NCBI GenBank assembly: GCA_964035545.1
Contig: OZ037765.1
Span: 34,299,504-34,363,503, forward strand
DNA from: Bugula neritina
Lineage: Eukaryota > Bryozoa > Gymnolaemata > Cheilostomatida > Bugulidae
Length of the DNA: 64,000 nucleotides
Reading direction: 5' to 3'
Made by a program: the position numbers and the translations under genes. Positions 1 through 64,000 of the stretch are shown one piece after another; position 1 is the first letter of the stretch, and each line of letters starts with the position of its first letter. The notes below the pieces were generated by a model. It was not told the origin of the DNA. It searched no databases and saw only the letters and a program-made list of their open reading frames with translations.

Positions 1-135
1 ATTCAGGTAAATGACAACTCTCAATACTCTGTTAGTAAAAGTAGATTTGATGTCATGTTTTTATGAGTTACATGCTGTGGTTATATTCTTACTAAAATAT
101 TGTACAACATTTCATACCTGTATATTATGTTACAG

Positions 136-1711
136 CATATCTTCACTGAAGAATCTTGAGGTATTGTATATGTCAGAGAATAACCTATCTGAAGGTCTAC
201 CTGACAATATATTCACATCCTTACTATCATTGAGAGAGTTGAACATGAAGAACTGTGAACTGTCAACTCTACCAAACAGGTGTGTATTATATTACATTAT
301 GAAGTTATCTGCACTGTCTACATCAGGCGCACCAAACGCTGTGTGTACAAGATTTCTTAAGACAATTACTATATTGTATCAGATGTACACAAATAGAAAT
401 CATGGTATGACAATTTCTCATTCATTACTCTGATATATGTTGTCAACTAAATTATTCCGCAGTGAAATATGTTATATTGAGACTAGGTATGAATATGTTG
501 CAATGTAAAACTATACTAGAACATAAATGAGCTATTGAGTAAAATGTGGAGTATTAATACGTATTATAGTTAAATTGACTTTGATGATTTTCTACCTGTA
601 TTTTATAGCAGCATATCTCCACTGAAGAATCTTGAGGTATTGAATATATCAGAGAATAACCTATCTGAAGGTCTACCTGACAATATATTCACATCCTTAC
701 TATCATTGAGAAAGTTGAACATGAGGAACTGTAAACTGTCAACTCTACCAAACAGGTGTGTATTATATTATACATTATGAAGTTATCTGCACTATCTACA
801 TCAGGCGCACCAAACGCTGTGTGTACGAGATTTCTTAAGACAATTACTATAATATTGAGTCAGATGTACACATATAGAAATGGTATGACAATTTCTCATT
901 CATTACTCTGATATATGTTGACAACTAAATTATTCCGCAGTGAAATATGTTATATTGAGACTAGGTATGAATATGTTGCAATGTCAAACTATACTAGAAC
1001 ATAAATGAGCTATTGAGTAAAATGTGGAGTATTAATACGTATTATAGCTAAATTGACTTTGATGATTTTCTACCTGTATTTTATAGCAGCATATCTCCAC
1101 TGAAGAATCTTGAGGTATTGGATATATCAGAGAATAACCTATCTGAAGGTCTACTTGACAATATATTCACATCCTTAATATCATTGAGAGAGTTGAACAT
1201 GAGGAACTGTAAACTGTCAACTCTACCAAACAGGTGTGTATTATATTATACATTATGAAGTTATCTGCACTATCTACATCAGGCGCACCAAACGCTGTGT
1301 GTACGAGATTTCTTAAGACAATTACTATAATATTGAATCAGATGTACACATATAGAAATGGTATGACAATTTCTCATTCATTACTCTGATATATGTTGAC
1401 AACTAAATTATTCCGCAGTGAAATATGTTATATTGAGACTAGGTATGAATATGTTGCAATGTAAAACTATACTAGAACATAAATGAGCTATTGAGTAAAA
1501 TGTGGAGTATTAATACGTATTATAGCTAAATTGACTTTGATGATTTTCTACCTGTATTTTATAGCAGCATATCTTCACTGAAGAATCTTGAGGTATTGGA
1601 TATATCACAGAATAAGCTATCTGAAGGTCTACCTGACAATATATTCACATCCTTATTATCATTGAGAGAGTTGAAAATGGGTAGCTGTAAACTGTCAACT
1701 CTACCAAACAG
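136..1711 (+). repeat. Four tandem 478-bp units, each one LRR exon plus intron
   Basis: LRR exons at 136, 612, 1090 and 1568 are each exactly 144 bp (48 codons). They start and end in phase 2 and are spaced 476, 478 and 478 bp apart. The introns between them are also near identical, so whole exon-intron units were duplicated recently. Each exon encodes about two LRRs (SISSLKNLEVL followed by LPDNIFTSLLSLRELNM). Because the exons are phase-symmetric, adding or losing one keeps the frame. Confidence 0.9.
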
Positions 1712-4700
1712 GTGTGTATTACATAATAGTGTAGAAAGATAATTATTGTAATAAATATAAGTTAAAAATATATTTTTACATGTGTTCATAAAACTCTAAC
1801 AGATTTGCTACACTGAGATATATTATAATATTATACTGAGATACATTATAATGTTATACTGAGATATATTATAATACTATATATACTGAGATCTATTATC
1901 ATGCTATACTGAAATATATTATAATATTATACTGAGATATATTGTAATATTATAGGGGGTAACAGGGGCACAACGGTCATAGGGGTAGAAAAAGCCGGCG
2001 TAAATATTTTAGGATGTCGTTGAAGCCTTATAACTTTTTACACTCAAAGGCAAGAAGCCTAAATTTTACTAATATTGTTGCCATTGCTTGTCTCTACAAT
2101 GCTTAACTAGTATAACAGCAAAAACTGAAATAAATTTTCCTTGAGGCACATTTATTTTCAATTTGGCCACATGGGGCACAATGGGCCACCTGATTATTGC
2201 ACCCTGATCACTGTTATTAGTTTGTTTGCCCAAAAAGTTGGTTGAACTGTTACTAAAATCTATAAATATAGCCATTTCTGACCTTTTTGTAAAATATCAA
2301 AGACATCATGGTAAGACTACAAAACTACAAGTTGAAGCTCCCCTAATACATACATCTGGTGAGGTTGAAGCTTTGCCATTTTATACATAATACAAAACAC
2401 TCCGCTGTTGCTACTTGCTACTAGTAGATAGTCATGATAATCATTATATATTACACCATTGAGGGAATATACATGCATTTGACTGAAATAAATTGTGATT
2501 TGCTCATTCGCTCTCCCCTTTCCGTTCCGTACTCCAGTCACAAACCTCAGCCATGCATGCACCTTAGCTACAGTTCATTGAAAAAAGTTCACTCAGAATT
2601 TTTGTAGTACATTTTAGTAAAGTTTTTTTTAATAAACGTTGCTCTGAAGTGAAAATAACAAAACATTTTTAGTTTTTAACAGTAATGATAATGGCACTGC
2701 AGAACCGAGTGACGTGCGTTTGATTTTGCCTTCCTCTGCTATCCGTAGTGGCACAAACCGTACAGCTAAAACATGAATTTTGCTGTAGATCTGAAAGAGT
2801 ATCTTTATTTATTTGTATTATTAAATAAATAAAGATCAGATACAACAAAATACGCAAAATTTCAATATATTTGTTGTGTCCCATTGTACCCCGGTACTGG
2901 GGCACAATGGGCCAATTTTTTCGTCATGAAAATTTCATTATTCTGAAAGTTGTGAAAGAGATAGAAACAGGAAACTGGTACCTGTAATAGATAACAGATG
3001 TAGCATTAAGACTAGAGATTATTGAACTAGTAACTTGAAAAACAGACAAATGAGAGCAACAAATGCAAAATTCGGCCGGTTGTGCCTCCCCCCCCCCCCC
3101 CCCCCCGTTACCCCTACTGAGATATAATATAATGTTATACTGAGATATAATATAACGTTATACTGAGGTATATTATAACGTTATACTGAGATATATTATA
3201 ATGTTATACTGACATATATTATAATGTTAGACTGAGATATAATATAATATTATACTGAGACATATTATGATATTATACTGAGATATACTATCATGTTATA
3301 CTAAGATTTATTATAATGTTATACTGAGATATATTATAATGTTATACTAGCTGAGATATATTATAATGTTATACTAAGATATATTATAATATTGATTATT
3401 GTTGTAATTTGCACAATTACTATGCTTGGGTTTTGCTTGCGAGTTCAGTATGCTTTTCTAACTAGTAATTACTAGGGTAGTAGCCGTATAATAATTTTTA
3501 TTATCCACAATAAACACAGTATAAAACATCACATCAATTTACTACAATACAATAGCCATCTAATACTACGTGTACACACTTCGAGTCCTCGCTCACAACA
3601 ACGTGATAATTGTTAACTACCTGAGAACTGTCACTGGGCCGGAAAATCATCTTCCGGTTCTTCTTATTGGATAATACATTGGGGCCTTTAGTATTCCCGA
3701 GGAGATAAGATGGAGGAGAGGAGATAATTCTACATTATGATACTGCGTGACCCACTACAATATTATACTGAGATATATTATAATGTTATACTGAGATATA
3801 TTATAAGATTATACTGAGATATATTATAATGTTATACTGAGGTATACTATAAGATTATACTAAGATATATTATAATGTTATACTGAGATATAATATAATG
3901 TTTTACTGAGATATATTATAATATTATACTGCGATATATTGTAATAGTATAGTGAGATATATTATAAGGGTAATCAATAAACAGTTACTGTGTGATGCAT
4001 TGTATAATTAACCTGCCTTATTCCATCAAATACCAGGGAGTGTAACTCCAAGCATCTATGAAATATAATTACTAAACAATAGAAATTGCAGAGAATCTTA
4101 TATATTTACTACAGTGGTATTATATTACAAAGTATATTATGGAATTTTATTATTTATATGTTTATACAAAAGCCTTTTCAAAACAACAATTGTATTTTTG
4201 TCAGCGTACAGATTCTACAGAAGTTAGAGGAACTGGACATATCGTCAAGTAACTTCACCAATTTACCATCTCCTGTGTACACACTGAGTAGTCTGCAAGA
4301 ACTGAATATATCTTCCAATTACTCTTTGACATCCTTAGGATCTGAGATATTACAGCTAACTCAACTTCGTACACTGTATGTTAGAAATTGTGATGCTCTC
4401 ACCTCTCCTCCACTGGAAGTATGTCAGAGAGGAGTAGATGCTGTGAAACAATACTACACAGACTTGGCTAAAGGAGCTGGTAGACGTCTTCCATTCGCTA
4501 CTATAGCTGTGCTGGGTAATACGATGGCTGGGAAGACCAGTCTAATTAGAACATTACAGAATGCTGACAGAAAGAGAGTTCTGACCGACAGAGGACCAGA
4601 TGCTGTGAGAGATGAGGCAACAAAGGTGTTCAATGTTGAAGAGTTGGAGGTGGATGGTACAGTACTCCGTCTCATTGATATGGGAGGCCAGGAGGTCTAC

Positions 4701-7700
4701 CATATCACTTATCAACTAACACTGAGACAAAATTGCATTCCAGTCATAGTAGTCAACATGGAACAGTACGAAGAGGTTTCAAATGAATCAACACACAGAG
4801 AAGCTGTTAAAAGATTAGCCTTTAATTACATGTCTCACCTCTACCTGGCTAACCCAACCCTGGGTGCTCCAAAACTTATCTTCACACATAAAGATAAGTT
4901 TCAAAATGTGGAATTCCAAGAGCTTCGAACGAACTTTCTAGACACTTCCAATCAGCTGTGTGAGGAGATGATTAAAGAAGAGAAAGCATTGGGTGGAGAA
5001 TTTGCTCAAATCAAACATTTTAGTGAATCAACTAAAGGAGTCTTTCTTGGTGAAGACATTTATGAGGTGGGGAAAGATGATAAGTATGAAGTGTTTGACC
5101 TGATCAGGGAGTCTTTTCTTCAAAGCAGTCACAATTTTGTGAAACCATTACCTTTGGTCTGGGAGGAAGTAAATGAAAAAGTGCTGTCTATTCCCTCTGT
5201 GTACAGCACCTTTGATGAGATACTGAAATACGTGCAAACCGAACTTCAACAAATCGAATCGAGTCAGCTGGACATAATCCTCACATACATGCATGACTGC
5301 GGCAAAGTCTTGTGGTATAAAGATATCAGCTCTCTCCGGCCATACATATTCCACAAGATTCCACAAGTCACCAAACTTCTCTGCGTCTTGTATCATCATG
5401 ATCCTGACATATGGCAGAGTAGAGTTGACAAGTTCCAGCCATATTTTTCAGAGGATGGGATGCCTGTTGAAAAAGAAGACTTCAAAAGATTTGTTAATCA
5501 TTTCACTAAGACTGGTTTAATGATGCAATGCCTTCTCACTCATCTGGTTAAACAAGAAACGCCATTTACTGGTCTGGAAGATGTAAAAGTTGCTGTTTGC
5601 TTGCTCCTCACATTCCGTTTGTTATATGGTCCTTTACCTGCTGATTTCAAAGAGCCCTGTTTTATTGTTCCTCAGTTTGCTAATGACCTCTTTGATACCT
5701 CTTACTCTTCGCCAAAGAATATGCTTCTTCGAGTTGAAACCCAATTCAAGGGCTTAGCGCTACCACAATATGTCTACCAGCAGATGAATGTTGGTTTGCT
5801 AGAGTTGTTTTCCGATGAATTTGCTGTGATTAAAGTGAAGAAAAATGGCGCCAATGTCTATCAAGATGGTATCTACACACAGCTGGTACACGACTACAAA
5901 TCTAGAAAAGTGTCACTCCACGTGTCATCTAATGCTGCCAACATCAGCAGAATGTGGGAGAGACTCATCACCACCAACAACAACATCCTTAGACATGTTC
6001 TAGAAACTTGGAAAGCGAGTAGACCAGTCACTACATGCTACTGTGCTCACTGTCTTCTGCTAGGACTTCCTTGTCCTAATAAAGTGCTGAATCCTCTGTG
6101 GTGTCTTCGCTCCTTGAAACATTCCACACCAACAAGTCCCAGACTGTGCAGCGGATCTTCAACAACCCTGTGTGGTGATGAGGAGATACCCAGTGCTCTT
6201 CTGTATCCATGTACGTGTAATTTTATTTCAAAAATAGTTGATTTCTCTGTGGTTTATTTATCAACTTCTATTATTGGAATAATTTTTGTGGTAACTGACA
6301 GTTTTTCATTCTCCAGGCAGTCCTCTCTATCCAGAAGAAGCTGATAACATAAAAGAATGTGTCAACAAACTGAGATCTGCAAGAGAAGAAACTGCTTCAA
6401 CTGTCCCTGGTAGGATCAGTTGTCTATCATAAACTGTTACTGTTAGAAGTAACATCCTTTGCCTGAGCTCAGTCATATGTAAACAGCAAAGGACAAGAAC
6501 TCATGACCCTCAGTTATATAGGCTCTCTGCAAAAGCTCACACACCTTCAATTGTTTTAATTTATTTGTATAATTATTGACTGAAAAACACTCAAGTACTG
6601 ATTCGATTCATTGTTTATAGTCCTTTTGATACTTAGTATCTGTTACTTAGCACTGAATATATCTCTTTTTCGTTTTATTTTAGAGATGGGTAGAGAAAAG
6701 AATTGGTTAACTCAAACTACCTCAGTCCTTGTTGAAAACGACAACATCAGTGAATGCTCTGATGTTGAAGAGGAAGGATATGCTGACTTCACTAAAGATG
6801 ACCTTGAACCTTTCATATCTCTAGTTGAGGGTATGCAGCTGAAACCTACCAACAATGAACCAGTAAAACAGCTGTTTGACAACGACCGACAGGTAAAACA
6901 AGTTTTTTGATTTCTTTTTAGATCATTGATTAATATTTTTTTGATATTATGGCTCTTCATCTAATTTCTATTACATTTCATACTTGATTTGATTAATCCA
7001 TTTTCTGTTGTCTACTTTTAGTAATATAAAATTGATTGGTTTGCAGGTTTATGCGATGAGTGACCCTGTTAGAGGTCGTGTCATGATCATAAACAATGAG
7101 AGATTCTTTAGAGATGATGGCAGTGAACTGACTGAGGCAACCCGAGATGGTTCATACATCGACTATGTTAACATCAAAACTCTGTTGAAAGACATGGGAT
7201 TTGTTGTAGCCAATGAAGATGATCCTCTGTTTGACCTGAGTAAACAGGTTACTGTATCAATTTCTTATCTTTTCCTGTAGTTTATTCTCCCCAGGCTGTA
7301 GCTAGCTGTGATATAGCCTATAGCAAGTATTTTTACTGCAGAACCGAGGCATTGTATTCCAACAAATCTACAATAATATATTGTTAAATTGTATTCAAAT
7401 TATTAGTTTTTCTCAGTTCTGAGTTTTAGTTTAGAAACAGCAGCACTACTTAATAGTTCATCTTTGTTATAAATGTTTTAGTGTAATTTTGAAGCAGCTT
7501 TTGCTCGTGCGTAGAAACATTTACTTATCCAAACTTGATTTTACACACCATTATATACTTTTATTTTGCCAGGAGATATTATCAGAAGTGAGGAAGGAGA
7601 CCACCGACAAAGACCACAAAGATCTTGGCATGTTCATTCTAGTCATCATGTCACACGGAACTTCTGGAAACATCTTCTATGACAAATACTGTAAACCTGT

Positions 7701-8781
7701 CAACTTGTCAGAAGTCAAAGATTTACTCTCAGCTAGTAACTTTCTTGCCATGAGAGGAAAACCCAAACTCATCATCTTCCATGCTTGTTCTGGCAGTGAG
7801 TAATGCAGAGTTGTTCGTCATGTTACTAGAACTAGCAGTTAGATTGCATAGTTTCCTATAACTATAACATTAATTAATTTAAGGAATCATTATTTTCAAG
7901 ATGCCTTATGTTATTGGAGTATGCCTATGTGGAAGTGAGCTACACCTCATAACTGGAATCCAATAAACAGTGCTGTGTAATAGAGTTCTGCTTGTGAATC
8001 CAGTCCTAACTTATTACTTACCAACAAATCACAGAGTCTACATTATATGTATTTCATATACAGGCAGAGCTGACTTTGGTAATGCTGCACAGTCGCAAAG
8101 CCCAGACACCGTCTCACCACCAACGCCAACCCCTCTACCCTCATCTTCTGCAACAGCTGGGAGTGAGTCTTCTGCAGGTCAAAATGTGTCTCCAAATATT
8201 CACTTTGATAAATTCACTCACCTAGATGCTGATGACTTCTACATTGTGAAGCCAAGTACAGAAAGTTAGTGAGAAGAAAATTATATTTGAGTTGACTAAA
8301 ACTTTTATTGGTGCAAATTAAAATATTTGTTGCATGTAAATAAAACTATAGTAAGAATTAAATAGAAAGTATTTCACATATCAATTTGGCCTTCATATTT
8401 AACTGCTCATTTTCATGTGTTGCAGCTTACAAGGCTGGTAGGAATGAGAATTATGGTACCTGGTTTATCAGAATACTGGTGGCTACATTCTACAGACACA
8501 GCTGTCACAGAGATGTTAGTGAGCTGTTTAGGATAGTAAGTACTTCAGTATTACTCTTTGTATGATACTGTGGAGTGTGTTGAGTCATCAGCTTTATATT
8601 TCTCTTATATTTATACTTACAGATACAAGACAGAGTTAGACGAGTCAGTATTGCATATTGTAAGAAGACAGGAGATGAAGCAGCTGGTGGTAATGTACCT
8701 AATTGTCAGGAATGTACTTTCACTCACCTCAGAAAACTTTTCTTCTTCCCAGAGTTCCATGGCAGACAACTCCCACAGTGA
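136..8781 (+). CDS. LRR-Roc-COR-caspase fusion gene, copy 1 (5' end outside window)
   Basis: Predicted exons: 136-279, 612-755, 1090-1233, 1568-1711 (one LRR exon each), 4205-6210 (last LRRs, Roc, COR), 6317-6409, 6684-6892, 7047-7247, 7573-7795, 8064-8264, 8426-8535 and 8623-8781 (stop TGA 8779-8781). All junctions are AG/GT and all phases agree, giving 1258 codons plus stop in the window. The Roc part has Walker A GNTMAGKTS, a DMGGQ switch motif and THKD. The C-terminus is a complete caspase fold with His in SHG and Cys in HACSG. By family knowledge Roc-COR modules are GTP-regulated dimer switches and caspases cleave after Asp. The combined role, ligand sensing leading to proteolysis, is inference. 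The start lies left of the window, probably with a start exon like those at 21429 and 50601. No lesion is seen. Confidence 0.85.
1955..3115. mobile_element. MITE-like DNA transposon with GGGGTAAC...GCACAAC inverted ends
   Basis: The left end reads GGGGGTAACAGGGGCACAAC. The complement of the right end reads AGGGGTAAC, then a G-run and AGGCACAAC. The element interrupts the 23-bp array and is absent from copy 2's matching intron. Inside is a near-perfect hairpin (2880-2911, CCCATTGT...ACAATGGG). No transposase ORF is present. A fragment of the same family in reverse orientation lies at about 21010-21165. The target duplication is not clear in the AT-rich surroundings. Confidence 0.6.
3393..3759. 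mobile_element. Possible solo LTR or other insertion in the 23-bp array
   Basis: A 367-bp non-repetitive segment begins TGATTATTG and ends CCCACTACA (TG...CA). It is flanked by ATAT on both sides and interrupts the array. It is absent from the equivalent intron of copy 2. The TG...CA ends suggest a solo LTR, but in AT-rich DNA the short target repeat is weak evidence. Confidence 0.3.
4205..6210 (+). CDS. Large LRR/Roc/COR exon of copy 1
   Basis: This single 2006-bp exon starts after the acceptor at 4203-4204 and ends at a GTACGT donor. It encodes the last LRRs, then the Roc GTPase: P-loop GNTMAGKTS (4515-4541), DMGGQEVY switch II and THKDKF in the G4 position. The COR region follows, seen as PLVWEEVNEKVL, then HDCGKVLWY and FVNHFTKTGLMMQ. 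Near its end is a Cys-rich stretch (CYCAHCLLLGLPC) like the C-terminal COR segment of other ROCO proteins. GTP-binding residues are intact, so an active GTPase is expected. Confidence 0.9.
7047..8781 (+). CDS. Caspase domain exons of copy 1 (p20 and p10)
   Basis: Five exons encode a caspase. The p20 part begins at RGRVMIINNERF and TRDGSYIDY, the latter matching the first S1-pocket Arg region. It includes catalytic His in MSHGTSG (codon 7654-7656) and catalytic Cys in FHACSG (codon 7786-7788). A Pro/Ser-rich linker with Asp residues (exon 8064-8264) could be the inter-subunit cleavage site. The p10 part has AGRN in the place of the usual SWRN, then GTWFIRIL and CTFTHLRKLFFFP. The pentapeptide is HACSG rather than QACxG, so the S1 Gln is His. 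A working Asp-specific protease is plausible but unproven. Confidence 0.85.
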
Positions 8782-9487
8782 GTGACGTCTGCAGCACATC
8801 ACGTGTTCACATGCAGCACACACAGACCTGCCATATTAGCTAGACACTTGCAGCTGCTAGACAGACTTGTCATGTCTTTGATTTTATGCAATCATTTCTA
8901 ATTTTATTAGTTTATATATTTTTCATGTACCTGTGACATTATTTTTATTCTGCTAAGTTTTTTATACAAGCTTTTCAATTTTACCAATTTATTTGTAAAC
9001 AGTTGATAGACGTTATCACATATTGGTGAGCAGTAGCTATTCCATACTGTAAGACCTGATCAATATCTGCTGGGAGTGGAAAGTCATGCTTAGACCCCAC
9101 ATTTAAGTTATTAATGGGATCAATAACACATTTAAGTTAGCAACTTTTCCCATTACTGCTTTTTCAGTTTCTTAGCTGCTATAAATAGAGACATGATGGG
9201 TTACACAAAGGATTTTATGAATATTTATATTATATAATATGTAAAAGTATGATAGTAATAATAGGTAGCTTTTTCTTTGCTATGTACAAGCTATCAAATT
9301 ATAGCTGTTGTAGTTAAACACTGACAGACTGTAGCAGTATTTTAACTTCTGTTGTAACTGAAACCTCAGTGATCAGTCAATCAATATATAGTTGTGATTT
9401 ATTGTTAGTTTGTGGTTTTAATGATTTCTTTTAGTTGCCACTTATGCAGTTTTTATATCAAAAGTGATTGTATGTTTTTATAAATAT
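8782..9487. other. 3' flank of copy 1 caspase gene
   Basis: This AT-rich sequence between the caspase stop codon and the tandem array shows no exon or RNA gene. Part of it is shared with copy 2 (31210-31593), which lacks an internal segment of a few hundred bases. No clear AATAAA was found close to the stop, so the polyadenylation site is unknown. Confidence 0.5.
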
Positions 9488-10087
9488 ATTATATTATATC
9501 TACTCTGTACACTACATACTATATCTACTCTATACACTACACTATATCTACTCTGTACACTCTACTATATCTACTCTATACACTGTACTATATCTACTCT
9601 ATACACTATACTATATCTACCCTATATACTATACTATATCTACTCTATACTATACTATATCTACTCTATACACTATACTATATCTACTCTATACTATACT
9701 ATATCTACTCTATACACTACACTATATCTACTCTATACACTATACTATATCTACTCTATATACTATACTATATCTACTCTATACACTATACTATATCTAC
9801 TCTATACACTATACTATATCTACTCTATACACTATACTATATCTACTCTATACACCATACTATATCTACTCTATACACTATACTATACTATATCTAGTCC
9901 TTACTATATCTACTCTATACACCATACTATATCTACTCTATACACTATACTATATCTACTCTATACACTATACTATATCTACTCTATACACCATACTATA
10001 TCTACTCTATACACTATACTATATCTACTCTATACACTATACTATATCTACTCTATACACTATACTATATCTACTCTATACCATATA
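9488..10087. repeat. 23-bp tandem array (ACTATATCTACTCTATACAC...)
   Basis: About 600 bp of imperfect copies of a unit starting ACTATATCTACTCTATACAC, with shorter variants. The unit contains no stop triplet on the + strand, so all frames look open, but this is low-complexity DNA between genes. The same array sits at the same place in copies 2 and 3 with different lengths. Confidence 0.9.
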
Positions 10088-10406
10088 GCGCGGGCTACTG
10101 AAAGGAAATATTTCATGGCGAGGGCCACATTGTAAATTTTAGCTTCGGCTGGGGGCCACAGCATCAGTAATTTGAAATAGTTACTTTATTTCAAATGCCT
10201 GTGAGTCATTACACAATGAAGTCCCAATAATTAGGTACTGCAAGGTGCATGTCTCTAGCATATATAAAAATGGAGCATTTAAAAGGCTGGTGTCCACTCG
10301 AATTCATATACCTGTGCAAATAAATTTATCTGTCAAGTTTTTGAGGGTCACATGAATGTCAGCGGGAGAGGGGGGCACATCCGGAGCCACCTGTTGGACA
10401 GCCCTG
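10088..10406. mobile_element. Truncated hAT-like element end, copy 1
   Basis: The segment includes GGCGAGGGCCACATTGTAAA and ends GGACAGCCCTG, whose complement begins CAGGGCTGTCCAACAGGTGG. This is the style of hAT inverted termini (CAGGG.. with gggccac subterminal motifs). The left terminus has been replaced by the tandem array. It is shared by all three copies, so it was present before the duplication. Confidence 0.45.
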
Positions 10407-10641
10407 TTTTAGGCAACAAGCAATGAATGTTTTAGGAGTTGTATTCCTTTCAAGCGAACATTTACTTTGCTTCAGATATGGTTTTCAACAAAAATTATAG
10501 CATTCAAGTTATATATGAAAGCACGTCTTTATAAAAAAAATTCATGGGTGAATTTGACTATAAAACCTGAATTTGTGTATCATTCTAGTAAGCGAACGAC
10601 GGGATAAAAACACTACCTATGCAGTTCCGGCGTAAAAAGTC

Positions 10642-13600
10642 ATGGCTGCTACCAGTAAAACAACCGCAACTACAATAAATGATACTTGGGCCATTGCTTC
10701 CTTTGCAAAGGCGAATGAGTTTTTGGGATTTTCTTCATTTGACACTAGCAATGTTATTTTGACAAATAGGCAGTCTATGTCAATATATAAGGTAGTATAT
10801 TTCATTTTCTGTAATGCTAATTTGAGGATTTTTTATAAACATAATAAAATTAATGTTGTACTTGTTGTACTAGTACTAGTTGTAGTACAGTACTACTAGA
10901 CACTAGTATAAGTATAACTACAACCAGTAGTAGTTATAGTAGTATTAGTACTACTACAACTACTAGTAGCACTAATAGTACTACTACTAGTACTAAACGG
11001 CTAAAACGCTAAAACAGTAACCTGGTTACTGTTTTAGCGTTCAGTACTAGTAGTAGTACTAGTAGTAGTACTAACCAGTGCCCGGTCCAGAGGCAGCAGA
11101 CGTTGTAGTAGTACTACTACTAGTACTAGTGGTAGACTGGTAGGACCTGTACTTTGACTTGCAGTAAAACTAAAAGTCATACTTATAGTTATTACGTAGT
11201 TACACTTGACTTTGAATTTCAGTTTTTTTGCTTTTAGTTTTAGTGTTCATAGTACTAGTACAACTACTACTTAATCTAGTTTATTTTTAACAGTAGCAGT
11301 AACTGGCTAACTCTAGTAACTTAAACTGGTGTGAGTATATCTAAACTAAGATTAGTAAAAACACAACTTTAGTTAGTTACTGTAACACTAACTATTAGTT
11401 AGAGTCTACTTCATGACTTGTATTTGAACGAATAGTGATAATCACAGTATGAATAACTCTATAACTAATAACTATAAGCGAAGCTAAGTTAAAGTGTTTT
11501 AGTAAAATGAAATAACAATTTACTCTTAGTGACTAAACACTCGGTCAAAGTCATTCACGGTCGCTAAAAAGTGAATAGTGCTATAATAGTAAAGTCAATT
11601 CGGCATAGGGCTAATGCAGCTCTTAGTGATGCCGAGTCAAACAGTTATTAATTATTATGATAATCGATGTAAACACACAGGAACTTTTTCAACCTGATTT
11701 TGAATTGACTAATTCGTAATAACTATAAGTATTGGATTAAATCAGTTGATACTTGCATTTTAATTAGGCCTAAGCCTTTCGGTGAATGGCACTGAGTTCT
11801 AATAAATATTTAAAGTAAATTTCAGTGATAACTATTGATTATTAGCATGTGATGACACACATTTACTAACTTAGCCTTTAATTACTTTAAAATTTATTTT
11901 ATTCATACTCAGTCATTGAGTGATTAGCATAAATCAACCATTGTAGTTCAATTCTGAATCATACTCAATGACAATAGCCTTTATGTTTTTGCTAAACTAA
12001 ATCTAAATGGCCTTAAAATTTATACCATGATGAGTTGTTTGTATCGCTTTTAAAATGATCTTAGAATTTTGTTATTGAGTTAAGGAAATAAATTTAGTTA
12101 TTTCAGAGTTTCGCCGGCCTGAATGAGTATTCTCTGCAGTACAGCCTCTTTCTCATATAATTCACTGTGGAATAAATTATTACTGAAAGTTAAGGCAACA
12201 ATTACTCTACATGTGTTTATATGCTTCATTCATGAGAGTAGTTCTCAGTTTAGAATATTATTAAATACTAGAGTTTGAGTTGTGATAAACTTAGGTGAGT
12301 GATCAGCAGACAGTATCAAGTTGTACTCTCAAATCAGAGAGCAGTTTCTGTCTGCCTGTGGTTTATGATCATGAAGAAGAAAATTATGTTGGTTTGGTTG
12401 AGAATCTTGGAAAGAAGAGACTTTGTGTCTGGACAAATGAACTTTCTAACTACAAGGACTGGAAGAAGAAACTGGTAAATCTCTCACTTTGAATATTTCA
12501 CTTGTTTTGTGATTTATAAGATAATATGTTTACGATAACACAATTTGTTGGTCATTTGGTGGAGTATATTTATAGCATTAGAAATGTTGAAGTAGTGGGA
12601 ATAGAATATGGAGAATGATAACCTAATGATGGTTGGTTCATAATACAAGTGTAACTGTTGTAGTTATCAACTGAGGTGACTGAACTGGTAGAAGTAGAGA
12701 AGACAGAACCACTGGTGGTCACATCTAATAACTGTGTGTGCTGGTTGTCTCATGTGGAGAACACTTTGCTGTCTGTCCATCTGCTGCCTCCAGATCTGAG
12801 AGATGCTGACGTGGAGATTAGTCAGTATGAAAGTTACAGATGGAGTAATAGAACTGAGATTGTCTACATTGTGACTGTTGATGTGAGTATCTCAATGTGT
12901 CAGTATGGTGTCACAATGTGTCAGTATGGTGTCACAATGTGTCAGTAAGGTCTCACACCTAATCAGTAGAGTGTCACAGTAGAGTGTCGCAGTAGAGTGT
13001 CGCAGTAGAGTGTCGCAGTAGAGTGTCGCAGTAGAGTGTCACAGTAGACTGTCACAGTAGAGTGTCACAGTAGGGTGTCACAGTAGAGTGTCACAGTAGG
13101 GTGTCACAGTAGAGTGTCACAGTAGAATGTCACAGTAGAGTGTCACAGTAGAGTGTCACAGTAGAGTGTCACAGTTGTTGACATGCATCATAATCATTGC
13201 TGTTGAAATATCTACAGTTTCTGTTGTGTTATTTCAGGGACGACACCTTGTATATAAGTTACAGTTCAACGACAAGCAGGTGTTTGGCAAGTCTACGCAG
13301 GTGTTTCTCAACTACACAGATGTGACATCAGTGTGTAGAGTTGTCCCTCATGCTGAGTCTAATTACATTGCTACTAGTGAGTCTGATACTATTGAATCTA
13401 TACTGTGTCTCTGTATGACGTCACCTTTACAATAACCAGTTTATCTGAAATACTCTATACAGGTGGTAAGGGTGAGATACTATACTCTACCGGTACATCT
13501 GAAGAAGTTATTTCCTCTCTCAACTCACAGTTTTCTACTCAGTGTGTCTCTCTTCACCTACTAGACTCTGACCAGCTTCTCATTGCAACATCTCACAGCT

Positions 13601-13999
13601 CTACGAATACAGGCTAGTATAGTTTACCTTTTCTGAAGATGATTGTTCTAGTAAAGTAGTTCTACTGTAACTGTATGCCTCCTTTACTTGAATATGAGTA
13701 GATGTAAGCCATTCAGTGTAGCTGTTCTCATAGCACCTGTTTAGACGTGTCACAGCTCAAGTATGGTGACATGTGCTGGTCTTGTAGGTGTCTTACTTAT
13801 ATTCAGTATCAAGTTCAGAACTACGAGGATTCTAAAGAGTCTGGACAGTGAGCTCTACGGTGACAAACCTGTGACTCTTCTACCTCCATACATACTGACT
13901 CACACGGAGAGCTCATTGCAGGCTCACTCATATAAGTACAGCAAGTTGACACTAAGGAGCATGATGGGCAGTTTGAGACTGTCTGCTGATTCTGAGTTG
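10642..13999 (+). CDS. NOL11: NOL11-like gene, copy 1 (N-terminal half, intact)
   Basis: Predicted exons: 10642-10791 (ATG start), 12295-12474, 12664-12882, 13238-13376, 13463-13616 and 13756-13999. Together they make 1086 nt or 362 codons in one frame, with AG/GT junctions. The product resembles the N-terminal beta-propeller part of animal NOL11: IYKVSDQ, CVWTNE, LSTEV then TEPLV, and SIKFRTT appear in the expected order. NOL11 is a U3 processome (t-UTP) factor for rRNA transcription and processing. Metazoan NOL11 is about 700 residues, so the C-terminal half is missing. The only later acceptor noticed (exon starting 15096) runs to a stop after about five codons in this frame. This is the only one of the three copies without a visible lesion. 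Confidence 0.65.
10792..12294 (+). other. Intron 1 of NOL11-like copy 1, with TAGTAC-rich palindromes
   Basis: A 1.5-kb AT-rich intron. Its first part (about 10858-11120) is a dense mixture of CTAGTACTAG-type palindromes around a perfect hairpin at 11005-11041. The rest is low-complexity sequence without exons. It is conserved in copies 2 and 3. Confidence 0.7.
11005..11041. repeat. Perfect 18-bp inverted repeat with 1-nt loop
   Basis: AACGCTAAAACAGTAACC is followed by a single T and then its exact complement. Copy 2 has the same structure with one mismatch (about 32918-32956). Copy 3 keeps only one arm (about 54430). Confidence 0.9.
12960..13172. repeat. 13-bp tandem array (GTCACAGTAGAGT) in NOL11-like intron 3, copy 1
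   Basis: Regular 13-bp repeats with few substitutions, preceded by three 21-bp variants containing GTGTCAGTATGGTGTCACAA next to the exon 3 donor. Copy numbers differ between the three gene copies. There are no spacers, so this is not a CRISPR. Confidence 0.9.
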
Positions 14000-14995
14000 G
14001 TGAGTCACCAGGTTATTCAGTGAGTTACCAGGTTATTCAGTGAGTCACCAGGTTATTCAGTGAGTTACCAGGTTGTTCAGTGAGTCACCAGGTTATTCAG
14101 TGAGTTACCAGGTTATTCAGTGAGTTACCAGGTTATCCAGTGAGTTACCAGGTTATTCAGTGAGTCACCAGGTTATTTAGTGAGTTACCAGGTTATTCAG
14201 TGAGTTACCAGGTTATTCAGTGAGTTACCAGGTTATTATTCAGTGAGTTACCAGGTTATTCAGTGAGTTTCCAGGTTATTACTCAGTGAGTTACCAGGTT
14301 ATTCAGTGATTTACCAGGTTCTTCAGTGAGTTACCAGGTTATTCAGTGAGTTACCAGGTTATTCAGTGAGTTACCAGGTTATTTTTCAGTGAGTTATCAG
14401 GTTATTCAGTAAGTTACCAGGTTATTCAGTGAGTTACCAGGTTATTCAGTGAGTTACCAGGTTATTCAGTGAGTTACCAGGTTATTTTTCAGTGAGTCAC
14501 CAGGTTATTCAGTGAGTTACCAGGTTATTCAGTGAGTTACCAGGTTATTCAGTGAGTTACCAGGTTATTCAGTGAGTTACCAGGTTGTTCAGTGAGTCAC
14601 CAGGTTATTCAGTGAGTTACCAGGTTATTCAGTGAGTTACCAGGTTATTCAGTGAGTTACCAGGTTATTCAGTGACTTACCAGGTTATTCAGTGAGTCAC
14701 CAGGTTATTCAGTGAGTTACCAGGTTATTCACTGAGTTACCAGGTTATTCACTGAGTTACCAGGTTATTCACTGTGTTACCAGGTTATTCACTGAGTTAC
14801 CAGGTTATTCAGTGAGTTACCAGGTTATTCAGTGAGTTACCAGGTTATTCAGTGAGTTACTAGGTTATTCAGTGAGTTACCAAGTTATTCAGTGAGTTAC
14901 CAGGTTATTCAGTAAGTCACCAGGTTATTCAGTGAGTCACCAGGTTATTCAGTGAGTTACCAGGTTATTCAGTGAGTTACCAGGTTATTCAGTGA
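14000..14995. repeat. 20-bp tandem array with GTGAGT motif downstream of exon 6, copy 1
   Basis: About 50 copies of GTTACCAGGTTATTCAGTGA start exactly at the exon 6 donor (TTG|GTGAGT). Most units recreate GTGAGT, a consensus 5' splice site. The array probably grew from the donor sequence itself. Confidence 0.95.
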
Positions 14996-15095
14996 TTGCA
15001 TTGCTGTGATTTTAGTTTGAGGTTTAAGAATTGCTTTTTTTTTCAAACTTCTCCAACACCCGAGAGTGCATATCAACCTAATTTGTGTTTTATAG

Positions 15096-15185
15096 AATTA
15101 TCCTCCAGTCTGATTTTACCATGGGTGTTGATTCCAAAGGAGATGCTAGAGTTGACCTTCACTTCCCACTGGACCAGCTCTGAAG
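15096..15185 (+). other. Conserved exon-like segment after the 20-bp array, copy 1
   Basis: TTTTATAG precedes a 90-bp open segment and GTGTGT follows. It is conserved at about 37183-37274 and 57990-58081. Read in the frame that continues NOL11-like exon 6 it gives NYPPV and a stop. In another frame it is open (LPWVLIPKEML). It may be a terminal exon or part of an unrecognised transcript. Confidence 0.35.
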
Positions 15186-15540
15186 GTGTGTTTATATGTT
15201 TTCAGTAAAGTCTAGTTTGGCTGAAGCAGAAATTCACAAAGTTCTCTGCACCATAAAACCAATTTGTCCTGTGATGAGTTTCTAGGCTCTTCTCAGAATC
15301 TAGTCATTTATATTCTACTTCAAGAGTATTGAATAAATGGCAGCAAGTAATGATGAAGTGAGTTAAACTCAGAACTCTTTCAGAAAAGGTATGAATTCAC
15401 TCTAACAGGTGGAGTTATTCCCCCATGTCTCAATATGTATTACATGTGTCCACTTTCTCATTTCCTGATATATTCTACACAGTTCTCCTCGGTTTCTTAA
15501 TCCCAGCTGCTGAAACTATTTTCTGCAGGCTGGTTGGGAG

Positions 15541-16003
15541 TTGGCAGTGTGGTGTCGCTATGTGATAGTGTGTTGCTAGGTGATGCTGTGTTGCTAGGTG
15601 ATGATGGGTTGTTAGGTGATAGTTTGTTGCTAGGTGGTAGTGTGTTCCTAGGTGATGATATGTTGCTAGGTGATTGTGTGTTGCTAGGTGATGGTGTGTT
15701 GCTAAGTGATGGCTTGTGCTAGGTGCTAGGCTGGTTGGGAGTTGGCAGTGTGGTGTTGCTATGCGATAGTATGTTGCTAGGTGATGCTGTGTTGCTAGGT
15801 GATGATGGGTTGTTAGGTGATAGTTTGTTGCTAGGTGATGTGTTGCTAGGTGATAGTGTGTTGTTAGGTGATGCTGTGTTGCTAGGTGATGCTGTGTTGC
15901 TAGGTGATGGTGTGTTGCTAGGTGACAGTGTGTTGCTAGGTGACAGTGTGTTGCTAGGTGACAGTGTGTTGCTAGGTGACAGGGTGTTGCTAGGTGATGC
16001 AGT
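15541..16003. repeat. 18-bp minisatellite (TGTTGCTAGGTGATAGTG), copy 1
   Basis: Degenerate 18-bp repeats with an internal larger duplication (15536 onwards and 15730 onwards). Because the unit is a multiple of three, both strands look open (LLGDSV on +, SPSNT on -). No other support for coding is seen. Confidence 0.85.
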
Positions 16004-16009
16004 GTAGTA

Positions 16010-17782
16010 AGTAACTGTACTATTGAAGGGAGACACCATGGAGTATTTATATGTTTGACTCACTGTTACAAGTTCATAGGACTTGCTTGATATCATGTGC
16101 AAGTCCTTTGAAGTTGACTTCTGAGTTGACAGAACAGTAAACCACCAGCTCAGTCACATGACTACACTCCACTCAGTAGTAATCTGTACTAGAATGTATT
16201 ATATCATTACATCTCAATACTCACATCTACTGTTTAGTACACCTACACTAATAACAGGCATTACATGTATTTAGTTATTTGTATTGTGTAATTAGTGAGT
16301 GACAGTGACATTGCAACTATCCAACAGTTTAGTACACTTGAGACTTGAGGATTGCCATTTTGTCATTATCTAAGTTTTCTTTGCTGTAAGTTAAACATGG
16401 AGATTTGTTAGAATTCACATTTTTATTAAAATACTTCAAGATGCCTTGACCTTGTCACCACTCTAATACTTATAAAACTGAAGTAATATTTATGCTGCAT
16501 TATATGAATAGAGACATTTAATCTATTTGATTACATCCTATTACATATCTATACTACTTTACTCACATCCTTCTCTACTCACTGGATTATAAACAATGAA
16601 GAATTGCTAAACGCAGCCATTATTATTTATTTGTTACAATATTAAGGTCAACCAGAGGGTAAAGCAGTGCAATGAATAAACTGCATCAGTTTTATATCTT
16701 ATATATTTTATTTTATCATTCTATACCCCCTATTCACACTTACCGTATCGTACGCCGTAACAGCAAATATCAGCCATTTTTAATGTGTCCGGGCTGAAGT
16801 TTTCAAAGTCCGCTATCAGGTACGATCTATGACACTTCATTGGACAATTATATCCAATGAATTATGCAAAAGTTTTTCTGTCCAATAGGAGTCCGCCGCA
16901 ACTTATTTAAATCAAGCAGTGCTTAATACTACTAATTACTTGCTTATTAGAACCAGTAATATGTTGGCTTACTTATAAAGGTAAGCATTAACTAGATACA
17001 TGGAAAGACAGTGATTGGTGTGTCCCACAAGGCTAGTTTTGCATGTTGGCATCTCATTACAGATAATACTATTAGTACTTTCTTTTATTAGTCTATAAGT
17101 ATCATTTTAATATATACATTGATCCACCCAAAGTTTATTTCGAGAAATTAGCATTTAAATCATCAAAAATAGTCCTTCAAATAACTATAATAGACGAGAG
17201 GTTAGTTTGTAGGCAACAAAGCTACTGTTTGAGTTACTCATAAAGGAACTGTAGAGGAATTCATGATAGTAAGTCTTCATGAAGATGCAAAGGTAATACA
17301 TATTATGTTGTCTCTGCATCTCAACTTACCTTTGGACTTTGCTTGTTGACTAAGCTGTGTAGTTTATCAGTAAAGGTAAATATGGGTGCATGGACCATAA
17401 ACACTGATAAGGTAGCTATGATATAATATTATATAGCTGTATAACACAGTCTTCATTACTATTTGTAGAGTTAACAACACTGTGACACACACTGCAGTCA
17501 TAACTACCACAAAGTATAACTTGATTCAAGTAACAGTTATACCTCAAGTATATACTAAAAGGTATGTATTTAAATATCACCATATGAGAGGTGGAGAAGA
17601 AAACAGGTGACCTTTCTCAGAACTAGGTCAAGGTACATATGCAGATGGCGAAGAGTATCTCAACTCACCTGCTGACTTCATTTTTTGGTTATGAATGTGT
17701 GTGTTGTAGTTGCTAGAAAATAGTGATATTTTGCTTCAAGTTTAAGAGAGAGAACTGAGCTTGTAATGGTAGCAGAATGAAT
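16010..17782. other. Intergenic spacer between unit 1 and unit 2
   Basis: This AT-rich spacer is shared in large part with 37860-42700 and 58810-60340. It has a copy-1-specific segment at about 16720-16930. At about 17636-17682 there is a remnant of the leader exon seen at 44.2, 47.0, 50.1 and 61.8 kb. Here its donor (CACTGTAAG) has been replaced and the upstream TATA promoter is missing. No complete gene is seen. Confidence 0.6.
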
Positions 17783-20700
17783 ATATGTGACCAGTCGAGA
17801 CAAAACCGGGGATGTGGCGGTGTTTATAAAGTGTAGTAAATGAAGGTTTAATTTGGAAATACTTAAATTTGAAATTAATTTCCAATTTTTAGATTTTGAA
17901 CTTTTCTAATACAAAAAAATCCAAGGATTTCAAAAATTATACTTTCGTAGGCATTTGATGACTCCTTCAGCTCTAAAATTGCATTTAAAGTTGGTAACTA
18001 AGGCTTTCAATTTTTTAAATGATGAAAAAATTGCGAAGTTATCAATTAAAGAAAGAAGACAATGTTAGTCATTTTCATAGCGTGAGATCTTGCAGATTTT
18101 CTTTTTATCAAATAAATTTAGCTTACACCTCTTTCTTCGTATTGTCAGAAGCATCGTATTTAAGATCGAAGGCTAGTTTTAGTTTTTCATCGCGTTCCAT
18201 CCAAAGTTAGCTTTTAAGTTACTGAGCTGTTTTGCCCTTTTGGTGATAAATGCTGAACTTAATCTTTATCTTTAGCGTTCAAGCTTGAAAATCACAACAA
18301 TACATGTAATTATACTCAAAACAATCATTTACGCTACTAACTTAGAATTGTTGCCAAGATTATTTGTAGTTATCAATTTATTAATATTTATACCATCACT
18401 AGGACTAGGAGTAGGAGTACCGAGTATGTCTTAGAGTTAGTCTATTCTATTTCTATACTAGTAACTATTTAAATGACTCTCACTATGACTCACAGTTTGA
18501 GGTACGGTTACTCATAATGATAATCATAATGAATATCATTCATGATTTACTGATACTGGTATTTGGTAGTAAAACCAAATGTAGCTCATTAATATTAATA
18601 GTATAAGTAATTAATAATTATAAATTCACTATTTGAGTCTGACTCTGAGTTTCGCCTTTGCTCTTAAAACTTGATACTCATACTGATAGTGATAGTATTA
18701 TATTTATTTATTTATTCTATAGTTGATTTTTCAATTTACATTGGACTTGCTCTTAGTAACTTTTAGCCTTCGTCTTAGATTTTGTCAATACGGCTACTGA
18801 TTACTATTACTATTAACATTAGGCATACTAGTCAAACTACCGGTTTCTTTTGTGATTTGTAAATTAGCTCAAAGTTTGATTTAAAATATAATGATAAAAT
18901 CTTTATCACATCATGCAGGCTTACAGTTACTGTCAAAACTCAATTGATAATTATATTTATATTGATAAAAGCATCACCTATAACCAAATTGAAATGATAA
19001 ATGTGACTAAATGTAAATGAGTATAATGATGGAATATTAATGCGAGTTCATGATGATTCTATAGTTGACTGACTTAGTTTTTCAGTAAGTTACTTTTAGT
19101 ATTATTTAGTGAGTAGTAACACTAACTGAATGCATAAATAGTCTAAACTTTTTAATTTTATTATAAGATGAGCAAAAATTTATTCATATTTTAAAGTAAT
19201 TTATTGAATTCAAATTGATTTTATAGTAAATGTCTTTAATAGATTCAGTTGCACTTAGCTAGCTTTTTTACTCAATTAAATGCCTGAGTGGTTAATAGTT
19301 ATCTAAAGACATTGCTTCAAAATTGCCAATTGCAGATATGCTAGATATTCAAGTGTATAATGTGTAATTTTACTGATAATACTATGTTAATATAGAATCA
19401 TCCGATATTCTGTACATTTTAGAAAGTAGACTTGCGAGGGCATTAGAGTGAAGACTTATACCTACACAACTCTACTACCTATCAATCTAATACTTCTAAT
19501 GTAGACACACTGAATTTTGGCTTGCAAGGTTATGGCTTCTGCTTATTTCATTCATAAAAAGGTTTGCAGTCTTTTAATGATGTGCTTGAAAATTATCGAG
19601 AATTTTTTTAATTCAAATTGTTCTGTTGAATTCAATAAATTTAAACGCTAATGAAATGCAGGATGACAATTAACTGCTGCCATAATAGTACCACAAGAGT
19701 GTTTAACCAACTAAATTTTTATAATATAACTGGGTATAATTTCTAATCAAGCTACTGTTTCCTTTTGTTATTTAAAAGAAGTCAAAATTGTACTTTCAGC
19801 TCTGGAATAGACAATAAGTGGGTAGATTGGCAGGATGGATGTCAAGTAGCAGCATCTATAATTGCTAGAAAATCAGCTGATGATAGTGATGAAGCTTTTG
19901 CCACATACATGATGTTATGTGTCCATACTCCGTAAACTCATATTATGAAGACCAAGGAAGTAGAAAGATGAAAAGTGCTTTTTTTGCAAAAACCATAGAA
20001 GCGACCTTATTTTCTTTTCTTGATAAGAGTTAATTCAAGCATAATGGTTGTATCCAGGCTGGATTTTTTACTGCATTTAATTGATTTTTTAAAATAATGT
20101 ATTTGATGTTTTAAATGTGAATATTAATGCCTAATAAAACTCAAAAGTTCTGTTAGCTGATTTTATGTTTATATTTTCAACATCTCAGCCAAATCAATTG
20201 CTAAATTTAGTTGCCGTTAGAGATTATAAAGATATTTATGAATAAATCTCGCATGATCTCATAATAGTAAAATAATTTTCTCATAAGTGTTCTACTCATT
20301 AAGCAAAAATTATGAAACAGCACAGCTCAAGAGCTGCAGTTTGATATATTACACAATATATTAGAGGAAAGGGAGATATTCAATGTATAAGAGGAAGCAG
20401 CTGCCATTTTGTTTTATAAGACTTCCTGCTGACTTGGATGCCTAATTTAAATATCTCAACACACAAACTTGCTAAAACATTCTCTTCTTTGCTGGAATTG
20501 TTAAACCTTTCAACCATTGAACAAAGTAAAAAGCGAATTGACAAATAAATTAGACAAAAAGTTTGGCGGCCATATTTGACCTAATTTTATGTTGAGGCAG
20601 CATGAAATTTGGTTCAACAGAAAGCCCAAACTTTCACAACTATTATATAAAGACCCGTTGCTAAGGCTTGTAAATTGTAAACAAACAATTCTCAACTTAT

Positions 20701-20921
20701 TCTAGAGTTGCCAACTTTAAACGCGATTTTCTCGAAACAGTAAGTTAGAAATTCTAAAAACGTTAAAGTTTTTAAATGCTGATATCTCGAGTTCTATTTA
20801 TGCTAGAGACTTCAAATAAAGTGCAAAATGTTCAGAAAAGTCTGCTCTATCACTTCATAATAATAACTAAGTTTTCAACATTTTATATACATCCCTTGTT
20901 TTGTGGTGCCAGGTCACATAT
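17783..20921. mobile_element. Large inverted-repeat element without transposase, about 3.1 kb
   Basis: The left end reads ATATGTGACC...ACAAAAC..GGGATGT. The complement of the right end reads ATATGTGACC...ACAAAAC..GGGATGT with several mismatches, an imperfect terminal repeat of about 35 bp. The interior is AT-rich with no ORF of note, so this would be a non-autonomous DNA element. It lies between the damaged leader-exon remnant and the start exon of copy 2. The target duplication was not resolved. Confidence 0.5.
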
Positions 20922-21009
20922 TTAGATTACTAATATAATACAACAAGCTATACACTAGTTTCCTAGTACTGAGTCTACTATAGCCAGGTGTAGTGTGGGC
21001 GCTTGTGAG

Positions 21010-21165
21010 GGGGTGAGGGACAACGGAGGGAGGCACAACAGTCCAAATTTTGAACTTTTTGCTCTCATTCGTCTGTTTTTTCAAGTTACTAGTTCAATAA
21101 TCTCTAGTCTAAATGCTACACCAGTTGTTTATTATAGATATCAGTTTTCACAAAGTTTGCTAAAC
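21010..21165 (-). mobile_element. Fragment of the GGGGTAAC MITE family, inverted
   Basis: AGGCACAAC followed by a segment containing GCTCTCATTCGTCTG and AATAATCTCTAGTCTAAATG matches the complement of about 2970-3090. Only one end is present, so it is a truncated relic. Confidence 0.6.
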
Positions 21166-21376
21166 TCAAAATGAAAACAATTTAGCAATTATTTGGTGTT
21201 ATAAAATCTCTCAGTACATCATCTTACAGGTGTTACTTGATTTTACATCCTTTCTAGAGTATATTATATGATATAACTATATGGCTGGTATACATGGTAC
21301 CAGTAGAGATATGTTACAGAAATGTCAAAAGCTAGCTTTAGTTTCTAGTATTCTACCATGTATATAGTTGTTACAG

Positions 21377-21465
21377 ATGAGAATGAAGACTATTGAATAC
21401 AACTAGAGCTGTAACCTGTGACTACAGGATGGGTCAACGTAAATCTGTTCCTAGAGACGAATCAA
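21377..21465 (+). other. Predicted start exon of copy 2 (MGQRKS N-terminus)
   Basis: The exon would follow the acceptor GTTGTTACAG (ending 21376), contain a short 5' leader and begin coding at ATG 21429. It encodes 12 residues and ends in phase 1 before GTTAGT. Gly2 and Ser6 fit the N-myristoyltransferase consensus. Joined to the exon at 22442 the split codon becomes AAG (Lys). Homologous exons lie at 44635, 47401 and 50549. Confidence 0.5.
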
Positions 21466-24400
21466 GTTAGTAAATCATATAAACACTACGTAACCATGGT
21501 AACTACAGAACTTTTATATTTTACTTTTATGTGTTATGACATTCAGGTGCAGTAGTGGAGAAGTTGAGATAGCATAAGTTCTTTATTGTTCATAACAAAT
21601 TATACGTTGGGGTTTGGGTTTACATTGTCACGAGAACACAACTTCTTTTGCTACATTTCTGATCTAGAAACACATGCGATTTTCATTTCTTTACCCTGCA
21701 CTAATTAGGACCACAACTGAGTAATATTTTGCTGGTGTTTATTATATAATGTTATATATTATATAATATTATATACTGATTGTTAGTTATATAATGATTT
21801 AGCTTCGCCCATGTATTTCTATATACAGTGTTGAGTGAGATCTCTTCATTTAAATTCTCATGAGAACATAACTCCTTTTGTTACATTTATAATCTACAGT
21901 TTCATTACTTTGCACCTAGCTCTGTTTTCACCATAGCTGAATATTATATTGTTATAGTGTTTATATACTATAACTATTATGCTATAACTATTATACTATA
22001 ACTATTATGCTATAACTATTATACTATAACTATTATACTGTAACTATTATACTATAACTATTATACTATAACTATTATACTATAACTATTATACTGTAAC
22101 TATTATACTATAACTATTATACTATATCTATTATACTGACTTATATTATATTATATTGTATTATATTATATTATATTATATTATATTATATTGTATTGTA
22201 TTGTATTGTATTGTATTGTATTATATTGTATTATAATATATTATATTATATTATATTATAACATATACTGTACAGAAGTATAAACAACATGGCTACCCTT
22301 TCACCTGTCAGAATATCTCACAGGATGTATTTTGAAGAACTTATAAAATCTCCAAGTTTACTTAAACACTGTTTATAGTGTTGAGACACTCTATTATTTG
22401 ATATCAAAGTTATTATTTATAAAGTGGTGAATATTTTGTAGAGAAGTACTATGTGTGGTTCAACAAATCTAGAATAGATGGAGCTAATAATGAGTGGATG
22501 TGGAATGATATTAAATCCTACACTATAGAAAAGATCAAGAAGAAAAGTAGACATCATACAGTGACTCATGTTGTACTGAAGTATGACATTCCTCCAAATA
22601 TCAACACACTGTTTCCTCATCTCACACATCTGAGGGTATCTAGAGTATACAGGAATGCTGACTGGACCAGGTATTATGTTGTTATTATAATTTATAACTA
22701 TATTCATAAGTGAGATATTATCTTGTAGTAGAATGTGGAGTAATCTCCCCTCACAATAACACTATAGCTTTAGTAACAACTTTTGTATTATTTACCTTAT
22801 TTATTGTATTTCTATTTATGTTTCAATTTAAAGTGAGTTGCTGTCATTTAAACATAGTCTAAACATATAATGTATAATAGTATGTGATAATTATGTAGAA
22901 TTGAATATACTGTTACACCTGTATATAATTATTATGTTACAGCATATCTTCACTGAAGAATCTTGAGGTATTGAATATGTCATTCAGTGACTTATCTAAA
23001 GGTCTACCAAACAATATATGCAGATCCTTACCATCATTGAGAGAATTGTACATGGAGGTCTGTCAACTTCCAACTCTACCAAACAGGTGTATATTATATT
23101 ATACATTATGAAGTTATCTGCACTATCTTTATTGTGTCAACTAGACTCTGTGTATATTATACGTCACAAGTCAATTATTGTATTCTATTCTATTAGATAT
23201 ACTCAGATAGAAATGGTATAACAACTTCTCACTTACTCCTCTAATAAATTATTTTACTGTGTAACAGTTTATATTGGCACCAGGTATAAAATTTGTTATA
23301 ATATAAAATTATATCCATATAAGTTAGATACTCTCTTGTAGCTGATTGTAATGTGAAGCTATTATACATTTCTCTTTCTCTTTGAAATAACCTGAGTCTT
23401 AGTAGCAACTGCTGTATTATTTATCTGGCTCTTAGTGGTCAGATCAAGAGTTAAGTAAAACTAAATTATTCTTATTCAATAATAATACTTTTATATAGTA
23501 GGTCAACTTACTACCTTTTCGTTATGTTACAGCATATCTTCACTGAAGAATCTTGAGGTATTGAATATATCAGCGAATAAGCTATCTGAAGGTCTACCTG
23601 ACAATATATTCACATCCTTACTATCATTGAGAGAGTTGAACATGAAGTACTGTAAACTCCCAACTCTACCAAACAGGTGTGTATTATATTATAGTGTAGA
23701 ATGATACTGTAATATATATAATATATAAACATAAAGTCAATATAATTGTGTAGAAACTTATGACATAATATTTTACCATAATCAGAGTGATTTATAATAT
23801 TATAATTATGTCTATTATGAGATATATTATAATATTATACTGATATATATTATAATGTTATACTGAGATATATTATAATATAATACTGAGATATAATATA
23901 ATGTTATACTGAGATATATTATAATGTTATACTGAGATATAATATAATGTTATACTTATATATAATATAATATTATACTGAGATATATTATAATGTTATA
24001 CTGAGATATATTATAATGTTATACTGAGATATATTATAATATTATACTGCGATATATTGTAATAGTATAGTGAGATATATTATAATGTTATACTGAGATA
24101 TATTATAATGTTATACTGAGATATATTATAATATTATACTGAGATATAATATAATGTTATACTGAGATATAATCAGGGATGTAGTGGTACCCATACGGTC
24201 CCATACGCCGTATGGCCTAAAAGAAAATAGGCTGTTCTTGGCCATACGCCCGTATGGGCATATATTTTTTGAAAGTGTTAGCCTAGGGCCACACTGTGCG
24301 TGCGTGATAAATAAAGCTTTCATTTTTAAATCGCACTCCCTTTCAATAAAACGTAATTTACTGGAATTTAGCACTAAAATAAAGAAATTGGGCTCGCTTA

Positions 24401-27400
24401 ATAATACCAGGTGACGACGACAGAGACGATTCACACTTGCGTTGAAAATGCAGAGCGACAAGTGCGAATGTTTTCTCAACGCGCACAGTGGACACCTTTG
24501 CTACTTGTGATTTCAATTTTCGCATGCGAAAATACGCACCGTGTGGCCCTAGGCTTACTGATTAGTGCACAGGATAGTTAGGGCATCCTCACTGAGAACA
24601 TCATAAATTTCGCTCACAATATAGTTTAAGTTCTTGTTATGTTAATGCTATGTGGGTGGCATGCGTGTTGCCTACTTGTGATTGTTTAGCCTGAGATTAC
24701 ACTATGAATAATAAGCAGCTATCAACATTCCATCTTCTCATCTCTACGTATTCATTGAAGCGCGAAGTGCTGCGCATTAGTGATTACTAAGGAAAAAATA
24801 TTTCATTTTCAGTGTATAAATCACTAATTTGTAGAAAGTCTATGAAGGCTATTGAAAAGATAAAAAAGTTTGCTATGCATAAATTTCTCAGGTTTTCGAC
24901 AGTGTTTGTTTTATTCGAATACTATGCTTTCCTGCTGAGATATTTGGCAGGGATTGAAAAATAAACTTTTCAGGTAAAATTGCCCAAAATAGTAGATTTT
25001 TGTCTATAACCTTGCAAAAAAAATATTGAAAATTCGAAAAATCAGGTGCTCTGAGGAACAGGAAGATCTAAAACATAGTTTTTAAATTTTAATTCTAGCA
25101 CAATTAAGTACGGTTTTATTTGGCGGGACTGAATTCTTATAATATACCAATAATGTGGCCTCAGCAAGGCAGTGTCAGCTAGAAAGTTGCCATTATTTAT
25201 CTTGTGTGGACTTGCATTTTGTCAATAAGCAATGAAATTTGGAAAAAAACCAACATGAAATCCAGAAATAAAATCAAAATGTCTTCAGGAAACAATACCA
25301 GGTGTGTAGGAGAGGTTAATGAAAATTTATCACTGAGGTCTACAGGTCTATATCCACATTTTGGTTGCGTTATTCCATGTTAATTATCAATGCAATGAGG
25401 TTTTGCAAACTATACACCACCATAAGTAGGTAACCTTTTATGTTTGATTGTACTAACGTTTGGCTTTACATTTAATCATCTTCTAGGTTAACACATATTG
25501 AACCTGTCAAATTTGTTCTTTTGGGTATATTTCCTTGATGTGTCTAGTGGAAGCTCAGGGGTTTTACTTTAAAACCAAGTTAACATACTCTTCTTTGGTG
25601 TGCTTTATTGTGTGAAAGGAGGTGCGGTGGTATCTCCTTATGGATTAGACTAGTAGGCTATACTCTAATAAACTCCAACTAGGTTTTCAACCAATTTCTG
25701 CTTGCCAATGAGTTATCAATTCAAATTGCTCTTTATAAATAACCAACACACATTTTCTGATTTGCAATCTTCCTCTGTTCTGTTCTATTATTCTTTTTCT
25801 GTGCACGGCAGTGTATTGGTTATTTAAAGTAATCAGGTTGCATTTGGAGAGCACTTGTTACCTGTCTCTATCCTTCCATCTTTTTGAGATCTTCAGCAAT
25901 TTTTCTGTACAGGTTGGACTTAGTGTCAGTTGAGTAAGACTACATTTAAAATTACAGTCAACAGGTATGGGACAATACTGAATATTTATATAGTTTGCAG
26001 CGATGCCCAGTCGTCATGTAGCTGGTATGGTATGAAAATAATAGTGAGGTGCACATTTCAACACAGATTTTTTTCAGAAGAATTAGAATTCACAATGGCT
26101 TTAAATTGCATAAATTTGCATCAGAAGCGCTCTGAGGGCTTCGGCGGCCGGGGCACTGCCCCGGACCCCGCCGGGGGCCTGGGCGGCCCCCTGGACCCCC
26201 GGCCTGAGAGTATGGCCTAGAACATTTTTGCCACTACATCCCTGGATATAATATAATATTATACTGAGATATATTATAATGTTATACTGAGATATATTAT
26301 AATATTATACTGATATATAATATAATGTTATACTGAGATATAATATAATATTATACTGAGAAATATTATAATGTTATACTGAGATATATTATAATATTAT
26401 ACTGAGATATAATATAATGTCAATCCATAGTTACTGTGTGATGCATTGTATCATTTACCTGCTCCAACTTGTATCAAACACCACGGAGTATAACTCCTAA
26501 CAGCTATAAAATCTATGTACACAAAGCTATAAATATAGTTGCAGAATCCTATATATTCATTATAATAGTATATATTAGAGAGTATATTATATAATTATAT
26601 TATTTATTTTCATATCAAAGCAGTATTTGTTTTTCTTTCAGCATACAGAATCTACAGAAGTTAGAGAGACTGAACATATCAGAGAATAACTTCACCAGTT
26701 TACCATCTCCTGTGTACACACTGAGTAGTCTGCAGAAACTGTATATATCCTCCAATAAGTCCCTGACATCCTTAGATCCTAGGATATTACAGCTAACTCA
26801 ACTTCATACACTGCATGTGTCTGGTTGTAATGCTCTCACATCTCCTCCACTAGAAGTATGTGAGAGAGGAGTAGATGCTGTGAGACAATATTACACAGAC
26901 TTGGCTAAAGGTGCTGGTAGAAGTCTACCATTTGCTACTGTCGCTGTGCTGGGTAATACGATGGCCGGAAAGACCAGTCTAATCAGAACATTACAGAATG
27001 CTGACAGAAAGAGAGTTCTGACCGACAGAGGACCAGATGCTGTGAGAGATGAGACAACAAAGGTGTTTAATGTTGAAGAAGTGGAGGTGGATGGTACAGT
27101 ACTCCGTGTCATTGATATGGGAGGCCAGGAGGTCTACCATATTACCTATCAACTGACACTGAGACAGAACTGTATTCCAGTCATAGTAGTCAACATGAAA
27201 CAGTACGAAGAGGTTTCAAATGAATCAACACACAGAGAAGCTGTTAAAAGATTAGCCTTTAATTACATGTCTCACCTTTATCTGGCTAACCCGACCCTGG
27301 GTGCTCCAAAACTTATCATCACACATAAAGATAAGTTTCAAAATGTAGAATTTCAGGAGCTTCGAACAAACTTTCTAGACACTTCCAATCAGCTGTGTGA

Positions 27401-30400
27401 GGAAATGATTAAAGAAGAGAAAGCATTGGGTGGAGAATTTGCTCAAATCAAACATTTTAGTGAATCAACTGAAGGAGTCTTTCTTGGTGAAGACATTTAT
27501 GAGGTGGGGAAAGATGATAAGTATGAAGTGTTTGACCTGATCAAGTTGTCTCTTCTTCAAAGCAGTCACAATTTTGTGAAACCATTACCTTTGGTCTGGG
27601 AGGAAGTAAATGAAAAAGTGCTGTCTATTCCCTCTGTGTACAGCACCTTTGATGAGATACTGAAATACGTGCAAACCGAACTTCGACAAATTGAGTCGAG
27701 TCAGCTGGATATAATCCTCACATACATGCATGACTGCGGCAGAGTCTTGTGGTATAAAGATATCAGCTCTCTCCGGCCATACATATTCCACAAGATTTCA
27801 CAGGTCACCAAACTTCTCTGTGTCTTGTATCATCATGATGCTAACATATGGCAGAGTAGAGTTGACAAGTTCCAGCCATATTTTTCAGCAGATGGGATGC
27901 CTGTTGAAAAAGAAGACTTTGAAAGATTTGTCAATCATTTCACTGAGACTGGTTTGATGATGCAATGCCTTCTCACTCATCTGGTTAAACAAGAAACACC
28001 ATTTACTGGTCTGGAAGATGTAAAAGTTGCTGTTTGCTTGCTCCTCACATTCCGTTTGTTATATGGTCCTTTACCTGCTGATTCCAAGGAGCCCTGTTTT
28101 ATTGTTCCTCAGTTTGCTAATGACCTCTTTAATACCTCTCACTCCTCGCCAAAGAATATGCTCCTTCGAGTTGAAACCCAATTCAATGGCTTAGCGCTAC
28201 CACAATATGTCTACCAGCAGATGAATGTTGGTTTGCTAGAGTTGTTTTCCGATGAATTTGCTGTGATTAAAGTGAAGAAAAATGGCGCCAATGTCTATCA
28301 AGATGGAATCTACACACAGCTGGTACACGACTACAAATCTAGAAAAGTGTCACTCCACGTGTCATCTAATGCTGCCAACATCAGCAGAATGTGGGAGAGA
28401 CTCATCACCACCAACAACAACATCCTTAGACATGTTCTACAAACTTGGACAGCCAGTAGACCAGTCACTACATGCTACTGTGCTCACTGTCTTCTGCTAG
28501 GAGCTCCTTGTGCTAAGAAAGTGCTGAATCCTCCATGGTGTCTTCGTTCCTTGAAACATTCCACACCACCTCCGAAAATGTGTAGCGGGTCTTCAATAAC
28601 CCTGTGTGGCGATGAGGAGATTCCAAGTGCTCTTTTGTATCCATGTACGTCTAATTTTACTTCATACAAAATAGTTGGTTTCTCTGTTCTTTATTTATCA
28701 ACTTTTATTATTATAATAATTTTTGTGGTAATTGACGATGTTTCATTTTCCAGGCAGCCCTCTATCTCCAGAAGAAGCTGATAACATAAAAGAATGTGTC
28801 AACAAACTGAGATCTGCAAGAGAAGAGACTGCTTCAACTGTTTCTGGTAGGATCAGTTGTCTATCATAAACTGTTACTGTTAGAAGTAACATCCTCTGCC
28901 TGAGCTCAGTCACATGTAAACAGCAAAGGACAAGAACTCATGACCCTTAGTTATATAGGCTCTCTGCAAAAGCTCACACACCTTCAATTGTTTTAATTTA
29001 TTTGTATAATTATTGACAGAAAAACACTCAAGTATTGATTCTGTTCATTTTTTATAGTCTTTTTGATACTTAGTTTCTGTTACTTAGCACTGAATATATC
29101 ACCTTTTGTTTTCTTTTAGAGATAGGTGGAGAAAAGAGTTTGTTAACTCAAACTACTTCAGTCCTTGTTGAAAACGACAACATCAGTGAATGCTCTGATG
29201 TTGAAGAAGAAGGATATGCTGATTTCACTAAAGATGACCTTGAACCTATTATATCTCAGGTTGAGGGTATGCAACTGAAACCTACCAACAATGAACCAGT
29301 GAAACACCTGTTTGACAACCACAAACAGGTAAAACAAGTTTTTCTTATTCATTTTTAGACCATTGATTAATATTTTTTGATATTGCGGCTCTTCATTTAT
29401 TTTCTAATAAATATCATATTTGATTTTATTAATCCATTTTCAGTTGTCTATACTCTTAGTAAGATAAATTTGATTGGTTTGCAGGTTTACGCGATGAGTG
29501 ACCCTGTTAGAGGTCGTGTCATGATCATAAACAATGAGAGATTCTTTAGAGATGATGGCAGTGAACTGACTAAAGTAACTCGAGATGGTTCATACATCGA
29601 CTATGTTAATATCAAAACTTTGTTGAAAGACATGGGATTTGTTGTAGCCAATGAAGATGATCCTCTGTTTGACCTGAGTAAACAGGTTACTGTATCAATT
29701 TCTTATCTTTTCCTGTAGTTTATCCTCCCCAGGCTATAGCTAGCGGTGATATATAGCAAGTATTTTTACTGCAGAACGGAGGCATTGCATTCCAACAAAT
29801 CTACAATAATATGTTGTTAACTTGTATTCAGGTTGTTTGTTTTTCTCAGTTCTGAATTTTAGTTTAGAAACAGCAGCACTACTTAATAGTTTATCTTTGT
29901 GATAAATATTTCAATATAACTTTGAAGCAGCTTTGGCTTTCGCGTAGACACATTTACTTATTCAAACTTGTTTTTACACACCATTATATACTTTTATTTT
30001 ACCAGGAGCTATTATCAGAAGTGAGGAAGGAGACCACCCACAGAGACCGCAAAAATCTTGGCATGTTCATTCTAGTCATCATGTCACATGGAACTTCTGG
30101 AAACATCTTCTATGACAAATACTGTAAACCTGTCAACTTGTCAGAAGTCAAAGATTTACTCTCAGCTAGTAAATTTCCTGCCATGAGAGGAAAACCCAAA
30201 CTCATCATCTTCCATGCCTGTTCTGGCAGTGAGTAATGCAGAGTTGTTCCTCATTTTACTAGAACTAGCAGTTAGATTGCATAATTTCCTATAACTATAA
30301 CATTAATTAATTTGAGAAATCATTATTTTCAAGATGCCTGATGTTATTGGAGTATGCCTATGTGGAAGTGAGCTACACCTCATAACTGGAATCCAATAAC

Positions 30401-31209
30401 CAGTGCTGTGTAATAGAGTTCTGCTTGTGAATCCAGTCCTAACTTATTACTCACCATCATACCACAGAGTCTACATTGTATGTATTTTATATACAGGCCG
30501 AATTGACTTTGGTAATGCTGCACAGTCACAAAGCCCAGACACCGCCTCACCACCAACACCAACCCCTCTACCCTCATCTTCTGCAACAGCTGGGAGTGAG
30601 TCTTCTGCAGGTCAACATGTGTCTCCAAATATTCACTTTGATAGATTCACTCACCTAGATGCTGATGACTTCTACATTGTGAAGCCAAGTACAGAAAGTT
30701 AGTGGGAAGAAAATTATATTTGAGTTGACTGAAACTTTTATTGGTACAAATTAAATTGTTGCAAGTCAATAAACCTATTACAAACTTTAAATAGAACTAT
30801 TACACATATCAATTTTACATCCATATTTAACTGCTCATTTTTATGTGTTACAGCTTACAAGGCTGGCAGGAATGAGAATTATGGTACCTGGTTTATCAGA
30901 ATACTGGTGGCTACATTCTACAGACACAGCTGTCACAGAGATGTCAGTGAGCTGTTTAGGATAGTAAGTACTTCAGTATTACTCTTTGTATGATACTGTG
31001 GAGTGTGTTGAGTCATCAGCTTTATATTTCTCTTCTATTTATACTTACAGATACAAGACAGAGTTAGACGAGTCAGTATTGCATATTGTAAGAAGACAGG
31101 AGATGAAGCAGCTGGTGGTAATGTACCTAATTGTCAGGAATGTACTTTCACTCACCTCAGAAAACTTTTCTTCTTTCCAAAGTTCCATGGCAAACAACTC
31201 CCACAGTGA
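21429..31209 (+). CDS. LRR-Roc-COR-caspase fusion gene, copy 2 (complete model)
   Basis: Predicted coding exons: 21429-21465 (start, MGQRKSVPRDES), 22442-22670, 22943-23086, 23533-23676, 26642-28644, 28754-28846, 29120-29328, 29485-29685, 30006-30228, 30497-30697, 30854-30963 and 31051-31209. They total 3753 nt, that is 1250 codons plus TGA with all phases matching. Layout: possible N-myristoylation site 1-6; LRRs about 50-255; Roc P-loop 289-297; COR about 450-800; acidic linker to 953; caspase p20 954-1095 with His1048 and Cys1092; p10 about 1145-1250. The Roc and caspase exons differ from copy 1 by few substitutions. The start exon is the least certain part: its donor is A|GTTAGT, and joining the older leader exon instead would create a stop. 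The promoter seen upstream of copy 3 is not present here. Confidence 0.8.
21959..22262. repeat. 14-bp (ATAACTATTATACT) and TTATA tandem arrays, copy 2 5' region
   Basis: About 13 copies of the 14-bp unit (21959-22139) run directly into a TTATA/TTGTA array (22140-22262). The same pair of arrays recurs at 45969-46406 and 47968-48973, each within the 5' intron of the LRR gene. Confidence 0.9.
24174..26244. mobile_element. Non-autonomous hAT transposon with 8-bp target duplication
   Basis: The ends are inverted repeats CAGGGATGTAGTGG and CCACTACATCCCTG. The flanks are identical 8-bp GATATAAT (24166-24173 and 26245-26252), diagnostic of the hAT superfamily. No transposase reading frame is present in the 2071 bp. 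Near the right end is a GC-rich hairpin block (about 26128-26205, GGGGCACTGCCCCGG). It is absent from copy 1, so it inserted after the unit duplication, and it carries a nested MITE. Confidence 0.88.
24281..24554. mobile_element. Harbinger-type MITE nested in the hAT element
   Basis: The termini are GCCTAGGGCCACAC and its complement, flanked by TTA on both sides (24278-24280 and 24555-24557), typical of PIF/Harbinger targets. The left terminal repeat is shortened relative to the related element at 63644-63987. Confidence 0.75.
26642..28644 (+). CDS. Large LRR/Roc/COR exon of copy 2
   Basis: This 2003-bp exon is one codon shorter than in copy 1, in the Pro-rich stretch after KHSTP near its end. 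Walker A GNTMAGKTS (from 26952), DMGGQEVY and THKDKF are intact, so GTP binding is expected. COR motifs PLVWEEVNEKVL, HDCGRVLWY and FVNHFTETGLMMQ are present, followed by the same Cys-rich tail. Differences from copy 1 are scattered single substitutions, consistent with a recent duplication. Confidence 0.9.
29485..31209 (+). CDS. Caspase domain exons of copy 2
   Basis: Exons 29485-29685, 30006-30228, 30497-30697, 30854-30963 and 31051-31209 encode the whole caspase. Arg986 (TRDGSY) and Arg1167 (AGRN) match the two S1-pocket arginines that bind the substrate Asp carboxylate. The pocket Gln is His1090 in HACSG. The catalytic pair is His1048 and Cys1092. The linker contains SPDT and LDADD, possible self-cleavage sites. 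The reading frame is intact with only a few differences from copy 1. Confidence 0.85.
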
Positions 31210-31593
31210 GTGACGTCTGCAGCGCATCACGTGTTCACATGCAGCAGACACAGACCTGCCATATTAGCTAGACACTTGCAGCTGCTAGACAGACTTGTCA
31301 TACGTTGTTATACGTGCATTTTAGTTTTACCAATTTATTTGTAAACAGTTGATATGCGTTATCACATATTGGTGATCAGTAACTCTTCCATACTGTAAGA
31401 CCTGATCAATATCTGTTGTAGTTAAACACTGACAGACTGTAGCAGTATTTTAACTTCTACTGTAACTGAAACCTCAGTGATCAGCCAATCAATATATAGT
31501 TGTGGTTTATTGTTAGTTTGTGGTTTTAATGATTTCTTTTAGTTGCCACTTACGAAGTTTTTATATCAAAAGTGATTGTATGTTTTTATAAAT

Positions 31594-32003
31594 ATATATT
31601 ATATCTACCCCGTACACTATACTATATCTACTCTATACTATACTATATCTACTCTATACTATACTATATCTACTCTATATACTATACTATATCTACTCTA
31701 TATACTATACTATATCTACTCTATACTATACTATATCTACTCTATACACTATACTATATCTACTCTATACTATACTATATCTACTCTATACTATACTATA
31801 TCTACTCTATATACTATACTATATCTACTCTATACACTATACTATATCTACTCTATACACTATACTATATCTACCCTATACACTATACTATATCTACTCT
31901 ATACACTATACTATATCTACTCTATACACTATACTATATCTACTCTATACACTATAATATATCTACTCTATACACTATACTATATCTACTCTATACCATA
32001 TAG
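31594..32003. repeat. 23-bp tandem array (ACTATATCTACTCTATACAC...), copy 2
   Basis: This is the shorter counterpart of the copy 1 array at 9488-10087, lying between the caspase stop and the NOL11-like start. Confidence 0.9.
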
Positions 32004-32321
32004 CGCGGGCTACTGAAAGGAAATATTTCATGGCGAGGGCCACATTGTAAATTTTAGCTTCGGCTGGGGGCCACAGCATCAGTAATTTGAAATAGTTACT
32101 TTAGTTCAAATGCCTGTGAGTCATTACACAATGAAGTCCCAATAATTAGGTACTGCAAGGTGCGTGTCTCTAGCATATATAAAAATGGAGCATTTAAAAG
32201 GCGGGTGTCCACTCGAATTCATATACCTGTGCAAATAATTTTATCTGTCAAGTTTTTGAGGGTCACATAAATGTCAGCGGGAGAGGGGGGCACATCCGGA
32301 GCCACCTGTTGGACAGCCCTG
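32004..32321. mobile_element. Truncated hAT-like element end, copy 2
   Basis: Nearly the same sequence as 10088-10406, ending GGACAGCCCTG. It was inherited with the unit. Confidence 0.45.
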
Positions 32322-32706
32322 TTTTAGGCAACAAGCAATGAATGTTTTAGGAGTTGTATTCCTTTCAAGCAAACATTTACTTTGCTTCAGGTATGGTTTT
32401 CAACAAAAATTATAGCATTCAAGTTATATATGAAAGCACGTCTTTTTAAAAAAAATTCATTGGTGAATTTGACTATAAAACCTGAATTTGTGAATCATTC
32501 TAGTAAGCGAACGACAGGATAAAAACACTACCTATGCAGTTCCGGCGTAAAAAGTCATGGCTGCTACCAGTAAAACAACCGCAACTACAATAAATGATAC
32601 TTGGGCCATTGCTTCCTTTGCAAAGGCGAATGAATTTTTGGGATTTTCTTCATTTGACACTAGCAATGTTATTTTGACAAATAGGCAGTCTATGTCAATA
32701 TATAAG

Positions 32707-34192
32707 GTAGTATATTTCGTTTTCTGTAATGCCAATTTGAGGATTTTTTATAAACATAATAAAATTAATGTTGTACTTGTTGTACTAGTACTAGTTGTAG
32801 TACAGTGCTACTAGACACTAGTATAAGTATAACTACAACCAGTAGTAGTTATAGTAGTATTAGTACTACTACAACTACTAGTAGCACTAATAGTACTACT
32901 ACTAGTACTAAACGGCTAAAACGCTAAAACGGTAACCTGGTTACTGTTTTAGCGTTTAGTACTAGTACTAGTAGTAGTACTAACTAGTGCCCGGTCCAGA
33001 GGCAGCAGACGTTGTAGTAGTACTACTACTAGTACTAGTGGTAGACTGGTAGGACCTGTACTTTGACTTGCAGTAAAACTAAAAGTCATACTTATTACGT
33101 AGTTACACTTGACTTTAAATTTCAGTTTTTTTGCTTTTAGTTTTAGTGTTCATAGTACTAGTACAACTACTACTTAATCTAGTTTATTTTTTAACAGTAG
33201 CAGTAACTGGCTAACTCTAGTAACTTAAACTGGTGTGAGTATATCTAAACTAAGATTAGTAAAAACACAACTTTAGTTAGTTACTGTATCACGAACTATC
33301 AGTTAGAGTCTACTTCATGACTTGTATTTGAACGAATAGTGATAATCACAGTATGAATAACTCCATAACTAATAACTATAAGCGAAGCTAAGTTAAAGTG
33401 TTTTAGTAAAATGAAATAACAATTTACTCTTAGTGACTAAACACTCGGTCAAAGTCATTCACGGTCGCTAAAAAGTGAAATGTGCTATAATAGTAAAGTC
33501 AATTCGGCATAGGGCTAATGCAGCTCTTACTGACGCCGAATCAAACAGTTATTAATTATTATGATAATCGATGTAAACACACAGGAACTTTTTCAACCTG
33601 ATTTTGAATTGACTAATTCGTAATAACTATAAGTATTGGATTAAATCAGTTGATACTTGCATTTTAATTAGGCCTAAGCCTTTCGGTGAATGGCACTGAG
33701 TTCTAATAAATATTTAAAGTAAATTTCAGTGATAACTATTGATTATTAGCATGTGATGACACACATTTACTAACTTAGCCTTTAATTACTTTAAAATTTA
33801 TTTTATTCATACTCAGTCATTGAGTGATTAGCATAAATCAACCATTGTAGTTCAATTCTGAATCATACTCAATGACAATAGCCTTTATGTTTTTGCTAAA
33901 CTAAATCTAAATGGCCTTAAAATTTATGCTATGATGAGTTGTTTGTATCGCTTTTAAAATGATCTTATAATTTTGCTATTGAGTTGAGAAAATAAATTTA
34001 GTTATTTCAGAGTTTCGCCGGCCTGAATGAGTATTCTCTGCAGTACAGCCTCTTTCTCATATAGTTCACTGTGGAATAAATAATTACTGAAAGTAATAAT
34101 TACTCTACATGTGTTTATATGCTTCATTCATGAGAGTAGTTCTCTGTTTAGAATATTATTAAATACTAGAGTTTGAGTTGTGATGAACTTAG
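32707..34192 (+). other. Intron 1 of NOL11-like copy 2
   Basis: AT-rich, closely similar to copy 1's intron, with the CTAGTACTAG-rich block and an 18-bp hairpin carrying one mismatch (about 32918-32956). No exon is seen. Confidence 0.7.
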
Positions 34193-34868
34193 GTGAGTGA
34201 TCAGCAGACAGTATCAAGTTGTACTCTCCAATCAGAGAGTAGTTTCTGTCTGCCTGTGGTTTATGATCACGAAGAAGAACATTATGTTGGTTTGGTTGAG
34301 AATCTTGGAAAGAAGAGACTTTGTGTCTGGACAAATGAACTTTCTAACTACAAGGACTGGAAGAAGAAACTGGTAAATCTCTCACTTTGAATATTTCACT
34401 TGTTTTGTGATTTATAAGATAATATGTTTACAATAACACAATTTGTTGGTCATTTGGTGGAGTATATTTATAACATTGGAAATGTTGAAGTGGTGAGAAT
34501 AGAATATGGAGAATGATAACCTAATGATGGTTGGTTCATAATACAAGTGTAACTGTTGTAGTTATCAACTGAGGTGACTGAACTGGTAGAAGTAGAGAAG
34601 ACAGAACCACTGGTGGTCACATCTAATAACTGTGTGTGCTGGTTGTCTCATGTGGAGGACACTTCACTGTCTGTCCATATGCTGGCTCCAGATCTGAGAT
34701 CAGTCAGTTTAAAAGTTACAGTTGGAGTAATAGAACTGAGATTGTCTACATTGTGACTGTTGATGTGAGTATCACAATGTGTCAGTATGGTGTCACAATG
34801 TGTCAGTAAAGCGTTACAATGTGTCAGTATGGTGTCACAATGTGTCAGTATGGTGTCACAATGTCTCA

Positions 34869-35194
34869 GTAGAGTGTCACAGTAGAGTGACACAGTAAAG
34901 TGTCACAGTAGAGTGTCACAGTAGAGTGTCACGGTAGAGTGTCACAGTAGAGTGTCACAGTAGAGTGTCACAGTAGAGTGTCACAGTTGAGTGTCGCAGT
35001 AGAGTGTCACAGTAGAGTGTCACAGTAGAGTGACACAGTAGAGTGTCACAGTAGAGTGTCACAGTAGAGTGTCACAGTAGAGTGTCACAGTAGAGTGTCA
35101 CAGTAGAGTGACACAGTAAAGTGTCACGGTAGAGTGTCACGGTAGAGTGTCACGGTAGAGTGTCACAGTAGAGTGTCACAGTAGAGTGTCACAG
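34869..35194. repeat. 13-bp tandem array (GTCACAGTAGAGT), copy 2
   Basis: An expanded counterpart of 12960-13172 in intron 3 of the NOL11-like gene. Confidence 0.9.
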
Positions 35195-36019
35195 TTGTTG
35201 ACATGCATCATAATCATTGCTGTTGAAATATCTACAGTTTCTGTTGTGTTATTTCAGGGACGACACCTTGTATATAAGTTACAGTTCAACGACAAGCAGG
35301 TGTTTGGCAAGTCTACGCGGGTGTTTCTCAACTACACAGATGTGACATCAGTGTGTAGAGTTGTCCCTCATGCTGAGTCTAATTACATTGCTACTAGTGA
35401 GTCTGATACTATTTAATATATACTATGTCTCTGTATGACGTCACCTTTACAATAACCAGTTTATCTGAAATACTCTATACAGGTGGTAAGGGTGAGATAC
35501 TATACTCTACCGGTACATCTGAAGAAGTTATTTCCTCTCTCAACTCACAGTTTTCTACTCAGTGTGTCTCTCTTCGCCTACTAGACTCTGACCAGCTTCT
35601 CATTGCAACATCTCACAGCTCTACGAATACAGGCTAGTATAGTTTACCTTTTCTGAAGATGATTGTTCTAGTAAAGTAGTTCTACTGTAACTGTATGCCT
35701 CCTTCACTTGAATATGAGTAGATGTAAGCCAATCAGTGTAGCTGCTCTCATAGCACCTGTTTAGACGTGTCACAGCTCAAGTATGGTGACATATGCTGGT
35801 CTTGTAGGTGTCTTACTTATATTTAGTATCAAGTTCAGAACTACGAGGGTTCTAAAGAGTCTGGACAGTGAGCTCTACGGTGATAAACCTGTGACTCTTC
35901 TACCTCTATACATACTGACTCACACGGAGAGCTCATTGCAGGCTCACTCATATAAGTACAGCAAGTTGACACTAAGGAGCATGATGGGCAGTTTGAGACT
36001 GCCTGCTGATTCTGAGTTG

Positions 36020-37085
36020 GTAAGTCACCAGGTTATTAAGCGAGTTACCAGGTTATTCAGTGAGTTACCAGGTTATTCAGTGAGTCACCAGGTTATTCAG
36101 TGAGTTACCAGGTTATTCAGTGAGTTACCAGGTTATTCAGTGAGTTACCAGGTTATTCAGTGAGTCACCAGGTTATTCAGTGAGTTACCAGGTTATTATT
36201 CAGTGAGTTACCAGGTTATTCAGTGAGTTACCAGGTTATTCAGTGAGTTACCAGGTTATTCAGTGAGTTACCAGGTTATTATTCAGTGAGTTTCCAGGTT
36301 ATCCAGTGAGTCACCAGGTTATTTAGTGAGTCACCAGGTTATTCAGTGAGTCACCAGGTTATTCAGTGAGTTACCAGGTTATTCAGTGAGTTACCAGGTT
36401 ATTCAGTGAGTCACCAGGTTATTCAGTGAGTTACCAGGTTATTATTCAGTGAGTTACCAGGTTGTTCAGTGAGTTACCAGGTTATTCAGTGAGTCACCAG
36501 GTTATTCAGTGAGTTACCAGGTTATTATTCAGTGAGTTTCCAGGTTATCCAGTGAGTCACCATGTTATTTAGTGAGTCACCAGGTTATTCAGTGAGTCAC
36601 CAGGTTATTCAGTGAGTTACCAGGTTATTCAGTGAGTTACCAGGTTATTCAGTGAGTTACTAGGTTATTCAGTGAGTTACCAGGTTATTCAGTGAGTTAC
36701 CAGGTTATTATTCAGTGAGTTTCCAGGTTATTATTCAGTGAGTTTCCAGGTTATTCAGTGAGTCACCAGGTTATTCAGTGAGTTACCAGGTTATTATTCA
36801 GTAAGTTACCAGGTTATTCAGTGAGTCGCCAGGTTATTCAGTGAGTTACCAGGTTATTCAGTGACTTACCAGGTTATTCAGTGAGTCACCAGGTTATTCA
36901 GTGAGTTACCAGGTTATTCAGTGAGTTACCAGGTTATTCAGTGAGTTACCAGGTTATTCAGTGAGTTACCAGGTTATTCAGTGAGTTACCAGGTTATTCA
37001 GTGAGTTACCAGGTTATTCAGTGACTTACCAGGTTATTCAGTGAGTCACCAGGTTATTCAGTGAGTTACCAGGTTATTCAGTGAT
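36020..37085. repeat. 20-bp GTGAGT-containing array, copy 2
   Basis: The same 20-bp unit as in copy 1 begins at the exon 6 donor. A higher-order pattern is visible: blocks with ATTATTCAG and TTTCCAGG variants recur, showing segmental amplification within the array. Confidence 0.95.
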
Positions 37086-37624
37086 TGCATTGCTGTGATT
37101 TTAGTTTGAGGTTTAAGAATTGCTTTTTTTTCAATCTTCTCCAACACCCGAGAGTACGTATCAACCTAATTTGTGTTTTATAGAATTATCCTCCAGTCTG
37201 ATTTCACCATGGATGTTGATTCCAAAGGAGATGCTGGAGTTGCCCTTCACTGCCCACTGGACCAGCTCTGAAGGTGTGTTTATATGTTTTCAGTAGAGTC
37301 TAGTTTGGCTGAAGCAGAATCTCACCAAGTCCTCTGCACCATAAAACTAATTTATCCTCTGATGAGTTTCTAGGCTCTTCTCAGAATCTAGTCATTTATA
37401 TTCTACTTCGAGAGTATTGAATAAATGGCAGCAAGTAATGATGAAGTTAGTTAAACTCAGAACTCTTTCAGAGAATGTATGAATTCACTCTAACAGGTGG
37501 AGTTATTCCCCCATGTCTCAATATGTATTACATGTGTCCACTTTCTCATTTCCTGATATATTCTACACAGTTCTCCTCGGTTTCTTAATCCCAGCTGCTG
37601 AAACTATTTTCTGCAGGCTGGTTG

Positions 37625-37855
37625 GGAGTTGGCAGTGTGGTGTTGCTATGTGATAGTGTGTTGCTAGGTGATGCTGTGTTGCTAGGTGATGATGTGTTAG
37701 GTGATAGTTTGTTGCTAGGTGATAGTGTGTTGCTAGGTGGTAGTGTGTTCGTAGGTGATGATGTGTTGCTAGGTGATAGTGTTTTGTTAGGTGATGCTGT
37801 GTTGCTAGGTTACAGTGTGTTTCTAGATGACAGGGTGTTGCTAGGTGATGCAGTG
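37625..37855. repeat. 18-bp minisatellite, copy 2
   Basis: Degenerate copies of TGTTGCTAGGTGATAGTG, shorter than in copies 1 and 3. Confidence 0.85.
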
Positions 37856-38310
37856 TAGTAACTAACTGTACTATTGAAGGGAGACACCTTGGAGTATTTA
37901 TATGTTTGACTCACTGTTACAAGTTCATAGGACTTGCTTGATATCATGTGCAAGTCCTTTGAAGTTGACTTCTGAGTTGACAGAACAGTAAACCACCAAC
38001 TCAGTCACATGACTACACTCTACTCAGTAGTAATCTGTACTAGAATATATTCTATCATTACATCTCAATACTCACATCTACTGTTTAGTACACCAACACT
38101 AACAACAGGCATTACATGTATTTAGTTATTTGTATTATGTAATTAGTGAGTGACATTGACCTTGCAACTATCCAACAGTTTAGTACACTTGAACTTGAAA
38201 GTTGTTGTTTTGTCATTATCTAAGTTTTCTTTGCTGTAAGTTAAACATAGAGATCTGTTAGAATTCAAAATTTTATAAAATACTTCAAGATAACTTGACC
38301 TTGTCACCAC

Positions 38311-40807
38311 TCTCTCTCTCTCTCTCTTGCAGTCAGTCGATACGGCTATGACTGTTTTATGGATTAAGCTTAGATTTGGTTGCAGCTCTCCACGCAGCTC
38401 TGTTGTCAGCTGTCTGCTGCCATGAACTCAAGTTTATTGCTCTCCATTTCATATTCCTCTTAGCAACATCTTTAAGTCTGAGTCTAGGTTGCCCTGTACT
38501 TCTTTTACCCTTTTTCAGCTGAGAGTAGAGCAATTGCCTTGGTAGCCGGCTATGTTCCATCCTGTGCACATGGCCTAGCCATCTCAAGTTCTTTTCTATA
38601 AGGATGTCGGCCATGCTTGGCAAATTGGCACGTCTTAATATTTCTTCATTCGTAACTTTGTCATACCATTTTACAGCCATTATGTCTCTCAGTTGCCTCA
38701 TCATGAAGGCGCTTAGCTTCTTCACCTGTGTCCTGTATATTGTCCATGTTTCTGCTCCATACAGCAGGCTTGAGAGCACCACCGCTCTGTAGACTTTACA
38801 CTTTACCCTGATGGATACGTGCCTGTTGTTCCAGAGTCTCTGCTGCAGCTTACCGTAAGCCGCACTTGCTTTGCCTAATCTGTTCCGTAGCTCTTTATCT
38901 ATTTTTGCCGTACAGGAAACAGTACTTCCTAGATAAGTAAAGTTTGAGGCAAGTACAACTGGTTCTTGATCTATCATGACAACTTCAGGTTCAGGTGGAG
39001 GGTGGATGAGTTTGATTGGCTGGTACATGCATTCTGTCTTTTTTATGTTGATTTTTAAGCTAAACTGAGCCGCTGCTTTTGCAAAGTTGTTCACTAGCAC
39101 CTGCATATCTGCAGCGCAATGTGCCACCAAAGCACTGTCATCAGCAAACAACATCTCTCTGACTAGGTGTTTGGTGGTACGGGTCTTAGACTTGAACTGA
39201 GCCACATCAAAGAGGTCAGCCCCATGTCGAGTTTGAATATAAATCCCTTCATTTACATTTTGAAATGCCACCTCAAGCATAGCGGTCAAGTATAATGAAA
39301 ATAGTGTTGGCGCAAGAACACACCCCTGCTTGACACCATTGGTTACTGCAAACTCATTTGAAGCATCTCTACCTTGCACTACCTTGGCTTGCATGCCTGC
39401 ATGAAGAGCTTTTATCAGGTTGGTGACCTTCTCAGTTAAGCCAAACTTCTTCAGTACCCTCCAGAGGCCATCTCTTGATACTGTATCAAAGGCTTTTGTA
39501 AAGTCTATAAATACAGCATACAGCTCCATGTTTTGTTCAGCACATTTTTCTTGAATTTGGCGAAAGCTAAATATCATATCAATGGTGCTCCTGCTGTTTC
39601 GAAAGCCACACTGTGTTTCTGGGAGTATTCCTGGAGTTATATTTACATTGATTTTGTTGAGGATGATACGGGCCATAATCTTTCCAGCTATAGACAAAAG
39701 CGAGATTCCTCTATAATTACCACAGTCCTTCCTACTACCCTTTTTAAAAATGGGCACAATTTTCGCATTTTTCCAGTTCTGTGGCATCTTTTCATTACTC
39801 CATATATAAGCAATCAGATCATATAGTCTCTCTTTAAGCCTGATTCCACCGTACTTCCACACCTCAGCTGGAATGCCACATTCTCCAGGAGATTTATTCT
39901 CCTTGGTTGCATCTATAGCATCCAGAAGCTCATCAAAACTTGGCATATCGTCTAGGCTTAAATTGGGTGGCATATTTGTGAGACTATTGAGAGCTTCCTG
40001 ATCCACTTCCCCTGGTACATTCAGCAACAGGTCAAAATGTTGGGCGAACCTTTTTAAGGTATCATTCTTTGCTGTAAGTACTGTTTTACCACTTTGGTCC
40101 AGCAATTGGGCGATTCCCCTGTTCTGTGGCCCATAGACTTCTCTAAGGCCATTGTAAAATGCCTTCATGTTGTTTTTATCAGCTGCCTGTTGGAGTTATT
40201 CTGCTTTTTCCTCCCACCATTGAGACTTTTTCTCTCGAGTGTATTGTTGCAACTTGCTGCGTGCTTGCGCTAATCGGTCAGTGCTACTTCTTGTTCTTCT
40301 CTGTAGTGCTTTTGATTTAGCCTTATTTCGTTCATTAAGTAATGCGTTCAGCTTTGCATCATTGTCATCAAACCAATCTTGATGCTTTCTTTCTGCTCTA
40401 CCTAAGACTTTGGTAGCTGTGTTGAAGGCTGAGATCTTTAACCTTCCCCATCTCTCTTCTAAGGTTACACCATCATCATCTCTATAGTCCATTGCCTTAT
40501 CCATCTGTTTCTGAAACTCCTGTAGCATATCCTGATTTTGTAGTTTCCCCACATTGAGTTTGCATGCGGAGTTCCCTCTTGTCTTGTTCTTTGCTTTCCT
40601 TAATGCAAATGCTAGCTTGGACCTGATCATGGTATGGTCAGTTGAGCAATCAGCACCTCTCATTGCCCTAGTATCTAGCACATCATTCTGGTCTTTCCGT
40701 CTTGTAATCACATAATCGAGGAGGTGCCAATGCTGAGAACGTGGGTGCATCCAGGTGACTTTATGATGCTGCCTGTGCTTAAATACTGTGTTCGTGATAA
40801 CAAGCTG
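38311..40807 (-). mobile_element. 5'-truncated non-LTR retrotransposon (LINE)
   Basis: On the minus strand an endonuclease C-terminal piece (HPRSQHW, then LLDYVITRRKD and STDH) leads into a reverse transcriptase with FIDFTKAFDTV, NGVKQGCVLAPTLF and the catalytic FADD. Its C-terminal region includes YGAETWT and LRWLGHVHRM. The two ORFs (40196-40750 and 38357-40168) are one frame broken by a single TAA at 40196-40198. The 3' end is a GA-rich tail at about 38311-38326. It interrupts CACCACTCT|AATACTTAT, which is uninterrupted in copies 1 and 3, so it inserted after duplication. The clade (RTE-like or other) was not settled. Confidence 0.9.
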
Positions 40808-40906
40808 CTCTAATACTTATAAAACTGAAGTAATATTTATGCTGTATTATACGAATAGAGACATTTAATCTATTTGATTACATCCTATTACACATCTATA
40901 CTACTT

Positions 40907-41693
40907 CATGGGGCTGCCACACTACAGTCGAAACGGCCATCTTGAACGCGTTTTCGAGGCTAAGCGATGACCTCTGTGAAGTCACAACTGTCTGATTTCT
41001 GAACGCAACTGTCAGTTTTTAGCGATGAGAGTTCGACATGTTGAACTGTCATCGCTGAAGTTGAGCGATCAGCCAATCACTGACTGGCCAGGTAAGCCTT
41101 GATTGGTTAAGTGCTTTTACTTTTTCCACATGCTGCTAGCGAGCATTATTATTTGATTTGGTTCTTCGAAAATTATATTATTTTACTTTTAAAATAATTA
41201 TGATGAAGTTATGTATGAAATTTTTAATAAATTATGAAAATAAGCATTTATTAGACAAATTTTGCTGAATTTTATCTGCATATTTAGTTTTTCTAATTTG
41301 ATTGAATTTTATTAGCGTACTATTTAGTTCTTTGGGCTGGTGAATGAGCTTGAATAAAGCTAGGTAATCTGATTAAATAAAGCTAGTAATTTTGAATAAT
41401 TGAAGTTAGTAAATTAAAATAAAAATAACTAGTAAATCTTATTAAATTATGCTAGTAATTCTCAATATATTGCGTTAAATTGGATTGTTGGTTACTGTGG
41501 ATACTGCAGAAACTGAGTTATAGCATTCCTATTGGTTAAAAGTTTACTGCGGGGCTAGAGACAGTTAGCTTTCATTGTTCGTAGTGAACTGTAGTGTGAC
41601 CAGCAAAAAGTAGGACGTGACGTTGAAGGTATGCGCGAGCAGCTCCAAAATGGCCGCCACAGTCGAGTTTCGACTGTAGTGTGTCATGGGCAT
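40907..41693. mobile_element. MITE with ACACTACAGTCGAAAC inverted ends
   Basis: The left end contains CACACTACAGTCGAAACGGC and the right end contains GTTTCGACTGTAGTGTGT. The element interrupts a spacer (ATACTACTT...ACTCACATCC) that is continuous in copies 1 and 3. There is no ORF. The outermost bases and target duplication are uncertain. Confidence 0.65.
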
Positions 41694-41699
41694 AACTCA

Positions 41700-44110
41700 C
41701 ATCCTTCTCTACTCACAGGATTATAAACAATGAAGAGTTGCTAACCACAGCCATTATTATTTATTTGTTACAATTTCAAGGTCAACCAGAGGGTAAAGCA
41801 GTGCAATGAATAAACTGCATCTGAGTTCAGAGCTGGAAATGACAGTTTTATATCTCATATATTTTCTTTTATTATTCTATAAGGATAATTATCTTACTAA
41901 TCATTGATTTAAATTTATTCTAATTGTCAAAAATCACTCCTACTTGAAATGAATTATATAGGAAATATTGAAAGATGCTCACTAAACTAGATTGAATAGT
42001 GTTGGGGTGCCAACATGCAAGAATAGTGTTTCCTGTTTGGGTATCAGTGAGCTTCATATATACTGCAAATTGTGAAAGAAGCAGGTGCTGTTACTCTACT
42101 ATAAAGAGACTGCTCTTCACAGTGATATGTCAATTACATAACTTTTAGTCTTTAAGAAATGCTCCCTCTGTATCTTATGGTTCAAGAGAAGGGCTTGGAC
42201 TCTGTTTTGTGGCTGATTATATTACATGTGTGCATAGGATCAAAATGGCTAAATTTACTATCAGTGAGTTAGTTCTGGAATATTACTACTTCATGGGTCT
42301 AGACTTCAGGACCCCAGCCTATATTTCAACCCCTAGATACTAATAATTATTTGCTTATTGGAACCAGTAATATGGTGGCTTACTTATAAAGGTTATACAT
42401 TAAATAGATACATGGAAAGACAGAGATTGGTGTGTCCCACAAGGCTAGTTTTGCATGTTGGTATCTCATTACAGATAATACTATTAGTACTTTGCTTTTA
42501 TTAGTCTATAATTATCATTTTAATATATACATTGATTCACTCAAACTTTATTTGGAGAAATTAGCATTTAAATCAGCAAAAATAGTCCTCCAAATAGCTA
42601 TAATAGATGAGAGGTTAGTTTGTAGGCAACACAGCTACTGTTTGAGTTACTCATAAAGCTAATGTAGAGGAATTCATGATAATATGTCTTCATAAAGATG
42701 CAAAGGTATTAGGGCTAGTAGCTGGACCAGTATTAGGGCTAGTAGCTGGACCAGTATTAGGGCTAGTAGCTGGACCAGTATTAGGACTAGTACCAGGGCT
42801 AGTATTAGGACTAGTAGCTGGACCAGTATTAGGACTAGTACCAGGGCCAGTATTAGGACTAGTACCAGGGCCAGTACCAAGGGGACTAGTAAGGCTACTG
42901 CTATGCATTTTCCGCTGTGTATGCAGACAAATTCTAAATGATTTAAACCATCACAGTTGTTAGCCTAGACATAAATATTTTAACCATAATAATAATAATG
43001 GAGAAAGGTTGTGTTTTAGATAAGAAAAACATGTTACTGTTACAATATAAGGTTCTACTAACTCAACAGTCTGTAATAAAGTGTCACTCCAATAGCCAAT
43101 ATCCAAGCCATACAAGCTGGTAGGAAATCTGGACGCTTGTAAGGCAGTTAGCCAAACACCTCAGGTTAGCTTGTAGATTATCTACTAAAGACTATAAACC
43201 ACATTATATTCCATGCCCTCCTTTTTATAGAGATGAACTACAGTATATGCCAGCCGTAATAATTCCAGTGGTTTATAGCTTTATTACTGTAGAACCAAGA
43301 CTAGAAGAACATAAACATATCATCTGCCTGCAGGTTTGACCAGCTTGAAAAACCCAGCTATTACCAAAAGCTTCAAATAAAGCTAAAGCAGAAATATGCT
43401 TTCTAAAGTTTCCTCATTAAAAAAGTTTCTGGAGGGAATCTTTGGAGTTGTAAAGTCATAAACAGAGTACCTTTAGTGACAGATTCCATGAATCCATTTA
43501 ATTAATTGCTTTGACTTATATATTTGTATTATCTCTTAACATAATCTTATGAAATGTTTTACATATTATAATAACAGTAAGTATATACTATATAATAACA
43601 ATAAGTATATACTATATAGTAATACAAAGTACATACTATATAATAATAGTAAGTATATACTATATAATAATAATAAACTCTCTCCATAGGTCATGATTCA
43701 TTCTCACAAGATTCCATATAGATCATGAAAAGGGCAAGGACCCTGTGTTTTGTCTTTTTTCTTATGTGTACTTGTTTATGCATGTGTGTTTAGGGACAAA
43801 AACAGTAAATTCAAATATCAGGAATTATATTACAAACAAGTTGAGCATAACTTGTGTATCACAGCTACGCGTATTCGCCTATTCTTATAGCCATCATCAT
43901 ATCAGCTAACGAAGCTTTTCATTATACCAGCATGTTCACATATCTTCACATTTCTCACTGGTTATAGGCAGTATACACGTAGCTAATTTGTCAACTGCAA
44001 AGGTACTATATTATAAACTAGAACTAATACCAAAGAGTATACATAGCTTGAGTGAATATCATTATTCTAAATGTGTCTAACGTCAATACCGAAGAGCATA
44101 ATTTCAACAA
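41700..44110. other. Spacer between unit 2 and the 5' repeats of unit 3
   Basis: AT-rich sequence shared with 59380-61740. It contains a 24-bp minisatellite (42706-42880) and short AAGTATATACTATATAATA repeats (about 43577-43675). No exon is recognised. Confidence 0.6.
42706..42880. repeat. 24-bp minisatellite (TATTAGGGCTAGTAGCTGGA...)
   Basis: Alternating AGCTGGACC and CCAGGGCC variants of a 24-bp unit. It is longer at 60346-60635 and absent from the equivalent spot in copy 1 (about 17290). Both strands look open because the unit is a multiple of three. Confidence 0.9.
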
Positions 44111-44113
44111 CCT

Positions 44114-44131
44114 ATCACGTGATCATATAAA
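44114..44131 (+). promoter_or_regulatory. E-box plus TATA promoter, first 5' repeat
   Basis: CACGTG (44116-44121) is followed by TATAAA (44126-44131), about 170 bp before a conserved splice donor. The same arrangement occurs at 46885-46900 and 50038-50053. Function is inferred from motif pair and conservation. Confidence 0.45.
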
Positions 44132-44154
44132 CACTATTACTTGCAGTGCAGCAC

Positions 44155-44301
44155 TAACTAGCACACACTAAGAGGGAAGTCACTTATCCCTTCCTAGACA
44201 TAGTGAGAAGATAATCAAGTTAGTTTATGGAGAATATTATGTAACATGTGCAGATGGTGAAGAGTATCTCAACTCACCTGCTGACTTCATTTTAATTCAC
44301 T
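44155..44301 (+). other. Predicted 5' leader exon, first repeat
   Basis: Conserved sequence from just after the TATA box to the donor CACT|GTAAG. Copies end at 47072, 50223 and 61851. A two-base insertion in the 46.97-kb copy would shift any reading frame, so I take it as untranslated leader. Confidence 0.4.
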
Positions 44302-44634
44302 GTAAGTACAATTTATTTATTATATAAATGTAAGTGACTTGACAGTTAGTCCACTTTAGTGCTGTGTGGGCCCATAATGAGTAAATTTAGGTTGAATATG
44401 GACACATCTACAGAGTTGATTAACCTGAAAATGAAGAGAATTTAACATTTATTTGATGCTATAAAATTTCTCAGTACATCATCTTACAGGTGTTACTTGA
44501 TTTTACATCCTTTCTAGAGTATATTATATGATATAACTATATGGCTGGCACATGGTATCAGTAGAGATATGTTACAGGAATGTCAAAAGCTAGCTTTAGT
44601 TTCTAGTATTCTACCATGTATATAGTTGTTACAG

Positions 44635-44705
44635 ATGAGAATGAAGACTATTGAATACAACTAGAGCTGTAACCTGTGACTACAGGATGGGTCAAAGTGA
44701 ATCAA
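44635..44705 (+). other. Start-exon duplicate encoding MGQSES
   Basis: It has the acceptor GTTGTTACAG, ATG at 44687, six codons and then A|GTTAGT. Relative to 21429 it has lost 18 bp in frame. Gly2 and Ser6 are kept, so the myristoylation consensus survives. Confidence 0.4.
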
Positions 44706-45078
44706 GTTAGTAAATCATATAAATACTACGTAACCATGGTAACTACAGGAATTTCATACTTTATTTTTATGTGTTATGACATTCAGGTGCAGTAGTGATG
44801 AAGTTGAGATAGCCTAAGTCTTTATTGTTCATAACAAATTATACGATGGGTGTGCAGGTTTACATTCTCACGAGAACATAACTTCTTTTGCTACATTTCT
44901 GATCTAGAAGCACATGCGATTTTCTTTTGTCATTGCATTGCACTATTTGGACCACAACTGAGTAATATATTTCTCGTGTTTATTATATAATGTTATATAT
45001 TATATATTATATAATATTATATACTGATTGTTAGTTATAATGATTTAGTCTCACCCATGTATTTCTATATACAGTGTT

Positions 45079-45850
45079 TGTTTGTTTGTTTTATTTTGTC
45101 GTAGTTGGAGAAAAAAAATTAATTGAGAAAAAATAAACAAAATGACAGGGCCTATGGCGCAATAGCACTGTAGCTAGTCGAGGCGCCGAGCCATGAATGG
45201 TTGACAGTTATATAAGATTTTTGTTTAGGTTTTTGGAAGTTTTTAGCAACTCAAAGAGTTTTATTTTTTTATCTGGAAATTTGCCATTAGGTGGTCTCTC
45301 AGGGCAAATTTGAAACCAGCCTCCCTCTCCACAGCACGAATAGAACTAGGCAATTTATTCCATAGCGACGATCATTGGAATTCCACTCTTCGTTGACCTG
45401 CAGCAGTTGATGATGGAGGAGTTTGTAGGCTGAACTCTGAAAATCTTGTGGGATAGTTATGTGTGAGGTGTGTTAGTTGAGAATAGTAAAGTTTATGTGA
45501 GAGCAGTATTAGTTTGAATTTGTGTAGAGTGTGAATAGGCATGATTGAAGAACTAAGAAACAGTGGTTTAGATGGGGAAAGGTGATGCTTTTTATAGATA
45601 ATTCTCAGTATTTTCTTTTGTAGTAAATGTAATGGTTCAAGATAAATGTTTGCTGCATTACCCCACGATTCTAGGCAATATGTTATCTTAGAATTTACAA
45701 AAGAGTTATATATTTGTATTAGAATTTTTCTAGGTAGGTGATGGGAACATTTACTTATCAAGCCTACTAAGGGCCTTAGGTTTTGACAAGGTTTACTGCA
45801 ATGTTGTTGCCAAGAAAGATGTGAATCTATTATAATACCTAAGAAGGTTG
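45079..45850 (-). mobile_element. LINE 3' fragment (CR1/Jockey-like RT tail)
   Basis: A 169-residue minus-strand ORF (45372-45881 region) matches the end of non-LTR reverse transcriptases: FLGIIIDSHLSWQQH, YCLESWG and LQKKILRII. On the + strand it starts with a TGTT repeat tail and interrupts ACAGTGTT|GAGTGAG, which is continuous at 21831 and 47835. Only the 3' end inserted. Confidence 0.8.
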
Positions 45851-45968
45851 TTGAGTGAGATCTCTTCATTGAAATTCTCATGAGAATATAACTTCTTTCT
45901 TACATTTCTAAACTACAGTTTCATTACTTTGGACCTAGCTCTGTTTTGATCATAGCTGAGTATTATAT

Positions 45969-46406
45969 TGTTATAGTGTTTATATACTATAACTATTATA
46001 CTATAACTATTATACTATAACTATTATACTATAACTATTATACTATAACTATTATACTATAACTATTATACTATAACTATTATACTATGACTATTATACT
46101 ATAACTATTATACTATAACTATTATACTATAACTATTATACTATAACTATTATACTATAACTATTATACTATAACTATTATACTATGACTATTATACTAT
46201 AACTATTATACTATAACTATTATACTATAACTACTATACTATAACTACTATACTATAACTGTTATACTGACTTATACCATATTATATCATGTTATATTAT
46301 ATTATATTATATCATATTATATTATATTATATTATATTATATTATATTATATTATATCATATTATATTATATTATATTATATTATATTGTATTATATTAT
46401 ATTATA
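45969..46406. repeat. 14-bp and TTATA arrays, first 5' repeat
   Basis: About 21 copies of ATAACTATTATACT (45969-46264) are followed by TTATA repeats (to 46406). Confidence 0.9.
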
Positions 46407-46884
46407 ACAGGACTTTAGGATTTCTGATCACCTTGACCTTTGACCGCTTTTGACATTTACAATAACTGTTGAGTGTCTTTTCCTAAACCCCCCCAATCCA
46501 AACCTATACCCCCATCCCAACTCCCCAAACTCAATATTGTAAATGTGCCACCTATTAAATGCCATCGACTTTTTCACTGATAGTCTAAACACAATATTCT
46601 CCTAAATTCTGAGAATAGCATGTTTATTGTTATACTCTAATGACTATACTGTAGTTATATTACATGTAAACTGTATACAGTATCATAGCTACATCTATTA
46701 CCAGTCACTATACAGCTATTCACATCTGTCACATCTGTCAACTGCAAGTTTTCCTGTTGGCTGGCTGCCAAATGTCTTCTATAAACTAGAACTGATACCA
46801 AAGAGTATACATAGCTTGAGTGGGTATCATTATTATAAATGTGTCTAAAGCCAATACCAAAGAGCATACATTTCAACAACCTAT

Positions 46885-46900
46885 CACGTGATCATATAAA
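46885..46900 (+). promoter_or_regulatory. E-box plus TATA promoter, second 5' repeat
   Basis: CACGTG (46885-46890) and TATAAA (46895-46900) are spaced as in the other repeats. The leader exon ends at 47072 and the MGQSES start exon is at 47401-47471. Confidence 0.45.
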
Positions 46901-47400
46901 CACTATTACTTGCAGTGCAGCACTAACTAGCACACACTAAGAGGGAAGTCACTTATCCCTTCCTAGACTCATAGTGAGAAGATAATCAAGTTAGTTTATG
47001 GAAGATATTATGTAACATATGCAGATGGTGAAGAGTATCTCAACTCACCTGCTGACTTCATTTTAATTCACTGTAAGAATAATTTATTTATTATAAAAAA
47101 TGTAAGTGACTGAAAGGTTAATTTACTTTAGTACCTGTAATGGGAGAAATTGCGTTGACAATAGAGACCTCTTACAGAGTTGATTAACCTCAAAATGAAG
47201 AGAATTTAGCAATTATTTGATGTTATAAAATCTCTCAGTACATCATCTTACAGGTGTTACTTGATTTTACATCCTTTCTAGAGTATATTATATGATATAA
47301 CTATATGGCTGGTATACATGGTATCAGTAGAGATATGTTACAGGAATGTCAATAGCTAGCTTTAGTTTCTAGTATTCTACCATGTATATAGTTGTTACAG

Positions 47401-47471
47401 ATGAGAATGAAGACTATTGAATACAACTAGAGCTGTAACCTGTGACTACAGGATGGGTCAAAGTGAATCAA
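47401..47471 (+). other. Start-exon duplicate encoding MGQSES, second repeat
   Basis: ATG at 47453, six codons, phase 1 end before GTTAGT. Its coding part matches the exon at 44635. Confidence 0.4.
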
Positions 47472-47967
47472 GTTAGTAAATCATATAAATACTACGTAAC
47501 CATGGTAACTACAGAACTTTTATATTTTACTTTTATGTCTTATGATATTAAGGTGTAGTAGTGGAGAAATTGAGATAGCCTAAGTTCTTTATTGTTCTTA
47601 ACAAACTATACGTTGGGGTGCAGGTTTACATTCTCACGAGAACATAACTTCTTTTGCTACATTTCTGATCTAGAAGCACATGCGATTTTCATTTTTTTAC
47701 CCTGCACTAATTTTACCACAACTGAATAATATTTTGCTGGTGTTTATTATATAATGTTATATATTATATAATACTATATACTGATTGTTAGTTATATAAT
47801 GATTTAGTCTCACCCATGTATATCTATATACAGTGTTGAGTGAGATCTCTTCATTGAAATTCTCATGAGAACATAACTTCTTTCTTACATTTCTAATCTA
47901 CAGTTTCATTACTTTGCACCTAGGTCTGTATAATTGACAGTAGCTGAGTACTATATTGTTATAGTGC

Positions 47968-48898
47968 TTATATACTATAACTATTATACTATAACTATTA
48001 TACTATAACTATCATACTATAACTATTATACTATAACTATTATACTATAACTATCATACTATAACTATTATACTATAACTATTATACTATAACTATTATA
48101 CTATAACTATTATACTATAACTATTATACTATAACTATTATACTATAACTATTATACTATAACTATCATGCTATAACTATCATACTATAACTATTATACT
48201 ATAACTATTATACTATAACTATTATACTATAGCTATTATACTATAACTATTATACTATAACTATTATACTATAACTATTATACTATAACTATTATACTAT
48301 AACTATTATACTATAACTATTATACTATAACTATTATACTATAACTATTATACTATAACTATTATACTATAACTATTATACTATAACTATTATACTATAA
48401 CTATTATACTATAACTATTATACTATAACTATTATACTATAACTATTATACTATAACTATTATACTATAACTATTATACTATAACTATTATACTATAACT
48501 ATTATACTATAGCTATTATACTATAGCTATTATACTATAACTATTATACTATAACTATTATACTATAACTATTATACTATAACTATTATACTATAACTAT
48601 TATACTATAACTATTATACTATAACTATTATACTATAACTATTATACTATAACTATTATACTATAACTATTATACTATAACTATTATACTATAACTATTA
48701 TACTATAACTATTATACTATAACTATTATACTATAACTATTATACTATAACTATTATACTATAACTATTATACTATAGCTATTATACTATAGCTATTATA
48801 CTATAACTATTATACTATAACTATTATACTATAACTATTATACTATAACTATTATACTATAACTATTATACTATAACTATTATACTATAACTATTATA
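47968..48898. repeat. Long 14-bp array (ATAACTATTATACT), about 66 copies
   Basis: About 930 bp of nearly perfect 14-bp units, followed by TTATA repeats to about 48973. A second TTATA array is at 49384-49560. The low divergence suggests recent expansion. Confidence 0.95.
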
Positions 48899-50037
48899 CT
48901 GACTTATATCATATTATATTATATTATAGTATATTATATTATATTATATTATATTATATTATATCATATTATAGTGGTGGTCACCTTTCACTGCCGTGTG
49001 GCCGGATCACATCATATTAAATTATAGTATAGTATGTTGTTTTATTATACTGACATATATTATATTATATGACAAATATAATACTGACCTATACTATAAC
49101 ATGTTGTTATTGTAACTATTATACTAACCTACATCATATTATATTGTACTATAGTATGATATTATATTAATATACCATAACACATGCAATACAGAACTAT
49201 AAACAACATGGCCATGTTAATCCTTTACACACAGTTTCAGTTAGTATACAGAATATACAGAGTAAAATATTAATATATTATGTTATATTTTACTTTCCTT
49301 AGAGCTGTGTTCTGTCAACAACTGAGTAACTATAGTAACCAGAGGGAGTAGTAATGTTGTCTGTATTATGTTGTTAGTCTTTATTATATATTATATTATA
49401 TTATATTATATTATATTATATCATATTATATTATATTATATTATATTATATTATATCATATTATATTATATTATATTATATTATATTATATTATATTATA
49501 TTATATCATATTATATTATATTATATTATATTGTATTATATTATATTATATTATATTATAACAGGATTTGGGATTTCTGATCACCTTGACCTTTGACCGC
49601 TTTTGACATTTACAATAACTGTTGAGTGTCTTTTCCTAAACCCTCCCAATCCAAACCTATACCCCCATCCCAACTCCCCAAACTCAATATTGTAAATGCG
49701 CCACCTATTAAATGCCATCGACTTTTTCACTGATAGTCTAAACACAATATTTTCCTAAATTCTGAGAATAGCATGTTTATTGTTATACTCTAATGACTAT
49801 ACTGTAGTTATATTACATGTAAACTGTATACAGTATCATAGCTACATCTATTACCAGCCACTATACAGCTATTCACATCTGTCACATCTGTCAACTGCAA
49901 GTTTTCCTGTTGGCTGGCTGCCAAAAGTCTTCTATAAACTAGAACTGATACCAAAGAGTATACATAGCTTGAGTGGATATCATTATTATAAAGGTGTCTA
50001 ACGGCAATACCAAAGAGCATACATTTCAACAACCTAT

Positions 50038-50053
50038 CACGTGATCATATAAA
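50038..50053 (+). promoter_or_regulatory. E-box plus TATA promoter, third 5' repeat (copy 3)
   Basis: CACGTG (50038-50043) and TATAAA (50048-50053) lie closest to the copy 3 coding exons. The leader exon ends at 50223 and the start exon is at 50549-50637. Confidence 0.45.
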
Positions 50054-50600
50054 CACTATTACTTGCAGTGCAGCACTAACTAGCACACACTAAGAGGGAA
50101 GTCACCTATCCCTTCCTAGACATAGTGAGAAGATAATCAAGTTAGTTTATGGAGGATATTATGTAACATATGCAGATAGTGAAGAGTATCTCAACTCACC
50201 TGGTGACATCATTTTAATTCACTGTAAGTATAATTTATTTATTATATAAATGTAAGTGACTGAAAGGTTAATTTACTTTAGTACCTGTAATGGGAGAAAT
50301 TACGTTGACAATGGTGACCTCTTACAGAGTTGATTAACCTGAAAATGAAGAGAATTTAACATTTATTTGGTGTTATAAAATCTCTCAGTACATCATCTTA
50401 CAGGTGTTACTTGATTTTACATCCTTTCTAGAGTATATTATATGATATAACTATATGGCTGGTACATGGTACCAGTAGAGATATGTTACAGAAATGTCAA
50501 AAGCTAGCTTTAGTTTCTAGTATTCTACCATGTATATAGTTGTTACAGATGAGAATGGAGACTATTGAATACAATTAGAGCTGTAACCAGTGACTACAGG

Positions 50601-53069
50601 ATGGGTCAACGTAAATCTGTTCCTAAAGACGAATCAAGTTAGTAAATTATATAGATATAAATACTACCAGTTATAGCTGCAGAATTTTTACATTATACGC
50701 TTTTATGAGTTACATGACATTCAGTTGCAGCACTAGAGAAATTGAGGTAGCCTAAGTTCTTTAATTCTCTTAAAAAGATTTGCATTGGGGCGTGGTTAAA
50801 AATCTCACGAGAACATAACTCCATTTGTTACATTTCTGATGAATAAATACAAGCTTTTTTCAACTTTGTATTATATACTTTGCACCTAACTTTGTGTTGA
50901 CCACAACTGGGTGCATTATTGTATAATGTTATATACTGACTTATATTATATACTATAACTATTATACTGAAGCTTATATTATAATATATCAAAGTATAAT
51001 ATATTGTTATACTGACATATATATTATATTATATCACAAATAAAGTGTTATTATTATTTTATATTATATTGTAACTATTATACTAACCTACATCATGTTC
51101 CGTTACAATAATTGTAGTAACCTTAGTTAACTGTTATAACATGCACATTTTACTGACCTATATTGCTTTATATTACATTATATTACATTATATTACATTA
51201 GAATACTATAACACATACTGTACAGAAGTATAAACAACATGGCTACCCTTTACCTGTCATCTGCTATAGTTGATGTCTGCGTCAGTTACAGGGATGAGTC
51301 ATACTCTTAGGTATAAACTGACAAAGTGGGCACAACTTGAATATACATTCAGATTTTATCACAGGATTTCAATTTAATTATCTGTAATTTTAAGTAGTTA
51401 AAATGTAAAATGTTTATTGTGTAACTATTGCCAGTTATGGTTCTATGCATTGATAGTGTTTACAAACATTCTATTATTATAAAAACTTTTATTTATAAAG
51501 TAGTGAATATCTTGTAGGGAAGTACAGTGTGTGGTTCAACACATCCAGTATAGATGGAGCTGATGATGAGTGGATGGAGAATGATACTACATCCTACACT
51601 ATAGAAGAGATCAATGATATAAGTAGACATCATACAGTTATAACTCATGTTGTACTGAAGCATGACATTCCTCCAAATATCAACAAACTGTTTCCTCATC
51701 TCACACATCTGAAGGTATCTGGAGTAGAGAGTGATGCTAACTGGACCAGGTATTATTTTATTATAATATGAAACTATATTAATAAGTGAGATATTATCTT
51801 GTAGTAGAATGTGGAGTAATCTCCCTTCACAATAACACTAGCTTTAGTAACAATTTTTGTATTATTTACCTTATTTATTGTATTTCTATTTATGCTTCAA
51901 TTTAAAGTGAGTTGGTGTCATTTAAACATAGTCTAAACATATAATGTATAATAGTATGTGATAATTATGTAGAATTGAATATACTGTTACACCTGTATAT
52001 AATTATTATGTTACAGCATATCTTCACTGAAGAATCTTGAGGTATTGAATATGTCATTCAGTGACTTATCTAAAGGTCTACCAAACAATATATTCACATC
52101 CTTACTATCATTGAGAGAGTTGAACATGGTGCTCTGTAAACTGTCAACTCTACCAAACAGGTGTGTATTATATTATACATTATGAAGTTATCTGCACTAT
52201 CTTTGTTGACTCAACTAGACTCTGTGTATATTATACGTCACAAGTCAATTATTGTATTCTATTCTATTAGATATGTACTCAGATAGAAATGGTATGACAA
52301 ATTCTCACTTATTACTCTAATAAATGTGGACAAGTAAATTATTTTGCAGTATAACTATATAACTATGTTGCATTAAATAGGTTATATTGAGAACAGGTGA
52401 TAATACAGACCCTTTTCCAATGCCCCTGTACTCAATTTCAAGTTAGGAGTTGAGTCCTCTTCAACAGGGATTGAGTTAAACCATGTTTTAGAGAGAAAAC
52501 TAATTACAACTTTAAAGTTTGACTGTTATTTAAAATCTCAACTATGCTATGGAATTGTTCTTATAGGAGATAGATATTCTGGTATAGCACACATATTAGC
52601 AGTTCAAGAAATATTTTACAAACATTTCTTCATAATAAGTTTTGAAAAAAAGTAAATTTGAAAGCCTTTTCGTGATTTTGGTTATTGAGCAATGCTGAAG
52701 GGCAGTTGAGATATGAATTCCTTTATTTATTTGTTGTGCTGGCTGTCACCACTTTGTTTAGATCTGTTAACCTTTCAATTCCTTGGAAAAGGGTCTACTG
52801 ATATAAAATAAGCTATACTCTTAAGTGAACTATTACATTGTTGAGTGAAATGTAGAGTGCTAATGATAATACCCAGGAGTTCAATAGACTTTGATGATTT
52901 TCTACCCGTGTGTTATATGTTACAGCATATCTTCACTGAAGAATCTTGAGGTATTGAATATATCACATAACTACCTATTTGAAGGTCTACCTGACAATAT
53001 ATTCACATCCTTACTATCATTGAGAGAGTTGTACATGATGGACTGTAACCTGCCAACTACACCAAACAG
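50601..53069 (+). pseudogene. LRR gene copy 3, lacking Roc-COR-caspase
   Basis: Exons: 50601-50637 (MGQRKSVPKDES), 51518-51749, 52017-52160 and 52926-53069 (LRR exons, 144 bp each, phase 2). The first junction gives AGG (Arg). After the last LRR exon the intron matches the window's left edge (53207-53247 equals 1-41) and then jumps into the CTATACT array, so everything from there through the caspase stop is gone. What remains could encode an LRR-only protein only if an unseen terminal exon exists. I list it as a truncated copy, though its exons have no stops. Confidence 0.7.
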
Positions 53070-53246
53070 GTGTGTATTATTTAATTGTACATATATAATG
53101 ATATAGAGTAGGAGAAACTCTACTAACTATACAATATTAATTCATGACTTGGCTGTTAAAATATGATTATAGAGTGGTTTGTGCAGTACATGTGTACTTG
53201 ATATTCAGGTAGATGACAACTCTCAATACTCTGTTAGTAAAAGTAT

Positions 53247-53534
53247 ACTCTATACTATGCTATATCTACTCTATACACTATACTATATCTACTCTATACA
53301 TTGTACTATATCTGCTCTATACACTATACTATATCTACTCTATACACTATACTATATCTACTCTATACACTATACTATATCTACTCTATATACACTATAA
53401 TTATTATATCTACTATACACTATACTATATCTACTCTATACACTATACTATATCTACTCTATACACTATACTATATCTACTCTATACACTATACTATATC
53501 TACTCTATACACCATACTATATCTACTCTATACT
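53247..53534. repeat. 23-bp tandem array (ACTATATCTACTCTATACAC...), copy 3, at the deletion junction
   Basis: The counterpart of 9488-10087, but joined directly to LRR-intron sequence. It marks the right breakpoint of the deletion that removed Roc-COR-caspase. Confidence 0.9.
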
Positions 53535-53841
53535 GAAAGGAAATATTTCATGGCGAGGGCCACATGGTAAAAGTTAGCTTCGGCTGGGGGCCACAGCATC
53601 AGTAATTTAAAATAATTACTTTATTTCAAATGCCTGTGAGTCATTATACAATGAACTCCCAATAATTAGGTACTGCAAGCTGTATGTTTTCAGCATGTGT
53701 GAAAATGCGGCATTTAAAAGGCGGTTGTCCACTCGAATTCATATACCTGTGCAAATAATTTTATCTGTCAAGTTTTTGAGGGTCACATAAATGTCAGCGG
53801 GGGAGGGGGGCACATCCGGAGCCACCTATTGGACAGCCCTG
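53535..53841. mobile_element. Truncated hAT-like element end, copy 3
   Basis: Similar to 10088-10406 with more substitutions; it ends GGACAGCCCTG. Confidence 0.45.
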
Positions 53842-54079
53842 CTTTTGGCAACAAGCAATAAATATTTTAGGAGTTGTATTCTTTTGAAGTGAAAATTTAC
53901 AATGCTTCGGATATGGTTTTCAACAAAAATTATAGCATTTGAAATATATATAAAAGTACTTTCTTATGAAAATAACTTTCATAAGTAAATTTGACCATAA
54001 AAACTGAATTTGTGAATAATTGTAGTACGCGAACGACAGGATAAAACCATTACATATGCAGTTCCGGCGTAAAAAAGTC

Positions 54080-57000
54080 ATGGCTACTACCAGTGAAACA
54101 ACCGCAACTACAATAAATGATACTTGGGCCATTGCTTCCTTTTCAAAGGCGAATGAATTTTTGGGATTCTCTTCATTTGACACTAGCAATGTTATTTTGA
54201 CAAATAGGCAGTCTATGTCAATATATAAGGTAACATCTTTCATTTTCTGTAATGCTAATTTGAGGAATTTTTTATAAATATAGAATTAATATTGTTGTAC
54301 CAGTAGACGTAGTAGTACAGTACTACTAGACACTAGTATAATTATAACTACAACCGGGAGTACTTATAGTAGTAGTAGTACTACTACCAGTACTAGTAGT
54401 ACTAACAGTACTACTACTAGTACTAGTACTAAGCGCTAAAACAGTAACCAGTGCCCGGTCCAGAGGCAGCAGACGTTGTAGCAGTACTACTACTAGTACT
54501 AGTGGTAGACTGGTAGGACCTGTACTTTAACTTTGACTTGCAGTAAAAGTCATACTTATTACGTAGTTACACTTTGACTTTCAGTTTTTTGCTTTTATTT
54601 CTAGTGTTCGTAGTACTAGTACAACTACAACTACAACTAAATCTAGTTTATTTCTAACAGTAACACTAACTGACTAACTCTAGTAACTTAAACTGGTATG
54701 AGTATATCTAAACTAAGATTAGTAAAAACTCAACTTTAGTTAGTTACTGTAACACTAACTGTTAGTTAGAGTCTACTTCATAACTTGTATTTGTACGAAT
54801 AGTGATAATCACAGTTTGAATAACTCAATAACTAATAACTATAAGCGAAGCTAAGTTAAAGTGTTTTACTTTTAGTAATGAAATAACAATTTACTCTTAG
54901 TGACTAAGCACTCGGTCAAAGTCATTCACGGTCGCTAAAAAGTGAAATTGGCTATAATAGTAGAGTCAATTCGGCATAGGGTTAATGCAGCTCTTAGTGA
55001 CGCCGAGTCAAACAGTTATTAATTATTATAATAATCGATGTAAACACGCAGGAATTTTTTCAACTTGATTTTGAATTGACTAATTCGTATTAACTATAAG
55101 TCTTGGTTTAAATCAGTTGATACTCGCGTTTTCATCAAGCCTTTCGGTTAATGGCACTGAGTCCTAATAAATATTTAAAGTCAATTTCATTGATAACTAT
55201 TGAGTATTGAAATGTGATGACACACATTTACTAACTTAGCCTTTAATTACTTTAAAATTTATTTCATTCATACTCAGTCGTGAGTAATTAGCATAAATCA
55301 ACCACTGTAGTTCAATTCTAAATCATACTCAATCACGATAGCCTTTATGTTTTTGCTAAACTAAATCTAAATGGCCTTAAAATTTATACCATGATGAGTT
55401 GTTTGTATCGCTTTTAAAATGATCTTAGAATTTTGTTATTGAGTTGAGGAAATAAATTTAGTTATTTCAGAGTTTCACCGGCCTGAATGAGTATTCTCTG
55501 CAGTAGAGCCTCTTTCTCATATAAATCACTGTGGAATAAATTATTACTGAAAGTAATGACTCTACATGTGTTTTTATGCTTCATTCATGTGAGTAGTTTT
55601 CAGTTTAGAATATTAATAAATACTAGAGTTTGAGTTGTGATAAACTTAGGTGAGTGATCAGCAGACAGTATCAAGTTGTACTCTCAAATCAGAGAGCAGT
55701 TTCTGTCTGCCTGTGGTTTATGATCACGGAGAAGAACATTATGTTGGTTTGGTTGAGAATCTTGGAAAGAAGAGACTTTGTGTCTGGACAAATGAACTTT
55801 CTAACTACAAGGACTGGAAGAAGAAACTGGTAAATCTCTCACTTTGAGTATTTCAGTTGTTTTGTGATTTTTAAGATAATATGTTTACAATAACACAATT
55901 TGTTGGTCATTTGGTGGAGTATATTTATAGCATTAGAAATGTTGAAGTGGTGAGAATATAATATAGATAATGATAACCTAATGATGATTGGTTCATAATA
56001 CAAGTGTAACTGTTGTAGTTATGAACTGAGGTGACTGAACTGGTAGAAGTAGAGAAGACAGAACCACTGGTGGTCACATCTAATAACTGTGTGTGCTGGT
56101 TGTCTCATGTGGAGGACACTTCACTGTCTGTCCATCTGCTGCCTCCAGATCTGAGAGATGCTGACGTGGAGATTAGTCAGTTTAAAAGTTACAGATGGAG
56201 TAATAGAACTGAGATTGTCTACATTGTGACTGTTGATGTAAGTATCACAATGTGTCAGTATGGTGTCACAATGTGTCAGTATGGTGTCACAATGTGTCAG
56301 TATGGTGTCACAGTAGTCAATAAAGTGTCCAATGTATCAGTATGGTGTCACAATGTGTCAGTATGGTGTCACAATGTCTCAGTAGAGTGTCACAGTAGAG
56401 TGACACAGTAAAGTGTCACAGTAGAGTGTCACAGTAAAGTGTCACAGTAGAGTGTCACAGTAGAGTGTCACAGTAGAGTGTCACAGTTGAGTGTTGCAGT
56501 AGAGTGTCACAGTAGAGTGTCACAGTAGAGTGTCACAGTAGAGTGTCACAGTAGAGTGTCATAGTTGTTGACAAGCATTATCATCATTGCTGTTGAAATA
56601 TCTACAGTTTCTGTTGTGTTATTTCTGGGACGACACCTTGTATATAAGTTACAGTTCAACGACAAGCAGGTGTTTGGCAAGTCTACGCAAGTGTTTCTCA
56701 ACTACACAGATGTGACATCAGTGTGTAGAGTTGTCCCTCATGCTGAGTCTAATTACATTGCTACTAGTGAGTCTGATACTATTGAATATATACTGTGTCT
56801 CTGTATGACGTCACCTTCACAATAACCAGTTTATCTGAAATACTCTATACAGGTGGTAAGGGTGAGATACTATACTCTACCGGTACATCTGAAGAAGTTA
56901 TTTCCTCTCTCAACTCGCAGTTTTCTACTCAGTGTGTCTCTCTTCACCTACTAGACTCTGACCAGCTTCTCATTGCAACATCTCACAGCTCTACGAATAC

Positions 57001-57389
57001 AGGCTAGTATAGTTTACCTTTTCTGAAGATGATTGTTCTAGTAAAGTAGTTCTACTGTAACTGTATGCCTCCTTTACTTGAATATGAGTAGATGTAAGCC
57101 AATCAGTGTAGCTGCTCTCATAGCACCTGTTTAGACGTGTCACAGCTGAAGTATGGTGACATGTGCTGGTCTTGTAGGTGTCTTACTTATATTCAGTATC
57201 ATGTTCAGAACTACGAGGATTCTAAAGAGTCTGGACAGTGAGCTCTACGGTGATAAACCTGTGACTCTTCTACCTCCATACATACTGACCCACACGGAGA
57301 GCTCATTGCAGGCTCACTCATATAAGTACAGCAAGTTGACACTAAGGAGCATGATGGGCAGTTTGAGACTGCCTGCTGATTCTGAGTTG
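54080..57389 (+). pseudogene. NOL11: NOL11-like gene, copy 3, multiply disabled
   Basis: Exons match copy 1: 54080-54229, 55650-55829, 56019-56237, 56628-56766, 56853-57006 and 57146-57389. Three lesions are visible. TCA became TGA at the second codon of exon 3 (56022-56024). The exon 4 acceptor is TTTCTG instead of TTTCAG (56622-56627). TCA became TGA at the start of exon 6 (57147-57149). The first lesion alone would end the protein after about 111 residues. Intron 1 (54230-55649) is AT-rich like the other copies, with one arm of the hairpin lost. Confidence 0.75.
56384..56561. repeat. 13-bp tandem array, copy 3
   Basis: Copies of GTCACAGTAGAGT in intron 3, the shortest of the three arrays. 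Confidence 0.9.
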
Positions 57390-57893
57390 GTGAGTCACCA
57401 GGTTATTCAGTGAGTTACCAGGTTATTCAGTGAGTTACCAGGTTATTCAGTGAGTTACCAGGTTATTCAGTGAGTTACCAGGTTATTCAGTGAGTCACCA
57501 GGTTATTCAGTGAGTTACCAAGTTATTCAGTGGGTCACCAGGTTATTCAGTGAGTTACCAGGTTATTCAGTGAGTTACCAGGTTATTCAGTGAGTTACCA
57601 GGTTATTCAGTGAGTTACCAGGTTATTCAGTGAATTACTAGGTTATTCAGTGAGTTACCAGGTTATTCAGTAAGGTACCAGGTTTTTCAGTGAGTTACCA
57701 GGTTCTTCAGTGAGTTACCAGGTTATTCAGTGAGTCACCAGGTTATTCAGTGAGTCACCAGGTTATTCAGTGAGTTACCAGGTTATTCAGTGAGTTACCA
57801 GGTTATTCTGTGAGTCACCAGGTTATTCAGTGAGTTACCAGGTTATTCAGTGAGTTACCAGGTTATTCAGTGAGTTACCAGGTTATTCAGTGA
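57390..57893. repeat. 20-bp GTGAGT-containing array, copy 3
   Basis: About 25 copies, half the length in copies 1 and 2, again starting exactly at the exon 6 donor. Confidence 0.95.
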
Positions 57894-58433
57894 TTGCATT
57901 GCTGTGATTTTAGTTTGAGGTTTAAGAATTGCTTTTTTTCAAATTTCTCCAACACCCGAGAGTGCATATCAACCTAATTTGTGTTTTATAGAATTATCCT
58001 CCAGTCTGATTTTACCATGGGTGTTGATTCCAAGGGAGATGCTAGAGTTGACCTTCACTGCCCACTGGACCAGCTCTGAAGGTGTGTTTATATGTTTTCA
58101 GTAAAGTCTAGTTTGGCTGAAGCAGAATCTCACAAAGTCCTCTGCACCATAATTTGTCCTGTGATGAGTTTCTAGGCTCTTCTCAGAATCTAGTAATTTA
58201 TATTCTACTTCAAGAGTATTGAATAAATTGCAGCAGGTAATGATGAAGTGAGTTAAACTCAGAACTCTTTCAGAGAAGGTATGAATTCACTCTAACAGGT
58301 GGACTTACTCCCCCATTCCTCAATGTGTATTACATGTGTCCACTTTCTCATTTCTCTATATATTCTACACAGAGTATCTCCCCTGTCCCTTGATACCAGC
58401 TGCTGAAATTCTCTTCTACTGGCTGTTTGGGAG

Positions 58434-58806
58434 TTGGTGATAGTGTGTTGCTAGGTGATAGTGTGTTGCTAGGTGACAGTGTGTTGCTAGGTGATAGTGT
58501 GTTGCTAGGTGATAGTGTGTTACTAGGTGATAGTGTGTTGCTAGGTGATGGTGTGTTGCTAGGTGACAGTCTCTTGCTAGGTGACCGTGTGTTGCTAGGT
58601 GATAATGTGTTGCTAGGTGATAGTGTGTTGCTAGGTGATAGTGTGTTGCTAGGTGATAGTGTGTTACTAGGTGATAGTGTGTTGCTAGGTGATGGTGTGT
58701 TGCTAGGTGACAGTCTCTTGCTAGGTGACCGTGTGTTGCTAGGTGATAATGTGTTGCTAGGTGATAGTGTGTTGCTAGGTGATAGTGTGTTGCTAGGTGA
58801 TGCCGT
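58434..58806. repeat. 18-bp minisatellite, copy 3
   Basis: Copies of TGTTGCTAGGTGATAGTG, including an internal duplication of a block with CTCTTGCTAGGTGACCGTG. Confidence 0.9.
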
Positions 58807-58809
58807 GTA

Positions 58810-61435
58810 GTAACTAACTGTACTATTGGAGGAGAGACACCTTGGAGTATTTATATGTTTGACTCACTGTTACAAGTTCATAGGACTTGCTTGATATCAT
58901 GTGCAAGTCCTTTGAAGTTGACTTCTGAGTTGACAGAACAGTAAACCACCAACTTACTCACATGACTACAATCCACTCAGTAGTAATATATACTAGAATA
59001 TATTCTATCATTACATCTCAATACTCACATCAACTGTTTAGTACACCAACACTAACAACAGGCATTACATGTATTTAGTCATTTGTATTGTGTAATTAGT
59101 GAGTGACAGTGACATTGCCACTATCCAACAGTTTAGTACACTTGCACTTGAGACTTGCCATTTTGTCATTATCTAAGTTTTCTTTGCTGTAAGTTAAACA
59201 TGGAGATTTGTTAGAATTCACATTTTTATTAAAATACTTCAAGATAACTTGACCTTGTCACCACTCTAATACTTATAAACTGAAGTAATATTTATGCTGT
59301 ATTATATGAATAGAGACATTTAATCTATTTGATTACATCCTATTACATGTCTATACTACTTTACTCACATCCTTCTCTACTCACAGGATTATAAACAATG
59401 AAGAATTGCTAACCACAGCCATTATTATTTATTTGTTACAATTTCAAGGTCAACCAGAGGGTAAAGCAGTGCAATGAATAAACTGCATCTATAAGTTCAA
59501 CGCTGGAAATGACAGCTTTATATATTATATATTTTATTTTATTATTCTGTAGGGATAATTATCTTACTAATCATTGATTTGAATTTATTCTAATTGACAA
59601 AAATCACCTACTTGAAATGAATTATATATGAGGTATTAAAAGGTGCTCACTAAACTAGATTGAATACTGTTTCCTGTTTGGGTATCAGTGAGCTTCATAT
59701 ATACTGCAAATTGTGAAAGAAGCAGGTGCTGTTACTCTACTATAAAGATACTGCTCTTCACAGTGATATGACAATTACAAAACTTTTAGTCTTGAAGAAA
59801 TGCTCCCTCTGTATCTTATGGTTCAAGAGAAGGGCTTGGACTCTGTTTTGTGGCTGATTATATTACATGTGTGCATAGGATCAAAATGGCTAAATTTACT
59901 ATCGGTGAGTTAATTCAGGAATATTACTACTTCATGAGTCTAGACTTCAGGACCTCAGCTTATATTTTAACCCCTAGATACTAATAATTACTTGCTTATT
60001 GGAACCAGTAATATGTTGGCTTACTTATAAAGGTGAGCATTAAATAGATCCATGGAAAGACAGAGATTGGTGTGTCCCACAAGGCTAGTGTTGCATGTTG
60101 GTATCTCATTACAGATAATACTATTAGTACTTTGCTTTTATTAGTCTATAATTATCATTTTAATGTATACATTGATCCACCCAAACTTTATTTGGAGAAA
60201 TTAGCATTTAAATCATCAAACATAGTCCTTCAAATAACTATAATAGATGAGAGGTTAGTTTGTAGGCAACACAGCTACTGTTTGAGTTACTCATAAAGCT
60301 ACTGCAGAGGAATTCATGATAATATGTCTTCATGAAGATGCAAAGGTATTAGGGCTAGTAGCTGGACCAGTATTAGGGCTAGTAGCTGGACCAGTATTAG
60401 GGCTAGTACCAGGGCCAGTATTAGGACTAGTAGCTGGACCAGTATTAGGGCTAGTACCAGGGCCAGTATTAGGACTAGTAGCTGGACCAGTATTAGGACT
60501 AGTAGCTGGACCAGTATTAGGGCTAGTACCAGGGCCAGTATTAGGACTAGTACCAGGGCCAGTATTAGGGCTAGTAGCTGGACCAGTATTAGGACTAGTA
60601 GCTGGACCAGTATTAAGACTAGTACCAGGCCCAGTACCAAGGGGACTAGTAAGGCTACTGCTATGCATTTTCCACTGTGTATGCAGACAAATTCTACATG
60701 ATTTAAAGATTTTAAACCATCACAGTTGTTAGCCTTGACATAAATATTTTAACCATAATAATAATAATGGAGAAAGGTTGTGTTCCAGATAAGAAAAACA
60801 TGTTACTGTTACAATATAAGGTTCTACTAACTCAACAGTCTGTAATAGAGGTGTCACTCCAATAGCCAATATCCAAGCTGTACAAGCTGGTAGGAAATCT
60901 GGCCGCCTGTAAGGCAGTTAGCCAATCACCTCAGGTTAGCTTGTAGATTATCTACTAAAGACTATAAACCACATTATATTCCATGCCCTCCCTTTTATAG
61001 AGATGAACTACATTATATGCCAGCCGTACTCCCAGTGGTTTATAGCTTTATAACTGTAGAACCAAGACTAGAAGGACATAAACATATCATCTACCTGAAG
61101 GTTTAACCAGCTTGAATAACCCAGCTATTTCCAAAAGCTTCAATTAAAGCTAAAGTAGAAATATGCTTTTTAAAGTTTCCTCATTAAAGTAGGTTCTGGA
61201 GGGAATCTTTGCAGTTTGTAAACTCATGAACAGAGTACCTTTAGTGACAGATTCCATGAATTAATTGATTTGACTTGTATATTTTTATTGCATGTCTCTT
61301 AACATAATCTTATGAAATTTTTTACATAATAGTAAGTATATACTATATAATAATAGTAAGTATATACTATATAATAACTTTGCTGCATAATGACAATATA
61401 GCAGCAATAGAACTGGTCATTCATAGTATAAATAA

Positions 61436-61470
<35 letters not shown>

Positions 61471-61740
61471 TACGTTATTTTCACAGCTGCAAGCTGTCCT
61501 ATGCCTGAACTCTCTGTAAACACCATCATACCAGCTAACTGCATTTATTACAAGCTTTTATACACTTCTTGCCTATTGACTGCCATTAATGGACACACAT
61601 TCAAATGAATTCCACTATTTAAAATCTAACAAAGGTCATTGTCAATCATCTATTGCTGAGCAACCTGTCCTGTGATCAAGTAAAAAATTTATTTCTTGCA
61701 GCACTAACTAGCACACACTAAGAGGGAAGTCACTTATCCC
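58810..61740. other. Spacer after unit 3
   Basis: Homologous to 37860-44110 without the LINE and MITE insertions. It contains the 24-bp minisatellite at 60346-60635 and an ATT microsatellite at about 61436-61468. No gene is recognised. Confidence 0.6.
60346..60635. repeat. 24-bp minisatellite, longer copy
   Basis: About 12 units of TATTAGGGCTAGTAGCTGGA... and its CCAGGGCC variant, against about seven at 42706. Confidence 0.9.
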
Positions 61741-61851
61741 TTCCTAGTCATAGTGAGAAGATAATCAAGTCAGTTTATGGAGGATATTATGTAACATATG
61801 CAGATGGTGAAGAGTATCTCAACTCACCTGCTGACTTCATTTTAATTCACT
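61741..61851 (+). other. Leader exon of a fourth unit
   Basis: The conserved 5' leader sequence and donor CACT|GTAAG reappear. The E-box and TATA box upstream have been lost (GATCAAGTAAAAAATTT). The sequence that follows differs from the other 5' repeats, so a functional gene start is doubtful here. Confidence 0.4.
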
Positions 61852-62092
61852 GTAAGTACAATTTATTCAGTTAGTTATTAACTACTAAGAAATGTAGCTG
61901 AATACTAATATATATAAGTTGGTTCCCTTTAGTTTAGGTAAACCAAGTGACACATAATGAGACAGTCCCATAGTTCATTACACATGTCTAAATCCTGAGG
62001 ATGTATTCTTGAAATAACATCAGTTTCAGTGTATTACTAGATCAGCCAGTGTGTTAAGATACACAGCAGCAACTAGAATACTTCTTCAATAC

Positions 62093-62640
62093 CAGTAGTT
62101 CCCAACCTTTTTCATACCACCCCCTTTCATAAACATTTACCATTAATTTTCTCCCTTTCGAAAATGCCATACCAACTTTAAAAAGACTGACACACAACAT
62201 ACGCAATACAAGTCTATATTTTTCTATCATATTTGTTTATAATAATATAATGATAAAACTCAGAATAGTTTAGTTTTTAATTATGTGATAGTTTGCTGGC
62301 TCTGTGTTGTGTCTGCAACTCAAGGCAGTTTCTCTTCTCATTTTCAATAGTATTGATGATAATCTCACCTCACATAGAAAGGTGATGTTGAATGACACGT
62401 CAGAATTCTTAGTGCTTTAAGTGCCAGCTATGAGTGGATACAGTTTGCTTGTTGAAACTCAGTGACCTTGTTAATTGGTAAAAAAATTATTGCAGATTTA
62501 TTAACTATCTGAATAAAATCCTCCTGTAACTCATTTGGAATCTTCAACAGAATATTGGCAAGGGTTATGTTAGCTTGGAATCTTTTGTTGAATGAATGTA
62601 GCTCAGGCATAGACTGCTCACACTCTGCTGAGAGTTTACC
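62093..62640 (-). mobile_element. Possible hAT relic
   Basis: CAGTAGTTCCCAACCTTTTT at 62093 is the style of hAT inverted ends. The minus-strand reading between 62428 and 62640 (LANILLKIPNELQEDFI) loosely recalls the C-terminal part of hAT-derived proteins. The second terminus was not found. Confidence 0.3.
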
Positions 62641-62645
62641 CAGTA

Positions 62646-62716
62646 CTCCCTGTGGTGTAATGGTTAGTAGGCCTGTTGCCAAGTAGAAGGTCTCAGGTTC
62701 TAATCCTAGTGGAGCA
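62646..62716 (+). tRNA. tRNA-like sequence, probably a tRNA pseudogene or SINE head
   Basis: An A box (TGTGGTGTAATGG) and a B box (GGTTCTAATCC) are correctly spaced, with partial acceptor pairing (CTCC/GGAG) and a loop TTGCCAA that would give anticodon GCC (Gly). The anticodon stem does not pair and the B box lacks the usual GGTTCGA. An A-rich stretch follows, so a SINE-type relic is more likely than a working tRNA. Confidence 0.35.
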
Positions 62717-63643
62717 AAAGTTTTATAATGTGTAAAAAAGTTTAAAAAAAAACTGCGGAACATGCTATTTTCCTAATAATTAATTGAGTGTGTGGAAAGA
62801 CACAGCATTTTCATATGTATGTGTGTCTGCCAGAACTTCAGTTTAGCTTTGAATGTGTTGATGCTATGAAAAGCAATGATGTGAGATTGTACTAGTGCAT
62901 GTTAGGTTCAGATTATTTAGTGCAGCAAATATATGGTATGAAATGTTATATAGTTCATAGAGATTGGCTTACATGGCTTCTAAATGTTCCTATTAGGTTT
63001 TACTTTCAAGAAACTGTTTAACCTTTATTTACAGTAACCCAGGTAACAATTGAGGTAGAGTGATTTAATAGACATATGCATGTAGAAGTAAACTTAGATG
63101 AACTAAGATGAAGACTATATAAATATTTTCATAGATATAGATGTACAAGTAACTTGGAAAATAAGCCACAAACTCAAAAGTCGTTAATGAACTGCTTGAA
63201 TTTTTTAAAAATAAAATTCCCCCCAGCATGGTATATAGTCTGTATCTTTGCTATTCAAGTTTATTGTTACACTGAAAAGACTATACACTCTTTGTTATTA
63301 ACTAAATACACTGAATATATTTAGATATCAAGGATTATATTACAAACAAGTTGAGCACAACCTGCGTAATGTTACCATTCATCACAACTACAAAACTCTC
63401 TCCATAGTATATTCATCTATTATTTATAACCACCACCTTCTCAGCTAACAAAGCTTTTCATTACAAGCTATTATACATCTATTTACATTTCTCCTAGTGG
63501 CTACTGTCTAAATTGTCATGTTAGCTGATTGCTAACTAGAATTATTGACTGATACCAAAGAGTATACATAGCTTGAGTGGACATCATTATTCTACATGTG
63601 TCTAAAGCCAATATCAAAGAGCATAAATTTCAACAACCTATTA
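62717..63643. other. Unannotated tail region
   Basis: AT-rich sequence; the part from about 63285 resembles the spacer at 43790-44110 (AAAGAGTATACATAGCTTGAGTG). No gene is seen. Confidence 0.5.
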
Positions 63644-63987
63644 GCCTAGGGCCACACTGTGCGTATTTTCGCATGTGAAAATTAAAATCACAAGTAGCAA
63701 AGGTGTCCACTGTAGCGTCAGTGATGCGTGATAAATAAAGCTTTCCTTTTTAAATCGCACTCGCTGTCAATAAAACGCAATATACTGGAATGTAGCACTA
63801 AAATAAAGAAATTGGGCTCGCTGAATAACTACCAGCCAATTAGGTGACAACAACAGAGACGATTCGCACTTGTGTTGAAAATGCTGAGCGACAAGTGCGA
63901 ATGTTTTCTCAACGCGCACAGTGGACACCTTTGCTACTTGTGATTTCAATTTTCGCATGCGAAAATACGCACCGTGTGGCCCTAGGC
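63644..63987. mobile_element. Harbinger-type MITE with about 70-bp inverted repeats
   Basis: Begins GCCTAGGGCCACACTGTGCG and ends with the complement of GCCTAGGGCCACACGGTGCG. The terminal repeats extend about 70 bp with few mismatches. It is flanked by TTA on the left and TAA on the right. It is the full-length relative of the nested element at 24281-24554. There is no ORF. Confidence 0.8.
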
Positions 63988-64000
63988 TAAGTGACTGAAA

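Follow-up and report, generated by a model that had tools for sequence, protein, structure and literature searches.

The window, a 64,000-nucleotide stretch of the genome of the bryozoan Bugula neritina, contains a chain of 12 exons on the forward strand (chromosome 1: 34,320,932-34,330,712 of assembly GCA_964035545.1) which, when rebuilt from the sequence, runs in a single frame from an ATG at 21429 to a TGA ending at 31209. It comprises 1250 codons plus the stop with no internal stop codon, and all 11 introns are of the GT...AG type with consistent phases, which bears out the length and the start-to-stop reading proposed in an earlier note on this DNA. Judged from the DNA, 21429-31209 is a single predicted coding chain which joins leucine-rich repeats (LRRs), a Roc-COR GTPase module and a caspase. 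Its features are as follows:

21429..21465, + strand: exon 1, start codon, MGQRKSVPRDES
22442..22670, + strand: exon 2, N-terminal module
22943..23086, + strand: exon 3, two-LRR cassette (144 nt, both boundaries in phase 2)
23533..23676, + strand: exon 4, two-LRR cassette (144 nt, both boundaries in phase 2)
26642..28644, + strand: exon 5, the last LRRs together with the Roc GTPase, COR and a Cys/His-rich segment with a PSALLYP end, followed by a conserved donor
26952..26978, + strand: Roc P-loop GNTMAGKTS, within exon 5
27114..27131, + strand: Roc switch II motif DMGGQE, within exon 5
28754..28846, + strand: exon 6, linker in which a short helix is probable by eye, SPLSPEEADNIKECVNKLRSAREE
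29120..29328, + strand: exon 7, acidic linker, SECSDVEEEGYAD...PTNNEPVKHLFDN
29485..29685, + strand: exon 8, first part of the caspase large subunit (VRGRVMIINN, TRDGS)
30006..30228, + strand: exon 9, second part of the caspase large subunit, with both catalytic residues
30497..30697, + strand: exon 10, inter-subunit linker (large to small), with RID, SPD, HFD and HLD as candidate sites of cleavage at Asp
30854..30963, + strand: exon 11, first part of the caspase small subunit, AGRNENYGTWFIR
31051..31209, + strand: exon 12, second part of the caspase small subunit, with the stop codon

COR and caspase are thus separated by a linker of two exons (28754-28846 and 29120-29328), which corrects the earlier note. 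A second copy in the window (copy 1, with the gene above as copy 2) has the same fusion, as had been claimed, with the same splice sites; its 5' end lies beyond the window.

4205..8781, + strand: copy 1, the same eight exons from Roc-COR to the caspase stop
4205-6210, 6317-6409, 6684-6892, 7047-7247, 7573-7795, 8064-8264, 8426-8535 and 8623-8781, + strand: exons of copy 1
136..1711, + strand: four LRR cassette exons that precede copy 1 (136-279, 612-755, 1090-1233, 1568-1711)

Between the two copies dN/dS is 0.29 in the Roc-COR exon and 0.24 in the COR-caspase linker, and by this measure the linker exons, which are in frame, are under purifying selection.

The LRRs occupy approximately residues 90-252 (Pfam LRR_4, 5.7e-15) and are followed at residues 285-377 by a Roc domain which exceeds its Pfam cut-off (30.5 bits against 27) and carries both P-loop and switch motifs. 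The profile check suggested for Roc, COR and caspase succeeds for the first and the last and fails for COR: COR-A scores only E=0.035 and 14.5 bits against a cut-off of 35.3, and COR in this gene is therefore not established by sequence profile. The same cut-off is exceeded in several paralogs, and an AlphaFold2 model of exon 5 (pLDDT 81, pTM 0.79) matches LRRK1, LRRK2, the LRR-Roc-COR protein of Chlorobium (C. tepidum) and an isolated COR domain (3dpt) in fold comparison. The fold match supports a COR domain directly after Roc, and together with the paralog profiles this gives the protein the Roc-then-COR arrangement of the ROCO family. The 15 Pfam families matching at E<=0.1 include neither NACHT nor NB-ARC, which separates the protein from NLRs, and no death-fold domain was seen in it.

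The C-terminal region (residues 962-1230) matches Peptidase_C14 of Pfam with 88.9 bits against a cut-off of 21.4, covering profile positions 1-227 of 233, and its best matches in the PDB are caspase-3 (5e-19) and CED-3 (5e-17). As in metazoan caspases (C14A), there is a large and a small subunit with a catalytic His (SHG, 30087-30089) and Cys (HACSG, 30219-30221), so that the caspase with both catalytic residues described previously is confirmed. The Cys motif departs from QACxG in both window copies, where His takes the place of the usual Gln before Ala-Cys; in the 18 Bugula loci in which an Ala-Cys motif was read this residue is Gln in 11, Val in five and His in two. Alignment to caspase-3 shows that the Arg of TRDGS (SRSGT in caspase-3) and the Arg of AGRNE (SWRNS in caspase-3) are kept and the Gln is not, three positions with a role in the S1 pocket. 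The HACSG motif of both window copies would suit a real fusion whose caspase is a pseudoprotease or scaffold that recruits other caspases, like cFLIP, as would paralog L036, in which Gln replaces the catalytic His and the Cys motif is altered to QCLANG, the C7 copies with AHG and five C1 copies with VACR. Such a role is nevertheless unlikely, given that the His is kept in 21 of 22 Bugula loci and Ala-Cys in 18 of the 19 where the Cys-motif pattern could be read (L026, L028 and L033 were unread), and that dN/dS between the window copies is 0.33 in p20 and 0.17 in p10, the latter from few changes.

The family extends to at least 55 loci, a lower bound, on five chromosomes of B. neritina. Of the 60 Roc/COR loci sampled, 55 are followed on their own strand, within 6 kb, by a caspase exon (2-5.2 kb away), and at none of the 60 was one found downstream on the other strand or upstream on either, also at 10 kb. 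The sample combines all 23 hits to PF16095 with the 39 hits to PF08477 whose open frame reaches 450 aa or more, a filter which favours the LRR-Roc-COR-caspase family; for PF08477, 150 of 338 candidates were scored and 111 of the 150 Roc matches were left out uninspected as small GTPases or fragments, and the caspase list (132) was drawn from one exon query. Two of the five exceptions, on C6, have a caspase exon at 7.5 and 8.9 kb and one on C1 has it at 13 kb; the remaining two, COR hits on C7 with short frames, are probably other ROCOs. In 20 paralog regions, chosen for known COR-A and caspase hits (20 of the 21 such COR-A loci), Roc-COR is always followed in order by both large-subunit exons, and in 17 also by a small-subunit exon. 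By eye, the linker exons are alike between subfamilies and in proteins P0006 and P0038 of the bryozoan Watersipora. Roc-COR and p20 distances among 23 proteins are correlated (Mantel r 0.97, a value reached in 0 of 5000 permutations), which indicates from the DNA that the two halves are co-inherited. A chance splice model, already discounted in the earlier note, is rejected on the exon order of the paralogs, the shared splice sites of copy 1 and the 55/60 linkage, and an artefact of splicing is unlikely because of this linkage, the conserved linker exons and one annotated full-length fusion in Watersipora subatra.

This fusion, P0006 ('uncharacterized protein', NCBI), is one of six named bryozoan models from a protein search with alignment A2 as query; a search with P0006 itself returned P0006 alone. 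It is a single annotated chain of 1413 aa with LRR, Roc, COR and caspase in order, is 30% identical over all of residues 260-1250 of the Bugula protein, and is the only one of the six with a whole caspase. W. subatra P0039 ('MFHAS1 homolog', NCBI; 34% identity) joins COR, linker and caspase start. The two share the domain order and a similar linker with the Bugula gene and differ from it in that P0006 has a degenerate P-loop and a QACGG motif, while P0039 is truncated inside the caspase (first 49 profile positions only). P0038, P0041 and P0045 end in the linker, with P0038 joining COR to both linker exons, and no caspase was seen in P0049. P0045, from the Bugula draft, runs past the predicted donor, skips the exon 6 counterpart and is without Roc. 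The sponge setting of the earlier note is ruled out, as the assembly is that of B. neritina and P0045, a B. neritina protein, is 94% identical over 358 aa to paralog L033.

The three models that stop in the linker could also mean that a ROCO receptor and a caspase are adjacent genes which duplicate as a unit and are separately, or mainly separately, transcribed, perhaps with a caspase-only transcript from an internal Met (YAMSDP) that is possible in the exon ahead of the caspase. The COR-exon donor would be a stop codon if unspliced (AGT TAG, TGT TAG) in 11 of 15 loci, namely the C7 and L034/L035 copies, and intron 7 contains an AATAAA at 29406. The same donor, N|GTNNGT after a P..LL.P-like exon end, is however present in all 15 loci read (seven of 22 were unread), from four subfamilies, whereas the stop is present only in the 11. 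With the linker exons in frame and selected, the caspase exon in no other relation within 10 kb, and P0006, P0039 and P0038 bridging the supposed boundary, two genes are quite improbable. The AATAAA has no counterpart in copy 1, and neither AATAAA nor ATTAAA was found in the 719-791 bases 3' of the terminal stop of either copy.

Differences between LRR cassettes are greatest at predicted ligand-facing positions, where pN exceeds pS in two subfamilies. In the first (eight cassettes), pN/pS is 0.259/0.099 at 12 predicted exposed positions and 0.061/0.066 elsewhere, and in the second (seven cassettes) 0.252/0.168 and 0.027/0.124; label shuffles were as extreme in 4 and 0 of 20000, respectively. 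The cassettes are few and related and gene conversion could distort the test, for which the 12 positions were chosen from the LRR consensus after both cassette sets had been viewed and which omitted L030 (147 nt) and the single LRR exons of L034-L036. With this proviso, the LRR face looks diversified. Zooid degeneration is routine in bryozoans, and a stress or developmental switch, acting for example in polypide regression, could have gained its copy number by passive tandem duplication. ROCO proteins act in many processes (PMC11378527). At least 55 loci on five chromosomes and the replacement excess on the LRR face suit variable recognition better, and a role outside immunity appears unlikely.

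It is proposed that B. neritina probably possesses a large family of single-chain cytosolic receptors which fire their own caspase. The LRR cassettes would bind varied ligands, presumably microbial or allogeneic, and Roc-COR would act as a nucleotide-dependent oligomerisation switch, the direction of the GTP switch being presumed. The tethered animal-type C-terminal procaspase would be activated by induced proximity and, if proteolytic, may cleave itself at the junction of the large and small subunits and possibly also within the acidic linker, and then start a cell death or defence cascade. What the DNA itself shows is a fused coding architecture, its conservation, co-inherited halves and a diversified LRR face, and the sensor-switch-executor mechanism is plausible. 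CtRoco is monomeric in the GTP state (PMC11052575), so it cannot be assumed that GTP brings the caspases together.

The LRR-Roc-COR-caspase architecture, implied to be unknown in the earlier note, is not categorically new, since P0006 is in NCBI and Kaur et al. 2021 (PMC8195603) have published a predicted LRR-Roc-COR-caspase class among bacterial LRR-AP-GTPase(Roc)-COR conflict proteins, whose C-terminal effectors vary; no report of an animal example was found in the literature search. In architecture the Bugula gene agrees with the bacterial class, as a single chain that runs from LRRs through Roc-COR to a C-terminal caspase. The bacterial proteins likewise have fast-evolving N-terminal LRRs, and their effectors, at least 24 in number, include a caspase; the Bugula gene differs in being intron-rich, with an animal-type caspase, LRRs on cassette exons and one effector type found at 55/60 loci rather than a mixture. 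Brown algal LRR-ROCO genes, proposed immune receptors, also have repeated phase-2 LRR exons under diversifying selection, but these are 72-nt exons with one LRR, and LRR-ROC-COR without effector is said by Teng et al. 2024 (PMC11378527) to be their only domain structure. In other animals, LRR-Roc-COR-TIR genes (actiniarian NG1, PMC5094078; Aplysia, PMC9334734) combine the same core with an immune effector, although this is TIR instead of caspase and NG1 has COR only at a low threshold. The LRR-Roc-COR core is shared by fold with LRRK1/LRRK2; relative to the ROCO proteins LRRK1/LRRK2, DAPK1 and MFHAS1, the caspase stands in place of a kinase or death domain. In animals, the recruitment of caspases normally depends on adaptors that carry death-fold domains, and the NLR inflammasome consists of an NLR, a CARD or PYD adaptor and caspase-1. 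Inflammasomes also link a sensor, a nucleotide switch and a caspase within a single pathway, whereas the Bugula protein has a Roc-COR GTPase instead of a NACHT ATPase, no death-fold domain that was seen, and a single chain.

Sensor, switch and protease appear to be combined in one gene, at no fewer than 55 loci in the genome of a colonial animal; the family may serve immunity or self-recognition. If the mechanism is true, animals would have another way to wire recognition to cell death, parallel to bacterial and brown algal ROCO receptors; a testable protein would tie an LRRK2-type switch to the activation of a caspase, and bryozoan colonies would have a candidate for recognition. More tentatively, and with somewhat less than even expectation, cheilostome bryozoans may rely for immunity or allorecognition on dozens of germline-diversified receptors, each with its own executioner. 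In such a system, which would have arisen independently of its bacterial counterpart, exchangeable two-LRR cassettes, perhaps alternatively spliced, would give specificity, the ROCO GTPase the switch and the tethered caspase the outcome, without inflammasome adaptors. At the N-terminus, MGQRKSVPRDES fits the N-myristoylation pattern MGxxxS, and the Watersipora relative P0038 begins MGQKR. Three more first-exon-like places occur at 44687, 47453 and 50601, and a second copy of exon 2 lies at 51520-51747 (72% match).

The gene at 21429-31209 lies on chromosome 1 of the bryozoan Bugula neritina, of which the window covers 34,299,504-34,363,503; the sponge setting assumed in the earlier note is wrong and a sponge host is ruled out, a protein of an older Bugula draft (P0045) being 94% identical to the paralog L033 across 358 residues. 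Rebuilt from the DNA, the gene consists of 12 exons separated by introns that are all GT-AG and consistent in phase, and encodes 1250 residues followed by a stop, which confirms the proposed single-frame chain of 1250 codons. Pfam recognises the LRRs, Roc (30.5 bits, cut-off 27) and Peptidase_C14 (residues 962-1230, 88.9 bits, cut-off 21.4, positions 1-227 of the 233 in the profile), so that the caspase fold claimed for the C-terminus is recovered; against the PDB this part matches caspase-3 (5e-19) and CED-3 (5e-17). CARD, DED, death, kinase, TIR and NACHT domains are absent from the 15 Pfam families that match the protein at E<=0.1. While Roc and caspase thus exceed their Pfam cut-offs, the COR-A match reaches only E=0.035, below the cut-off of its profile, and the case for COR comes from the fold.

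The sub-threshold COR match prompted a structural model of exon 5, which encodes the last LRRs, Roc and COR; it was built on 25 aligned sequences (pLDDT 81, pTM 0.79). The top Foldseek matches of the model are LRRK1 (2.6e-21), the LRR-Roc-COR protein of Chlorobium tepidum (2e-20) and LRRK2 (2e-16), with the isolated COR domain 3dpt lower in the list (1.9e-10), and the predicted structure therefore supports an LRR-Roc-COR fold. The TM-scores by query length are moderate, at 0.44-0.55 among the 21 best matches, with sequence identities of 12-16%.

The fusion recurs across the genome. Profile searches returned 23 places for PF16095 and, among the matches listed, at least 39 for PF08477 in frames of at least 450 residues, which combine into at least 60 distinct listed Roc/COR loci. 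The caspase exon 9 matches 132 places, many for an animal, and one of these follows on the same strand, no more than 6 kb downstream, in 55 of the 60 listed loci (chromosomes 1, 3, 5, 6 and 7); in none of the 60 does one lie, at 6 or 10 kb, in the other three combinations of strand and side. Twenty of 21 loci with both hits (L017-L036) were taken as paralog regions and, being picked for both hits, inform order and exon structure rather than frequency; sharing roughly 30-47% identity with the window, all 20 have Roc-COR followed by both large-subunit exons, and 17 the small-subunit exon as well. The sequence between COR and caspase, judged by eye, is alike in the four Bugula loci compared and in Watersipora. 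The short linker exon reads PLSPEEADNIKECVNKL in the window, LSGDELQKLSDFVKTNF in L024, LSAENINELEQFVKSYY in L034, SLSEEEGACLSSYLSKY in L027 and TLSRRELRELENYVNEKL in the Watersipora subatra protein P0006, and an acidic linker exon is observed in L024, L027 and L034. All 15 loci read (of 22) end the COR exon with the donor N|GTNNGT, which if unspliced reads as a stop in 11 of them. Copy 1 (4205-8781, + strand), said to carry the same fusion, indeed shares every splice site with copy 2, the gene at 21429-31209; dN/dS between them is 0.29 for exon 5, 0.24 for the COR-caspase linker, 0.33 for p20, 0.54 for the p20-p10 linker and 0.17 for p10, the last based on just five changes. Roc-COR and p20 distances correlate (r 0.97, 22 Bugula loci and P0006), as would be expected under one ancestral fusion.

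P0006 is annotated as a single chain and P0039, also from Watersipora, passes from LRRs into caspase. Against the fusion, P0038 and P0041 from the same species and P0045 from Bugula end within the linker, P0045 moreover taking a different donor, leaving out the short linker exon and lacking Roc, and P0049, another bryozoan model, has no visible caspase. Neither AATAAA nor ATTAAA occurs shortly past the stop of either copy, and one AATAAA lies inside intron 7 of copy 2. Fusion loci cluster on chromosomes 6 (~2.5-6.3 Mb), 7 (~5.1 and 7.6 Mb) and 1 (~32.5-35.5 Mb). Caspase exons at C2 30.51-30.55 Mb and C9 9.32-9.41 Mb have no nearby Roc/COR among the matches listed and may belong to caspases with other partners.

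The active sites are largely retained in Bugula, with the Roc P-loop GxxxxGKTS in 22/22 loci, the catalytic caspase His in 21/22 and Ala-Cys in 18 of the 19 whose Cys motif was read, preceded by Gln (11), Val (5) or, in the window copies, His (2). The divergent L036 (C6:15224184-15234183) combines an intact P-loop with His replaced by Gln and a Cys motif changed to QCLANG, and is likely a pseudo-caspase receptor. The switch glutamine (DxGGQ) is found in only 2 of 19 aligned Bugula sequences, both window copies, and in five metagenome sequences (P0001-P0005); the remaining Bugula sequences have Asn, His or Asp, and the P-loop of P0006 is degenerate. Given this variation in switch glutamine, P-loop and Cys motif, GTP hydrolysis and protease preference may differ between subfamilies.

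LRR exons 3 and 4 are cassettes of 144 nt, in phase 2 at both ends and with two LRRs apiece; copy 1 carries four of them, and the layout is identical in a second subfamily. A partial copy with two cassettes and other features also lie in the window:

50601-53069, partial copy comprising exon 1, an exon for the N-terminal module (51520-51747) and a pair of LRR cassettes
44687, first-exon-like start (MGQSES) with the same donor and no recognised later exons
47453, as at 44687
38357-40195 (-) and 45372-45899 (-), open frames that by eye resemble the reverse transcriptase of non-LTR retrotransposons

Downstream of the partial copy, neither a Roc-COR nor a caspase exon was found in the window, and this copy is either truncated or a reservoir of LRR cassettes. 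Variation was compared between the x positions of the LRR consensus LxxLxLxxNxL and the rest. In the first set (8 cassettes) the x positions, 12 of 47, hold 62% of replacement differences (pN 0.259 vs pS 0.099; 0.061 vs 0.066 elsewhere), and in the second subfamily (7 cassettes) x positions hold 78% (0.252 vs 0.168; 0.027 vs 0.124 elsewhere). Label shuffles were equally extreme in 4/20000 and 0/20000 cases, respectively, and the excess of pN at x positions survives removal of any one cassette, in tests on small samples of related cassettes that had been inspected beforehand. Within exon 5, dN/dS is 0.83 at the LRR start vs 0.14 in Roc and 0.24 in COR. Recognition surfaces show variation of this kind.

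The predicted protein starts with MGQRKS, a type of start that recurs elsewhere in the window and which we take to fit an N-myristoylation site; this modification would put the receptor at membranes. Ligand binding by the LRRs would alter the nucleotide state and dimerisation of Roc-COR, whereupon the C-terminal procaspases would be brought together or released and cut at Asp in exon 10, perhaps also in the acidic linker. The Chlorobium tepidum Roco protein opens and is monomeric in the GTP state (PMC11052575), and the switch of the window gene may therefore run in either direction.

The earlier note knew of no characterised LRR-Roc-COR-caspase. This holds for animals in the titles and abstract starts of the open-licence literature among the matches listed, and the word caspase is absent from the main text of two bryozoan genome papers (PMC13326412; PMC7576161). 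However, the Watersipora fusion protein is already in NCBI, and Kaur et al. (2021, PMC8195603) describe bacterial LRR-AP-GTPase-COR proteins whose C-terminal slot is taken by at least 24 domains including caspase (related systems appear in PMC7159879); the architecture therefore counts as a variant of something known. Other papers report LRR-Roc-COR-TIR genes in animals (PMC5094078; PMC9334734) and LRR-ROCO genes with phase-2 LRR exons in brown algae (PMC11378527). An LRR-Roc protein of Branchiostoma belcheri (P0050) has glycosyltransferase domains among its precomputed Pfam matches, reminiscent of the GT4 effector fusions of Kaur et al. (PMC8195603).
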